Part shown: in pieces, positions 1-39,626 of the stretch
Layout of the letters: every line of letters begins with the position of its first letter
How positions within the stretch are numbered: the stretch's first letter is position 1
NCBI GenBank assembly: GCA_028873575.1
Contig: JAGWHY010000011.1
Location: forward strand, 1 to 39,626
Length of the DNA: 39,626 nucleotides
DNA from: Acidobacteriota bacterium
Lineage (GTDB): Bacteria > Actinomycetota > Acidimicrobiia > Acidimicrobiales > RAAP-2
Direction: 5' to 3'
Notes under the pieces: generated by a model
The model's database searches: none
Seen by the model: the letters and a program-made list of their open reading frames with translations, nothing else
What the model was told of the DNA's origin: nothing
Position numbers and translations under genes: made by a program

Positions 1-34
1 GAACCACGCTAGTAGGCGCGGGCCGTCGAGGAAT

Positions 35-838
35 CTAGGCCGCGCTCAACAGTCGGTAACGCCCCCACGCGACCGCCGTACGCACCAGGTCGCGCGCGCC
101 GGCGCGCAGATTGTCCATCGTCCCGTCCACGCACAAGAGCACGCCTGCTTCGGGCCAGAGGCCCACGAATCGCGTGCTGGGGCGCCCCTCGGGGTCACTC
201 AGCGCGTCGATCGTGAGGTCCGCGCGAAGCCCCGGGCCGGCACTTTTGCCCGGCGCGCCCGCGCGCACGCGAACCACGACCCGACCGTGGGGACCTTCGA
301 CGACGAGGTCGCGGCGTGCGCGTAGCGACGTGCGGGCGTGCTCGACGTCGTAGTGGGCGTCGGCGACGGCGACGGACCAGGGGTGGGCGAGACCGGTGGC
401 CACCTCGGTCAACTGCGCGGCCCACGAGGCCGCCTCGGCCTGGACGATCGCGCGCGCCTCGGGGGAGAGTTGGGCGAGGTAACTGGCGAGCGAGCCGGCG
501 CGCCCGTACCCGGCGGCCGCCCGGACGATGAGTTCGTCCACCTCGTGGCTGACCGCCTCGAGCACGCTGAGATCGTGCGCGCGCGCTCGGCGAAGTGCGC
601 CGTTGGCGAGCGCGCGTCGGGTCATCACGGGGGACCAGGCGAAGCCGTCGTGGGGGCGTCCGCCGTGTTCCACCATCCAGGCGTCAATGGCCCGATGGTG
701 ATTCGTAGGCACGGCGCGAAAGCGCGCGGCGAGTGATCGGCGGTGATCGTCGTTGAGACACGCGCTGGTTGCGGGCGCGCCCGCGACGAGTTCGTCGAGG
801 GCGTTCGGCGCGCTGCGTCGGTGCGTGAGCGTGGTCAC
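35..838 (-). CDS. Conserved-looking hypothetical protein, second gene of a two-gene operon
   Basis: A 267-residue protein of unknown function. I chose GTG 838 because it overlaps the TGA of the upstream gene in a GTGA junction (835-838), which implies translational coupling; the open frame continues further upstream only as Arg-rich shadow sequence inside that gene. The N-terminal two thirds look helical and contain an Ala-rich stretch (SYLAQLSPEARAIVQAEAA). The C-terminal third looks alpha/beta, with strands such as RRDLVVEG, GRVVVRVRAG and GLRADLTIDAL and a final VLLCVDGTMDNLRAGARDLV. No signal peptide or membrane segment is visible. It is the obligate-looking partner of the PD-(D/E)XK-like protein before it, and its C-terminal strands could be a diverged domain of the same general type, but I cannot name a family. 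That it is a real gene is well supported by frame, coupling and composition; its function is unknown. Confidence 0.7.
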   Translation of the reverse strand: MTTLTHRRSAPNALDELVAGAPATSACLNDDHRRSLAARFRAVPTNHHRAIDAWMVEHGGRPHDGFAWSPVMTRRALANGALRRARAHDLSVLEAVSHEVDELIVRAAAGYGRAGSLASYLAQLSPEARAIVQAEAASWAAQLTEVATGLAHPWSVAVADAHYDVEHARTSLRARRDLVVEGPHGRVVVRVRAGAPGKSAGPGLRADLTIDALSDPEGRPSTRFVGLWPEAGVLLCVDGTMDNLRAGARDLVRTAVAWGRYRLLSAA

Positions 839-1626
839 GGGCGAACTCCCGCCGCCCGAACCACGTCGAGAAGTTCCTCGAGTCCTCGGTGCAAGAGCGC
901 GGCGTCGACGTCGCGACTCCAGAGCTCGCCCGTGGCCGTGGAGAAGGCCGACGTGCGAAGTGGCGTCGTGGACGTGCGCAACGTCTGGACTAGAGCGTGA
1001 AAGCGGGTGACGCGTTCGATGTTCTCGTCCAAGGGCGCGGTCGTGACGTCGAGCAAAACGACGGAGGCGTGTGGCGTCGCGGTCGACCCCACCATGAGAT
1101 CGACGACGTCGCGTAGCACGAGGTTCCCGCCGGCGAGACGTTGCGACGCGCGCACGCCCGTCCGCGGGAGCCAACGACCGCCGACGGGGCCGAAGACGCC
1201 AGACAGTGTGCGCGCGTGCGCGTCGACGGCGCTGGCCAGGCGGGCGCGTTCGTCGGCGTCGAGACCGTCGACAAAGTCGACGAGGTCGTTGGACCCAACC
1301 TCGCAGCGCCACGCGTTGAGCGCGGACTCAAAGGGCCGCTCCAGGTCCGCCCCCACGCAGAGCAAACGCAACGCTTGGTTGACTAAGACACCGCGGGCTT
1401 GCGCGAGCGGGGGGGCGACGTCGCCGGTGTACGTCGAGCGCAGCGACGACGCGCGAATGACGAGTGGCGCGTCGGCGACCACATCACCCCAGAGGGCGAA
1501 GAGCTCGTCCTCGAGGTGTGCGCGCAGGCCGGGGGCGGTGGCGAGGTCGCGCGCGGGTCGCCGCGAGGGGTCGCCGCGCAGGCTGTCGAGGAGTCCCAGG
1601 GGAGGCGTGTCAAGCAGTGAAGTCAT
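835..1626 (-). CDS. PD-(D/E)XK nuclease-fold-like protein, probably catalytically altered
   Basis: A 263-residue protein. The start is ATG 1626; the frame is open upstream but that extension is Asp/Arg-rich shadow sequence running through a small divergent gene. The C-terminal half follows the pattern I know from actinobacterial RecB-like/PD-(D/E)XK proteins: a strand ending in Asp (RDVVDLMVG, D176), then a strand VVLLDV where D-x-K is expected, then a helix RFHALVQTLR, a strand SAFSTATGEL and a final helix ELLDVVRAAG. The residue at the catalytic Lys position is Thr (D193-V-T195), so nuclease activity is doubtful. Nothing else marks a function. It is translationally coupled to the next gene (GTGA at 835-838). 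A weak -10-like CAGACT lies 6 nt before the ATG. The fold assignment is pattern recognition, not a search result. Confidence 0.55.
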   Translation of the reverse strand: MTSLLDTPPLGLLDSLRGDPSRRPARDLATAPGLRAHLEDELFALWGDVVADAPLVIRASSLRSTYTGDVAPPLAQARGVLVNQALRLLCVGADLERPFESALNAWRCEVGSNDLVDFVDGLDADERARLASAVDAHARTLSGVFGPVGGRWLPRTGVRASQRLAGGNLVLRDVVDLMVGSTATPHASVVLLDVTTAPLDENIERVTRFHALVQTLRTSTTPLRTSAFSTATGELWSRDVDAALLHRGLEELLDVVRAAGVRP

Positions 1627-1659
1627 GCGACGAGTCTGCGTCACGCCTGTGACACGACC

Positions 1660-1665
1660 TAATCT
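1660..1665 (+). promoter_or_regulatory. -10 box (TAATCT) for a leaderless mini-protein
   Basis: TAATCT fits the actinobacterial TANNNT consensus and ends 6 nt before GTG 1672, so transcription would begin at or next to the start codon. Confidence 0.45.
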
Positions 1666-1671
1666 GACGAG

Positions 1672-1785
1672 GTGTTCGCCGCCGTCTTTGGAATCTTCGT
1701 CGTCGCGCTCGTCGTCCTCGTCGTGTTGACGGTGCGTTGGGCGATTGTGCGTGACCGGGCTCGCCGAGGCGACCAAGCGAAGTAG
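1672..1785 (+). CDS. Small single-span membrane protein, 37 residues
   Basis: A 37-residue open frame (GTG 1672, TAG 1783-1785) in the gap between two minus-strand genes. Residues 2-21 form one uninterrupted hydrophobic segment rich in Val, Leu, Phe and Ala, followed by a basic tail (residues 22-37, with RWAIVRDRARRGDQAK). That is the layout of a one-pass inner-membrane mini-protein with its C-terminal tail in the cytoplasm. A TANNNT -10 box lies 6 nt before the GTG, the same spacing seen before many other genes here, and that is the main reason to believe it is expressed. No family is recognised. Its stop is 4 bases from the end of the convergent coiled-coil gene (1790). It could be a chance hydrophobic frame, because GTC/CTC-rich DNA easily encodes Val/Leu. 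Confidence 0.45.
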   Translation: MFAAVFGIFVVALVVLVVLTVRWAIVRDRARRGDQAK

Positions 1786-1789
1786 TGCC

Positions 1790-2029
1790 TTACGACGCGT
1801 CGCCGTTCAGGCGTCGCTGGAGTTCTTGCACGGTGCGATCGAGATCGGCGATGGCGCGCTCGAGGACGGAGAATCGAGCGGCCATCGCTTCGTCAACGCG
1901 CTCGTCAACGCGCTTGTCGACTTGATCGCGAAGTTTGCCGTCGAGCGTGTCGACGAGGGGCTGGGTTAACTGACGAAACCGGCTCTTCAGGTCTTGGGAT
2001 TTGTTCGTTGGTTCGTCGGCGTCGCTCAC
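1790..2029 (-). CDS. Small coiled-coil protein, 79 residues
   Basis: A highly charged, helical 79-residue protein from GTG 2029. The longer open frame upstream is rejected because it runs antiparallel through the secreted-protein gene as Arg/Pro/Ser-rich shadow sequence. Residues 15-75 carry repeating hydrophobic positions (LTQPLVDTLDGKL, KRVDERVDEAM, RFSVLERAIADLDRTVQEL), which predict an amphipathic helix or coiled coil and probable oligomerisation. There is no signal peptide or membrane segment. A -10 box (TAGTCT, 2042-2037) lies exactly 7 nt before the GTG and overlaps the stop codon of the preceding gene, so it can have its own leaderless transcript. Function is unknown; the shape suggests a scaffolding, regulatory or nucleoid-type accessory role, but that is a guess. 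Confidence 0.65.
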   Translation of the reverse strand: MSDADEPTNKSQDLKSRFRQLTQPLVDTLDGKLRDQVDKRVDERVDEAMAARFSVLERAIADLDRTVQELQRRLNGDAS

Positions 2030-2036
2030 GCCACTA

Positions 2037-2042
2037 AGACTA
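2037..2042 (-). promoter_or_regulatory. -10 box (TAGTCT) before the coiled-coil gene
   Basis: Read on the minus strand, TAGTCT ends 7 nt before GTG 2029. It shares bases with the TAG stop (2040-2042) of the upstream secreted-protein gene. Confidence 0.5.
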
Positions 2043-4271
2043 CGGCGCGCAGTAGACCCCGTAGTTGAACTGCAACGTATTGAACTGTCCGGACCACGGG
2101 GGGTTGGCGAGGGTCTGTTCTTCCTTGGAAAGGGTGGATTTTGGCGTGCACTGCGCGCCAAAGGAGATGAAGCCGCGCACGTTCGCGCCACTCGCGCCCG
2201 GCACCGGGATGGGCCCCCCGCCCGAAAACGCGACGGCCATGAAGACCGGCAGTGGTGAGGTCGAGAGTTGGTAGTTGCGGTACTCGGATTGACTCGCGTA
2301 CACGCCGGCGTTGAGCGAAGGATCGACCGACGAAAGACCACTCGCCCAGCCCCGCAACATGGCCGCCCAGTACGTCGCGTACTGGGCCAGCGTGGCGCTC
2401 GACGCCCCACCGGGCGCGTCGAGGTGCGAGTGATTATCGGGGTAGCCCTCGGGGTCGAAGATGACCCAATCGGGTTTGAGGCCGACGCCGAGACCGCGGT
2501 AGGCGTCGATCTGCGTGGCGACCCACGCGCCAGCGCTGAAGCCGTGTTGGTAGTACGTCGTGACCGTTTGGGCTTCCTTGGCGAGGGGACCACTCACCGT
2601 CCAAAACGAAAGCCACGTGACGCGCTTGTGCGCGTTGTAGATCGTTTGACCGAGGAGAAAATCTGGTGAGTTCGCGACGCTGCTCGAGGAGGTGAAGCCA
2701 ACCCAGGGCGCGCTCATCGTCCCGAGTCCTCCGGTGTCGGAGATAATCGGCCAGCCGTCCTGAATGGACTGAGACCACTTCGCGCTGGGGATGGCGTACA
2801 CGCCCACGCCCTGGGGCGGCGGCGACGAGACGCCCGCGGCGTACAGCGTCAGCGCACCGTTGACGCTCAGGCCCGTGACGACGTTGCTGACGGTACGCGC
2901 GTTCGATCCCGCGGTCACCGACACGTCCGTCGACGTCCACGACGACGTCCCAATCGTGCTCGTCAGTACGAAGAGGTCTCCCCAGTTCGCTGCCTGACCC
3001 GCGACGCTCACTTGGCTTCCCGCGACGTTAAGTGCGAGGGCGCCGGCGAGTGGTGGCGCGCCCGTGGCGAGGGAGGTCACCGCGGTGGCGTTCCAAGTCG
3101 TCGCGCCGGTCGGCAGACTTGGCGTGACCACACTTATGACGGGGGGTTGCGTCGTACTCGTCGTGGTACTCGGGCTGGTACTCGTAGTGGTCGAGGTGGA
3201 GGGCGCGGGTGACGTGACGAGGTTGCTCAGAGTGGTGGTGAAGAGCTCGACCGCGCCCGAGTTGGTCAACGCGGCAACGTCGGCCACGCTCGTGGAGTGC
3301 GCGACGCTTAACGCGCCGTTGACCTTGGGCGCGCCCGTTGCGCCCGTGATGTTTTGAGTGCCCCAGGAGGCGAAGGAGCTGCCGGTATTGACGTAGTCCA
3401 CGAGCGTGCCGCTACTCAATGTCGTGACGACTGCCGCGACGAGGCCGGGTAGCACGATTGGGTCGCTCGAGAAGGCCGGGGACGGCGTCGCGACGGTGGT
3501 CGTGGTGGTCGAGGATGGGGGCGTGGTGGTCGACGTCGTCGACGTCGTCGACGTGGTGGTAGTGGTCGTCGTCGTCGTCGTGGTCTTCGTCGCGGGTGGC
3601 GCAATGGTGTGTTGCACCCCGGCGTAAATGGGTAACGGGTCGAGGTTGTTCCACGTCAGACGAAGCACCTCGATCGAGTTGTTCGAGGTACGAAAGGCCA
3701 CGGTGCCGGTGGAGGCGGCAACTTGCACGCTCGGCAGCCCGTTAGCCGCGAGCACGCCGGTGAGGTTACTTAGATCGGTGTGCACGAAGGGCCGCCACGG
3801 CGTGCCGCGATGAAGGCGCGCCCACCACGGCGTGAGGGCTTCGTTGGGAGAGACCAAGATGACGTGACCGATTTGATCGACGTAGATCACGTCGACGTTG
3901 CCGTAGGGGTCGAAGAAGGGGATGGGATCGGCGGCCGGCACCGGCACGTCGTTGGACGTCGTGAGATCGTTCCACTGCATCGTGTTGTCGTTGGCGACCG
4001 TGACCACGATGAGGTCGCCACTGGTGTCGCGGTAGGCCAGGGCACCACCGTTGGCGTTCGTCGCGCCGTGGGGACCGCCGACCATCGTCGTATGGTGCAA
4101 CAGACTCTGAAGAGACACGGCGTTCCAGGGCAACGGAGCGACACCCGTGTCGACGAATTGGTAGAGCGGGAGACCCGACGCGCTCGCCGAGGTCGCGCCA
4201 CGGGTGATTGCCGGCCACAGAGTGGTACTGGCCAAGATGACCAACAGCACCGCTAGTCGACGTCGCTTCAC
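2040..4271 (-). CDS. Secreted protein: N-terminal repeats, Thr-rich linkers, C-terminal glycosidase-like TIM barrel
   Basis: 743 residues from GTG 4271, which has a purine-rich GGGGA ribosome site about 6 nt upstream. Residues 1-26 are a signal peptide (basic start, hydrophobic core, end near TRGATSA). Residues 35-220, 275-352 and 385-482 are three diverged copies of a beta-rich unit whose repeats contain a Trp-Asn/Gly-Thr-type turn followed by NGGAL/NGAL/AGAL, reminiscent of propeller-type or adhesion repeats. Two Ser/Thr-rich linkers (about 228-260 and 354-377) separate them and would be suited to O-glycosylation. Residues about 490-743 look like a TIM barrel of the GH25-like/Rv2525c-like glycosidase class: WLSFWTVSG, then DWVIFDPEGYP with D606 and E608 as candidate acids, then AGVYAS and VFMAVAFSGGG. 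C708 and C741 could form a disulphide. An extracellular role in glycan or cell-wall hydrolysis or binding is an inference; activity is unproven. Confidence 0.75.
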   Translation of the reverse strand: MKRRRLAVLLVILASTTLWPAITRGATSASASGLPLYQFVDTGVAPLPWNAVSLQSLLHHTTMVGGPHGATNANGGALAYRDTSGDLIVVTVANDNTMQWNDLTTSNDVPVPAADPIPFFDPYGNVDVIYVDQIGHVILVSPNEALTPWWARLHRGTPWRPFVHTDLSNLTGVLAANGLPSVQVAASTGTVAFRTSNNSIEVLRLTWNNLDPLPIYAGVQHTIAPPATKTTTTTTTTTTTSTTSTTSTTTPPSSTTTTTVATPSPAFSSDPIVLPGLVAAVVTTLSSGTLVDYVNTGSSFASWGTQNITGATGAPKVNGALSVAHSTSVADVAALTNSGAVELFTTTLSNLVTSPAPSTSTTTSTSPSTTTSTTQPPVISVVTPSLPTGATTWNATAVTSLATGAPPLAGALALNVAGSQVSVAGQAANWGDLFVLTSTIGTSSWTSTDVSVTAGSNARTVSNVVTGLSVNGALTLYAAGVSSPPPQGVGVYAIPSAKWSQSIQDGWPIISDTGGLGTMSAPWVGFTSSSSVANSPDFLLGQTIYNAHKRVTWLSFWTVSGPLAKEAQTVTTYYQHGFSAGAWVATQIDAYRGLGVGLKPDWVIFDPEGYPDNHSHLDAPGGASSATLAQYATYWAAMLRGWASGLSSVDPSLNAGVYASQSEYRNYQLSTSPLPVFMAVAFSGGGPIPVPGASGANVRGFISFGAQCTPKSTLSKEEQTLANPPWSGQFNTLQFNYGVYCAP
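3141..3209 (-). repeat. Second Ser/Thr-rich linker-coding repeat
   Basis: Low-complexity ACN/TCN codons encoding residues of about 355-377 of the secreted protein (SAPSTS-type followed by TTTSTS). It is a flexible linker between the second and third beta-rich units. Confidence 0.6.
3492..3590 (-). repeat. Poly-Thr trinucleotide microsatellite inside a coding region
   Basis: On the plus strand this reads as runs of GTC/GTG triplets, and on the coding strand as ACN codons. It encodes an 11-residue Thr run, then three STT units, then a further Thr run (residues about 228-260). The frame is kept and codons are mixed, so it is under protein-level constraint but could also slip during replication in 3-base steps. 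Confidence 0.75.
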
Positions 4272-4323
4272 TCAAGTCCCCTAGGAGGTGCACACCGTCC
4301 GCACGGGGACCAGCACCATCACG

Positions 4324-4329
4324 AGTTTA
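4324..4329 (-). promoter_or_regulatory. Possible -10 box (TAAACT) for the secreted glycosidase-like gene
   Basis: TAAACT on the minus strand lies in the 104-base gap after the S53 protease gene. It would give a leader of about 45 nt with a ribosome site before GTG 4271. No convincing -35 was found, and the rest of the gap shows no clear terminator. Confidence 0.35.
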
Positions 4330-4375
4330 GGACGCCAACATTGCGCGCGGGGTCGCCCGACAACGACGTCGATTA

Positions 4376-6724
4376 CTACGATTTTGTAACAACTCGTCGC
4401 GTCGGGCTCGCCGGCGAGACGCCCGCGGCGTTCAGCGCGCGCACGCGCACGAGATAGACGTGATGTTTTAAGAGATTGCGCACGTTCACGGTCGTCGACG
4501 TGAACGTCACCCAGGACGCGCCCCCATTAAGCGAGTACTGAAAGCGCGTCACGCCTGACTCGTTCGTCGTGGGTGATTGGACGCGCAAGACGAAGCCCCC
4601 CGACGTCGCCGTGATCGCGACAACCCGCGGCGTCTTCGGCGAGGTGGAACCCGCGACGAAGTCGAACGTCGTCTCGTAGATCACGGCGCCGTGGTAGGTC
4701 AAGGTGACGTGCACTGGACCCCCCGCGGTCGAGGAAATCGAGGACGAGACGGACCCGTTCGCGTCGGTGGTGACGGGGTAGCTCGCGTGGCCGGGGCCCT
4801 GGCGGCTCGTGGCGTCGGCGTCGATGGTGAGCTCGCCCGACGATGAGGTCGCTTCGACGTTCACGATCTGGTTCGCGAGGGCCGCGCCGTTGGCGTTGTG
4901 CAACGTCGCGCTCACCGTGGCGGTTCCCGACGGGGCCACCGGTGTGCCGGTGGACTTTGTGAAGCTGCTCTTTGACGGGTCGACGTTGTTGTCAGGACAC
5001 AGTCCGCTGATAAAGGCGGCGCCGTTTGGGCTTCCCAGCCCCGAGGCCATGTCGTAACCCGGGCCCGCGCTGTAGTTGCCAAGGCCGTACACGTCGTTTG
5101 ATCCAGTGGTCACGTCGACAAAGTCACTCGAAGGCATCTGATACAGCTGCGGATTTAAAAAGCCGAGTCGTCCGACGTTGCAGGCCTGGGTCGCGACCGC
5201 GACGAGGGCGCTGACGAGCGGTGAACCAATGGACGTTCCCCCGATCGTGAACCAGGCGGGGGTTGCGCAACCGCCGCTGTTGGGAAAGTACTGAATGAAG
5301 CCCGTTGACGGGTCACCCATAACGGAAAGATCCGGCACCATACGGGTGGTGACGCTCGCGGTCGGTCCGGTCGTAACCTGCCAACTCGGGCGTGACCAGA
5401 TCACTGACGCGCCACCCCCACCGCCGCCCGCGCCGCCGCAGGCGCTGCCCGCGGAGGACTGGCTCCACACCGTTTCGTTCAGCGGCGAGATACTCGTGAC
5501 GGTTAGGCCCCCGACGCCCGTGACGAAGGGTTGGGAGGCGGGATCGTCTACCGCAAGCGCGGTCGAACTGGTCGAACCGCCGGTGCAATCCGACGACCCA
5601 CTGTCGCCGGCGGAGGCCAGCACACTTTGGCCCTGCGCGGCCATCTGTTCGAAGATTGCCTGCTCGCCAGTGGTGTCGCCGTTGGGGTCGGTCTCGCAGG
5701 TTCCCCACGAGACCGAGAGCACGTTGGCGGTGTTGTCGTCGGCGACGCGGGCGTACACGTCGAGCGGCCCCGAGTTGTTGTTTGGTCCTTGGTAGATCTC
5801 GATTTTGGCGCCGGGCGCGAGTACGCCCACCTCTTCAGTGTCGAGCGTGGCCTCGTCGCTGAAGCCGCTACCCGGTCCACCGTCGACGTTGGTCACCGTG
5901 ACGTTGGGCGAGACGCCGTAGCACGAGAAGTACGTGTTGACGTCACTTTGGCTGAAGAGGCCTAACTCGTAGACCGCGATGGTCTGTCCGACGCCCGTGT
6001 TGCCGGCGGCCCACGCCTGATCGAAACCGTAGAGCTTGGCCTGTTGCTGCGCGGTGTAGCCGTAGAGCTGATTAGGTCCGTTGGTCGTGGCGTCACCGGC
6101 CGACGGACAGGTGGTGGGTCCGTGGGGCGCGCTGGAGGTGAGTGTTCGACTTAGGTGCGGCGAGGCGATTCCCGGTGTCGAAAGACCGACGACGGCGGCG
6201 ACGTCAGGGGCGAGTGACGAGGGCACGCTCGCCGCACGCGCGAACTGAGCCACCACGACGCCACCTGGAGTGCGGATATTTTCAACACTCGTCGCGAACG
6301 CGCGCGCGACGTCGGCGTCGTGCCCGCGCAGGGAGACCAGGGTGCGCGCCTTGTTCACGCCGGTGACGCGTACGCCGTAGCTCGCGAAGTAGGCGCGGAC
6401 CGCCCGCACGCTCGCTTTCGACGCGCCGAAGCGCCGGGCGAACGTTGACGGCGTGACGAAGTGACGAAAGTTGGGCGAACGGGGGTTGTAGAGCGACGAC
6501 AGAAACGCGGTGAGTTCGCGTTGGTGGGGCTGGCGCAGGACTACGTCGAAGTTCGTTGAGCCCCCGGGCGAGGCGACGGTCTCACCGTGGGTGAGCGTGG
6601 TGGCGCTCGCGACGACGACGCGCGGCGTCGCCGACAGCGCGTTGGTGACCGGAAGGGCCAAGGCGAGCACGCTGACGCTCGCGATGGCACTGAGCGTTCG
6701 TAAATGGCGCGGGGGGCGACGCAT
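4376..6724 (-). CDS. Secreted S53 family peptidase (sedolisin/kumamolisin-like) with C-terminal Ig/FnIII-like domains
   Basis: 782 residues. S53 enzymes are serine-carboxyl proteases that usually work outside the cell at acid pH. Residues 1-31 are a signal peptide. Residues about 40-190 match the pro-kumamolisin activation domain (YNPRSPNFRHFVTPSTFARRFG). The catalytic domain spans about 215-578, with Glu291 and Asp295 in DEATLDTEE, oxyanion Asp374 in SAGDSG and nucleophile Ser498 in GGTSIGSP. The calcium site is marked by D537/V538 (DVTTG) and D558 (GYDMASGLG). All key residues are present, so it should be active. A Gly-rich loop lies at about 430-439. Residues about 585-690 look Ig-like and about 695-782 fibronectin type III-like (FQYSLNGGASW, YLVRVRALNAAG). 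ATG 6724 is preceded by TAGGCT with a 7-nt spacer. It lies upstream of, and in the same direction as, the secreted glycosidase-like gene. Confidence 0.93.
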   Translation of the reverse strand: MRRPPRHLRTLSAIASVSVLALALPVTNALSATPRVVVASATTLTHGETVASPGGSTNFDVVLRQPHQRELTAFLSSLYNPRSPNFRHFVTPSTFARRFGASKASVRAVRAYFASYGVRVTGVNKARTLVSLRGHDADVARAFATSVENIRTPGGVVVAQFARAASVPSSLAPDVAAVVGLSTPGIASPHLSRTLTSSAPHGPTTCPSAGDATTNGPNQLYGYTAQQQAKLYGFDQAWAAGNTGVGQTIAVYELGLFSQSDVNTYFSCYGVSPNVTVTNVDGGPGSGFSDEATLDTEEVGVLAPGAKIEIYQGPNNNSGPLDVYARVADDNTANVLSVSWGTCETDPNGDTTGEQAIFEQMAAQGQSVLASAGDSGSSDCTGGSTSSTALAVDDPASQPFVTGVGGLTVTSISPLNETVWSQSSAGSACGGAGGGGGGASVIWSRPSWQVTTGPTASVTTRMVPDLSVMGDPSTGFIQYFPNSGGCATPAWFTIGGTSIGSPLVSALVAVATQACNVGRLGFLNPQLYQMPSSDFVDVTTGSNDVYGLGNYSAGPGYDMASGLGSPNGAAFISGLCPDNNVDPSKSSFTKSTGTPVAPSGTATVSATLHNANGAALANQIVNVEATSSSGELTIDADATSRQGPGHASYPVTTDANGSVSSSISSTAGGPVHVTLTYHGAVIYETTFDFVAGSTSPKTPRVVAITATSGGFVLRVQSPTTNESGVTRFQYSLNGGASWVTFTSTTVNVRNLLKHHVYLVRVRALNAAGVSPASPTRRVVTKS

Positions 6725-6731
6725 GGCCTTT

Positions 6732-6737
6732 AGCCTA
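6732..6737 (-). promoter_or_regulatory. -10 box (TAGGCT) of the S53 protease gene
   Basis: On the minus strand TAGGCT ends exactly 7 nt before ATG 6724, and no ribosome site is present, which fits a leaderless transcript. Confidence 0.55.
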
Positions 6738-6776
6738 CGAAGTCAGTCGTCGGTTCGGTCCGCACCTCGGGGATTC

Positions 6777-7295
6777 TTAAAAATGATTCGCCGGATCGAC
6801 GCGCACCCCGGCCGCCGCGTAGCGGGCGGAGAGGTCGGCGCAGTCACGACAGACCGATTCGGGAATGAGGCCGACGCGCATGAGGCCGGAGAAAATCGCG
6901 CAGCCCAGACAAAAGCCGAAGAAGCCCTCGAGGGACGCCGCCGCGACGAGGGGTAGGAGCACCCAACGCGCGTCGAGCCACCCGACGCTGAGCCACAGCA
7001 CCAGCGCAACACCTGAAAAAGCGAGGCCAATAGTTTGGGCGAACCGCTTGGGCGGACCGGCGACGAAACGTTGCCAACGCACGAGTCGTGGGGCGGCGAC
7101 GTGAACGGCGAAGCGGCCGAGTGGAGAGATTTTTGGCCCGGCCGCGACGCGCGCCGCGAAACCGTAGGTGAGAGGAATCAAGAGCCACGCCCAGCCGGTG
7201 ACGAACGTCACGACGGCCAAGGTGACGACGCCCAGAGCGACACTGCGCGCGGCGGCGTCATCCACCGGATTGGGAAAGGAGAAAAAGTTCTTCAC
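6777..7295 (-). CDS. DUF4395-like membrane protein with two CxxC motifs
   Basis: 172 residues from GTG 7295, with TAGACT 7 nt upstream. Hydrophobic segments lie at about 17-50 (probably two spans), 86-106 and 111-140, so about four membrane passes are likely. The C-terminal half holds two Cys pairs, C129-x2-C132 (GFCLGC) and C149-x2-C152 (CRDC), positioned around the last span and suited to metal binding or thiol redox. The GFFGFCLGC pattern and length match what I recall of DUF4395 proteins, which are common in actinobacteria and have no proven function. It follows the TauE/SafE-type transporter in the same direction, and together they could deal with sulfur compounds; that is inference from context only. 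Confidence 0.75.
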   Translation of the reverse strand: MKNFFSFPNPVDDAAARSVALGVVTLAVVTFVTGWAWLLIPLTYGFAARVAAGPKISPLGRFAVHVAAPRLVRWQRFVAGPPKRFAQTIGLAFSGVALVLWLSVGWLDARWVLLPLVAAASLEGFFGFCLGCAIFSGLMRVGLIPESVCRDCADLSARYAAAGVRVDPANHF

Positions 7296-7302
7296 CTAAC
7301 AA

Positions 7303-7308
7303 AGTCTA
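7303..7308 (-). promoter_or_regulatory. -10 box (TAGACT) of the DUF4395 gene
   Basis: On the minus strand it ends 7 nt before GTG 7295; no ribosome site is visible. Confidence 0.5.
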
Positions 7309-7334
7309 GTGAAATAGTCATCAATTGTGACAGG

Positions 7335-8102
7335 TCAAATCGCGAGGCGAAGTGTGGTCACGACGCCGAGGGTGATGACGAGTGCGCGCACCCACGCCGC
7401 CGAGAGTCGTTTGACAACCCACGCCCCGAGCCACCCGCCCACCAAGGTGCCCGCCACCAGCATGAGGACCGCCTGGACGGCTAGGTGCCCGTGCAGGAGA
7501 AAGACGACCGCGGCGACCATCGTGATGAGTAACGACAAGGCGCTGCGCAACACCTGCAGCTCGTGCACGTCGTAGGGCAACGTCAGCGCCGTGAGCGCGA
7601 GTAGCAAGATGCCGAGTCCGGCACCGAAGTAGCCGCCGTAGAGCGAAATCGCGAAGACCCCCGCGAAGAGCGCGCGTCGTCGGGCCGGGTGACGGTGGTC
7701 GACGTGGGCGAGGCGACGCGTGATCCACGGTGCCGCGGCGAAGAGAACGGTCCCGGTGCCGATGAGCCACGGCACGACGAGACGGAAGGTGCCCGGCGAG
7801 CCGCGCAGCAACAGCGCGCAGCCGCTCAGCGTGCCCACGACGGTTGCCGGCGCGAGCGCGCGCAGCAGCGGCCAGTGCGCGCGTAACTCGTGGCGGTAGA
7901 CGCGAAGTGAAGCTAGGAAACTCGGTCCCACGCCGACGGTCGTGGACATGTTCGCCTGAAGCGCCGGCACGCCGAGGGCGAGCAGTGTCGGAAAAGTAAT
8001 GAACGTGCCACCGCCCGCGACGGCGTTGGCCACGCCCGCGCCGACCCCCGCGGAGAAGAAGATCGCGAGCCGCCACGCAAGTGCAAGGGCGACCGCGAGC
8101 AT
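7335..8102 (-). CDS. TauE/SafE (TSUP) family membrane transporter
   Basis: 255 residues from ATG 8102. A TTG at 8135 is in frame, but TAGAGT sits exactly 7 nt before ATG 8102, which would place the transcription start at that ATG. The sequence has about eight hydrophobic segments. The N-terminal motif GVGAGVANAVAGGGTFITFP is the family hallmark, and a second-half repeat GGYFGAGLGILLLALTAL shows the internal duplication typical of TSUP proteins. Known members export or import small anions such as sulfite, sulfoacetate or taurine-related compounds across the cytoplasmic membrane; the substrate here cannot be read from sequence. It is encoded divergently from the NUDIX gene and upstream of the DUF4395 gene. 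Confidence 0.9.
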   Translation of the reverse strand: MLAVALALAWRLAIFFSAGVGAGVANAVAGGGTFITFPTLLALGVPALQANMSTTVGVGPSFLASLRVYRHELRAHWPLLRALAPATVVGTLSGCALLLRGSPGTFRLVVPWLIGTGTVLFAAAPWITRRLAHVDHRHPARRRALFAGVFAISLYGGYFGAGLGILLLALTALTLPYDVHELQVLRSALSLLITMVAAVVFLLHGHLAVQAVLMLVAGTLVGGWLGAWVVKRLSAAWVRALVITLGVVTTLRLAI

Positions 8103-8109
8103 TGTTACT

Positions 8110-8115
8110 ACTCTA
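8110..8115 (-). promoter_or_regulatory. -10 box (TAGAGT) of the TauE/SafE gene
   Basis: On the minus strand it ends 7 nt before ATG 8102. This decides the start in favour of ATG 8102 over TTG 8135. Confidence 0.5.
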
Positions 8116-8176
8116 CGTACGATGAGATTTTTCAAACGTGGACGACCTCATCCCCCCGCGACCGCGAGACGTCTTC

Positions 8177-8182
8177 TACCGT
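8177..8182 (+). promoter_or_regulatory. -10 box (TACCGT) of the NUDIX gene
   Basis: Ends 7 nt before GTG 8190, with no ribosome site between; this fits leaderless expression. Confidence 0.5.
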
Positions 8183-8189
8183 TAGCGGC

Positions 8190-8654
8190 GTGTACCTCGT
8201 GAGTGGTGAGCTCGTCGTCCCTCGCGACGCGCCCGACGGCCTGATTCGTGCCGCCGGCGGCGTCGTCCATCGCTACGACTCTCAAGGGCGGATCGAGATT
8301 GCGTGTATCTACCGCGAGGCGCGCGGTGACTGGACGTTTCCCAAGGGAAAGCTCGATCCGGGCGAAACCTTTGAGGAGGCCGCGTTGCGCGAAGTCTTCG
8401 AAGAGACGGGTATGCGCTGTGAGATCGTGCGCTTTGTTGGGGCGACGAACTACACGCACCGCAAGGGACGTCCCAAGATCGTGGCGTACTACCTCATGAC
8501 CGTTCGCGAGGGCGAATTCGCGCCTAACGACGAAGTGGATGCGTTGGTGTGGGTCCCCGTCGCGAAAGTCCGGAGCAACCTCACGTGGGAGCGCGATCAA
8601 GAGCTTTTCGACATCGTGACGCAGCTTCCGGAGCTGCGCGCTCGCGCGTCGTAA
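8190..8654 (+). CDS. NUDIX hydrolase
   Basis: 154 residues from GTG 8190. The NUDIX box G-x5-E-x7-REVFEE-x-GM is complete at residues 53-75 (starting GKLDPGE and ending REVFEETGM), so the Mg-binding helix that hydrolyses nucleoside-diphosphate-linked substrates is intact. It is preceded by the strand GDWTFPKGKL, typical of MutT/diadenosine-polyphosphate-type members. Substrates of the family include oxidised nucleotides, Ap4A and nucleotide sugars; which applies is not decidable here. It is encoded divergently from the TauE/SafE gene and followed by a GC-rich hairpin and a tRNA gene. Confidence 0.93.
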   Translation: MYLVSGELVVPRDAPDGLIRAAGGVVHRYDSQGRIEIACIYREARGDWTFPKGKLDPGETFEEAALREVFEETGMRCEIVRFVGATNYTHRKGRPKIVAYYLMTVREGEFAPNDEVDALVWVPVAKVRSNLTWERDQELFDIVTQLPELRARAS

Positions 8655-8655
8655 G

Positions 8656-8684
8656 GACCGCGCGCGTCGGGCGCGCGTACGGTC
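8656..8684 (+). terminator. GC-rich hairpin after the NUDIX gene
   Basis: GACCG plus CGCGCG pair with CGCGCG and CGGTC across a TCGGG loop, with a 2-base TA bulge on the 3' arm. It starts 2 bases after the stop codon. There is no T-run, as is common for actinobacterial terminators. Confidence 0.5.
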
Positions 8685-8730
8685 TAGGGTGCGCCCGAGA
8701 GCCCGTTCGGGAGGCGACGCGAATATCCAA

Positions 8731-8736
8731 TAGAAT
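8731..8736 (+). promoter_or_regulatory. Probable -10 box (TAGAAT) of the tRNA-Ser gene
   Basis: TAGAAT lies 9 nt before the first tRNA base (8746), so transcription would start just upstream of the mature 5' end. Confidence 0.4.
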
Positions 8737-8745
8737 GGGGTCTCT

Positions 8746-8839
8746 GGAGAGGTGGGTGAGTTCGGTTTAAACCACATTCCTGCTAAGAATGCGGCCTGCG
8801 AAAGTGGGCCCGAGGGTTCAAATCCCTCCCTCTCCGCCA
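8746..8839 (+). tRNA. tRNA-Ser (anticodon GCU)
   Basis: A complete class II tRNA with the 3' CCA encoded (8837-8839). The 7-bp acceptor stem is GGAGAGG with CCTCTCC. The anticodon stem CATTC/GAATG encloses loop CTGCTAA, giving anticodon GCT for AGC/AGU codons. The long variable arm folds as a 7-pair stem capped by GAAA (GGCCTGC with GTGGGCC), and the T arm is GAGGG-TTCAAAT-CCCTC. Long variable arm plus GCT anticodon identify serine. No integrase or att-like duplication is seen next to it. Confidence 0.96.
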
Positions 8840-8840
8840 C

Positions 8841-8869
8841 CAACACCGAGCGCGCAGCGCTCGGTGTTG
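8841..8869 (+). terminator. Perfect 13-bp hairpin behind tRNA-Ser
   Basis: CAACACCGAGCGC, a 3-base loop GCA, then the exact reverse complement. It begins 1 base after the tRNA CCA and ends about 20 bases before the rimO start. It looks like a terminator or processing barrier separating tRNA from rimO transcription, and there is no T-run. Confidence 0.65.
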
Positions 8870-8888
8870 CCACGTAGAGGAGTCACGG

Positions 8889-10184
8889 GTGCGGTACTGG
8901 ATTGAGACCTTGGGTTGCCCCAAGAATCACGTCGACTCAGAAAAGCTCGCGGGGCTCCTCGTCGCTCAGGGCTACGCGCCGGCCACCCGAGCTGAGGACG
9001 CGGAACTCGTCGTCGCGAACACCTGCGCCTTCATCGAGGCCGCTCGCGAAGAGTCCATCGAAACCGTGTTGGACCTTGCGGATCGAAAGTTGCGCGACGC
9101 GCGACTCGTGGTGACGGGCTGTATGGCCGAACGCTACGGCGACGAATTGGCCGAGGCGTTGCCCGAGGTCGACCTCGTCGCGGGCTTCAACCAAAGTCTT
9201 TTCGCGCCGGTGACGAAGGTGACGCTGCGTACGAAGGCCCCCGCCTTCGATCTCTTAAATCTCCCTCGCCCGAAGTCCAGCGCGCCGTGGGCGTACGTGA
9301 AAATCGCGGAAGGGTGTGATCGCCGTTGTGGCTTTTGTGCCATTCCCACTTTTCGCGGTGATCAGCGATCGCGTTCGACCGACGAAATCGTGGGTGAAGC
9401 GCGCGCCCTGGTCGAGGGTGGCGTGCGCGAGATCGTCCTCATTGCCCAAGACCTCGCCAGTTGGGGGCACGACCGCCGGCGCGCCGGACGCGGCGAGGCG
9501 CTCGAAGTGCTTGACGCGGGTGGCACCCAGCCGCTCATCGAACTGACGAGAGCCCTCACGCGCGAGGTCGATCGGGTGCGACTCTTGTACCTCTACCCCT
9601 CCGGGCTCACGCAAGGACTTATCGACGCGATACTCGAAACGCAAGTTCCCTATTTCGACCTTTCTCTCCAGCACGCCTCGCGGCCGCTGCTGCGCGCCAT
9701 GCGTCGCTGGGGTGACGCGGACCGATTCCTCGAACGCATCGCGACGATTCGCGACGCGTCACCCGACGCGACCTTTCGCTCGTCGTTCATTCTGGGTTAC
9801 CCGGGGGAGACCGAGGACGACCAGCGTGAACTGCTGGACTTTCTCGAGGCGGCCCAGCTTGACTGGGCGGGTTTCTTCACGTTTTCCTCCGAGGTCGGCA
9901 CGCCGGCCCACGACGCGACGGACCAGGTACCCCACGAGCTGGCGCTGGAGCGCCTTCGCGAGGTCACCGAACTGCAAGACGCCATCAGCGCGCGTCGTCG
10001 TGACGCGTTGGTCGGTTCTACCCAGACTCTGCTCGTGGACGCGCCCGGCGTCGCGCGCAGCGTTCGTGAGTGTCCCGAGATCGATGGCGTCGTGCTCGTC
10101 GACCCGTCACTTAGCGTGGGTTCAATGGTGGAGGGGCGAATCGTGGCGAGTCGGGGTACGGACCTCGAGGCGGTCGTGGCGTGA
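8889..10184 (+). CDS. rimO: Ribosomal protein S12 methylthiotransferase RimO
   Basis: 431 residues. RimO is a radical-SAM enzyme that adds a methylthio group to the conserved aspartate of ribosomal protein S12. The N-terminal UPF0004 domain has C10, C46 and C78 for the second 4Fe-4S cluster (ETLGCPKN, ANTCAFIE, TGCMAE). The radical-SAM triad is C143-x3-C147-x2-C150 (EGCDRRCGFC). Downstream are the SAM-domain motifs YLYPSGL and SSFILGYPGETEDD, and a C-terminal TRAM-type segment (about 360-430). The PKNHVDSE motif favours RimO over MiaB. GTG 8889 has a GAGGAG ribosome site. The next gene, pgsA, starts inside its stop codon (GTGA 10181-10184). RimO next to pgsA and cinA is a common actinobacterial arrangement. 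Confidence 0.95.
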   Translation: MRYWIETLGCPKNHVDSEKLAGLLVAQGYAPATRAEDAELVVANTCAFIEAAREESIETVLDLADRKLRDARLVVTGCMAERYGDELAEALPEVDLVAGFNQSLFAPVTKVTLRTKAPAFDLLNLPRPKSSAPWAYVKIAEGCDRRCGFCAIPTFRGDQRSRSTDEIVGEARALVEGGVREIVLIAQDLASWGHDRRRAGRGEALEVLDAGGTQPLIELTRALTREVDRVRLLYLYPSGLTQGLIDAILETQVPYFDLSLQHASRPLLRAMRRWGDADRFLERIATIRDASPDATFRSSFILGYPGETEDDQRELLDFLEAAQLDWAGFFTFSSEVGTPAHDATDQVPHELALERLREVTELQDAISARRRDALVGSTQTLLVDAPGVARSVRECPEIDGVVLVDPSLSVGSMVEGRIVASRGTDLEAVVA

Positions 10185-10753
10185 GCGTCGAGCCAACCTA
10201 CGGGCCGACCGCGCTGCTGACGCCGGCCAATCTCATGACCGCGTTTCGTCTCGTCGTCGCGCCCTTCTTCATCTACCTGATTATCTTCCATCGCGTTTCC
10301 TGGTGGACCTCGCTCGTGGGCCTGCTGGCGGCGGCGTCGGACTACTTCGACGGCATCGTCGCTCGTCGTCACGGCACGACGACCTCGGGCGCCTTTCTCG
10401 ACCCACTTGCCGACAAGGTCATCGTGCTGGGCGGTCTCTACGCCCTTGTGGTTTCGCGCCCCCACGGCGTCAAGACCTTTATCGTGCCCGCGATCATCAT
10501 CACGATTCGCGAAGTGTGGATGAGCGTCTATCGATCACGCGCCGCGAAGCGCGGGGTCTCGATTCCCGCGAGCCCCTTGGCGAAGTGGAAGACGTTCGTC
10601 CAGGACTGGGCCATCGCCTTTTGCGTGCTGCCCTTCACGGCGCACCACACGTGGATCGCGACGACGACCATTTGGATCGCGGTCGCGATGACGCTCTACA
10701 CCGGCTGGCGCTACTACGTCGACGGTAGAAAGATCTTCGCTCGTGCGCGTTGA
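10181..10753 (+). CDS. pgsA: CDP-alcohol phosphatidyltransferase, probably phosphatidylglycerophosphate synthase
   Basis: 190 residues. The family signature D-x2-DG-x2-AR-x7-G-x3-D-x3-D is complete: D54, D57, G58, A61, R62, G70, D74, D78 (SDYFDGIVARRHG, then FLDPLADK). These Asp residues bind the divalent metal and CDP-diacylglycerol. About five or six membrane segments are visible. It would make phosphatidylglycerophosphate from CDP-diacylglycerol and glycerol-3-phosphate in the cytoplasmic membrane; phosphatidylinositol-type substrates cannot be excluded from the motif alone, but the position between rimO and cinA matches actinobacterial pgsA. The start GTG overlaps the rimO stop, and its own end overlaps cinA by 11 bases, so the three genes form one operon. 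Confidence 0.9.
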   Translation: MSVEPTYGPTALLTPANLMTAFRLVVAPFFIYLIIFHRVSWWTSLVGLLAAASDYFDGIVARRHGTTTSGAFLDPLADKVIVLGGLYALVVSRPHGVKTFIVPAIIITIREVWMSVYRSRAAKRGVSIPASPLAKWKTFVQDWAIAFCVLPFTAHHTWIATTTIWIAVAMTLYTGWRYYVDGRKIFARAR

Positions 10754-12011
10754 GGTCGTGGCCGTGGGCACCGAGCTGCTCTTGGGCCAGATTCCCGACA
10801 CCAACTCACAGTGGCTCGGTGAGCAGTTAGCGGCGAACGGGTTGTCGTCGCACTTCCACCAGCACGTTGGTGACAATCTCGAACGTATCGTCCTCGCCTT
10901 TCGTACCGCCCTCGCGCGCGCCGACGCGGTCATCGTGTGCGGCGGTCTCGGTCCAACCCAAGACGACATCACCCGCGCGGCCATCGCCGAAGTGATGAAC
11001 GTGCCGCTCGTCCGTGACGAAACCATCGTCGACGTTATTCGCACGATGTTTAACGCGCGTTCGCGCGCGATGCCCGACAACAATCTCTTGCAGGCCGACG
11101 TGCCCCAGGGCGCGCGGGTCATCGCCCAATCTCGAGGTACCGCGCCGGGACTGATCTGTCCCATCGGTCAAAAGGTCCTGTACGCGGTCCCCGGCGTGCC
11201 CTACGAGATGACGGAGATGTTCGAGCGGGCCATCTTGCCCGATCTTTTGGCTCGTCAACGCGAGCAGGGTGAGCGTGCCGTCATTAAGAGTCGCGTGCTG
11301 CGCACGTGGGGTTCGAGCGAGTCCGCGTTGGCCGAGGCCGTCGCCGATCGCTTTACGGAACTCGAGCAGAGTGGTCGCGTCACCATCGCGTTTCTCGCGT
11401 CGGGTATCGAAGGCATCAAGGTGCGTCTCACCGCGCGCGGCGACGACGACGCGATGGCCCGCGCACTACTGGGCGAAGAGGAGGCCCTTATTCGCGGACT
11501 GATCGGCGAGCGCCTCGGTGACGTGATTTTCGGGGTAGACGACGAGACCATGGAAGACGCGATCGCACGACGCCTGCGCGATCGCGACCTCACGCTCGCG
11601 GTCGCCGAATCGTTGACCGGTGGACTCATCGCGAGTCGACTCGTCAACGTGCCTGGCGCCTCGACGTGGTTCCGCGGCGGCGTCGTGAGCTACGCCAGCG
11701 AGGTGAAGTACGAAGTACTCGACGTTCCCGTGGGGCCCGTGGTCTCGCCCGAGGCCGCGCAAGCCATGGCGACCGGGGTGCGGACGCTCTTGCGCGCCGA
11801 CGTGGGACTCGCGGTCACCGGCGTGGCGGGACCCGACCCCCAAGACGGTCACGACCCGGGCACCGTGTTCGTCGGACTCGATCTCGAGGGCGCGGTCAGC
11901 CACGTGCGATTGCGTTTGCCGGGAGATCGGCCACGCGTGCGGGCCTACAGCGCGATCAGTGCGCTCGACGCCTTGCGTCGGGCAATCGATCAACGAGACG
12001 CGCCGCGCTGA
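10743..12011 (+). CDS. cinA: CinA family protein (MoeA-like domain plus NMN amidohydrolase domain)
   Basis: 422 residues, close to the usual CinA length. The N-terminal domain (about 1-170) is molybdopterin-binding-like, with VAVGTELLLGQIPDTNS and VCGGLGPTQDD. The middle and end carry the PncC-type nicotinamide-mononucleotide deamidase domain, with LAVAESLTGGLIASRLVNVP, GVVSYASEVK and VTGVAGPDP. Known members deamidate NMN and hydrolyse ADP-ribose-type compounds in NAD repair and recycling; the link to competence is historical. GTG 10743 lies inside the pgsA end, giving translational coupling. In many actinobacteria cinA precedes clgR and recA; here a beta-lactamase-fold gene stands between cinA and recA. 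Confidence 0.93.
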   Translation: MRVEVVAVGTELLLGQIPDTNSQWLGEQLAANGLSSHFHQHVGDNLERIVLAFRTALARADAVIVCGGLGPTQDDITRAAIAEVMNVPLVRDETIVDVIRTMFNARSRAMPDNNLLQADVPQGARVIAQSRGTAPGLICPIGQKVLYAVPGVPYEMTEMFERAILPDLLARQREQGERAVIKSRVLRTWGSSESALAEAVADRFTELEQSGRVTIAFLASGIEGIKVRLTARGDDDAMARALLGEEEALIRGLIGERLGDVIFGVDDETMEDAIARRLRDRDLTLAVAESLTGGLIASRLVNVPGASTWFRGGVVSYASEVKYEVLDVPVGPVVSPEAAQAMATGVRTLLRADVGLAVTGVAGPDPQDGHDPGTVFVGLDLEGAVSHVRLRLPGDRPRVRAYSAISALDALRRAIDQRDAPR

Positions 12012-12042
12012 CCTCTAAGGTCCTCGGTGGGGAGGAGCCGAC

Positions 12043-13272
12043 ATGAGTGAGTTAGAAGTCAACGTCGACCCAAGGGCCTTTGGTGTTGATCCACTACGCC
12101 TCGAGCGTGTCACCTCCTTCTTCGACGGTTACGTCGAACGGCGTGAATTACCGGGTTGGCTCGCGACGGTCGCGCGCGGTGGCGAGTTGGTCTGGAAGGG
12201 CTCAGGTGGTTGGCGCGACCGCGAGCAGAGTCTTCCCGTCACCGACGACACCATTTGGCGAATCTTCTCCATGACCAAACCGATTACCTCGGTGGCGGCC
12301 ATGATCCTTTACGAGGAGGGTCACTTCGATCTCAACGACGCCGTGTCGAAGTGGATCCCGTCGTTCAAGACGGCGAGAGTCTTCCGTGGCGGCACGTCCC
12401 AAAACCCGGTGACCGAGGGCCTCACCGAACCGCTACGCGTGCACCACCTCTTGACCCACACCAGTGGGCTGACCTACGGGTTTCAGTACGTGCACCCCGT
12501 TGACGCGATCTACCGCGCCAAGGGATACGACTTCGGCTACGCCAAAGGGGCGGACCTCGCTCAAGCGGTGGAGGACTGGGCGTCGGCACCCCTGCTGTTT
12601 CAACCGGGCAGCCACTGGAACTACTCAGTCAGCGTGGACGTGCTCGGTCGTTTGATTGAGATTTGGAGTGGCCAACGTCTCGACGTCTTTATCAAAGAGC
12701 GCGTGAGTGACCCCTTAGGTATGTCCGACACGCGCTGGTGGTGCACGCCCGAGGACGAGGAACGATTGGCGATGCTCTACGCGCTCGGACCCGAGGGGAT
12801 TTACCCCTTGAGCGAACTCGCGAGTGCCGCCCGGCGCGAGCGCCGCCTCTTCGACGGGGGCGGTGGACTGCTCTCGACGGCGCGTGACTATCACCGCTTC
12901 ACCTCGATGCTGCTGGGTGGGGGTGCGCTCGACGGCGTTCGACTCCTCAGTCCACGTACTTTGGACCTGATGACGCGTAATCATCTCCCCGGCAACACGG
13001 ACCTCGAACACTTCGCGGTCGGCGCCTTCGCCGAGACGGACATGGCCGGCGTCGGATTTGGCCTGGGCTTTTCCGTCGTGATTGATCAAGCGGCCAACAA
13101 GAGCCTCTTTTCGGAGGGGACCTTCGCCTGGGGTGGCGCGGCGTCGACGGCCTTTTGGGTCGATCCCGCTGAAGATCTCACGGTGTGCTTCTACACGCAG
13201 CTCCTGCCGAGCAGCACGTTCCCGTTGCGACGCCAACTCCAGCGCCTGGTGTACCAAGCGCTCGTGGACTAA
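12043..13272 (+). CDS. Serine hydrolase of the beta-lactamase/penicillin-binding fold (EstB/class C-like)
   Basis: 409 residues. The nucleophile motif S-x2-K is S76-M-T-K79 (IFSMTKPI). The second motif is Tyr194-Ser-Val (NYSVSVDV), where YxN is usual in class C enzymes, as in many esterase-type members. The third motif is probably the GGA in FAWGGAAST. LLTHTSGL and FDGGGGLLST are further family marks. There is no signal peptide, so it is probably cytoplasmic, which favours an esterase or amidase role over antibiotic resistance or wall synthesis. The start ATG has a strong ribosome site (GGGGAGGAG, 5-nt spacer). A TAAGGT-like -10 lies at about 12014, so it may be transcribed apart from cinA. 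Substrate unknown. Confidence 0.9.
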   Translation: MSELEVNVDPRAFGVDPLRLERVTSFFDGYVERRELPGWLATVARGGELVWKGSGGWRDREQSLPVTDDTIWRIFSMTKPITSVAAMILYEEGHFDLNDAVSKWIPSFKTARVFRGGTSQNPVTEGLTEPLRVHHLLTHTSGLTYGFQYVHPVDAIYRAKGYDFGYAKGADLAQAVEDWASAPLLFQPGSHWNYSVSVDVLGRLIEIWSGQRLDVFIKERVSDPLGMSDTRWWCTPEDEERLAMLYALGPEGIYPLSELASAARRERRLFDGGGGLLSTARDYHRFTSMLLGGGALDGVRLLSPRTLDLMTRNHLPGNTDLEHFAVGAFAETDMAGVGFGLGFSVVIDQAANKSLFSEGTFAWGGAASTAFWVDPAEDLTVCFYTQLLPSSTFPLRRQLQRLVYQALVD

Positions 13273-13297
13273 AAGAATTCTCCGAAAATCCTTCAAG

Positions 13298-13311
13298 CGA
13301 ACACTTGTTCG
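13298..13311 (+). promoter_or_regulatory. LexA (SOS) box upstream of recA
   Basis: CGAACACTTGTTCG is a near-perfect palindrome of the Gram-positive/actinobacterial SOS type (CGAAC-N4-GTTCG). It lies just upstream of a TACGGT -10 box, so LexA bound here would block RNA polymerase. DNA-damage induction of recA is the expected outcome. Confidence 0.9.
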
Positions 13312-13314
13312 TAG

Positions 13315-13320
13315 TACGGT
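13315..13320 (+). promoter_or_regulatory. SOS promoter -10 box (TACGGT) of recA
   Basis: TACGGT begins 3 bases after the LexA palindrome, giving a predicted start near 13327 and a leader of about 65 nt. Confidence 0.5.
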
Positions 13321-13356
13321 GAGTTTCGGGTGGAGGCCCGTGTGACAGCCGTTCCC

Positions 13357-13362
13357 TAGGGT
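13357..13362 (+). promoter_or_regulatory. Second possible -10 box (TAGGGT) of recA
   Basis: Ends 7 nt before an in-frame GTG at 13370, the leaderless geometry seen elsewhere here. It could give LexA-independent basal recA expression. Confidence 0.4.
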
Positions 13363-13393
13363 GCGCGCCGTGACGAAAAAGAAGGAGACCACA

Positions 13394-14449
13394 ATGGCAA
13401 CCGACGACCGCGCGAAGGCTCTCGAAGCCGCCCTCGGCCAGATCGAAAAGCAGTTCGGCAAAGGCTCAATCATGCGCATGGGTGAAAACCTGCACATGAA
13501 TATTGAGTCGATCCCGACCGGCGCGCTCGCCCTCGACCTCGCCTTGGGGATTGGCGGACTGCCGCGCGGGCGCGTGGTCGAAATCTACGGTCCCGAGTCG
13601 TCGGGTAAATCGACGCTCGCGATGCACGTCGTCGCGGAGGCGCAGCGCAACGGTGGGGTGTGCGCCTACATCGACGCGGAGCACGCGATGGACCCGGTCT
13701 ACGCGCGCGCCATTGGCGTCAACGTCGACGACCTGCTGATCTCTCAGCCCGACACCGGGGAGCAAGCCCTCGAAATCGCCGACATGCTGATTCGCTCCGG
13801 CGCGTTGGACGTTCTCATCATCGACTCCGTCGCGGCGCTGACGCCACGGGCCGAAATCGAAGGTGACATGGGCGACAGCCACGTCGGCCTTCAGGCGCGT
13901 CTGATGAGCCAGGCGTTGCGCAAGATCACCGGTGGCCTCTCAAAGTCCAACACCGTGGCCGTCTTCATCAATCAGCTGCGCGAAAAGATTGGCGTGATCT
14001 ACGGTTCGCCCGAAGTGACCCCCGGTGGACGCGCGCTTAAGTTCTACTCATCAGTGCGCCTCGACATTCGCCGCATCGAGTCGATCAAAGACGGCACCGA
14101 CGTCGTGGGAAACCGCACGCGCGTCAAGGTCGTCAAAAACAAGTGCGCCGCGCCCTTCAAACAGGCCGAGTTCGACATCATGTACGGCCTCGGAATTAGC
14201 CGCGAAGGTTCAGTGCTCGACGTCGCGGTAGAGCTCGGTCTCGTGAAGAAGGCCGGCGCCTGGTTCACCTACGAGGGTGAACAGATGGGTCAAGGTCGAG
14301 AGAACGTGAAGACGTTCCTTCGCGAGAATCCTCAGACCATGGCCGAGATTGACGGCCGCGTACGCGCGCACTTGGCGAACGAGATCGCGCCGGACGTGGT
14401 GGGTGGCGTCGACGGTCTTGACGTCGACGCGCCAATCAGCCTCGACTAG
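13394..14449 (+). CDS. recA: Recombinase RecA
   Basis: 351 residues from ATG 13394, which has AAGGAG 6 nt upstream. RecA forms ATP-dependent filaments on single-stranded DNA for homologous recombination and triggers LexA self-cleavage. Walker A is GPESSGKST (66-74), followed by YIDAEHA, and the Walker B strand [11 protein letters not shown]. The L2/strand-exchange stretch [20 protein letters not shown] and the C-terminal domain ([19 protein letters not shown]) are intact, and the acidic tail is short. There is no intein. An alternative in-frame start is GTG 13370, which would add VTKKKETT and sits 7 nt after TAGGGT; both starts may be used. Upstream lies a LexA box. No recX follows, and a large hairpin ends the unit. 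Confidence 0.98.
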
Positions 14450-14462
14450 CTCACGTCTCTTT

Positions 14463-14513
14463 CAACGACGGGTGGTGGCGTTCGCGCGACGCGAGCGTTA
14501 GCACCCGTCGTTG
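14463..14513 (+). terminator. 12-bp perfect inverted repeat after recA
   Basis: CAACGACGGGTG and its exact reverse complement bracket a 27-base GC-rich loop that can fold further. It starts 13 bases after the recA stop and ends directly at the -10 box of the next gene. Probably the recA terminator, without a T-run; it could also act on the downstream promoter as DNA or RNA structure. Confidence 0.6.
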
Positions 14514-14519
14514 TAGCGT
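14514..14519 (+). promoter_or_regulatory. -10 box (TAGCGT) of the acyltransferase gene
   Basis: Ends 7 nt before GTG 14527. It abuts the terminator stem of recA with no base between. It decides the start: an earlier in-frame GTG at 14518 overlaps the box. Confidence 0.5.
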
Positions 14520-14526
14520 GGCGCCG

Positions 14527-15168
14527 GTGACGTGGCGATCAATCTTCCGGCGGGAACTCGGCAAACTCGTTCGTCGCGCGCGGCGCTACGTCAATGAGGT
14601 CGCCACCGTGGGCCCTTTGGACGACTACGCCAAGGAGTTCTTTTACTTCGGATCGGGCGCCGCGTTACTCGCCCCCCAAGGCGTGATCTACAACGAGCGC
14701 TATCTCTCGATCGGCGACGGCACCCTCATTGGTCCCAACGTCTGCCTCAGCGCGGGTATCTCGCCCACCCAAGAGATGCTGAGCGCCCCGGTCGTCACGA
14801 TTGGACGACGCTGCGTGATTGGACGAGGGTCGCACTTCGTGGGGCACTGGTCGATTGAGCTGGGCGACGAGATTCAAACGGGACCGTACGTCTACGTGAC
14901 GGACCAGAACCACACCTACGACGATCCCGACGCGGCAATCGGTTGGCAGCCGCCTCGCGAGGCGGCGGTCAAGATTGGCGCTGGTTCGTGGCTGGGCGCC
15001 AACGTGGTGATTTTGCCCGGTACGCAACTCGGGCGCAACACGGTCGTCGCGGCGGGCGCGGTGGTGCGGGGCCACTTCCCCGATCACGTCGTGCTCGGCG
15101 GGGTGCCCGCGCGCGTCTTGCGTCACTACGTCCACGGTGAGGGGTGGAAAGACGGAGCGCCCGCGTGA
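14527..15168 (+). CDS. Hexapeptide-repeat (left-handed beta-helix) acyltransferase
   Basis: 213 residues from GTG 14527, chosen by the -10 box 7 nt upstream. Hexapeptide repeats of the [LIV]-G-x4 type run through residues about 55-185: YLSIGDGTLIGPNVCLSAG, VTIGRRCVIGRGSHF, IELGDEIQTGPYVYV, then AVKIGAGSWLGANVVILPG and TQLGRNTVVAAGAVVRG. The ending VVLGGVPARVLR is typical of the WbbJ/maltose O-acetyltransferase group. TDQNHTYDDPD carries the expected catalytic His (H in QNH). It would transfer an acetyl or similar group from a CoA thioester to a sugar, lipid or small molecule; the acceptor is unknown. The N-terminal 30 residues are basic. Its stop is overlapped by the MFS gene (GTGA), suggesting joint expression. 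Confidence 0.88.
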   Translation: MTWRSIFRRELGKLVRRARRYVNEVATVGPLDDYAKEFFYFGSGAALLAPQGVIYNERYLSIGDGTLIGPNVCLSAGISPTQEMLSAPVVTIGRRCVIGRGSHFVGHWSIELGDEIQTGPYVYVTDQNHTYDDPDAAIGWQPPREAAVKIGAGSWLGANVVILPGTQLGRNTVVAAGAVVRGHFPDHVVLGGVPARVLRHYVHGEGWKDGAPA

Positions 15169-16433
15169 GCGGGTCGCGATTCGGGCTCGACCTCTCACCA
15201 CTGCGCGCGTCGCCGGCCTATCGCCGTCTCTACGTCGCGGGATTCTTCTCGGCCCTGGGCGGGCAGGCCACCTACGTCACCGTGGCCTACCAGCTCAAAG
15301 TGTTGACCGGTTCGACGCTGGCGGTGGGCGTACTCGGTCTCGTCGACGTGGCGCCGTTGTTGATTTTTGGACTCTACGGCGGGGTGCTCGCGGACCGCTT
15401 CGATCGTCGAAAGCTCATCGTGGCGATGGAGTTAGTACTACTCCTGACGACGGCCACGTTGGCGCTCAATAGCGCGCGAGCGCACCCGGCGAGTTGGCTG
15501 CTCTACGTGAACGACATGTTCATCGTGGCGGCGGGCAGTTTGCAAACGCCAAGTTTGACCGCACTCAATCAACGATTCGTCGCGCACGACCTCCAGCGCG
15601 CGGCGTCGGCGCTCGCGAACGTGCGGATGACGACGGCGTCGATTATCGGGCCCGCGCTCGGGGGCTTGGCGGTGGTCGCGTTTGGTCCCGGGTGGGTCTT
15701 CGTCGCGACGACGCTCGCCTACGTCTTCTCGCTTTCCTTGCTCTTCTCACTCGCGCCGGTCGCGCGTGAAGAGCGCGCGACGCGTTCGCAACTCCACTCG
15801 CTTCTGGAGGGGCTGCGCTACGCGAAGTCGCGTTCGGACGTGGTGGGCACCTACGTCGTTGACCTGATCGCGATGACGCTCGCCTATCCGGTGTTAATGA
15901 TGCCCTTCGTCGCGGCGCGCTTCCACGAGGCCTACGCTCTTTCGCTGCTCTACTGCGGACTGCCACTCGGCGCACTCTTGGCCTCGTTGACGTCGGCGTG
16001 GACGCGTCGGGTGCGACGTTACGGTCGCGTCATCGTGTTCGCGGCGACGGGGTGGGGGATCGGCATCGCGATCTTCGGGTACTCGACGTCGTTGGTCGTG
16101 GTGATGCTCGGACTGGTCGTCGCGGGCGGGGCCGACGCGGTGAGTGGCATCTTTCGCCAGTCAATGTGGAACGAATCCATCACGACTGACGTCCGGGGTC
16201 GGATGGGTGGAATTGAGATGATCTCCTACGCGCTCGGGCCAACCGTGGGCCAGTTTCGCGCCGGCGCTATGGCGGCGTGGACGACGATTCGCTTCTCGCT
16301 GACCGTGGGCGGGCTGGCCTGCTCGGGTTCCATCGTCGCGCTGGCGGCGGCCTTGCCCTCGCTCTGGCGATTCGACGCGTCGAGTGACCCGCACGTGGCC
16401 GAGGTACGCGCGCGCCGGGCGCACGAGTCCTAG
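15165..16433 (+). CDS. MFS exporter, DHA3/EntS-like
   Basis: 422 residues. I chose GTG 15165, which overlaps the TGA of the acyltransferase gene; a longer in-frame start at 15144 is possible but would overlap more. About twelve membrane segments can be traced. The loop 2-3 motif appears as GGVLADRFDRRK, the classic major-facilitator signature. The layout (LDLSPLRASPAYRRLYVAGFF start, ITTDVRGRMGG late loop) resembles the macrolide-efflux/enterobactin-exporter subgroup (DHA3). It probably exports a small molecule by proton antiport. Coupling to an acyltransferase raises the possibility that the acylated product is the exported compound, which is inference. Confidence 0.9.
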   Translation: MSGSRFGLDLSPLRASPAYRRLYVAGFFSALGGQATYVTVAYQLKVLTGSTLAVGVLGLVDVAPLLIFGLYGGVLADRFDRRKLIVAMELVLLLTTATLALNSARAHPASWLLYVNDMFIVAAGSLQTPSLTALNQRFVAHDLQRAASALANVRMTTASIIGPALGGLAVVAFGPGWVFVATTLAYVFSLSLLFSLAPVAREERATRSQLHSLLEGLRYAKSRSDVVGTYVVDLIAMTLAYPVLMMPFVAARFHEAYALSLLYCGLPLGALLASLTSAWTRRVRRYGRVIVFAATGWGIGIAIFGYSTSLVVVMLGLVVAGGADAVSGIFRQSMWNESITTDVRGRMGGIEMISYALGPTVGQFRAGAMAAWTTIRFSLTVGGLACSGSIVALAAALPSLWRFDASSDPHVAEVRARRAHES

Positions 16434-16446
16434 GTCGAGCGCGCTC

Positions 16447-16452
16447 TACGCT
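16447..16452 (+). promoter_or_regulatory. -10 box (TACGCT) of serB
   Basis: Ends 7 nt before ATG 16460; no ribosome site lies between. Confidence 0.5.
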
Positions 16453-16459
16453 CTTGGCC

Positions 16460-17638
16460 ATGAGTACCGCCTATCTCGTGACCGTCAGTGGCCCCGACCG
16501 CATTGGGGTGGGCGCCGAACTCTTTAGTGCGCTGCACGCCCTTGAACACGCGGACGTTCGCGTGAACGACGTCGCCCAGATCACGATCCGGGGCTCGCTC
16601 GTGCTCTGCGCCGAAGTCTCCGCGGAACGTCCGTTGAGTCTCGACGACGTGTACCAGGCGCTACGCGCTCGCGCGATTGAGGGCGAGGGGATCAGCGTGA
16701 AGGTGGAGTCGGTCACGGCGGGCGAGGTCGTCGACGGGCGTCGCTTGCTCGTCACGCTGCTCGCCCCGTCGATTAGCGCGCACCAGCTCGAGAGCGTCTT
16801 TCAGGGCATCGCCGCCAGTGAATCGACGTGTGAGCGAATCGTGCACTTGGCGGCCTACCCCGTGGACTGTTACGAACTCATCGTTCGCGGACCCGACCAC
16901 GCGAAACTGCGCGAGTTGTTAACGGTGGCCGCGAAGCTCAACGGTTTCGATCTCGCGGTGCAACGCGCGGGACTGCACCGTCGCGCGAAGCACCTCGTGG
17001 TCATGGACGCGGACTCGACGTTGCTGCAAGACGAAGTCATCGACCTTCTGGCCGACGAGTGTGGGTGCGCCGAGGAAGTTTCCGCGATTACCGAAGCGGC
17101 GATGAACGGTGAGATTGATTTCGCCGAATCGCTTCGTCGACGCGTGTCGTTGCTGGCGGGACTTCCCGAGAGCGTGCTCGACGACGTGCGCGCGAAGCTA
17201 CGCCTCACTCCAGGCGCGCGCACGCTGCTGCGCACCCTCGACCGACTGGGCTACGTGGCGGCGGTGGTTTCGGGAGGATTCGTCGAAGTGCTCGAACCAC
17301 TACTGCGTGAATTGCAGGTGGGCTACCTTGAGGCCAATCGACTCGAGATTAAAGACGGCCTCTTGACCGGACACCTCGCGTCGCCGGTCGTCGACCGCGC
17401 GGCCAAGGCGCGCGCGCTCGAGCGCTTCGCGGCCGAGGTGGGCGTACCCCTCGAACAGACCGTGGCCGTGGGTGACGGGGCGAACGACATTGACATGCTT
17501 TCGGTCGCGGGACTCGGCATCGCCTTCAACGCCAAGCCCGTCGTCCAAGAGCACGCCGACGCGGCGCTGTCGGTGCCGTACCTCGACGCCGTCTTGTACT
17601 TTTTGGGAATTTCGCGCGAGGAAATTGACACGCCGTAA
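16460..17638 (+). CDS. serB: Phosphoserine phosphatase SerB with tandem ACT domains
   Basis: 392 residues from ATG 16460. An in-frame TTG 6 bases earlier is rejected because the -10 box points to the ATG. SerB removes phosphate from 3-phosphoserine in the last step of serine synthesis. Two ACT-type regulatory domains occupy about 1-85 and 95-170 (YLVTVSGPDRIGVGAELFSA and LLVTLLAPSISAHQLE); in related mycobacterial enzymes these bind amino acids. The HAD phosphatase domain (about 178-385) has motif I D183-A-D185-S-T (VVMDADST), motif II VVSGGF, the Lys in KARALERFA and motif III GDGANDIDM. All catalytic residues are present. It stands alone, about 60 bases ahead of the ferredoxin-P450 operon. 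Confidence 0.95.
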   Translation: MSTAYLVTVSGPDRIGVGAELFSALHALEHADVRVNDVAQITIRGSLVLCAEVSAERPLSLDDVYQALRARAIEGEGISVKVESVTAGEVVDGRRLLVTLLAPSISAHQLESVFQGIAASESTCERIVHLAAYPVDCYELIVRGPDHAKLRELLTVAAKLNGFDLAVQRAGLHRRAKHLVVMDADSTLLQDEVIDLLADECGCAEEVSAITEAAMNGEIDFAESLRRRVSLLAGLPESVLDDVRAKLRLTPGARTLLRTLDRLGYVAAVVSGGFVEVLEPLLRELQVGYLEANRLEIKDGLLTGHLASPVVDRAAKARALERFAAEVGVPLEQTVAVGDGANDIDMLSVAGLGIAFNAKPVVQEHADAALSVPYLDAVLYFLGISREEIDTP

Positions 17639-17667
17639 GTGATTCACCCCTCGGCTTTACCAAGTAG

Positions 17668-17673
17668 TAAGGT
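17668..17673 (+). promoter_or_regulatory. Probable -10 box (TAAGGT) of the ferredoxin-P450 operon
   Basis: Would start transcription near 17680 and give a leader of about 20 nt that contains the GGAGGGGGAG ribosome site before GTG 17700. Confidence 0.4.
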
Positions 17674-17699
17674 CGGCCGATAAGCACGGAGGGGGAGCG

Positions 17700-17900
17700 G
17701 TGAAGGTAGTCATCGACGCGGATCTTTGCCAGGGCCAGGGGCGTTGTTTTTCGATCGCGCCCAACGTCTTTGGTTTCGACGATCTCGGCAACGGCGTAGT
17801 CCTGGGCGACGGCACGTTGACCAGCGAAACACTCAAGCTCGCGCAACTCGCGATGGCCAACTGCCCCGAGCACGCCATCTTCATTGAGGACGACGAATGA
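17700..17900 (+). CDS. 3Fe-4S ferredoxin, P450 redox partner
   Basis: 66 residues. Cysteines C10, C16 and C55 (DLCQGQGRCF and NCPEHAI) form the C-x5-C...C-P pattern of single-cluster 3Fe-4S ferredoxins; in 4Fe-4S relatives a fourth Cys sits between the first two, and here that spot is Gly/Gln. Such ferredoxins pass electrons from a reductase to class I bacterial P450s. The start GTG has a strong GGAGGGGGAG ribosome site. Its stop overlaps the ATG of the first P450 (ATGA 17897-17900), fixing the pairing. No ferredoxin reductase gene is in the window, so electrons must come from one encoded elsewhere. Confidence 0.95.
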   Translation: MKVVIDADLCQGQGRCFSIAPNVFGFDDLGNGVVLGDGTLTSETLKLAQLAMANCPEHAIFIEDDE

Positions 17901-19102
17901 GCGACAAGCCACCGGTTCTCGACTTCGCGACTGACTGGGATCACACCGATCCCCAGTGGGTTAACAATCCCTACCCCATCTGGGAAGACCTTCGCAGTCG
18001 TTGCCCCGTCGCGCACACGGAGCGCTACGGCGGCGGCTGGTTCCCCGCGACGCACGCGGGCGTGACCGCGATCGCGAAGGACACCGACCACTTTACGAGT
18101 CGCAGCGTCGTGGTCGGCAACGGTCGTCCGGGCGAAGAAGACCTCCCCGCACCCATCGGCCTCGCGCCGCCGATTACGTCCGACCCGCCCTTTCACGCCA
18201 TCGCGCGTCGGTTGATTCTGCCGGCGTTCGCGCCGGGCGCAGTGAACGCGCTCGAACCGCAAATCCGCGCGCTCTGCGTCGAACTGCTCGATCGCTTCGG
18301 CGAGGCCGACGTGATCAACGCGGGGCTGGGCTACGCGAACTACATCCCGCCCTCGGTGATTCGCCAGATGCTCGGCTTTCCCGAAGCGGATACGGAGAAG
18401 TTTCTCGAGATCGTGCACGTGGTCTTGGAGAACGTCGACAAGCCCGAAGAGGAGCGCCTCGAGGAGTTTTTACCGATCAACGAGTACTTCCTCGCGCAAA
18501 TTGAGGACCACGTGGCCAACCCGCGCGACGACCTGACGTCGTACCTGTTGAACGTGGAGCTCGAGGGCGAGAAACTCTCCCACGAACTCATCGGCGGGGT
18601 CATGATTTTGATTCTGGTGGCCGGAATCGACACCACCTGGTCGGCCATCGGGGCGTCCCTGTGGCACCTGGCGCAGCACCCGGAGGATTTGGCGCGCCTC
18701 GTGAATGAGCCGGACCTCATGCCGGTCGCGATTGAAGAGTTTTTGCGCTTCTACGCGCCCGTCACGATGGCCCGTCTCGTGAAAGAGGACATGGAGTACC
18801 TGGGCTGTCCGATGAAGCAAGACGACTGGATTCTGCTCGGCTTTCCGGCCGCGAATCGTGACCCCGTCGTCTTTAAAGACGCGGACAAGTTCATCATCGA
18901 CCGCGCCGAAAACCGTCACGTCGCCTTCGGCCTCGGCATCCACCGTTGCGCCGGTTCGAACTTGGCTCGCCTCGAGATGCGCGTCGCGATTGAGGAGTTC
19001 ATTAAGCGCTACCCCCGCTTCGAGTTAGCCGACCCCGCGCAGGTGACCTGGGCCCAGGGGCAGGTCCGGGGTCCGCGGAGCTTGACTCTTCGGGTGCGCT
19101 AA
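17897..19102 (+). CDS. Cytochrome P450 (first of a tandem pair)
   Basis: 401 residues, the normal size for a soluble bacterial P450. The I-helix oxygen-activation motif is A242-G-I-D245-T-T247, the K-helix ExxR is E281-x2-R284 (EEFLRF), and the heme loop FGLGIHRCAGSNLAR has the thiolate Cys351. All catalytic elements are intact. The substrate is unknown; in this family it can be a steroid, terpene, fatty acid or aromatic compound. The gene is translationally coupled to the ferredoxin before it and followed after 6 bases by a close paralogue, with long identical blocks such as CPVAHTERYGGGWFP, PPITSDPPFH and ARRLILPAFAPG. Divergence is concentrated at residues 53-90 and 115-200, which include substrate-recognition regions. 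Confidence 0.97.
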   Translation: MSDKPPVLDFATDWDHTDPQWVNNPYPIWEDLRSRCPVAHTERYGGGWFPATHAGVTAIAKDTDHFTSRSVVVGNGRPGEEDLPAPIGLAPPITSDPPFHAIARRLILPAFAPGAVNALEPQIRALCVELLDRFGEADVINAGLGYANYIPPSVIRQMLGFPEADTEKFLEIVHVVLENVDKPEEERLEEFLPINEYFLAQIEDHVANPRDDLTSYLLNVELEGEKLSHELIGGVMILILVAGIDTTWSAIGASLWHLAQHPEDLARLVNEPDLMPVAIEEFLRFYAPVTMARLVKEDMEYLGCPMKQDDWILLGFPAANRDPVVFKDADKFIIDRAENRHVAFGLGIHRCAGSNLARLEMRVAIEEFIKRYPRFELADPAQVTWAQGQVRGPRSLTLRVR

Positions 19103-19108
19103 TCGTCT

Positions 19109-20311
19109 ATGCACAAAGAGCCGGTGACTGACTTCGCCACTGACTGGGATCACACCGATCCGCAGTGGGTCAATAATCCCTACCCGATTTGGGACGATCT
19201 TCGTGAGCGCTGCCCCGTCGCGCACACGGAGCGTTACGGCGGCGGCTGGTTTCCCACGACTCACGAGATGATCGCCGAGATCGCGAACGACACCGAGCAT
19301 TTCACCAGTCGCCAAGTCGTCATCGTCCACAACAAGAATCCGGAACTCATGCCCCCGGCGCCCATCGGGGGCGCCCCACCCATCACCTCCGATCCACCCT
19401 TTCACCAAATCGCGCGCCGCCTCATTCTGCCCGCGTTTGCGCCGGGCCCGGTTCGCGCGTTGGAAGATCAGGTACGCGCGTTGTGCGCCAAGCACCTTGA
19501 CGCGCTCACCGGCGAAACGCGTTTTGACGCGGGGGCGCGCTTCGCGCGCTACATCTCGCCGGGCGTCATCTCACGCATGCTGGGCTTTCCCGAAGCAGAC
19601 GAGGATCAGTTTCGCGACTTCGTGCACCTCGTGCTTGACCTCATCGATCTACCGACCGAGGAGCGAATCCCACTCTTCGCGCCCATGACGGACTACTTCG
19701 ACCAACAGATCGCCGATCACGTGGCCCACCCGCGCGACGACTTCACCAGTTATCTCCTCAACGTGGAAATTGACGGTCAAAAACTTTCGCCCGAGCACGT
19801 GCGCGGCACGATGGTGCTCACGCTCGTGGCGGGTATCGACACGACGTGGTCGGCTATCGGTTCGGCGATATGGCACTTGGCCCAGCACCCCGAGGATTTG
19901 GCGCGTCTCGTCAACGAACCGGACCTCATGCCGGTCGCGGTCGAAGAGTTTCTACGCTTCTACGCGCCCGTTACCATGGCGCGCCTCGTGAAAGAGGACA
20001 TGGAGTTTCACGGGCACGACTTCAAGGCGAACGATTGGGTCTTGTTGGGTTTTCCCGCGGCCAATCGTGACCCGGCGGTCTTTAAGGACGCGGACCAGTT
20101 CATTATCGACCGCGCGATCAACCGCCACGCCGCCTTCGGCCTCGGCATTCACCGTTGCGCCGGGTCGAACCTCGCGCGCATGGAACTGCGCGTCGCGATT
20201 GAAGAGTTCATCGCGCGTTTCCCGCGGTTCACCCTCGACGAGGATGAACCGGTGACCTGGGCCCCTGGTCAGGTGCGCGGACCGCGCGCGATTCCCTTGC
20301 GGGTGCTCTAG
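19109..20311 (+). CDS. Cytochrome P450 (second of a tandem pair)
   Basis: 400 residues, paralogous to the preceding P450 and clearly a tandem duplicate. The I-helix motif is A241-G-I-D244-T-T246, ExxR is in EEFLRF (about 280-283) and the heme Cys is C350 in AFGLGIHRCAGSNLAR. It keeps every catalytic element, so it is not a decaying copy. It starts 6 bases after the first P450 with only a weak ribosome site and should share the operon and the ferredoxin. Differences lie in the B-C region (TTHEMIAEIANDTEHF, NKNPELMPPAP) and the F-G region, so the two enzymes may act on different substrates or successive positions. Its TAG shares CTAG with the convergent aminopeptidase gene, and no terminator is seen there. 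Confidence 0.97.
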   Translation: MHKEPVTDFATDWDHTDPQWVNNPYPIWDDLRERCPVAHTERYGGGWFPTTHEMIAEIANDTEHFTSRQVVIVHNKNPELMPPAPIGGAPPITSDPPFHQIARRLILPAFAPGPVRALEDQVRALCAKHLDALTGETRFDAGARFARYISPGVISRMLGFPEADEDQFRDFVHLVLDLIDLPTEERIPLFAPMTDYFDQQIADHVAHPRDDFTSYLLNVEIDGQKLSPEHVRGTMVLTLVAGIDTTWSAIGSAIWHLAQHPEDLARLVNEPDLMPVAVEEFLRFYAPVTMARLVKEDMEFHGHDFKANDWVLLGFPAANRDPAVFKDADQFIIDRAINRHAAFGLGIHRCAGSNLARMELRVAIEEFIARFPRFTLDEDEPVTWAPGQVRGPRAIPLRVL

Positions 20312-21798
20312 AGACCGAGGTTCGTGGGACCTTCGGCGAGAAGTCGCGACATCCATGCCTCAATTTCGTCAACCTCACGCGGCAGCGCGCCCGAGAGATT
20401 GCGCGCGCCGTCGGCGGTCACCAGGATGTCGTCTTCAATGCGCACGCCAATACCGCGGTACTCCTCGGGCACGGTGAGATCGTTGGGCTGAAAGTACAGG
20501 CCCGGCTCGACCGTGAGGACGTAGCCCTCGGCGAGGTCGCCCAAGTACACGTCGTCGCGGGCGTTCGCGCAGTCGTGCACGTCAATGCCCAACATGTGGC
20601 TCGTGCCGTGCAGCGTGTAGCGATGTTGAAGACGGCGATCTTTGCGCACCGCGATCTCGGGATCTTCTTTCAAAATGCCCCACTCGTGCAAGCCACGCGC
20701 GATGACCAACATGGCCGCTTCGTGCGCGGCCATGAAGGGAGCACCGGGTCGCACCGCGGCAATGCCCGCGTTTTGCGCGTCGAGCACCAGTTGGTACATC
20801 TTGCGCTGAATCGGTGAGAACGTGCCGCTTACCGGGATAGTGCGCGTGACGTCGGCGGTGTAGAGGTGGTGACACTCGACCCCCGCGTCGAGGAGTAGAA
20901 GATCGTCGGCTCGCACCGGACCGTCGTTGCGGGTCCAGTGCAAGGTGGTGGCGTGCGAGCCACTCGCGGCGATCGTGTCGTAGCCCACGTCGTTACCTTC
21001 GACGCGCGCGCGCAGGTGAAAAACGCCTTCGATAACGCGCTCACCACGCGCGACGGCGACGGGGAGCGCGCGCACGACGTCCTCGAAGCCCTTGATGGTG
21101 TAGTCCACGGCTAACTGAAGTTGAGCAATCTCGAAATCGTCCTTGACGAGACGAAGTTGACTGAGGGCGACGGCGAGGGCGTGATCTTCCTCGTTCACCT
21201 TGACGAGGCCGTCCACGCGGGCGTCGACGCCACGCATCGTGCGCACGTCCGAGGGGGCTAGTTCGGCGAGGTCGGCCTCGAGGTCCTCGAGCGCCGCGGT
21301 CGCGATCTGGTAGTAGCTGGCTGCTTCGGTGACGCCACGTCGCGCCCCGACCCACAGCTCGCCGTAGCGCGCGTCGGTGAAGAACTCGTGGGTCGTGTGA
21401 TCACGTCGGCGCGGCACGTAGAGCACCGCCGTGGGTTCCTCGGCGCCGGGGCGCAACACGAGCACGGCGTCGGGCTCTTCGCATCCCGTGAGGTAAAAGA
21501 AGTCGGAACCGGGTCGAAAGCGGTAGTCCGTGTCGTTCGCGCGAACTTTGGGGTTACCGGTGGGGATGACGAGCGTCGTGTTGGCGAAGAGCTCGCCCAG
21601 GCGTTGGCGTCGCTGCGCGCAGAAGGGCGCCATCGGGTGGACCGAAGAGTTGGCCGCGTGCGGCGCCCAGTCGCGCGTCATGTTTTCGAAGATGACGCGC
21701 GGGACGGGAGGGCGGTGGGGTCCAATCCAAACCCAGTTTTCCGAGAGGGGATTTTCTGCCGAAACGTCTGGTTCGAGGCTGTCGTGGTTGTCGTTCAC
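20308..21798 (-). CDS. pepP: Xaa-Pro aminopeptidase (M24B, PepP-like)
   Basis: 496 residues. It removes N-terminal residues preceding proline. The N-terminal aminopeptidase-P domain (about 55-200) includes RFRPGSDFFYLTG. The pita-bread catalytic domain holds the dinuclear metal ligands D304 (LLDAGVE), D316 (ADVTRT), H401 (HGTSHMLGIDVHD), E431 (TVEPGLYF) and E455 (GVRIEDDI). All five are present, so it should be an active Mn-type peptidase in the cytosol. An N-terminal stretch of about 50 residues precedes the conserved domain and looks disordered. GTG 21798 has TAAGTT 6 nt upstream, so its message may be leaderless. It is divergent from the isomerase gene and convergent with the P450 pair. 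Confidence 0.94.
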   Translation of the reverse strand: MNDNHDSLEPDVSAENPLSENWVWIGPHRPPVPRVIFENMTRDWAPHAANSSVHPMAPFCAQRRQRLGELFANTTLVIPTGNPKVRANDTDYRFRPGSDFFYLTGCEEPDAVLVLRPGAEEPTAVLYVPRRRDHTTHEFFTDARYGELWVGARRGVTEAASYYQIATAALEDLEADLAELAPSDVRTMRGVDARVDGLVKVNEEDHALAVALSQLRLVKDDFEIAQLQLAVDYTIKGFEDVVRALPVAVARGERVIEGVFHLRARVEGNDVGYDTIAASGSHATTLHWTRNDGPVRADDLLLLDAGVECHHLYTADVTRTIPVSGTFSPIQRKMYQLVLDAQNAGIAAVRPGAPFMAAHEAAMLVIARGLHEWGILKEDPEIAVRKDRRLQHRYTLHGTSHMLGIDVHDCANARDDVYLGDLAEGYVLTVEPGLYFQPNDLTVPEEYRGIGVRIEDDILVTADGARNLSGALPREVDEIEAWMSRLLAEGPTNLGL

Positions 21799-21804
21799 GT
21801 TCGC

Positions 21805-21810
21805 AACTTA
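21805..21810 (-). promoter_or_regulatory. -10 box (TAAGTT) of pepP
   Basis: On the minus strand it ends 6 nt before GTG 21798. Confidence 0.45.
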
Positions 21811-21827
21811 CACCGCGTTCGTGTGCG

Positions 21828-21833
21828 TATGCT
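21828..21833 (+). promoter_or_regulatory. -10 box (TATGCT) of the crotonase-fold isomerase gene
   Basis: Ends 6 nt before ATG 21840. Its upstream edge is 17 bases from the opposed pepP -10 box, so the two polymerases would compete for the same short gap. Confidence 0.45.
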
Positions 21834-21839
21834 CGGCGA

Positions 21840-22502
21840 ATGGAGATGACGCTTACCCGCGACGCCGACGTCGCGATACTCACGTGGCACGACGGAGAAA
21901 ATCGGATCAATCTCGATTCGCTGGCGCGGCTCAACGAAGTTCTTGACGAACTCGCCACGATCGAAGGGCCCCTCGCGCTGGTCATGACGGGAACGGGTAA
22001 GTTCTTCTCGAACGGACTGGATCTCGCGCGCTTTGGCGCTAACGCGACCGAGTTCGCCGCGACAGTGGACGAGCTCGAACGCACCGTTGGTCGCCTCTTA
22101 GTTTTTCCGCGCTACACGGTGGCGGCCATAAACGGACACGCCTTCGCCGGTGGCGCGCTGATGAGTTGCGGCTTTGACACGCGCGTAATGCGCGAGGACC
22201 GTGGCTATTGGTGCATGAACGAAGCCGAGATTGGCTTGGCGCTAGACGAAAAGCTCTTCTTGATTATCGAACATCGCCTGCCGCGCGCCACGGCAATCGA
22301 GGCGGCGATTACGGCTCGGCGCTACAGCGCTCCCGAGGCCCAGTCGCACGGCATCGTCGAACACGTCGTGGGGGCCGACGAGGTGCTCACGCGCTCGATC
22401 GAGATTGCGCAGCGCCACGCGGCGTTGAGTGTCGAGGCACTGAGCAAGCACAAGCACCTCGCGCACGGCGCCACGGCCGCTCGATTGGGGTTTCGCCGCT
22501 AG
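21840..22502 (+). CDS. Enoyl-CoA hydratase/isomerase family protein, delta3-delta2-enoyl-CoA isomerase-like
   Basis: 220 residues, shorter than typical 255-residue crotonases. The oxyanion-hole segments are GKFFSNGLDLARFG and INGHAFAGGALMSCGFD. The run RVMREDRGYWCMNEAEIGL recalls the single-Glu delta3-delta2-enoyl-CoA isomerases, as in the plant peroxisomal type, more than hydratases; the Glu of NEAEIGL is the candidate catalytic acid. The likely role is isomerising double bonds of unsaturated acyl-CoA esters for beta-oxidation, with the specificity inferred from motif memory. It ends without the C-terminal trimerisation helices of longer members. Its TAG shares a CTAG with the convergent bioY stop. 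Confidence 0.85.
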   Translation: MEMTLTRDADVAILTWHDGENRINLDSLARLNEVLDELATIEGPLALVMTGTGKFFSNGLDLARFGANATEFAATVDELERTVGRLLVFPRYTVAAINGHAFAGGALMSCGFDTRVMREDRGYWCMNEAEIGLALDEKLFLIIEHRLPRATAIEAAITARRYSAPEAQSHGIVEHVVGADEVLTRSIEIAQRHAALSVEALSKHKHLAHGATAARLGFRR

Positions 22503-23092
22503 GCGGCGTCGTTGGTGGCGCGCCCGACGAGCCGCCAGGTCGACGGCAGCACGACGCCGGCCACGCCCGCTTTGATCAGTTCACCCCAAACAAAGGGGGT
22601 AAAGCCGTCGGCGATTGCCGTCGCCGTCGACAGGTGTAGGGCGTGCTGGAGCCACGCGACGCCCACGACGAAGATGAGCGCGTCGCCGAGGGCCATCGAC
22701 ACCAGCGCGCGCGTCACCGTTCGGTCAGCCCCTCGGGCGGCGAACCACCCGAGCGCCGGGCCGGCGATCACGAAGCCCACGAGGTACCCGAACGTGGCTT
22801 GGGGGTAGCCACTGGCGTGTCCGGCGAACCACGGGACGCCCGCGACGCCGGCGAGGACGTACAGCGAGAGCGCGAGACCGGCCCGACGCCAACCGAGCGC
22901 CGATCCCGCCAACATGACGCCCAGGGTTTGACCGGTAATGGGTACGGGCGTGAAGCCGAGGTGAATCGAGACTTGCGCGAGCAGTCCGACCAGCACGGCC
23001 GCGCCGACGACGAGGGCGCTCTCGACCAACCACGTGCCGGGCACGAGATCGGCGAGGACGCGACGTTGGGTGGGCAGGGCAATCGTGGACAT
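22499..23092 (-). CDS. bioY: Biotin transporter BioY (ECF S component)
   Basis: 197 residues with about six membrane segments. The BioY signature is clear: FTPVPITGQTLGVMLAGSAL near residue 47, LYVLAGVAGVPWFAGHASGY and GYLVGFVIAGPALGW. BioY binds biotin in the membrane and works with energy-coupling subunits (BioM/BioN or shared EcfAA'T), none of which is in this window. ATG 23092 has a good AAGGAG ribosome site with a 4-nt spacer, so unlike many neighbours it has a true leader; a TAAAGT -10 lies at 23122-23117. No riboswitch-like structure is seen in the 41-base gap. It lies downstream of rmlA on the same strand, with no evident functional link. Confidence 0.95.
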   Translation of the reverse strand: MSTIALPTQRRVLADLVPGTWLVESALVVGAAVLVGLLAQVSIHLGFTPVPITGQTLGVMLAGSALGWRRAGLALSLYVLAGVAGVPWFAGHASGYPQATFGYLVGFVIAGPALGWFAARGADRTVTRALVSMALGDALIFVVGVAWLQHALHLSTATAIADGFTPFVWGELIKAGVAGVVLPSTWRLVGRATNDAA

Positions 23093-23116
23093 CAGGCTCC
23101 TTAGATTCGACTCGAC

Positions 23117-23122
23117 ACTTTA
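23117..23122 (-). promoter_or_regulatory. Possible -10 box (TAAAGT) of bioY
   Basis: On the minus strand it would start transcription near 23110, giving a leader of about 18 nt with the AAGGAG site. Confidence 0.35.
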
Positions 23123-23133
23123 CGCGAAGCGTC

Positions 23134-23916
23134 CTAGATCCAGCCCTGGTCCCGGGCGATCTGCTCGACGTCGCCGATGCGAAGGCCGTTGCGGTGTTGC
23201 AACGTGCGAATCAGTCCGCCGGCTTCGTAGAGCGATTCGTGCGTGCCGGTGTCGAGCCAGGTCGTCGCGCGTGAAAGCACCTCCACGCGAAGCTCACCGC
23301 GCTCGAGGTAGGCGTTATTGAGCGCGGTGATCTCGAGTTCGCCGCGCGCGCTCGGCGTGAGGGCGCGCGCGAAACGCGACGCGCGTTCGTCGTAAAAGTA
23401 GATACCAGGAACCGCAAAAGAACTCTTGGGATGCGCGGGCTTTTCTTCGATGGAGCGTACGCGCCCGTCTTCGTCAAAGTCCACCACGCCGTAGGCCGAG
23501 GGGTCGCTGACTTGGTAGGCGAAAATCAGCGCGCCGTCGACGTCGACGTTTTGGCGTAAGTGAGTCCCGAGCCCGGGGCCGTAGAAGAGGTTGTCGCCGA
23601 GGATCAACGCGCACTTGTCACCGTCGAGGAACGTCTCACCTAACAGGAGCGCCTCGGCGAGTCCGTTGGGCTGGTCTTGGACGACGTAGTGAAGTTCCAG
23701 ACCGAGTTGCGATCCGTCGCCGAGGAGTCGTTGAAAGGCGGCCTGGTCGTGGGGCGTTGTGATGAGCAAGATTTCCCGTAGGCCACAGAGCATCAAGGTG
23801 CTCAGCGGGTAGTACACCATCGGCTTGTCGTAGACCGGCAGTAACTGTTTGGACACGGCACGGGTAATGGGGTGAAGGCGCGTGCCACTGCCGCCCGCCA
23901 AAATGATTCCCTTCAC
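23134..23916 (-). CDS. rmlA: Glucose-1-phosphate thymidylyltransferase
   Basis: 260 residues. It joins dTTP and glucose-1-phosphate to dTDP-glucose, the first step toward dTDP-rhamnose and other deoxysugars. The nucleotide loop is [13 protein letters not shown] (residues 6-18), followed by [28 protein letters not shown], the sugar-binding [20 protein letters not shown] and [10 protein letters not shown]. It is about 30 residues shorter than the usual long RmlA, lacking part of the C-terminal helical region that forms the allosteric interface, which resembles the shorter archaeal/actinobacterial type. GTG 23916 follows TATACT by 6 nt. It is encoded divergently from rmlB and rmlC, sharing a promoter region with overlapping -10 boxes. 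Confidence 0.94.
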
Positions 23917-23921
23917 TCCAT

Positions 23922-23928
23922 TAGTATA
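23922..23928. promoter_or_regulatory. Bidirectional promoter core between rmlA and rmlB
   Basis: Minus-strand TATACT (23928-23923) lies 6 nt before rmlA GTG 23916. Plus-strand TAGTAT (23922-23927) points at rmlB, giving a leader of about 31 nt. The two -10 boxes overlap by five bases, so one opened DNA segment could serve both directions. Confidence 0.45.
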
Positions 23929-23965
23929 AGAGCCTGAAATCCCCCTTCTTTTGGCGAGGTTAGCT

Positions 23966-24940
23966 ATGCGCGTAGTGATTACTGGGGCGGCGGGATTTAT
24001 CGGTTCGCGCTTCGCCGAACTGCTGTTAAACGACGCGGAGCGCCTCGGTTACGACGAACTCGTCGTCCTCGACGCACTGACGTATTCGGGTCGCCGGGAG
24101 AACCTCGAGACGTTTCTGGCGGACTCGCGCACTCGTTTCGTGCAGGGTTCGATTACTGACGCGACGATTACCGACGAGGTACTCGCCGGCGCGCACGCCG
24201 TGGTGCATCTGGCCGCCGAGAGCCACGTCGATCGTTCGATCACGGGCGCGCGTACGTTCTTCGAAACGAACGTGCTGGGTACGCAACAGTTACTCGAGAG
24301 CGCGCGGCGCGGTGGGGTCGAGCGTTTCGTGCACGTCTCCACCGACGAGGTCTACGGCTCGATCGACGAAGGGGCGTGGCGCGAAGATCACCTGCTCGAG
24401 CCGAACTCGCCCTACTCGGCGTCTAAGGCGGGATCGGACCTCGCGGCGCTGGCCTACGCCAGCACGTACGGACTTCACGTGTCGGTGACGCGCTGCTCGA
24501 ACAATTACGGCCCACGCCAATTCCCCGAGAAGGTCATCCCCCTTTTCGTGACGAACCTCTTTGACGGCGCCAAAGTGCCGCTCTACGGTGACGGCGAGAA
24601 CGTGCGCGACTGGCTCCACGTCGACGACCACGCCCGGGGTCTGCTGGCGGTGCTCGAAGGGGGCCGATCGGGCGAGATCTACAACATTGGCGGCGGTACC
24701 GAACTGACGAATCGGGCGTTGACCAAAATGCTGCTCGAACTCTGCGGCGCGGACGAGTCGAGCATTGAGCCGGTGGAGGACCGCCTCGGTCACGACCGTC
24801 GCTACAGCGTGGACTGGGGCAAGATTCGTGACGAGCTCGGGTATCGCCCTCGCGTTGACTTCGAAGAGGGGTTGGCCGCGACCGTGGCTTGGTACCGCGA
24901 CCACGAGTCGTGGTGGCGTCCGCTCAAGGGTCGCGCGTGA
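23966..24940 (+). CDS. rmlB: dTDP-glucose 4,6-dehydratase
   Basis: 324 residues from ATG 23966 (GAGG ribosome site, 6-nt spacer); an in-frame TTG at 23951 lacks support. The enzyme converts dTDP-glucose to dTDP-4-keto-6-deoxyglucose. It is an extended short-chain dehydrogenase: the NAD loop GAAGFIG is at 7-13, the catalytic T126-D127-E128 in STDEVYG marks a dehydratase, and the Y150-x3-K154 pair is in [24 protein letters not shown] and [17 protein letters not shown] are RmlB hallmarks. It is followed by rmlC through a GTGA overlap and lies divergent to rmlA. Confidence 0.96.
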
Positions 24941-25503
24941 CGCGTCGTTCGCTCAACGTGACGGGCGCGTACGTCCTGGACTCACCACTGTGGCGTGACG
25001 ATCGCGGCTATTTTCGCGAGTGGTTTCAGCGCGACGTCCTAAGTGACGACGGCCCCGAACTCACCGCTCGTCAAGCCAATCTCTCGCTCTCTAAGCGCGG
25101 CGTCGTACGCGGTCTGCACTACTCACTCGCCCCCGAAGGCCAAGCCAAGTTAGTGACGTGTGCCTGGGGAGAGTTGGTGGACGTGCTGGTTGACGTGCGC
25201 GTGGGGTCACCCACCTTCGGCGTCGTTGAGTACGTCACTCTGAGCGCCGAGGGGACGTCGTCGGTCTACGTCCCGGCCGGCGTCGCGCACGGGTTTTGCG
25301 TGACGAGTGAGGTTGGCGTGTTGACGTACCTCTTGTCCTCGCCCTACAACGGACCGATGGAGCTCGAAATCACTCCCTTTGATCCGGCCCTCGCCATTGC
25401 GTGGCCGCTCGAGGGCGACCCCATCTTGAGCGACAAGGACGCGAAGGCGCCGACGCTCGAGGAGCGCCGCGCCGCGAACCAACTGCCAGACTTCGTTCTC
25501 TAG
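24937..25503 (+). CDS. rmlC: dTDP-4-dehydrorhamnose 3,5-epimerase family protein
   Basis: 188 residues from GTG 24937, which overlaps the rmlB stop (GTGA). RmlC epimerises C3 and C5 of dTDP-4-keto-6-deoxyglucose. The cupin core shows RGYFREWF, the catalytic His61 in VVRGLHYS, Lys71 in GQAKLVTC, the acid in VDVLVDVR, YVPAGVAHGF and Tyr131 in VLTYLLSSPYN. With the expected His and Tyr present it should be a functional 3,5-epimerase, though single-position epimerases of antibiotic sugars share the fold. No rmlD follows, so the final reductase, or a different sugar branch, must be encoded elsewhere. Confidence 0.93.
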   Translation: MTRRSLNVTGAYVLDSPLWRDDRGYFREWFQRDVLSDDGPELTARQANLSLSKRGVVRGLHYSLAPEGQAKLVTCAWGELVDVLVDVRVGSPTFGVVEYVTLSAEGTSSVYVPAGVAHGFCVTSEVGVLTYLLSSPYNGPMELEITPFDPALAIAWPLEGDPILSDKDAKAPTLEERRAANQLPDFVL

Positions 25504-25524
25504 AAGGTCGGCACGCGTCCTTGG

Positions 25525-25530
25525 TAGCGT
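25525..25530 (+). promoter_or_regulatory. -10 box (TAGCGT) of the deoC operon
   Basis: Ends 7 nt before GTG 25538. An earlier in-frame GTG at 25529 overlaps the box and is therefore unlikely. This promoter probably drives deoC through pgm. Confidence 0.5.
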
Positions 25531-25537
25531 GAGCAAG

Positions 25538-26530
25538 GTGAGTTCGACCACGTCGTCTTCGGTCGCGCGCGGTGGCGCGTACGTCACCCTCGCGCCACGT
25601 AACGAAGTGCTGGAGGTCGAGTCCGAAGCGCAACTGCGCACGTTGCTGTCCAGCCTTTCGGGAGTCGACGCGGTTGGCCTCGAGGCGCGGGTCGCGAAGT
25701 TGTCCACGCGTTCGCTCAAGCAATCGACGAAACTGACCGCACTGGACCTCGCTATCTCAATGGTCGATCTCACGACGCTAGAAGGTGCGGACACGCCCGG
25801 CAGGGTCCGCTCGCTCTGCCACAAGGCTCGCCGTCCCGATCCCCACGACGCCGCCGTACCTAACGTGGCGGCCGTCTGCGTCTACCCTGACTTAGTGAGC
25901 GTCGCTCGCGACGCGCTGGCGGGATCGCGGGTGGCGGTTGCCTCGGTCGCGACCGCCTTCCCGTCGGGGCGCGCCTCGCTCGCGGTCAAACTCGCCGACG
26001 TCCGTGAGGCGCTGGCCGCGGGAGCCGACGAGATCGACATGGTGATCGACCGCGGGGCTTTTTTGGCCGGACGGCTCGGACGAGTCTTCGAAGAGATCGT
26101 CGCCGTGAAGGCGGAGTGTGGTGCGGCGAGGCTCAAGGTGATTCTTGAGACGGGTGAGCTCGTCACGTACGACAACGTGCGTCGCGCTAGTTGGCTGGCC
26201 ATGCTCGCCGGCGCCGATTTCATTAAGACCTCGACGGGCAAAGTTGGCGTGAACGCGACGCTGCCCTTCGCGCTCGTGATGCTCGAGGCCGTGCGCGACT
26301 TCGCGGAGGTCGCGGGTCGCCCGGTTGGGGTCAAGGTCGCGGGAGGCGTACGTAACGCGAAAGACGCGCTGCGCTATCTGGTCGTGGTCAACGAAACGGT
26401 GGGCGCGCGATGGCTCAGCGCGGACTACTTCCGCGTGGGGGCGTCGTCGCTGCTGAATGATCTCTTGATGCAACGCTACAAACAACGCCGTGGCGTCTAC
26501 CCGCGGTCCGACGAGTTCAGTGGAGACTGA
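25538..26530 (+). CDS. deoC: Deoxyribose-phosphate aldolase, DERA long form
   Basis: 330 residues from GTG 25538. It splits 2-deoxyribose-5-phosphate into acetaldehyde and glyceraldehyde-3-phosphate. The Schiff-base lysine is K230 in DFIKTSTGK; K200 (RLKVILETGEL) and K266 (VGVKVAGGVR) complete the site, and EIDMVID holds the conserved Asp. It is about 75 residues longer than the E. coli enzyme because of an N-terminal extension ending in a helix before MVDLTTLEGADT. From memory, that extension, NATLPFALVMLEAVRDF and RVGASSLLNDL resemble eukaryotic-type DERA rather than the short bacterial type. It leads a tightly packed operon with two aldehyde-dehydrogenase genes, punA and pgm. Confidence 0.94.
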   Translation: MSSTTSSSVARGGAYVTLAPRNEVLEVESEAQLRTLLSSLSGVDAVGLEARVAKLSTRSLKQSTKLTALDLAISMVDLTTLEGADTPGRVRSLCHKARRPDPHDAAVPNVAAVCVYPDLVSVARDALAGSRVAVASVATAFPSGRASLAVKLADVREALAAGADEIDMVIDRGAFLAGRLGRVFEEIVAVKAECGAARLKVILETGELVTYDNVRRASWLAMLAGADFIKTSTGKVGVNATLPFALVMLEAVRDFAEVAGRPVGVKVAGGVRNAKDALRYLVVVNETVGARWLSADYFRVGASSLLNDLLMQRYKQRRGVYPRSDEFSGD

Positions 26531-26531
26531 C

Positions 26532-27995
26532 GTGAGCGACGATCAACTGCAGTCACGTCTCGGCGCACTGATTTACGACGCGGCTCCCGAGTCGACGGCG
26601 TCGGTGCAGTTGCGATCACACTACGGGCTCTACGTCGACGGCGTTTTTCGTGACGGCGCGGAGAACCAACACTTCGTGACGATCAACCCCGCAACCGAGG
26701 AAACCCTCGCGAGCGTGACCCAAGCGAGCGCGCACGACGTCGACCTCGCCGTTCGCGCCGCGCGCCGTGCCTACGACGACGTCTGGTCGACGATGCCCGG
26801 CGCGGAGCGCGCCAAGTATCTCTTTCGCGTGGCTCGACTGATTCAAGAGCGTGCGCGAGAACTGGCGGTCGTCGAAACACTGGACAACGGCAAGCCCATT
26901 CGCGAATCACGTGACGTCGATATTCCCCTCGCCGCCGCGCACTTCTTTTACTACGCGGGCTGGGCCGACAAATTGGACTTCGCCGGATTCGGACCGGCGC
27001 CAAAGCCCCTCGGGGTGGCCGGCCAGATTATTCCCTGGAACTTCCCGCTCATGATGGCCGCGTGGAAGTTGGCCCCGGCGCTCGCGGCCGGGAACACCTG
27101 CGTGTTGAAGCCGGCCGAGACGACGCCACTGACGGCCCTGCTTCTCGCGGAGATCTTCGAGCAGGCGGAGCTCCCCGCTGGCGTCGTGAACATCCTCACC
27201 GGTGACGGCTCGGTCGGCGCGGCGATCGTCGATCACCCGGGTATCGACAAGATCGCCTTCACCGGTTCGACCGAGGTCGGTCGCCAGATTCAGCGCCACG
27301 TCGCGGGTTCGAGCAAGCACCTCACGCTCGAACTCGGCGGCAAGGGCGCGAATATCGTCTTCGATGACGCCCCACTTGACGAAGTGGTCGAAGGAATCAT
27401 CGACGGCATCTTCTTCAATCAGGGTCACGTCTGTTGCGCCGGTTCGCGACTGTTGGTCCAAGAGACGATCGAGGACGAACTCCTGCGCCGACTGACGCGC
27501 CGCGTGGAACAGCTGCGCGTCGGCGACCCGTTGGACAAGAACACCGACGTCGGGGCTATCAACTCGGCCGCGCAGCTCGCGCGCGTCGAGGAGATCACCG
27601 CGTCGGGCGAGCTCGAGGGCGCCACGCGATTTTCGAGTTCGTGCCCCCTGCCCGAGAAGGGCTTTTGGTTCGCGCCGACGATCTTCTCAAACGTTTCGCA
27701 GTCCCAGCGCGTGGCGCGCGAAGAGATCTTCGGGCCGGTGCTGTCGGTCTTGAACTTTCGTACGCCGGACGAAGCGGTCGCGAAGGCGAACAACACGACC
27801 TACGGGCTGGCGTGCGGGGTGTGGAGCGAGAAGGGGAGCCGGACGATGTGGGTTGCCGAACGACTTCGCGCGGGCGTCGTGTGGGCTAATACGTACAACC
27901 GCTTCGATCCTGCCAGCCCCTTCGGCGGCGTTCGTCAATCGGGGTTTGGTCGCGAGGGTGGCCGTCAGGGACTTGAGGCCTACCTTGACGTCTAA
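26532..27995 (+). CDS. NAD(P)-dependent aldehyde dehydrogenase, probably oxidising acetaldehyde from DeoC
   Basis: 487 residues from GTG 26532, which has a GGAG ribosome site 6 nt upstream; GTG 26520 is an alternative that overlaps deoC. All catalytic residues are present: N170 in IPWNFPL, K193 in VLKPAE, the cofactor motif FTGSTEVG, general base E267 in LELGGKGAN, nucleophile C301 in FNQGHVCCAGSR, and EEIFGPVLSV near the end. Position directly after deoC suggests it oxidises acetaldehyde to acetate, removing the toxic aldolase product; that substrate is inferred. The gene starts 1 base after the deoC stop, and its end overlaps the truncated paralogue behind it. Confidence 0.93.
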   Translation: MSDDQLQSRLGALIYDAAPESTASVQLRSHYGLYVDGVFRDGAENQHFVTINPATEETLASVTQASAHDVDLAVRAARRAYDDVWSTMPGAERAKYLFRVARLIQERARELAVVETLDNGKPIRESRDVDIPLAAAHFFYYAGWADKLDFAGFGPAPKPLGVAGQIIPWNFPLMMAAWKLAPALAAGNTCVLKPAETTPLTALLLAEIFEQAELPAGVVNILTGDGSVGAAIVDHPGIDKIAFTGSTEVGRQIQRHVAGSSKHLTLELGGKGANIVFDDAPLDEVVEGIIDGIFFNQGHVCCAGSRLLVQETIEDELLRRLTRRVEQLRVGDPLDKNTDVGAINSAAQLARVEEITASGELEGATRFSSSCPLPEKGFWFAPTIFSNVSQSQRVAREEIFGPVLSVLNFRTPDEAVAKANNTTYGLACGVWSEKGSRTMWVAERLRAGVVWANTYNRFDPASPFGGVRQSGFGREGGRQGLEAYLDV

Positions 27996-28833
27996 CCCTC
28001 GCCTCGACGTTCGAAAGACGTACAAACTCGTCGTGAACGGCGCCTTCGTGCGGTCCGAGTCCGGCCGTAGTTACGAGATCGTCGACGCGTCGGGAACCTT
28101 CGTCGCGAACGTCGCGCGGGCCTCACGAAAGGACGTGCGCGACGCCGTGGTGGCGGCGCGCGCGGCCCAAGCGAAATGGTGGGCCGCCACGGCGTACAAC
28201 CGCGGACAGGTCCTCTACCGACTCGCGGAGATGGCGGAGTCGCGTCGCGACGAGTTGCGCGACCACGTCGCGTTGGCCGAAGCGTCAGAGGCCGTAGCCG
28301 CGGTAGCTCGCGCCATCGACCGCGTGGTCTGGTACGCCGGATGGACCGACAAGATTGCGCAGGTCTACGGCTCGACGAACCCCGTGGCCGGACCGTTCTT
28401 TAACTTTTCGCACCCCACGCCGTCGGGCGTGGTCGCGGTCCTGGCGCACCCGACGTCCTTCGAAGGGTTGATCGACCAGGTCATGGCGCCCCTCGCCGCC
28501 GGCAACACCGTCGTCGTGGTGGCGAGCGAACGGCATCCGACGCCGGCCGTGCTACTCGGCGAACTCTCGGTGACCGCGGACTTTCCCCCGGGCGTGCTCA
28601 ACGTGTTAACGGGCTCGCTCGACGAACTCGCGCCCGTCGTGTGCGCACACGAAGATGTTGACGGCGTGGACCTCTCGGGCGTCGACGACGCGCTCCTGGG
28701 TGAACTCAGGTCGCTGAGCGCGGAGTCCATCAAGCGTGTCGTTCGCGCGGGCTTCGCCAGCGACGCGGACTCGCTGCGTCGACTGCGGACCTTCATTGAG
28801 ACGACGACGGTGTGGCACACGGTGGGTCAATAG
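27985..28833 (+). CDS. Truncated, catalytically dead aldehyde dehydrogenase homologue
   Basis: 282 residues if TTG 27985 is the start (GAGG site 6 nt upstream); GTG 27958 is an alternative. It aligns by eye with the N-terminal half of the preceding enzyme: YKLVVNGAFVRSESG, the long helix region, VVWYAGWTDKIAQVYGS, SGVVAVLAHP and MAPLAAGNTVVVVASE. The catalytic Asn position of PWN reads HPT, the cofactor Lys of LKPAE is gone (VVASE), and the half with the Glu base and Cys nucleophile is missing; the protein ends soon after LLGELRSL. The reading frame is clean and coupled at both ends, so it is not an obvious pseudogene. A regulatory, structural or channelling partner for the active enzyme or DeoC is possible. 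Confidence 0.8.
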   Translation: MTSNPRLDVRKTYKLVVNGAFVRSESGRSYEIVDASGTFVANVARASRKDVRDAVVAARAAQAKWWAATAYNRGQVLYRLAEMAESRRDELRDHVALAEASEAVAAVARAIDRVVWYAGWTDKIAQVYGSTNPVAGPFFNFSHPTPSGVVAVLAHPTSFEGLIDQVMAPLAAGNTVVVVASERHPTPAVLLGELSVTADFPPGVLNVLTGSLDELAPVVCAHEDVDGVDLSGVDDALLGELRSLSAESIKRVVRAGFASDADSLRRLRTFIETTTVWHTVGQ

Positions 28834-29651
28834 TGGACAGTCCCTACGCCCTCGCCCAATCGGCGGCGGACGAGCTCCGTGCGCGGGCCGGCGTCGATCG
28901 CTACGACGTCGCCATCGTCCTGGGTTCGGGTTGGCGTGAAGGTGTCGGCGTCCTCGGCGACGTGCAGCACGACGTCGCGACGAGCGCGTTGCCCGGCTTT
29001 TACGCGCCGACGGTGCCCGGTCACGGCGCCCACGTACTCTCCCTGCACGTGGGCGCGCTGCACGTCGCGCTGTTGACCGGACGCGTCCACCTCTACGAAG
29101 GTCGAAGTGCGGCGCAGGTCGTGCACCCGGTGCGAACCTTGATCGCGGCGGGCGCGTCGACCGTCATCTTGACCAACGCGTGCGGTGGCGTCGATCCCTC
29201 ACTGAACCCCGGCGACACCGTCCTCATTCGTGATCACCTCAACCTGACGGGGACGTCGCCCCTCGAGGGGGAAGCGCCACCGGAGGGCTACGGCTCACGA
29301 TTCGTCGACTTAAGCGACCTCTACAGCGCGCGGCTACGCGAGCGCATCACGACGAACGTGTCGGACCTGCGCGAGGGCGTGTACCTCGGTCTGCGCGGTC
29401 CCCACTACGAGACCCCGGCCGAGATCGTCATGGCGCGCTCGCTCGGCGCCACGTTGGTCGGCATGTCCACCGTCCTCGAGGCCATCGCCGCTCGTCACCT
29501 GGGCGCGGAGGTCGTCGGACTCTCCCTGGTGTCGAACCACGCCGCGGGCGTCGTGGCCGGTCCGTTAGATCACCTCGAAGTTCTCGAAGCCGGGCAGCGA
29601 GCCGCGCCGTCGCTCGGCGCCTTGCTCGCGGCCGTGCTCGCCCTCTTGTGA
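28833..29651 (+). CDS. punA: Purine nucleoside phosphorylase (trimeric type)
   Basis: 272 residues from GTG 28833, whose first base is the last base of the preceding TAG. It cleaves purine (deoxy)nucleosides with phosphate to base plus (deoxy)ribose-1-phosphate. Phosphate-binding GSG lies at 31-33 (LGSGW), H86 is in GRVHLYEG, then LTNACGG. The base site has E193 in GPHYETPAEI, M211 in VGMSTVLEA and N235 in SNHAAG. The Glu/Asn pair is typical of enzymes preferring inosine and guanosine. Its end overlaps pgm by GTGA. Its product feeds the mutase next door. Confidence 0.95.
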   Translation: MDSPYALAQSAADELRARAGVDRYDVAIVLGSGWREGVGVLGDVQHDVATSALPGFYAPTVPGHGAHVLSLHVGALHVALLTGRVHLYEGRSAAQVVHPVRTLIAAGASTVILTNACGGVDPSLNPGDTVLIRDHLNLTGTSPLEGEAPPEGYGSRFVDLSDLYSARLRERITTNVSDLREGVYLGLRGPHYETPAEIVMARSLGATLVGMSTVLEAIAARHLGAEVVGLSLVSNHAAGVVAGPLDHLEVLEAGQRAAPSLGALLAAVLALL

Positions 29652-31297
29652 GTCGTTGGGACGCCGAGGTCGAGGCCTGGATCGCGGGCGATCCAGATGA
29701 GTCGAACCGCGAAGAGTTGCGCGTGCTGCTAGCGCGCCACGACGACGCCGAACTGGCACTTCGATTCGCGCACCCCTTGCGCTTCGGGACCGCCGGCTTG
29801 CGTGGTCCCGTGATGGCCGGGCCGGCCGGCATGAATCGCTACAGCGTACGGCGCGCGACTCAAGGAGTGCTCGCTTGGCTGAAGTGGCGCGGTGACGATC
29901 TCGGACGCGGCGTCGTCGTGGGCCGCGACGCGCGACACGGATCGCAAGCGTTCGCCGACGAGGTCGTCGCCGTGTTGCTCGGCGCAGGCGCGCGCGTGCT
30001 GGAGTTGCCCTCCGCGCTGCCCACACCCTTCGTGCCGTACTGCGTCACGGCGCTCGGCGCTGTCGCGGGGATCATGATCACGGCCAGCCACAACCCACCC
30101 CAGGACAATGGCTACAAGCTCTACGCGGCGGACGGCGCGCAAATTCTCGGACCCGACGACGAGGTCGTCGAGCGATTCGCGCGCGCCGCGCCCTTACAGC
30201 CGCCACTCGGGTCGCGCGCGAGTGACCGGCACGAATGGATTGAGGACGACGTTCTCGAGCGCTACCGCGCGCACCTCATGGAGCGCTTCGCGCCACGGGG
30301 AGGAAGCGACCTCGTGATCTGCTACACCCCGCTGCACGGCGTCGGTGGTGCGTCTGCTCGTGACCTGCTCGAACGCGCCGGGTACCGTCACGTGCACGTA
30401 GTCGACGCGCAGTTCGCGCCCGACCCCGATTTTCCGACGTTGCCGTTCCCAAATCCCGAAGAGCCGGGCGCACTCGATTTAGCGATTCGTCGTGCGCGCG
30501 AGACGAAGGCTGACCTCGTCCTCGCGAATGACCCCGACGCTGATCGCCTCGGCGCGGCGGTGCCGGACCGAGGGGAGTGGCGGGTCCTGCGCGGAGACGA
30601 AATCGGTTGGCTCTTAGCTTCGGCGCTCTTCGACGCCGGCGTCGCGCCCGGGGACGTCGTCGCGACGACAATTGTCTCCTCCACACTCTTGGAGGCGATG
30701 GCTCGTGACGCCGACGTTTCTTTCGCGTTGACGTTGACGGGATTTAAGTGGATCGCGCGCGCGGCGGGCGAGCGTCGTCTGGCCTTTGGTTACGAGGAGG
30801 CTTTGGGTTTCGCGGTCGACGACGCCGTCTCGGACAAGGACGGGCTTTCGGCCGCTCTCGCACTCGCGCGTCTCACGCACGATCTTCGCGCGCGGGGTCA
30901 AACGTTGGTGGACCGACTCGACGAACTCGAGGAGCGCTACGGCGTGCACGCCACGACGCAGGTCTCGCTGCGCTTGGCCGACGAAGGCACTGCCAGTCGC
31001 GTGGTGGCCGCGTTGCGCGCGCACGCGCCTACGACGCTGGGTGGTCTCGCCGTGCGTGAGGTCGTCGACCTTCGTGACGGTTGGCGCGCCCTGGCCCCGA
31101 CGGACGGCCTGCTCTTTAATCTCGGTGATGACGGTCGCGTCGTCGTGCGGCCCTCAGGCACCGAGCCCAAGGTGAAGTTCTACGTGGAAGTGACCGGAGT
31201 GACTGGCGCGACGTTGGACGAGCGCCGCGAGGCAGCCGCGCGCCGCCTACGCGCGATCAGTGACGACGTGCGTGCGCTCGCGTCGCGCGTCGCGTAG
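29648..31297 (+). CDS. Phosphohexomutase-family enzyme, probably acting as phosphopentomutase
   Basis: 549 residues. Alpha-D-phosphohexomutase superfamily, with all four domains: phosphoserine S147 in ITASHNPPQDNGYKLY, the Mg loop D295-P-D-A-D-R300, the sugar-binding loop GYEEALGF and the phosphate loop RPSGTEPKVKFY. The family interconverts sugar-1- and sugar-6- or 5-phosphates. Lying behind punA and with no deoB-type gene in view, it most likely turns (deoxy)ribose-1-phosphate into the 5-phosphate for DeoC; a phosphoglucomutase or phosphomannomutase role is the alternative. The GTG overlaps the punA stop (GTGA). Its last 51 bases overlap the 3' end of the convergent add gene. Confidence 0.93.
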   Translation: MSRWDAEVEAWIAGDPDESNREELRVLLARHDDAELALRFAHPLRFGTAGLRGPVMAGPAGMNRYSVRRATQGVLAWLKWRGDDLGRGVVVGRDARHGSQAFADEVVAVLLGAGARVLELPSALPTPFVPYCVTALGAVAGIMITASHNPPQDNGYKLYAADGAQILGPDDEVVERFARAAPLQPPLGSRASDRHEWIEDDVLERYRAHLMERFAPRGGSDLVICYTPLHGVGGASARDLLERAGYRHVHVVDAQFAPDPDFPTLPFPNPEEPGALDLAIRRARETKADLVLANDPDADRLGAAVPDRGEWRVLRGDEIGWLLASALFDAGVAPGDVVATTIVSSTLLEAMARDADVSFALTLTGFKWIARAAGERRLAFGYEEALGFAVDDAVSDKDGLSAALALARLTHDLRARGQTLVDRLDELEERYGVHATTQVSLRLADEGTASRVVAALRAHAPTTLGGLAVREVVDLRDGWRALAPTDGLLFNLGDDGRVVVRPSGTEPKVKFYVEVTGVTGATLDERREAAARRLRAISDDVRALASRVA

Positions 31298-32374
31298 TCG
31301 CGCGTAGCCGGGTTTGATCACCGTGTTGATGAGGCGTAGCCGTTCGTCGAAGGGGTAGAAGGAACTCTTCGCCGCGTTGAGCGTCAGCCACTCGACGTCG
31401 TCGAGATCCCAGCCAAAGGCGCGCGCGCACGTTTCGAATTCCGAGCTGAGCGTGACCCCACTCATCAGGCGATTATCCGTGTTGAGCGTGACGCGAAAAC
31501 GAAGTTGTCGCAAGAGTTCGATGGGGTGTTCCAGGATTGACTTCGCCGCGCCGGTGTGCACGTTGGAGGTGGGGCAGACCTCGAGGGGAATACGTCGATC
31601 GCGCACGAAACTCGCGAGGAGCCCGAGTGTGTACTCCCCGTCGGTCTCGGTGATGTCGTCGACGATGCGGACCCCGTGGCCCAAGCGCTCCGCGTTACAG
31701 AATTGGACCGCCTCCCAAATTGACGGAAGGCCGAAGGCTTCGCCGGCGTGGATCGTCATGTGAAAATCCTCGCGTTGGACGAGTTGGAAGGCGCGCAGGT
31801 GTTCGGTGGGTGGGAAACCGTCTTCGGGTCCCGCGATGTCGAAGCCGCACACACCCTGGTCGCGAAAGTCAACGGCCAGTCGCGCGATGGTTTCGCTGTG
31901 GGCCGCTTGACGCATCGCGGAGAGAATGGCGCGCACGACGATGACGTGACCCTCCTCGCGCGCGGCGCGCGTGCCCGAGACAAAGCCCTCGAGCACCGCG
32001 CGCACCACGTCGGGGAGAGAGAGTCCCTCATTGAGGTGCTGCTCGGGCGCGAAGCGCACCTCGGCGTACACGACGCCGTCGCGCGCGAGGTCGAGTGCGC
32101 TCTCGTGCGCCACGCGCGCGAGCTGCTCGCGAGTCTGCATCACGGCGACGGTGTGCGCGAAGCCTTCGAGGTAGCGAACCAGATCCCCACCTTCGTCGTC
32201 GGCGATGAACCACCTCGCGAGTTCGTCGGCGTCCGTGGTGGGCAGGCCGGAGTAGCCAATCTCGGCCGCTAACTCAATCATCGTTTGTGGTCGCAGCCCG
32301 CCGTCCAGGTGCTCGTGCAACAGAACCTTAGGGGCGGCGAGGATTTCGTCTCGTGAAAGCGTCGTTGCCGTCAT
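31247..32374 (-). CDS. add: Adenosine deaminase
   Basis: 375 residues. It hydrolyses adenosine and deoxyadenosine to (deoxy)inosine, which PunA can then split. Zinc ligands are H20 and H22 in LHEHLDGGLRP, H209 in IHAGE with the catalytic Glu212, and D300 in LNTDN; H233 in RLGHG is the catalytic His. All are present. ATG 32374 follows TAGCCT by 6 nt, an internal promoter between deoA and add. The 3' end runs 51 bases into the convergent pgm gene, so both C-termini are coded by the same DNA on opposite strands. Confidence 0.97.
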   Translation of the reverse strand: MTATTLSRDEILAAPKVLLHEHLDGGLRPQTMIELAAEIGYSGLPTTDADELARWFIADDEGGDLVRYLEGFAHTVAVMQTREQLARVAHESALDLARDGVVYAEVRFAPEQHLNEGLSLPDVVRAVLEGFVSGTRAAREEGHVIVVRAILSAMRQAAHSETIARLAVDFRDQGVCGFDIAGPEDGFPPTEHLRAFQLVQREDFHMTIHAGEAFGLPSIWEAVQFCNAERLGHGVRIVDDITETDGEYTLGLLASFVRDRRIPLEVCPTSNVHTGAAKSILEHPIELLRQLRFRVTLNTDNRLMSGVTLSSEFETCARAFGWDLDDVEWLTLNAAKSSFYPFDERLRLINTVIKPGYARLRDARRERTHVVTDRA

Positions 32375-32380
32375 CGACCC

Positions 32381-32386
32381 AGGCTA
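32381..32386 (-). promoter_or_regulatory. -10 box (TAGCCT) of add
   Basis: On the minus strand it ends 6 nt before ATG 32374 and lies in the 19-base gap behind deoA, so add can be transcribed apart from cdd-deoA. Confidence 0.45.
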
Positions 32387-32393
32387 GCGACGA

Positions 32394-33677
32394 CTAGCTC
32401 GTGGCGTCGACGCGTTCGAAGAGCAGGGGAGTCTCGACGACGGGTTCGTCGCCAATCATCAGCGCGCCAACAATCTCGTCGTGACCGGCGCGCAGTCGCG
32501 CCTCGTCGTCGGCGTGCAGGACGAAGAGCGGTTGGCCCGTCTCCACGTGATCACCTCGTCGAACGAGTACTTCGACGCCCGCGCCGGCGCTCACGGGGTC
32601 CTCCTTGCGAGCCCGTCCTGCGCCCTGGCGCCACGCGGCGACGCCGACGCGGTAGGCGTCGATGGATTGCACGACGCCGGCGCGCGGCGCGACGATCGTC
32701 TCGCGATGGGCGCTACGAGCAAGCGGCGCGTCAGGGTCACCTCCCTGGGCACTGATCATCGCGCGATAGACGTCGTACGCCGATCCGTCGTCGAGCCGCG
32801 CGGCGGGATTATCGTCGAGCCCAACGAGTTCCAACATGATGGACGCCAGCGCGACGGTGAGGTCGCGCACGTCGCGCGGGCCGCCTCCGCGCAGAACCTC
32901 CACCGACTCTTCTACCTCGAGGGCGTTCCCGACGCTGCGCCCGAGTGGCTCGTCCATGTTGGTCAGCTGCGCCACCGTGTGAACGCCGTGCGACGTGCCG
33001 AGATCGACCATGGTGCGCGCGAGACGAAGTGAACTCTCTCGGTCCTTGAGGAACGCCCCGCGACCTACTTTGACGTCCAACACCAGCGCGTCGGTTCCCT
33101 CGGCGATTTTCTTCGACATGATGGACGAAGCGATTAAGGGTATGGATTCGACGGTGGCGGTCACGTCGCGCAGCGCGTACAGCCGTCGATCGACCGGCGC
33201 GAGTCCGGAACCGGCCGCGCAGATCACCGCGCCGACGTTTTCGAGTTGTTGGTAGACCTCGTCATTAGTGAGCGCGGCGCGCCAACCGGGGATTGACTCG
33301 AGCTTGTCGAGGGTCCCGCCGGTGTGACCGAGTCCACGCCCCGAGAGCTGGGGCACCGCCGCGCCGCAGGCCGCGACGAGCGGCGCCAGAATCAGCGAAA
33401 TCTTGTCGCCGACGCCGCCCGTGGAGTGCTTGTCGACGGTGGGCCGCGAAAGACCCCGTAGATTGAGACGTTCGCCCGAGTTGATCATGGCCTTGGTCCA
33501 GGTCCCGAGTTCACGCGAACCGAGACCTCGAAAGAAGATGGCCATGAGCATCGCGGACATCTGCTCGTCGGCGACGTCGCCACGGTCGTACGCCTCAAGT
33601 AACCACGTAATGGCGGCGTCACTCAATTCCTGGCCGTCTCGCTTCGCGGCAATAAGAAGTGGCGTCGAGTAACTCAC
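32394..33677 (-). CDS. deoA: Thymidine (pyrimidine-nucleoside) phosphorylase
   Basis: 427 residues. It splits thymidine, deoxyuridine and possibly uridine with phosphate into base and (deoxy)ribose-1-phosphate. The phosphate loop is K83-HSTGGVGDK, the family signature; SGRGLGHTGGTLDKLES and ALRDVTATVESIPLIASSI form the pyrimidine site, and the C-terminal alpha/beta domain (about 340-427) includes VLVRRGDHVETGQPLF. GTG 33677 overlaps the cdd stop (GTGA), so deamination and phosphorolysis are produced together. Distinction between thymidine-specific and broad pyrimidine enzymes cannot be made safely. Confidence 0.96.
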   Translation of the reverse strand: MSYSTPLLIAAKRDGQELSDAAITWLLEAYDRGDVADEQMSAMLMAIFFRGLGSRELGTWTKAMINSGERLNLRGLSRPTVDKHSTGGVGDKISLILAPLVAACGAAVPQLSGRGLGHTGGTLDKLESIPGWRAALTNDEVYQQLENVGAVICAAGSGLAPVDRRLYALRDVTATVESIPLIASSIMSKKIAEGTDALVLDVKVGRGAFLKDRESSLRLARTMVDLGTSHGVHTVAQLTNMDEPLGRSVGNALEVEESVEVLRGGGPRDVRDLTVALASIMLELVGLDDNPAARLDDGSAYDVYRAMISAQGGDPDAPLARSAHRETIVAPRAGVVQSIDAYRVGVAAWRQGAGRARKEDPVSAGAGVEVLVRRGDHVETGQPLFVLHADDEARLRAGHDEIVGALMIGDEPVVETPLLFERVDATS

Positions 33678-34090
33678 GACGTGGCGCGGGTTTTGAGGTC
33701 CTCGGGGCCAAAGGCCCCGGGCAGGAGTTCGTCGAGGCGTCGGGGCGTCTCGCCCTCACCGGCGTCTATCAAGAGTTCGGCGCCGCCGTGTTCAAACAAC
33801 AGCTGACGGCAGCGCCCACAGGGCGTCAGTGGTTCGCCGTCACCGGCCACGACGCTGACCGCGAGCAGTCGCCCACCGTCGACGCGTACGAGGTCACCTA
33901 CTAAGGCGCATTCGGCGCACAGCGTGAGTCCGTAACTCGCGTTCTCGACGTTCGAGCCCTCGATGATCTCGCCCGAACTGGTCAGCGCACTCGCGCCGAC
34001 GCGCACCCGCGAGTAGGGGGCGTAGGACCTGGTGGCGGCGTCGCGGGCGCGAGCGCGCAGGAGGTGCCAGTCCACGTTGACGAGGGGCAT
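33674..34090 (-). CDS. cdd: Cytidine deaminase (tetrameric type)
   Basis: 138 residues from ATG 34090. It converts cytidine and deoxycytidine to (deoxy)uridine. Zinc ligands are C58 (with catalytic Glu60, TLCAECALVG) and C91/C94 (PCGRCRQ); substrate binding is by NVENASYG. Length and three-Cys site match the small tetrameric enzymes. The frame stays open upstream to 34381, but that part is Ser/Thr/Arg shadow of psuG. GTG 34093, one codon earlier, lies 6 nt after the -10 box and may be the true leaderless start; ATG 34090 has a GAGG site. It is coupled to deoA. Confidence 0.95.
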   Translation of the reverse strand: MPLVNVDWHLLRARARDAATRSYAPYSRVRVGASALTSSGEIIEGSNVENASYGLTLCAECALVGDLVRVDGGRLLAVSVVAGDGEPLTPCGRCRQLLFEHGGAELLIDAGEGETPRRLDELLPGAFGPEDLKTRATS

Positions 34091-34099
34091 CACGACCTC

Positions 34100-34109
34100 A
34101 CAGTACACT
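34100..34109. promoter_or_regulatory. Bidirectional promoter core between cdd and psuG
   Basis: Minus-strand TACTGT (34105-34100) points to cdd and plus-strand TACACT (34104-34109) to psuG. They share two central bases. The gap between the two start codons is only 28 bases, so no other regulatory space exists. Confidence 0.5.
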
Positions 34110-34118
34110 TCGCGGTGC

Positions 34119-35042
34119 GTGACTCCTCCCCTTCCTTCTTCTTTCGTGCTGTCTGACGAGGTGCGTGACGCATTCAACGACGGCCGCGGCGTCGTGGCGC
34201 TGGAGTCGACAATCGTGGTGCACGGCCTTCCGGCGCCAGTGAATTTGGAAGTCGCGCGCGAATGTGAAGAGGCCGTGCGCGCCGCGGGCGCCGTACCGGC
34301 CACGATCGCCGTACTCGGTGGCGAGATTCGTGTCGGGCTCTCGGTCGAGGAGATCGACGCCTTGGCCGACCCGTCGCGCACGGTCGCGAAACTCTCGACG
34401 CGCGACCTCGGCTACGCCGTCGCGCGACACCTTGACGGGGCCACCACCGTCGCCGGGACGATCGCCGTCGCGCACCGAGCTGGGATTGACGTCATGGCGA
34501 CGGGTGGGCTCGGCGGTGTTCATCGCGGCGCGAGCGAGAGTTTTGACGAGTCGGCGGATTTGACGGCGCTGTCGCGCACGCCCGTACTCGTCGTGGCCTC
34601 TGGCGCCAAGTCGATTCTCGACGTCGGCGCGACCCTGGAGCGACTCGACTCACTCGGCATACCGGTGTGGGGCTATCGCACGACGCGATTTCCAGGGTTT
34701 TACCTACGCGACTCGGGATTCTCCCTCGACTGGTCGGTTGACTCGCCCCGTGAGGCGGCCGACGCGTTCCGCGCCCACCGCGTGACTTCGCCCACCGGCG
34801 TCTTGGTCGCCCAGCCAATAGACGCAAAAAATGAGTTAGATCCCGCCCTGCACGACGCCGCCCTGGCGAGCGCGTTGGCGGTCGTTGCCGCGCGTGGCGT
34901 GAGCGGAAAAGAGGTCACCCCCGTGTTGCTGGAAGAGTTTGCCCGTGAGAGCGCGGGGGTCAGTGTCCAGGCGAATCGTGCGCTGGTCGTCGCGAACGCC
35001 CGGCTCGCCGGCGAGATCGCCCGGTCCTGGAGCGCGTCGTGA
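34119..35042 (+). CDS. psuG: Pseudouridine-5'-phosphate glycosidase
   Basis: 307 residues from GTG 34119; the frame is open further upstream but only through the divergent cdd gene. PsuG breaks the C-glycosidic bond of pseudouridine-5'-phosphate to uracil plus ribose-5-phosphate. Family motifs are VVALESTIVVHGLP with E29, KLSTRDLGYAVA with K91, AGIDVMATGGLGGVHRGA and VVASGAKSILDVG with K164, the lysine that opens the ribose as a Schiff base. All key residues are present. The next gene, psuK, starts inside its stop (GTGA). The pair implies the cell degrades pseudouridine from RNA turnover or from outside. Confidence 0.95.
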   Translation: MTPPLPSSFVLSDEVRDAFNDGRGVVALESTIVVHGLPAPVNLEVARECEEAVRAAGAVPATIAVLGGEIRVGLSVEEIDALADPSRTVAKLSTRDLGYAVARHLDGATTVAGTIAVAHRAGIDVMATGGLGGVHRGASESFDESADLTALSRTPVLVVASGAKSILDVGATLERLDSLGIPVWGYRTTRFPGFYLRDSGFSLDWSVDSPREAADAFRAHRVTSPTGVLVAQPIDAKNELDPALHDAALASALAVVAARGVSGKEVTPVLLEEFARESAGVSVQANRALVVANARLAGEIARSWSAS

Positions 35043-35917
35043 GCGCGAAGCGTGTACTGGTGGTCGGCGACGTCATGTTGGACGTCGTGGTGCGACCGAC
35101 CGCCCCTACGGCGCCGACCAGCGACACGCCCGCGGAGATTCGTGTGGTGCGCGGTGGCTCTTCGGCCACGCTCGCCGTCACGCTGGTCCAACACGGTCAC
35201 CAGGTCACGTTCGTCGGCGCCAGTGGCGACGACGCCGCGTCTGATCTCTTCGCGTCCACGTTGGTCGCCGCGGGCGTGACGCCTCGTTTGCAGATCGCCA
35301 CCGCGACGACCGGCGTCGTGGTCGCCATGGTTGACCACGACGCGCAACGCGCGATGTTCACCGATCGTGGCGCGAATCGAGAGCTCGCGCGCGCGTTCGT
35401 GCTTGACGGGTTATCCGACTTCGACCACGTGCACGTCTCGGGCTACTTAGTGCTGGACGACGCGACGCGCGACGTGGCGCGCGCGGTACTGGCCGAGGCC
35501 GCGACGAGAGGTCTCAGTACTTCGCTCGACGTCTGCTCCGTGGCACCGCTACGCCAGCTCACTCCGGAGCGCTTTCTTGAGGCGAGTGTGGACGCTCGGT
35601 GGCTGTTCGCGAACGCCGAAGAGGCCCTCGTGCTCGCCGGCGAATCTGATCTGGACGTCGCGGTGCGCGGGTTGTCCCGTCACTACGATGAGGTCTTCGT
35701 CACGCGTGGTTCACTGGGTGCCTGGCTCCACGCCGACGGTCGCCGCCACAGCGTCGCGGCGCACGCGGTCGTGGCGCGCGACACCACGGGAGCCGGCGAC
35801 GCGTCGGCCGGCGCCTACCTCGGTTCTCGCCTTGGGGGCGGGAGTATCGTCGCGGCGCTGCAGGCCGCGATGGACGCCGGCGCGCGCGCCATTCGCGAGC
35901 TGGGCGCGCCGAACTAG
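35039..35917 (+). CDS. psuK: PfkB-family carbohydrate kinase, probable pseudouridine kinase
   Basis: 292 residues. Ribokinase-fold kinase: N-terminal VLVVGDVMLDVVV, Gly-Gly at VRGGSSATLAVTL (39-40), the NAEEA segment and the C-terminal catalytic motif DTTGAGDASAGAYL with base D254. It would phosphorylate pseudouridine at the 5' hydroxyl to give the PsuG substrate; the substrate is inferred from coupling to psuG, since PfkB sequence alone does not settle it. GTG 35039 overlaps the psuG stop. Its TAG shares CTAG with the convergent permease gene. Confidence 0.88.
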   Translation: MSAKRVLVVGDVMLDVVVRPTAPTAPTSDTPAEIRVVRGGSSATLAVTLVQHGHQVTFVGASGDDAASDLFASTLVAAGVTPRLQIATATTGVVVAMVDHDAQRAMFTDRGANRELARAFVLDGLSDFDHVHVSGYLVLDDATRDVARAVLAEAATRGLSTSLDVCSVAPLRQLTPERFLEASVDARWLFANAEEALVLAGESDLDVAVRGLSRHYDEVFVTRGSLGAWLHADGRRHSVAAHAVVARDTTGAGDASAGAYLGSRLGGGSIVAALQAAMDAGARAIRELGAPN

Positions 35918-37212
35918 TCGCGCTGGTAGGGAATACCGTCGGCGGCCGGGGCGCGCACGCGTCCAATCAGACCGGACACGACGAAGATGGTGACGACGTA
36001 GGGGAACATCAGGAGAATCGACGTCGACACCGGCACCTGGTAGGTCTGCAGGTTGTTCGCTAAGTACACCGACATCCCAAAGAGCAACGCCGCGACGACG
36101 ACGCCCGAGGGGCGCCAGCGACCAAAGATCAGCCCCGCGAGCGCGATATAGCCGTAGCCCGAGGTGATGCCCGGCTGGAACTGACCCTGCCAGGCGAAGA
36201 GCGCGACACCGCCGACGCCCGCGACGACGCCGCCCAAGATCACGTTGACGTATCGCGTGCGAATAACGTCGATGCCCACCGACGCCGCGGCTTTGGGGTG
36301 TTCGCCCACGGCCCGTACGCGCAGACCCCAGCGCGTGCGAAAGAGGCCGAAACTGATGAGCAGTACCAGCACGACGGCGAGGTAAAAGTAGCCGTTTTCG
36401 TCGAAGAGCACTGGGCCCAAGACGGGGATCTTGGCCAGGAGGGGAATCGTGAGGTTGGGCGCGGGCGAGCCGGCGTTGTACTGCGGATAGGGCGTGAGTA
36501 CCTGCAGGTTGAGGTAGGAGCCCAGTGAGATTACGAGACTCGCGAGCACGACGCCGGCGATGATTTGGTCGGACTGGTAGCGCAGGGCGAAGAAGGCGAG
36601 GATCGCGCCGATCCCTGCGCCGACGACGACGCCGCCGAGCGTGGCGAAAAAGAAGTTGTGGGTCACCGAGTCAATCAGCGATCCCAGGAATGCTCCCGCG
36701 AGGAACTGGCCCTCAATGGCGATGTTGACGACGCCCGCTCGTTCGCACAGCACCCCCGACAGTGATCCGTAGATCAGCACGACGGCCGGCGCGACGCCGC
36801 CCACCAGGACCGAGGTCAAGTTGACGAAACTCACCTGCGACGGGCCGTGGGTGCGCGACGCCCAGAGCAAGATGGCGAGGAAGAAGAGCACGGCGCCACC
36901 ACCGAATCGCGCCATGAGCGCGCGTCGCGGGCGGCGCCAAAGGATTTCGACGCCCCCGGCGACGATCAACGCACCCGCGAGCAGGCAACTCACTCGCGTG
37001 GGTAGCGTCAGCGCGCCGAGATGCCACGGCACGGTACCCGAGGTGTTGACCGGGTTAAAGGTGAACTGGGAGTGCGACCGGCCGGCCGAACCCAGGCCGA
37101 AGGCCCACGCGGTGAACAGACCGAGGGCCACCATCAACAGGCCAATCACCTGATCGCGCTGGAGTCGGCGCCGAGGGGCGGCCACGGCGGTGTGCGAGAG
37201 CGTCGTGGTCAC
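35914..37212 (-). CDS. Nucleoside-type ABC transporter permease (second)
   Basis: 432 residues from GTG 37212, which overlaps the stop of the first permease (GTGA); the frame open further upstream is shadow. A BPD_transp_2-type permease with about nine or ten membrane segments: LTSVLVGGVAPAVVLIYGSL, CERAGVVNIAIEGQFLAGAF, the coupling loop RTRWGLRVRAVGEHPKAAAS, then GYGYIALAGLIFGRWRP. The phrase ERAGVVNIAIEG is typical of the permease of BmpA-type nucleoside importers (NupQ/YufQ group). It has an N-terminal extension of about 110 residues with two or three extra hydrophobic segments before the conserved core. It forms the channel together with the first permease. Confidence 0.92.
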   Translation of the reverse strand: MTTTLSHTAVAAPRRRLQRDQVIGLLMVALGLFTAWAFGLGSAGRSHSQFTFNPVNTSGTVPWHLGALTLPTRVSCLLAGALIVAGGVEILWRRPRRALMARFGGGAVLFFLAILLWASRTHGPSQVSFVNLTSVLVGGVAPAVVLIYGSLSGVLCERAGVVNIAIEGQFLAGAFLGSLIDSVTHNFFFATLGGVVVGAGIGAILAFFALRYQSDQIIAGVVLASLVISLGSYLNLQVLTPYPQYNAGSPAPNLTIPLLAKIPVLGPVLFDENGYFYLAVVLVLLISFGLFRTRWGLRVRAVGEHPKAAASVGIDVIRTRYVNVILGGVVAGVGGVALFAWQGQFQPGITSGYGYIALAGLIFGRWRPSGVVVAALLFGMSVYLANNLQTYQVPVSTSILLMFPYVVTIFVVSGLIGRVRAPAADGIPYQRD

Positions 37213-38447
37213 GTGTTCCACCCTTGTGACGCGAGCTGGAGCCCGCCGACGCCGCGTGCGCGCAGGCGGAAGATCTCTTCGACCAGTACGGGCGTCGCGA
37301 TGAATAAGACGATCGAGTACTGGATGATGGTCGCGAGGTCGAGGGGGATTCCCGTCGTGGCCTGCATCGAGCGCCCCCCGACACCCAGCGCGGCGAAGAG
37401 GAGGGCACCCCACATAATGCCGATGGGTCGGTTGCGACCCAGCAACGAGACGGTGATCGCGGTGAAACCGATACCCGCGCTGCCCACCAAGAATCCCCCG
37501 TCGATGTAGTGCGTGGTGCCGGCCACCTGGGTGATCCCCGCCAATCCGGCCAGCCCACCCGAAATGAGGAAGGCGACGATGGTGACCTTGCGGGGATTGA
37601 TGCCCGACACGCGGGCGGCGTGCGGATTCGCGCCGGACACGCGGAACTCGAAGCCTAGTGAGGAGCGCTCGAGGAACCACCACGCCAAGACGACGACGGC
37701 GGCCGCGATGAACAGACCCCAGTTCACGCGCAGTCCCGACGTGGCGCCAAAGAGCGGCGACAAGAGCGCCCCTGGTCGCAAGATCCGTGAGATGTCGTTA
37801 CCCTGTCCGGGCTGTTGCAGCGGGGTCGACAAGAGCGCGAAGATCAACAAGAGATTGGCTACGTAGTTGAACATCAAGGTCACGATGACTTCGTGCGCCC
37901 CGGTAAAGGCTTTCAGCAGGCCCGGAATCGCGCCGGTGACGACACCACCCGCGACGCCCGCGAGCAACGTCAGAGGTATCAGTACGACGGTGGGCAGATG
38001 CAGGGAGGAGCCGACGGCCACGCCAATAATGCCGCCGACAATCGCCTGACCGTTCGCGCCGATGTTGAACAGTCCCGTTTGAAACGTGATCCCGACGCCG
38101 ATGGAGGCAATGGTCAAGGGTGTCGCGTACGTCAGGGTTTCGGACAAGGGGGTCAGGGTCTGCGTCCAGCCCTGGCCCGTGCGTAGCGAGTTCCACAGCG
38201 ACGCCGGATCAATCACCGCGCCGTTAAACATCGATCGATAGGCGGCACCGACGTAATCGAGCGTCGCCTTGAACGCGTGACCGGGACTGCCCCAAGAGTT
38301 AAAGAAGCCACGCCACGCGTCGAGTACCGGCGTCGTCGTGAAGATGATGACGAACATTCCCACGACGAGTCCGAGCACGACCGCGAAGGCCGTCAAGAGC
38401 ACGGGACTCGCGTACAGTGCTCGCCACCAGCGAGCCAATCTACGCAC
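37209..38447 (-). CDS. Nucleoside-type ABC transporter permease (first)
   Basis: 412 residues from GTG 38447, chosen because a perfect AGGAGG ribosome site lies 6 nt upstream; a TTG at 38462 in the same frame would overlap that site. About ten membrane segments are visible. GITFQTGLFNIGANGQAIVG and AFTGAHEVIVTLMFNYVANL match the NupP/YufP-type permease, with the coupling loop SLGFEFRVSGANPHAARVSG. It overlaps the ATPase gene by 8 bases and the second permease by 4, so all three are one operon. The neighbouring nucleoside catabolic genes support nucleosides as substrate, which is inferred. Confidence 0.93.
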   Translation of the reverse strand: MRRLARWWRALYASPVLLTAFAVVLGLVVGMFVIIFTTTPVLDAWRGFFNSWGSPGHAFKATLDYVGAAYRSMFNGAVIDPASLWNSLRTGQGWTQTLTPLSETLTYATPLTIASIGVGITFQTGLFNIGANGQAIVGGIIGVAVGSSLHLPTVVLIPLTLLAGVAGGVVTGAIPGLLKAFTGAHEVIVTLMFNYVANLLLIFALLSTPLQQPGQGNDISRILRPGALLSPLFGATSGLRVNWGLFIAAAVVVLAWWFLERSSLGFEFRVSGANPHAARVSGINPRKVTIVAFLISGGLAGLAGITQVAGTTHYIDGGFLVGSAGIGFTAITVSLLGRNRPIGIMWGALLFAALGVGGRSMQATTGIPLDLATIIQYSIVLFIATPVLVEEIFRLRARGVGGLQLASQGWNT

Positions 38448-39626
38448 TCGTGACCTCCTCAAGGCCCACGCCGGCCATCAACAGACCGATCGTCTCGCGA
38501 CTAGTCGAGGGCGCGACGACCCCCATAATCTTTCCGTGGTGCATGACGGCGACGCGGTCGCCGAGCGCGAGTACCTCGTCTAACTCTGACGAGACAATTA
38601 AGACGCCCTGGCCGGCGTTTCGCGTTTCGACGATCTGACGGTGAACGTACTCGATTGAGCCAACGTCGAGCCCTCGAGTAGGTTGTGCCGCGACGAGAAC
38701 TTTCAAGGGTCGCGAAAGCTCGCGCGCCAGGATGACCTTCTGTTGATTACCGCCCGAGAGCGAACTAACGAGCGCGTCGGGCGATTCGGTGCGAATATCG
38801 AAATCACGAATTCGCGCCTCCGCGTTGCGACGGACCTCGCCGCGGCGACGCGAGCCGCGTCGGGCGAAAGGAGCGGCGCGCGGCGTGTTGAGCACCAGGT
38901 TGTCCGCGACCGACATCGACAAGACCAAGCCGTCGCGCTGGCGATCTTCGGGCACGTGACCGAGACCCGCGTCGAGGACCTCACGGGGTGTCGCGTTCGT
39001 GACGTCGCGTCCGTCGAGGGTAATCGTGCCCGACTCCACTGGTCGAACCCCAGCCAGCGCCTCGACGAGCTCGGTCTGTCCATTGCCCTGCACGCCCGCG
39101 AGTGCCACGATCTCGCCCGCGCGTACGTCGAGCGAGATGCCGTCGACGACCGCGACGCCGCGATCGTCGCGTACGACGAGATCGCGAATTTCGAGGCGCG
39201 CCGCGCCGGCTTCGCGCGCCTCTTTGGCGACCGTCAGTGACACTTCACGTCCCACCATGAGTGACGCGAGTTGCGCTTCAGAGTCGGTGGGTTCGGCCGT
39301 GCCCACGACCCGGCCCTGTCGAATCACCGTGATGACGTCGGAGACCTCACGTACTTCGCGCAGTTTGTGCGAGATAAAGAGAATCGATTTCCCAGCCTCT
39401 TTTAACGTGCGCATAATGCCAATGAGCGCGTCAATCTCCTGGGGGGTGAGTACCGCGGTCGGTTCGTCGAGGATGAGGAGCTGGGCGTCGTGGTTGAGCG
39501 CCTTAAGGATTTCCACGCGCTGTTGAATCCCGACGGGGAGCTCTTCGACGACGGCGTCAGGGTCAACCTCGAGACCGAAGCGTCGCGAGGCCTCCTGAAT
39601 GCTTTCGCGCGCTCGCGCGCGATCTA
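38440..39626 (-). CDS. Nucleoside-type ABC transporter ATP-binding protein, cut by the window edge
   Basis: The frame continues in phase to base 39624 and beyond the right edge, so the N-terminal part, including the first Walker A, is missing. About 395 residues are visible. They include the end of domain one, with the signature LPVGIQQRVEILKAL and Walker B LLILDEPTAVLTPQE, and all of domain two. The second domain has a degenerate Walker A, GVQGNGQTELVEAL, without the usual GK[ST], and LSGGNQQKVILARELS, VLVAAQPTRGLDVGS in place of a canonical Walker B. This one-and-a-half-active layout is typical of the double ATPases of sugar/nucleoside importers (RbsA/NupO type). A BMP-type binding lipoprotein would be expected further upstream, outside the window. 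Confidence 0.94.
   Translation of the reverse strand, partial: DRARARESIQEASRRFGLEVDPDAVVEELPVGIQQRVEILKALNHDAQLLILDEPTAVLTPQEIDALIGIMRTLKEAGKSILFISHKLREVREVSDVITVIRQGRVVGTAEPTDSEAQLASLMVGREVSLTVAKEAREAGAARLEIRDLVVRDDRGVAVVDGISLDVRAGEIVALAGVQGNGQTELVEALAGVRPVESGTITLDGRDVTNATPREVLDAGLGHVPEDRQRDGLVLSMSVADNLVLNTPRAAPFARRGSRRRGEVRRNAEARIRDFDIRTESPDALVSSLSGGNQQKVILARELSRPLKVLVAAQPTRGLDVGSIEYVHRQIVETRNAGQGVLIVSSELDEVLALGDRVAVMHHGKIMGVVAPSTSRETIGLLMAGVGLEEVTSA

Follow-up and report, generated by a model that had tools for sequence, protein, structure and literature searches.

Bacterial enzymes of the ALDH16 family are dimers that mimic the tetramer of classical aldehyde dehydrogenases (ALDHs). A structural study (J Mol Biol, 2019) reportedly described bacterial ALDH16 as a two-module enzyme. 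In the Loktanella sp. protein (PDB 6mvr, 6mvs, 6mvt, and 6mvu), an N-terminal module with an intact active site is joined to a homologous, non-catalytic C-terminal module. Human ALDH16A1 belongs to the same family, and the catalytic residues are absent from it according to passages in PMC8160307 and PMC10650815; a table row of PMC10650815 lists its substrate as unknown.

We analyzed a 39,626-nucleotide stretch of actinomycete DNA, referred to below as the window, in which an ALDH gene and a short ALDH-like gene follow deoC. As in the Loktanella enzyme, the catalytic module has an intact active site and is followed by a homologous, non-catalytic module in equal order and with an equal ending. 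Unlike the Loktanella enzyme, the window encodes the two modules in two genes. Human ALDH16A1 can be likened to the pair by its published description only, and by that description it lacks the catalytic residues that are intact in the catalytic module of the window. Our preferred explanation, to which we assign a probability of about 0.82, is that the short gene is a separate gene for the ALDH16 C-terminal module. Its product, non-catalytic and probably not NAD-binding, would form a roughly 1:1 complex with the catalytic subunit, and the complex would oxidize the acetaldehyde released by DeoC to acetate.

The gene pair and its assignment to ALDH16

The genes of the region are as follows.

25529..26530, + strand: deoC, deoxyribose-phosphate aldolase, 333 aa (TIGR00126, 174.5 bits, cut-off 117.3)
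26532..27995, + strand: putative catalytic subunit, ALDH16 N-terminal module, 487 aa, without the C-terminal strand (6mvr match, profile, residues, and tail)
27985..27995, + strand: gene overlap; ATG start in relatives, here ACG (27988-27990), with TTG at 27985 as an alternative start
27985..28833, + strand: putative non-catalytic subunit, ALDH16 C-terminal module, 282 aa (6mvr match, profiles, and AlphaFold2)
28833..29651, + strand: purine nucleoside phosphorylase (NF006054, 291 bits, cut-off 218)
29648..31297, + strand: phosphohexomutase-family protein (family matches only, all below cut-offs)
31247..32374, - strand: adenosine deaminase (NF006847, 565 bits, cut-off 412)
32394..33677, - strand: thymidine/pyrimidine-nucleoside phosphorylase (NF004490, 591 bits, cut-off 269)
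33674..34105, - strand: cytidine deaminase (NF004064, 155 bits, cut-off 74)

The short gene runs from a TTG start to a TAG stop through 282 codons (282 aa) without an internal stop, and its reading frame is therefore intact. It shares 11 nt with the ALDH gene, the stop codon of which lies at 27993-27995, and a possible GTG start of the purine nucleoside phosphorylase frame at 28833 would overlap the last base of its TAG. These observations agree with a preliminary description of this DNA, which had called the frame intact and coupled to its neighbors. A single base separates the deoC stop from the possible GTG start of the ALDH gene at 26532.

Relatives in the genus start the short gene at an ATG located at -7 relative to the final base of the ALDH stop codon, and this ATG is kept in the other 34 readable genus loci among those listed. 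The window reads ACG at the same position; the TTG one codon before it is in frame and may replace the missing ATG. The conserved ATG sits within the final two amino acid codons of the ALDH gene, and the ATG-to-ACG change at 27985-27990 leaves the Asp encoded in the ALDH frame unaltered.

The phosphohexomutase-family protein probably carries out the phosphopentomutase step, judging by its context. About 75 residues of DeoC precede the TIGR00126 match. Farther downstream (34137-39624) are a PsuG-like frame recognized by eye and without an NCBIfam match, a PfkB-family sugar kinase, two ABC permeases, and one ATPase; the best NCBIfam models for the permeases and the ATPase were those of a "putative B6 ABC transporter," all below cut-off. 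Directly upstream of deoC (23134-25503) lie dTDP-rhamnose-type genes labeled rmlA, rmlB, and rmlC, the rmlC match falling just below its cut-off. An rmlC match recurred in 25 of 31 genus regions, placing surface-sugar genes beside nucleoside genes.

The Pfam Aldedh profile matched residues 22-234 of the short protein (E 5.7e-34) over profile positions 2-215 of 461, that is, over its first half. The top PDB sequence match of both proteins was the same chain, Loktanella ALDH16 (6mvr). The match of the ALDH covered residues 19-474 (E 1.1e-162), and the best stretch for the short protein was residues 500-764, the non-catalytic C-terminal module (whole-sequence E 7e-34). The first rank of 6mvr arises because its N-module also matches the short protein. 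As single sequences, the ALDH16 C-module and the ordinary ALDH 1bi9 were practically tied (94.8 versus 94.6 bits), the match covering residues 10-279 of the query on 6mvr and 4-241 on 1bi9. The assignment to the C-module therefore rests on profiles, on the longer coverage, and on gene order.

Profiles were built from the C-modules and the N-modules of 77 fused non-actinomycete ALDH16 proteins and from the six other ALDHs of the genome. The short protein scored 164 bits with the fused C-modules, compared with 68 bits with the N-modules and 97 bits with the six other ALDHs. The fused N-module profile gave 664 bits for the window ALDH and 230-359 bits for the other six. A Foldseek search with the short protein alone returned TM scores of 0.86-0.87 to the 6mv entries, versus 0.77-0.82 for the other rows shown; its lowest E-value belonged to an ordinary ALDH. 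No 6mv entry was among the 50 best rows of a VIA-align search with the model of the short protein. Comparing folds therefore does not distinguish the C-module from an ordinary ALDH, any more than single sequences do.

On this sequence evidence the short gene encodes a non-catalytic ALDH16 C-terminal module, which belongs to a known two-module family, rather than a truncated paralogue; the preliminary description had called it a half-length, dead paralogue. The catalytic module is identified as ALDH16 by its profile score, by its position in a tree (SH-aLRT 99, see below), and by its active-site residues, and the homologous non-catalytic second module by profiles, colinear alignment, and residues. 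The short protein is 26-36% identical to 26 fused C-modules. The window has no linker of the fused type, which is 25-38 residues long in ten fused enzymes listed.

Split and fused forms across bacteria

Named genomes were scanned with an alignment in which the Loktanella C-module stood first, and the best 80 matches were listed; this sample leans to Loktanella-like sequences and gives no per-phylum frequencies. The listed loci came from Pseudomonadota, Gemmatimonadota, Chloroflexota, Acidobacteria, Myxococcota, and others. Both modules lay in one frame in 77 of these best 80, two loci were cut by contig ends, and one was split, so that 77 of the 78 assessable non-actinomycete loci were fused. 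The sequence of the sole split copy among the best 80 listed, L204 (Chloroflexi isolate CFX11, 5900-6030), suggests a frameshift inside a fused ALDH16 gene.

Among 119 actinomycete loci, repeats included, none was fused, 112 were split, and 7 were not assessable; a further 20 regions comprised 19 split loci and one without the module. After exclusion of repeats and of three loci containing stretches of N, 98 distinct actinomycete pairs remained, and no fused copy was present among these or elsewhere in the Actinomycetota loci examined. Because the window has two frames and none of the 98 pairs is fused, the locus represents a two-gene variant and not a standard ALDH16, in which both modules share one polypeptide. 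The preliminary description had named an unbroken full-length enzyme in close relatives as the mark of a recent truncation; the relatives instead share the short gene.

Relative to the final base of the ALDH stop, the nearest in-frame start fell in the range -13 to +1 in 90 of the 98 pairs (-7 in 43, -3 in 31, and 0 in 12), a count that takes the nearest in-frame candidate, with ATG preferred, and favors short distances. In the remaining 8 pairs the nearest candidate was 47-363 nt after the stop. The frame relation of the two genes was 1 in 50 pairs, 2 in 44, and 0 in 4. The short gene is probably translationally coupled to the catalytic gene in Actinomycetota.

These counts bear on two ways in which the split might be only apparent. 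A sequencing or assembly frameshift could have broken a fused gene, as it may have done in the Chloroflexota locus L204. For Actinomycetota the probability of such an artifact is negligible: with 98 distinct pairs, none of them fused, the three frame relations and the starts at the junction argue against both assembly error and a common frameshift site, and the artifact is rejected there. Alternatively, programmed frameshifting could join the two genes into one ALDH16 chain, for which the +1-frame overlap in the genus of the window would be suitable. However, the frame relation varies by lineage (1, 2, or 0), and in 8 of the 98 pairs the nearest start is 47-363 nt past the ALDH stop, so that no single slip site could serve all pairs; the start codon of the short gene accounts for the conserved overlap. 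We consider programmed frameshifting very improbable and reject it in view of the variety of frames and the positions of the starts.

In a tree of N-modules (50 ALDH16 rows and 6 other ALDHs), a quick tree without bootstrap and with long outgroup branches, split and fused ALDH16 formed one group (SH-aLRT 99), in which the actinomycete split proteins (91) and the fused proteins with L204 (98) were sister groups. In the tree of C-modules, a long branch (100) divided the fused proteins with L204 from the actinomycete rows; this tree is unrooted with long branches and therefore cannot tell fission from fusion. The trees fit either fission in Actinomycetota or fusion elsewhere. A more far-reaching reading, which we regard as unlikely, takes the two-gene state as the older one. 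ALDH16, including the gout-linked pseudoenzyme of animals, would then be the fusion descendant of a bacterial enzyme with two subunits that oxidized acetaldehyde during the breakdown of deoxynucleosides, the dead subunit being an obligate structural partner that may hold DeoC for acetaldehyde transfer.

A search for the short gene in the genus of the window and its relatives gave matches in 37 of 61 genomes at E <= 1e-20, three of which, from other families, reached only 1e-22 to 1e-25 and may be ordinary ALDHs. Within the genus, 32 of 37 genomes matched, own genome included, one of them as two contig pieces. The class survey found the short gene in 60 of 198 genomes. A sample of the phylum gave 74 matches in 296 genomes, 71 of them at E <= 1e-59, own genome included; the other three, near 1e-29, resemble ordinary full-length ALDHs. 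Matches to the catalytic ALDH16 module occurred in 57 of the 198 class genomes, 56 of which also have the short gene, out of 61 genomes with either. Among the four genomes with the short gene only, three (G142, G146, and G177) retain the tail of the catalytic gene upstream, interrupted by a contig end, and in the fourth (G234) the match begins 123 bases from a contig end. The match in the one catalytic-only genome (G187) begins 165 bases from a contig end. Family f39, with streamlined genomes of ~1 Mb (21 with a match listed), keeps both ALDH16 modules; the initial scan gave only two or three candidates per genome in this family, and its short module sits on a long branch of the C-module tree (L207).

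Selection on the short gene is purifying. In the 23 closest pairs (dS < 0.45), which are not independent of one another, dN/dS (omega) was 0.055-0.242, and the window and its nearest relative gave an omega of 0.086 at a dS of 0.79 over 228 codons. Distant pairs had higher values (median 0.42 over 3,629 pairs with pS < 0.62). Synonymous sites in these GC-rich genes are near saturation at such distances, and we therefore relied on the 23 pairs with dS < 0.45.

The missing catalytic domain and the absence of the usual ATG in the window are what would be expected of a decaying, functionless truncated ALDH paralogue, present only here and under relaxed selection, as the preliminary description had allowed. 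We judge this very improbable. Against it stand the matches in 60 of 198 class genomes and, at E <= 1e-59, in 71 of 296 genomes of the phylum sample, the omega of 0.055-0.242, and the presence of both genes in 56 of the 61 genomes with at least one. As a general reading, decay is refuted by these counts, and a recent truncation is rejected on the distribution and on omega.

Active site, fold, and proposed assembly

In a MAFFT alignment, Asn170 of the neighboring ALDH corresponds to Pro in the short protein (in an H-P-T-S-F stretch, where the exact partner residue is uncertain), Lys193 corresponds to Val, and Glu267 and Cys301/302 have no counterpart. The ALDH itself has all of the catalytic Asn, Lys, Glu, and Cys residues. 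The loss of these four from the short protein, by replacement or absence, had been correctly recognized in the preliminary description. Judged as an active classical ALDH (PF00171), the short protein lacks the catalytic Cys and Glu. It does not catalyze, and it probably does not bind NAD.

AlphaFold2 predicted one compact domain for the short protein (pLDDT 95.3, pTM 0.92), in which the NAD-domain fold and the C-terminal strand are kept and the catalytic domain is missing. Over the 50 best rows, VIA-align placed 263-273 residues of the model on full ALDHs, the C-terminal end included; in one example, 268 residues were aligned between model residues 11-282 and positions 7-481 of a full-length enzyme. 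The overlay passes over some 200 residues of the latter, which by sequence are the catalytic domain. The final residues of the model fall on the C-termini of full-length ALDHs, for instance on residue 481 of 4nmj and residue 498 of 8d46. The short protein thus resembles ALDHs of the classical ALDH1/2 type, which the model overlays through to the C-terminal end, and differs from them in having no catalytic Cys or Glu and no catalytic domain. Simple truncation does not describe it: a segment about as long as the catalytic domain is absent from the middle, and the terminal strand is kept. Two elements of the model are of particular relevance.

28372..28422, + strand: predicted beta hairpin, residues 130-146 (model strands 130-134 and 138-146)
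28795..28821, + strand: predicted C-terminal strand E-T-T-T-V-W, residues 271-279 (model strand 271-279)

In classical ALDHs, the C-terminal strand and a neighboring hairpin make up the oligomerization flap, and hairpin 130-146 of the model is likely to be this flap. The ending [TN][VI]W was found in 98 of 100 short proteins, preceded by Lys in 59; one of the two exceptions is cut by a contig end and the other reads T-A-W. The C-module of fused ALDH16 ends in the same way in 75 of the 77 fused proteins from the best 80 matches listed. A Lys follows the terminal aromatic residue at a distance of four in all six other ALDHs of the genome (five by script and one by eye) but in none of 99 catalytic subunits of split pairs. 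The tails of these subunits past the terminal aromatic residue are shorter than 6 residues in 64 of 99 and at most 12 residues in 96 of 99.

With the strand present in the short protein and absent from its catalytic partner, the simplest mechanism would be for the short protein to supply the flap. The two proteins would associate at a ratio of about 1:1, the short protein giving the catalytic subunit its missing oligomerization flap and C-terminal strand as the C-module does in fused ALDH16. A catalytic and a short subunit would together imitate the dimer of classical ALDHs, and the ALDH16 dimer would be reproduced by two of these pairs. Homology to ALDH16, the order of the genes, and their co-occurrence are established, as are purifying selection on the short gene and its predicted fold; we infer the association and the substrate. 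The preliminary description had suggested a "dimer cap": a structural partner of the neighboring ALDH is indeed favored by what the sequences indicate of ALDH16 homology, but its origin as a truncated paralogue is not.

A one-chain model was computed for an actinomycete pair (L109) in which the genes are adjacent and in frame, the separating stop being read as Gln. The model (pLDDT 85.7, pTM 0.86, with the join at 474-498 below 50) overlaid 6mvu end to end with TM scores of 0.90/0.94, and VIA-align placed 735 residues on 6mvs with an rmsd of 2.1. The Z-score for 6mvs was 51.9, versus values such as 51.8 for ordinary ALDHs, with 735 aligned residues as opposed to 464-483. The underlying alignment held 26 natural fused ALDH16 sequences and two read-through rows; with 26 fused enzymes in it, the model is a measure of compatibility and not of binding.

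Alternatively, the main role of the short protein might lie outside the ALDH oligomer: it might link DeoC to the ALDH as a scaffold or channel, or regulate by binding acyl or nucleotide ligands. The preliminary description had likewise named an acetaldehyde-passing scaffold and an acyl/redox sensor. The linkage to deoC, steady in split and fused forms, would suit such a role. However, other phyla encode the module and the ALDH as a single polypeptide, the ALDH partner lacks the strand that the module carries, and the actinomycete pair could be modeled in the 6mvs arrangement. We therefore consider a role chiefly outside the ALDH oligomer improbable.

Linkage to deoC and the likely function of the pair

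The preliminary description had proposed a search for deoC-ALDH-short ALDH trios in other genomes, and such trios recur in other actinomycetes. In 45 distinct split loci the sequence extends 950 nt or more upstream of the pair, and each of the 45 carries deoC there in the same orientation, 44 of them within 300 nt. The fused relatives share this arrangement with the window: deoC precedes the gene in the same orientation in 73 of the 77 fused loci from the best 80 listed, and one of the four loci without it is cut by a contig end. The order deoC-ALDH-short is also present in a named actinomycete, Nonomuraea gerenzanensis: a plasmid search returned one record, an 11.85-Mb Nonomuraea replicon that is unannotated at this place and has this order in its DNA. 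Across the class, the DeoC type of the window was found in 57 genomes (E <= 1e-78), and it was absent from the search in 5 of the 60 class genomes with the short gene, where contig ends were checked for only some. Weaker DeoC matches occurred in 7 more class genomes, none of which has the short gene.

The DeoC reaction yields acetaldehyde and glyceraldehyde-3-phosphate. Given the steady deoC neighbor and this release of acetaldehyde, oxidation of acetaldehyde is the natural expectation for ALDH16, and from the gene neighbors we infer that the substrate of the pair is DeoC-derived acetaldehyde. The complex would turn this acetaldehyde into acetate during deoxynucleoside breakdown.

In kind the explanation is largely an ordinary one, a known module encoded as a separate gene. 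The portions of the open-access literature that were searched contained no mention of a split form of ALDH16 or of its link to deoC. The linkage, found for split and fused forms in several phyla, suggests what ALDH16 enzymes are for and offers a concrete hypothesis for the bacterial members, namely the oxidation of acetaldehyde made by DeoC. The natural split lets the role of the dead module be tested by omitting one gene, which the fused enzyme does not permit. In many actinomycetes, two ALDH-like genes that may be annotated as separate dehydrogenases probably encode one enzyme.
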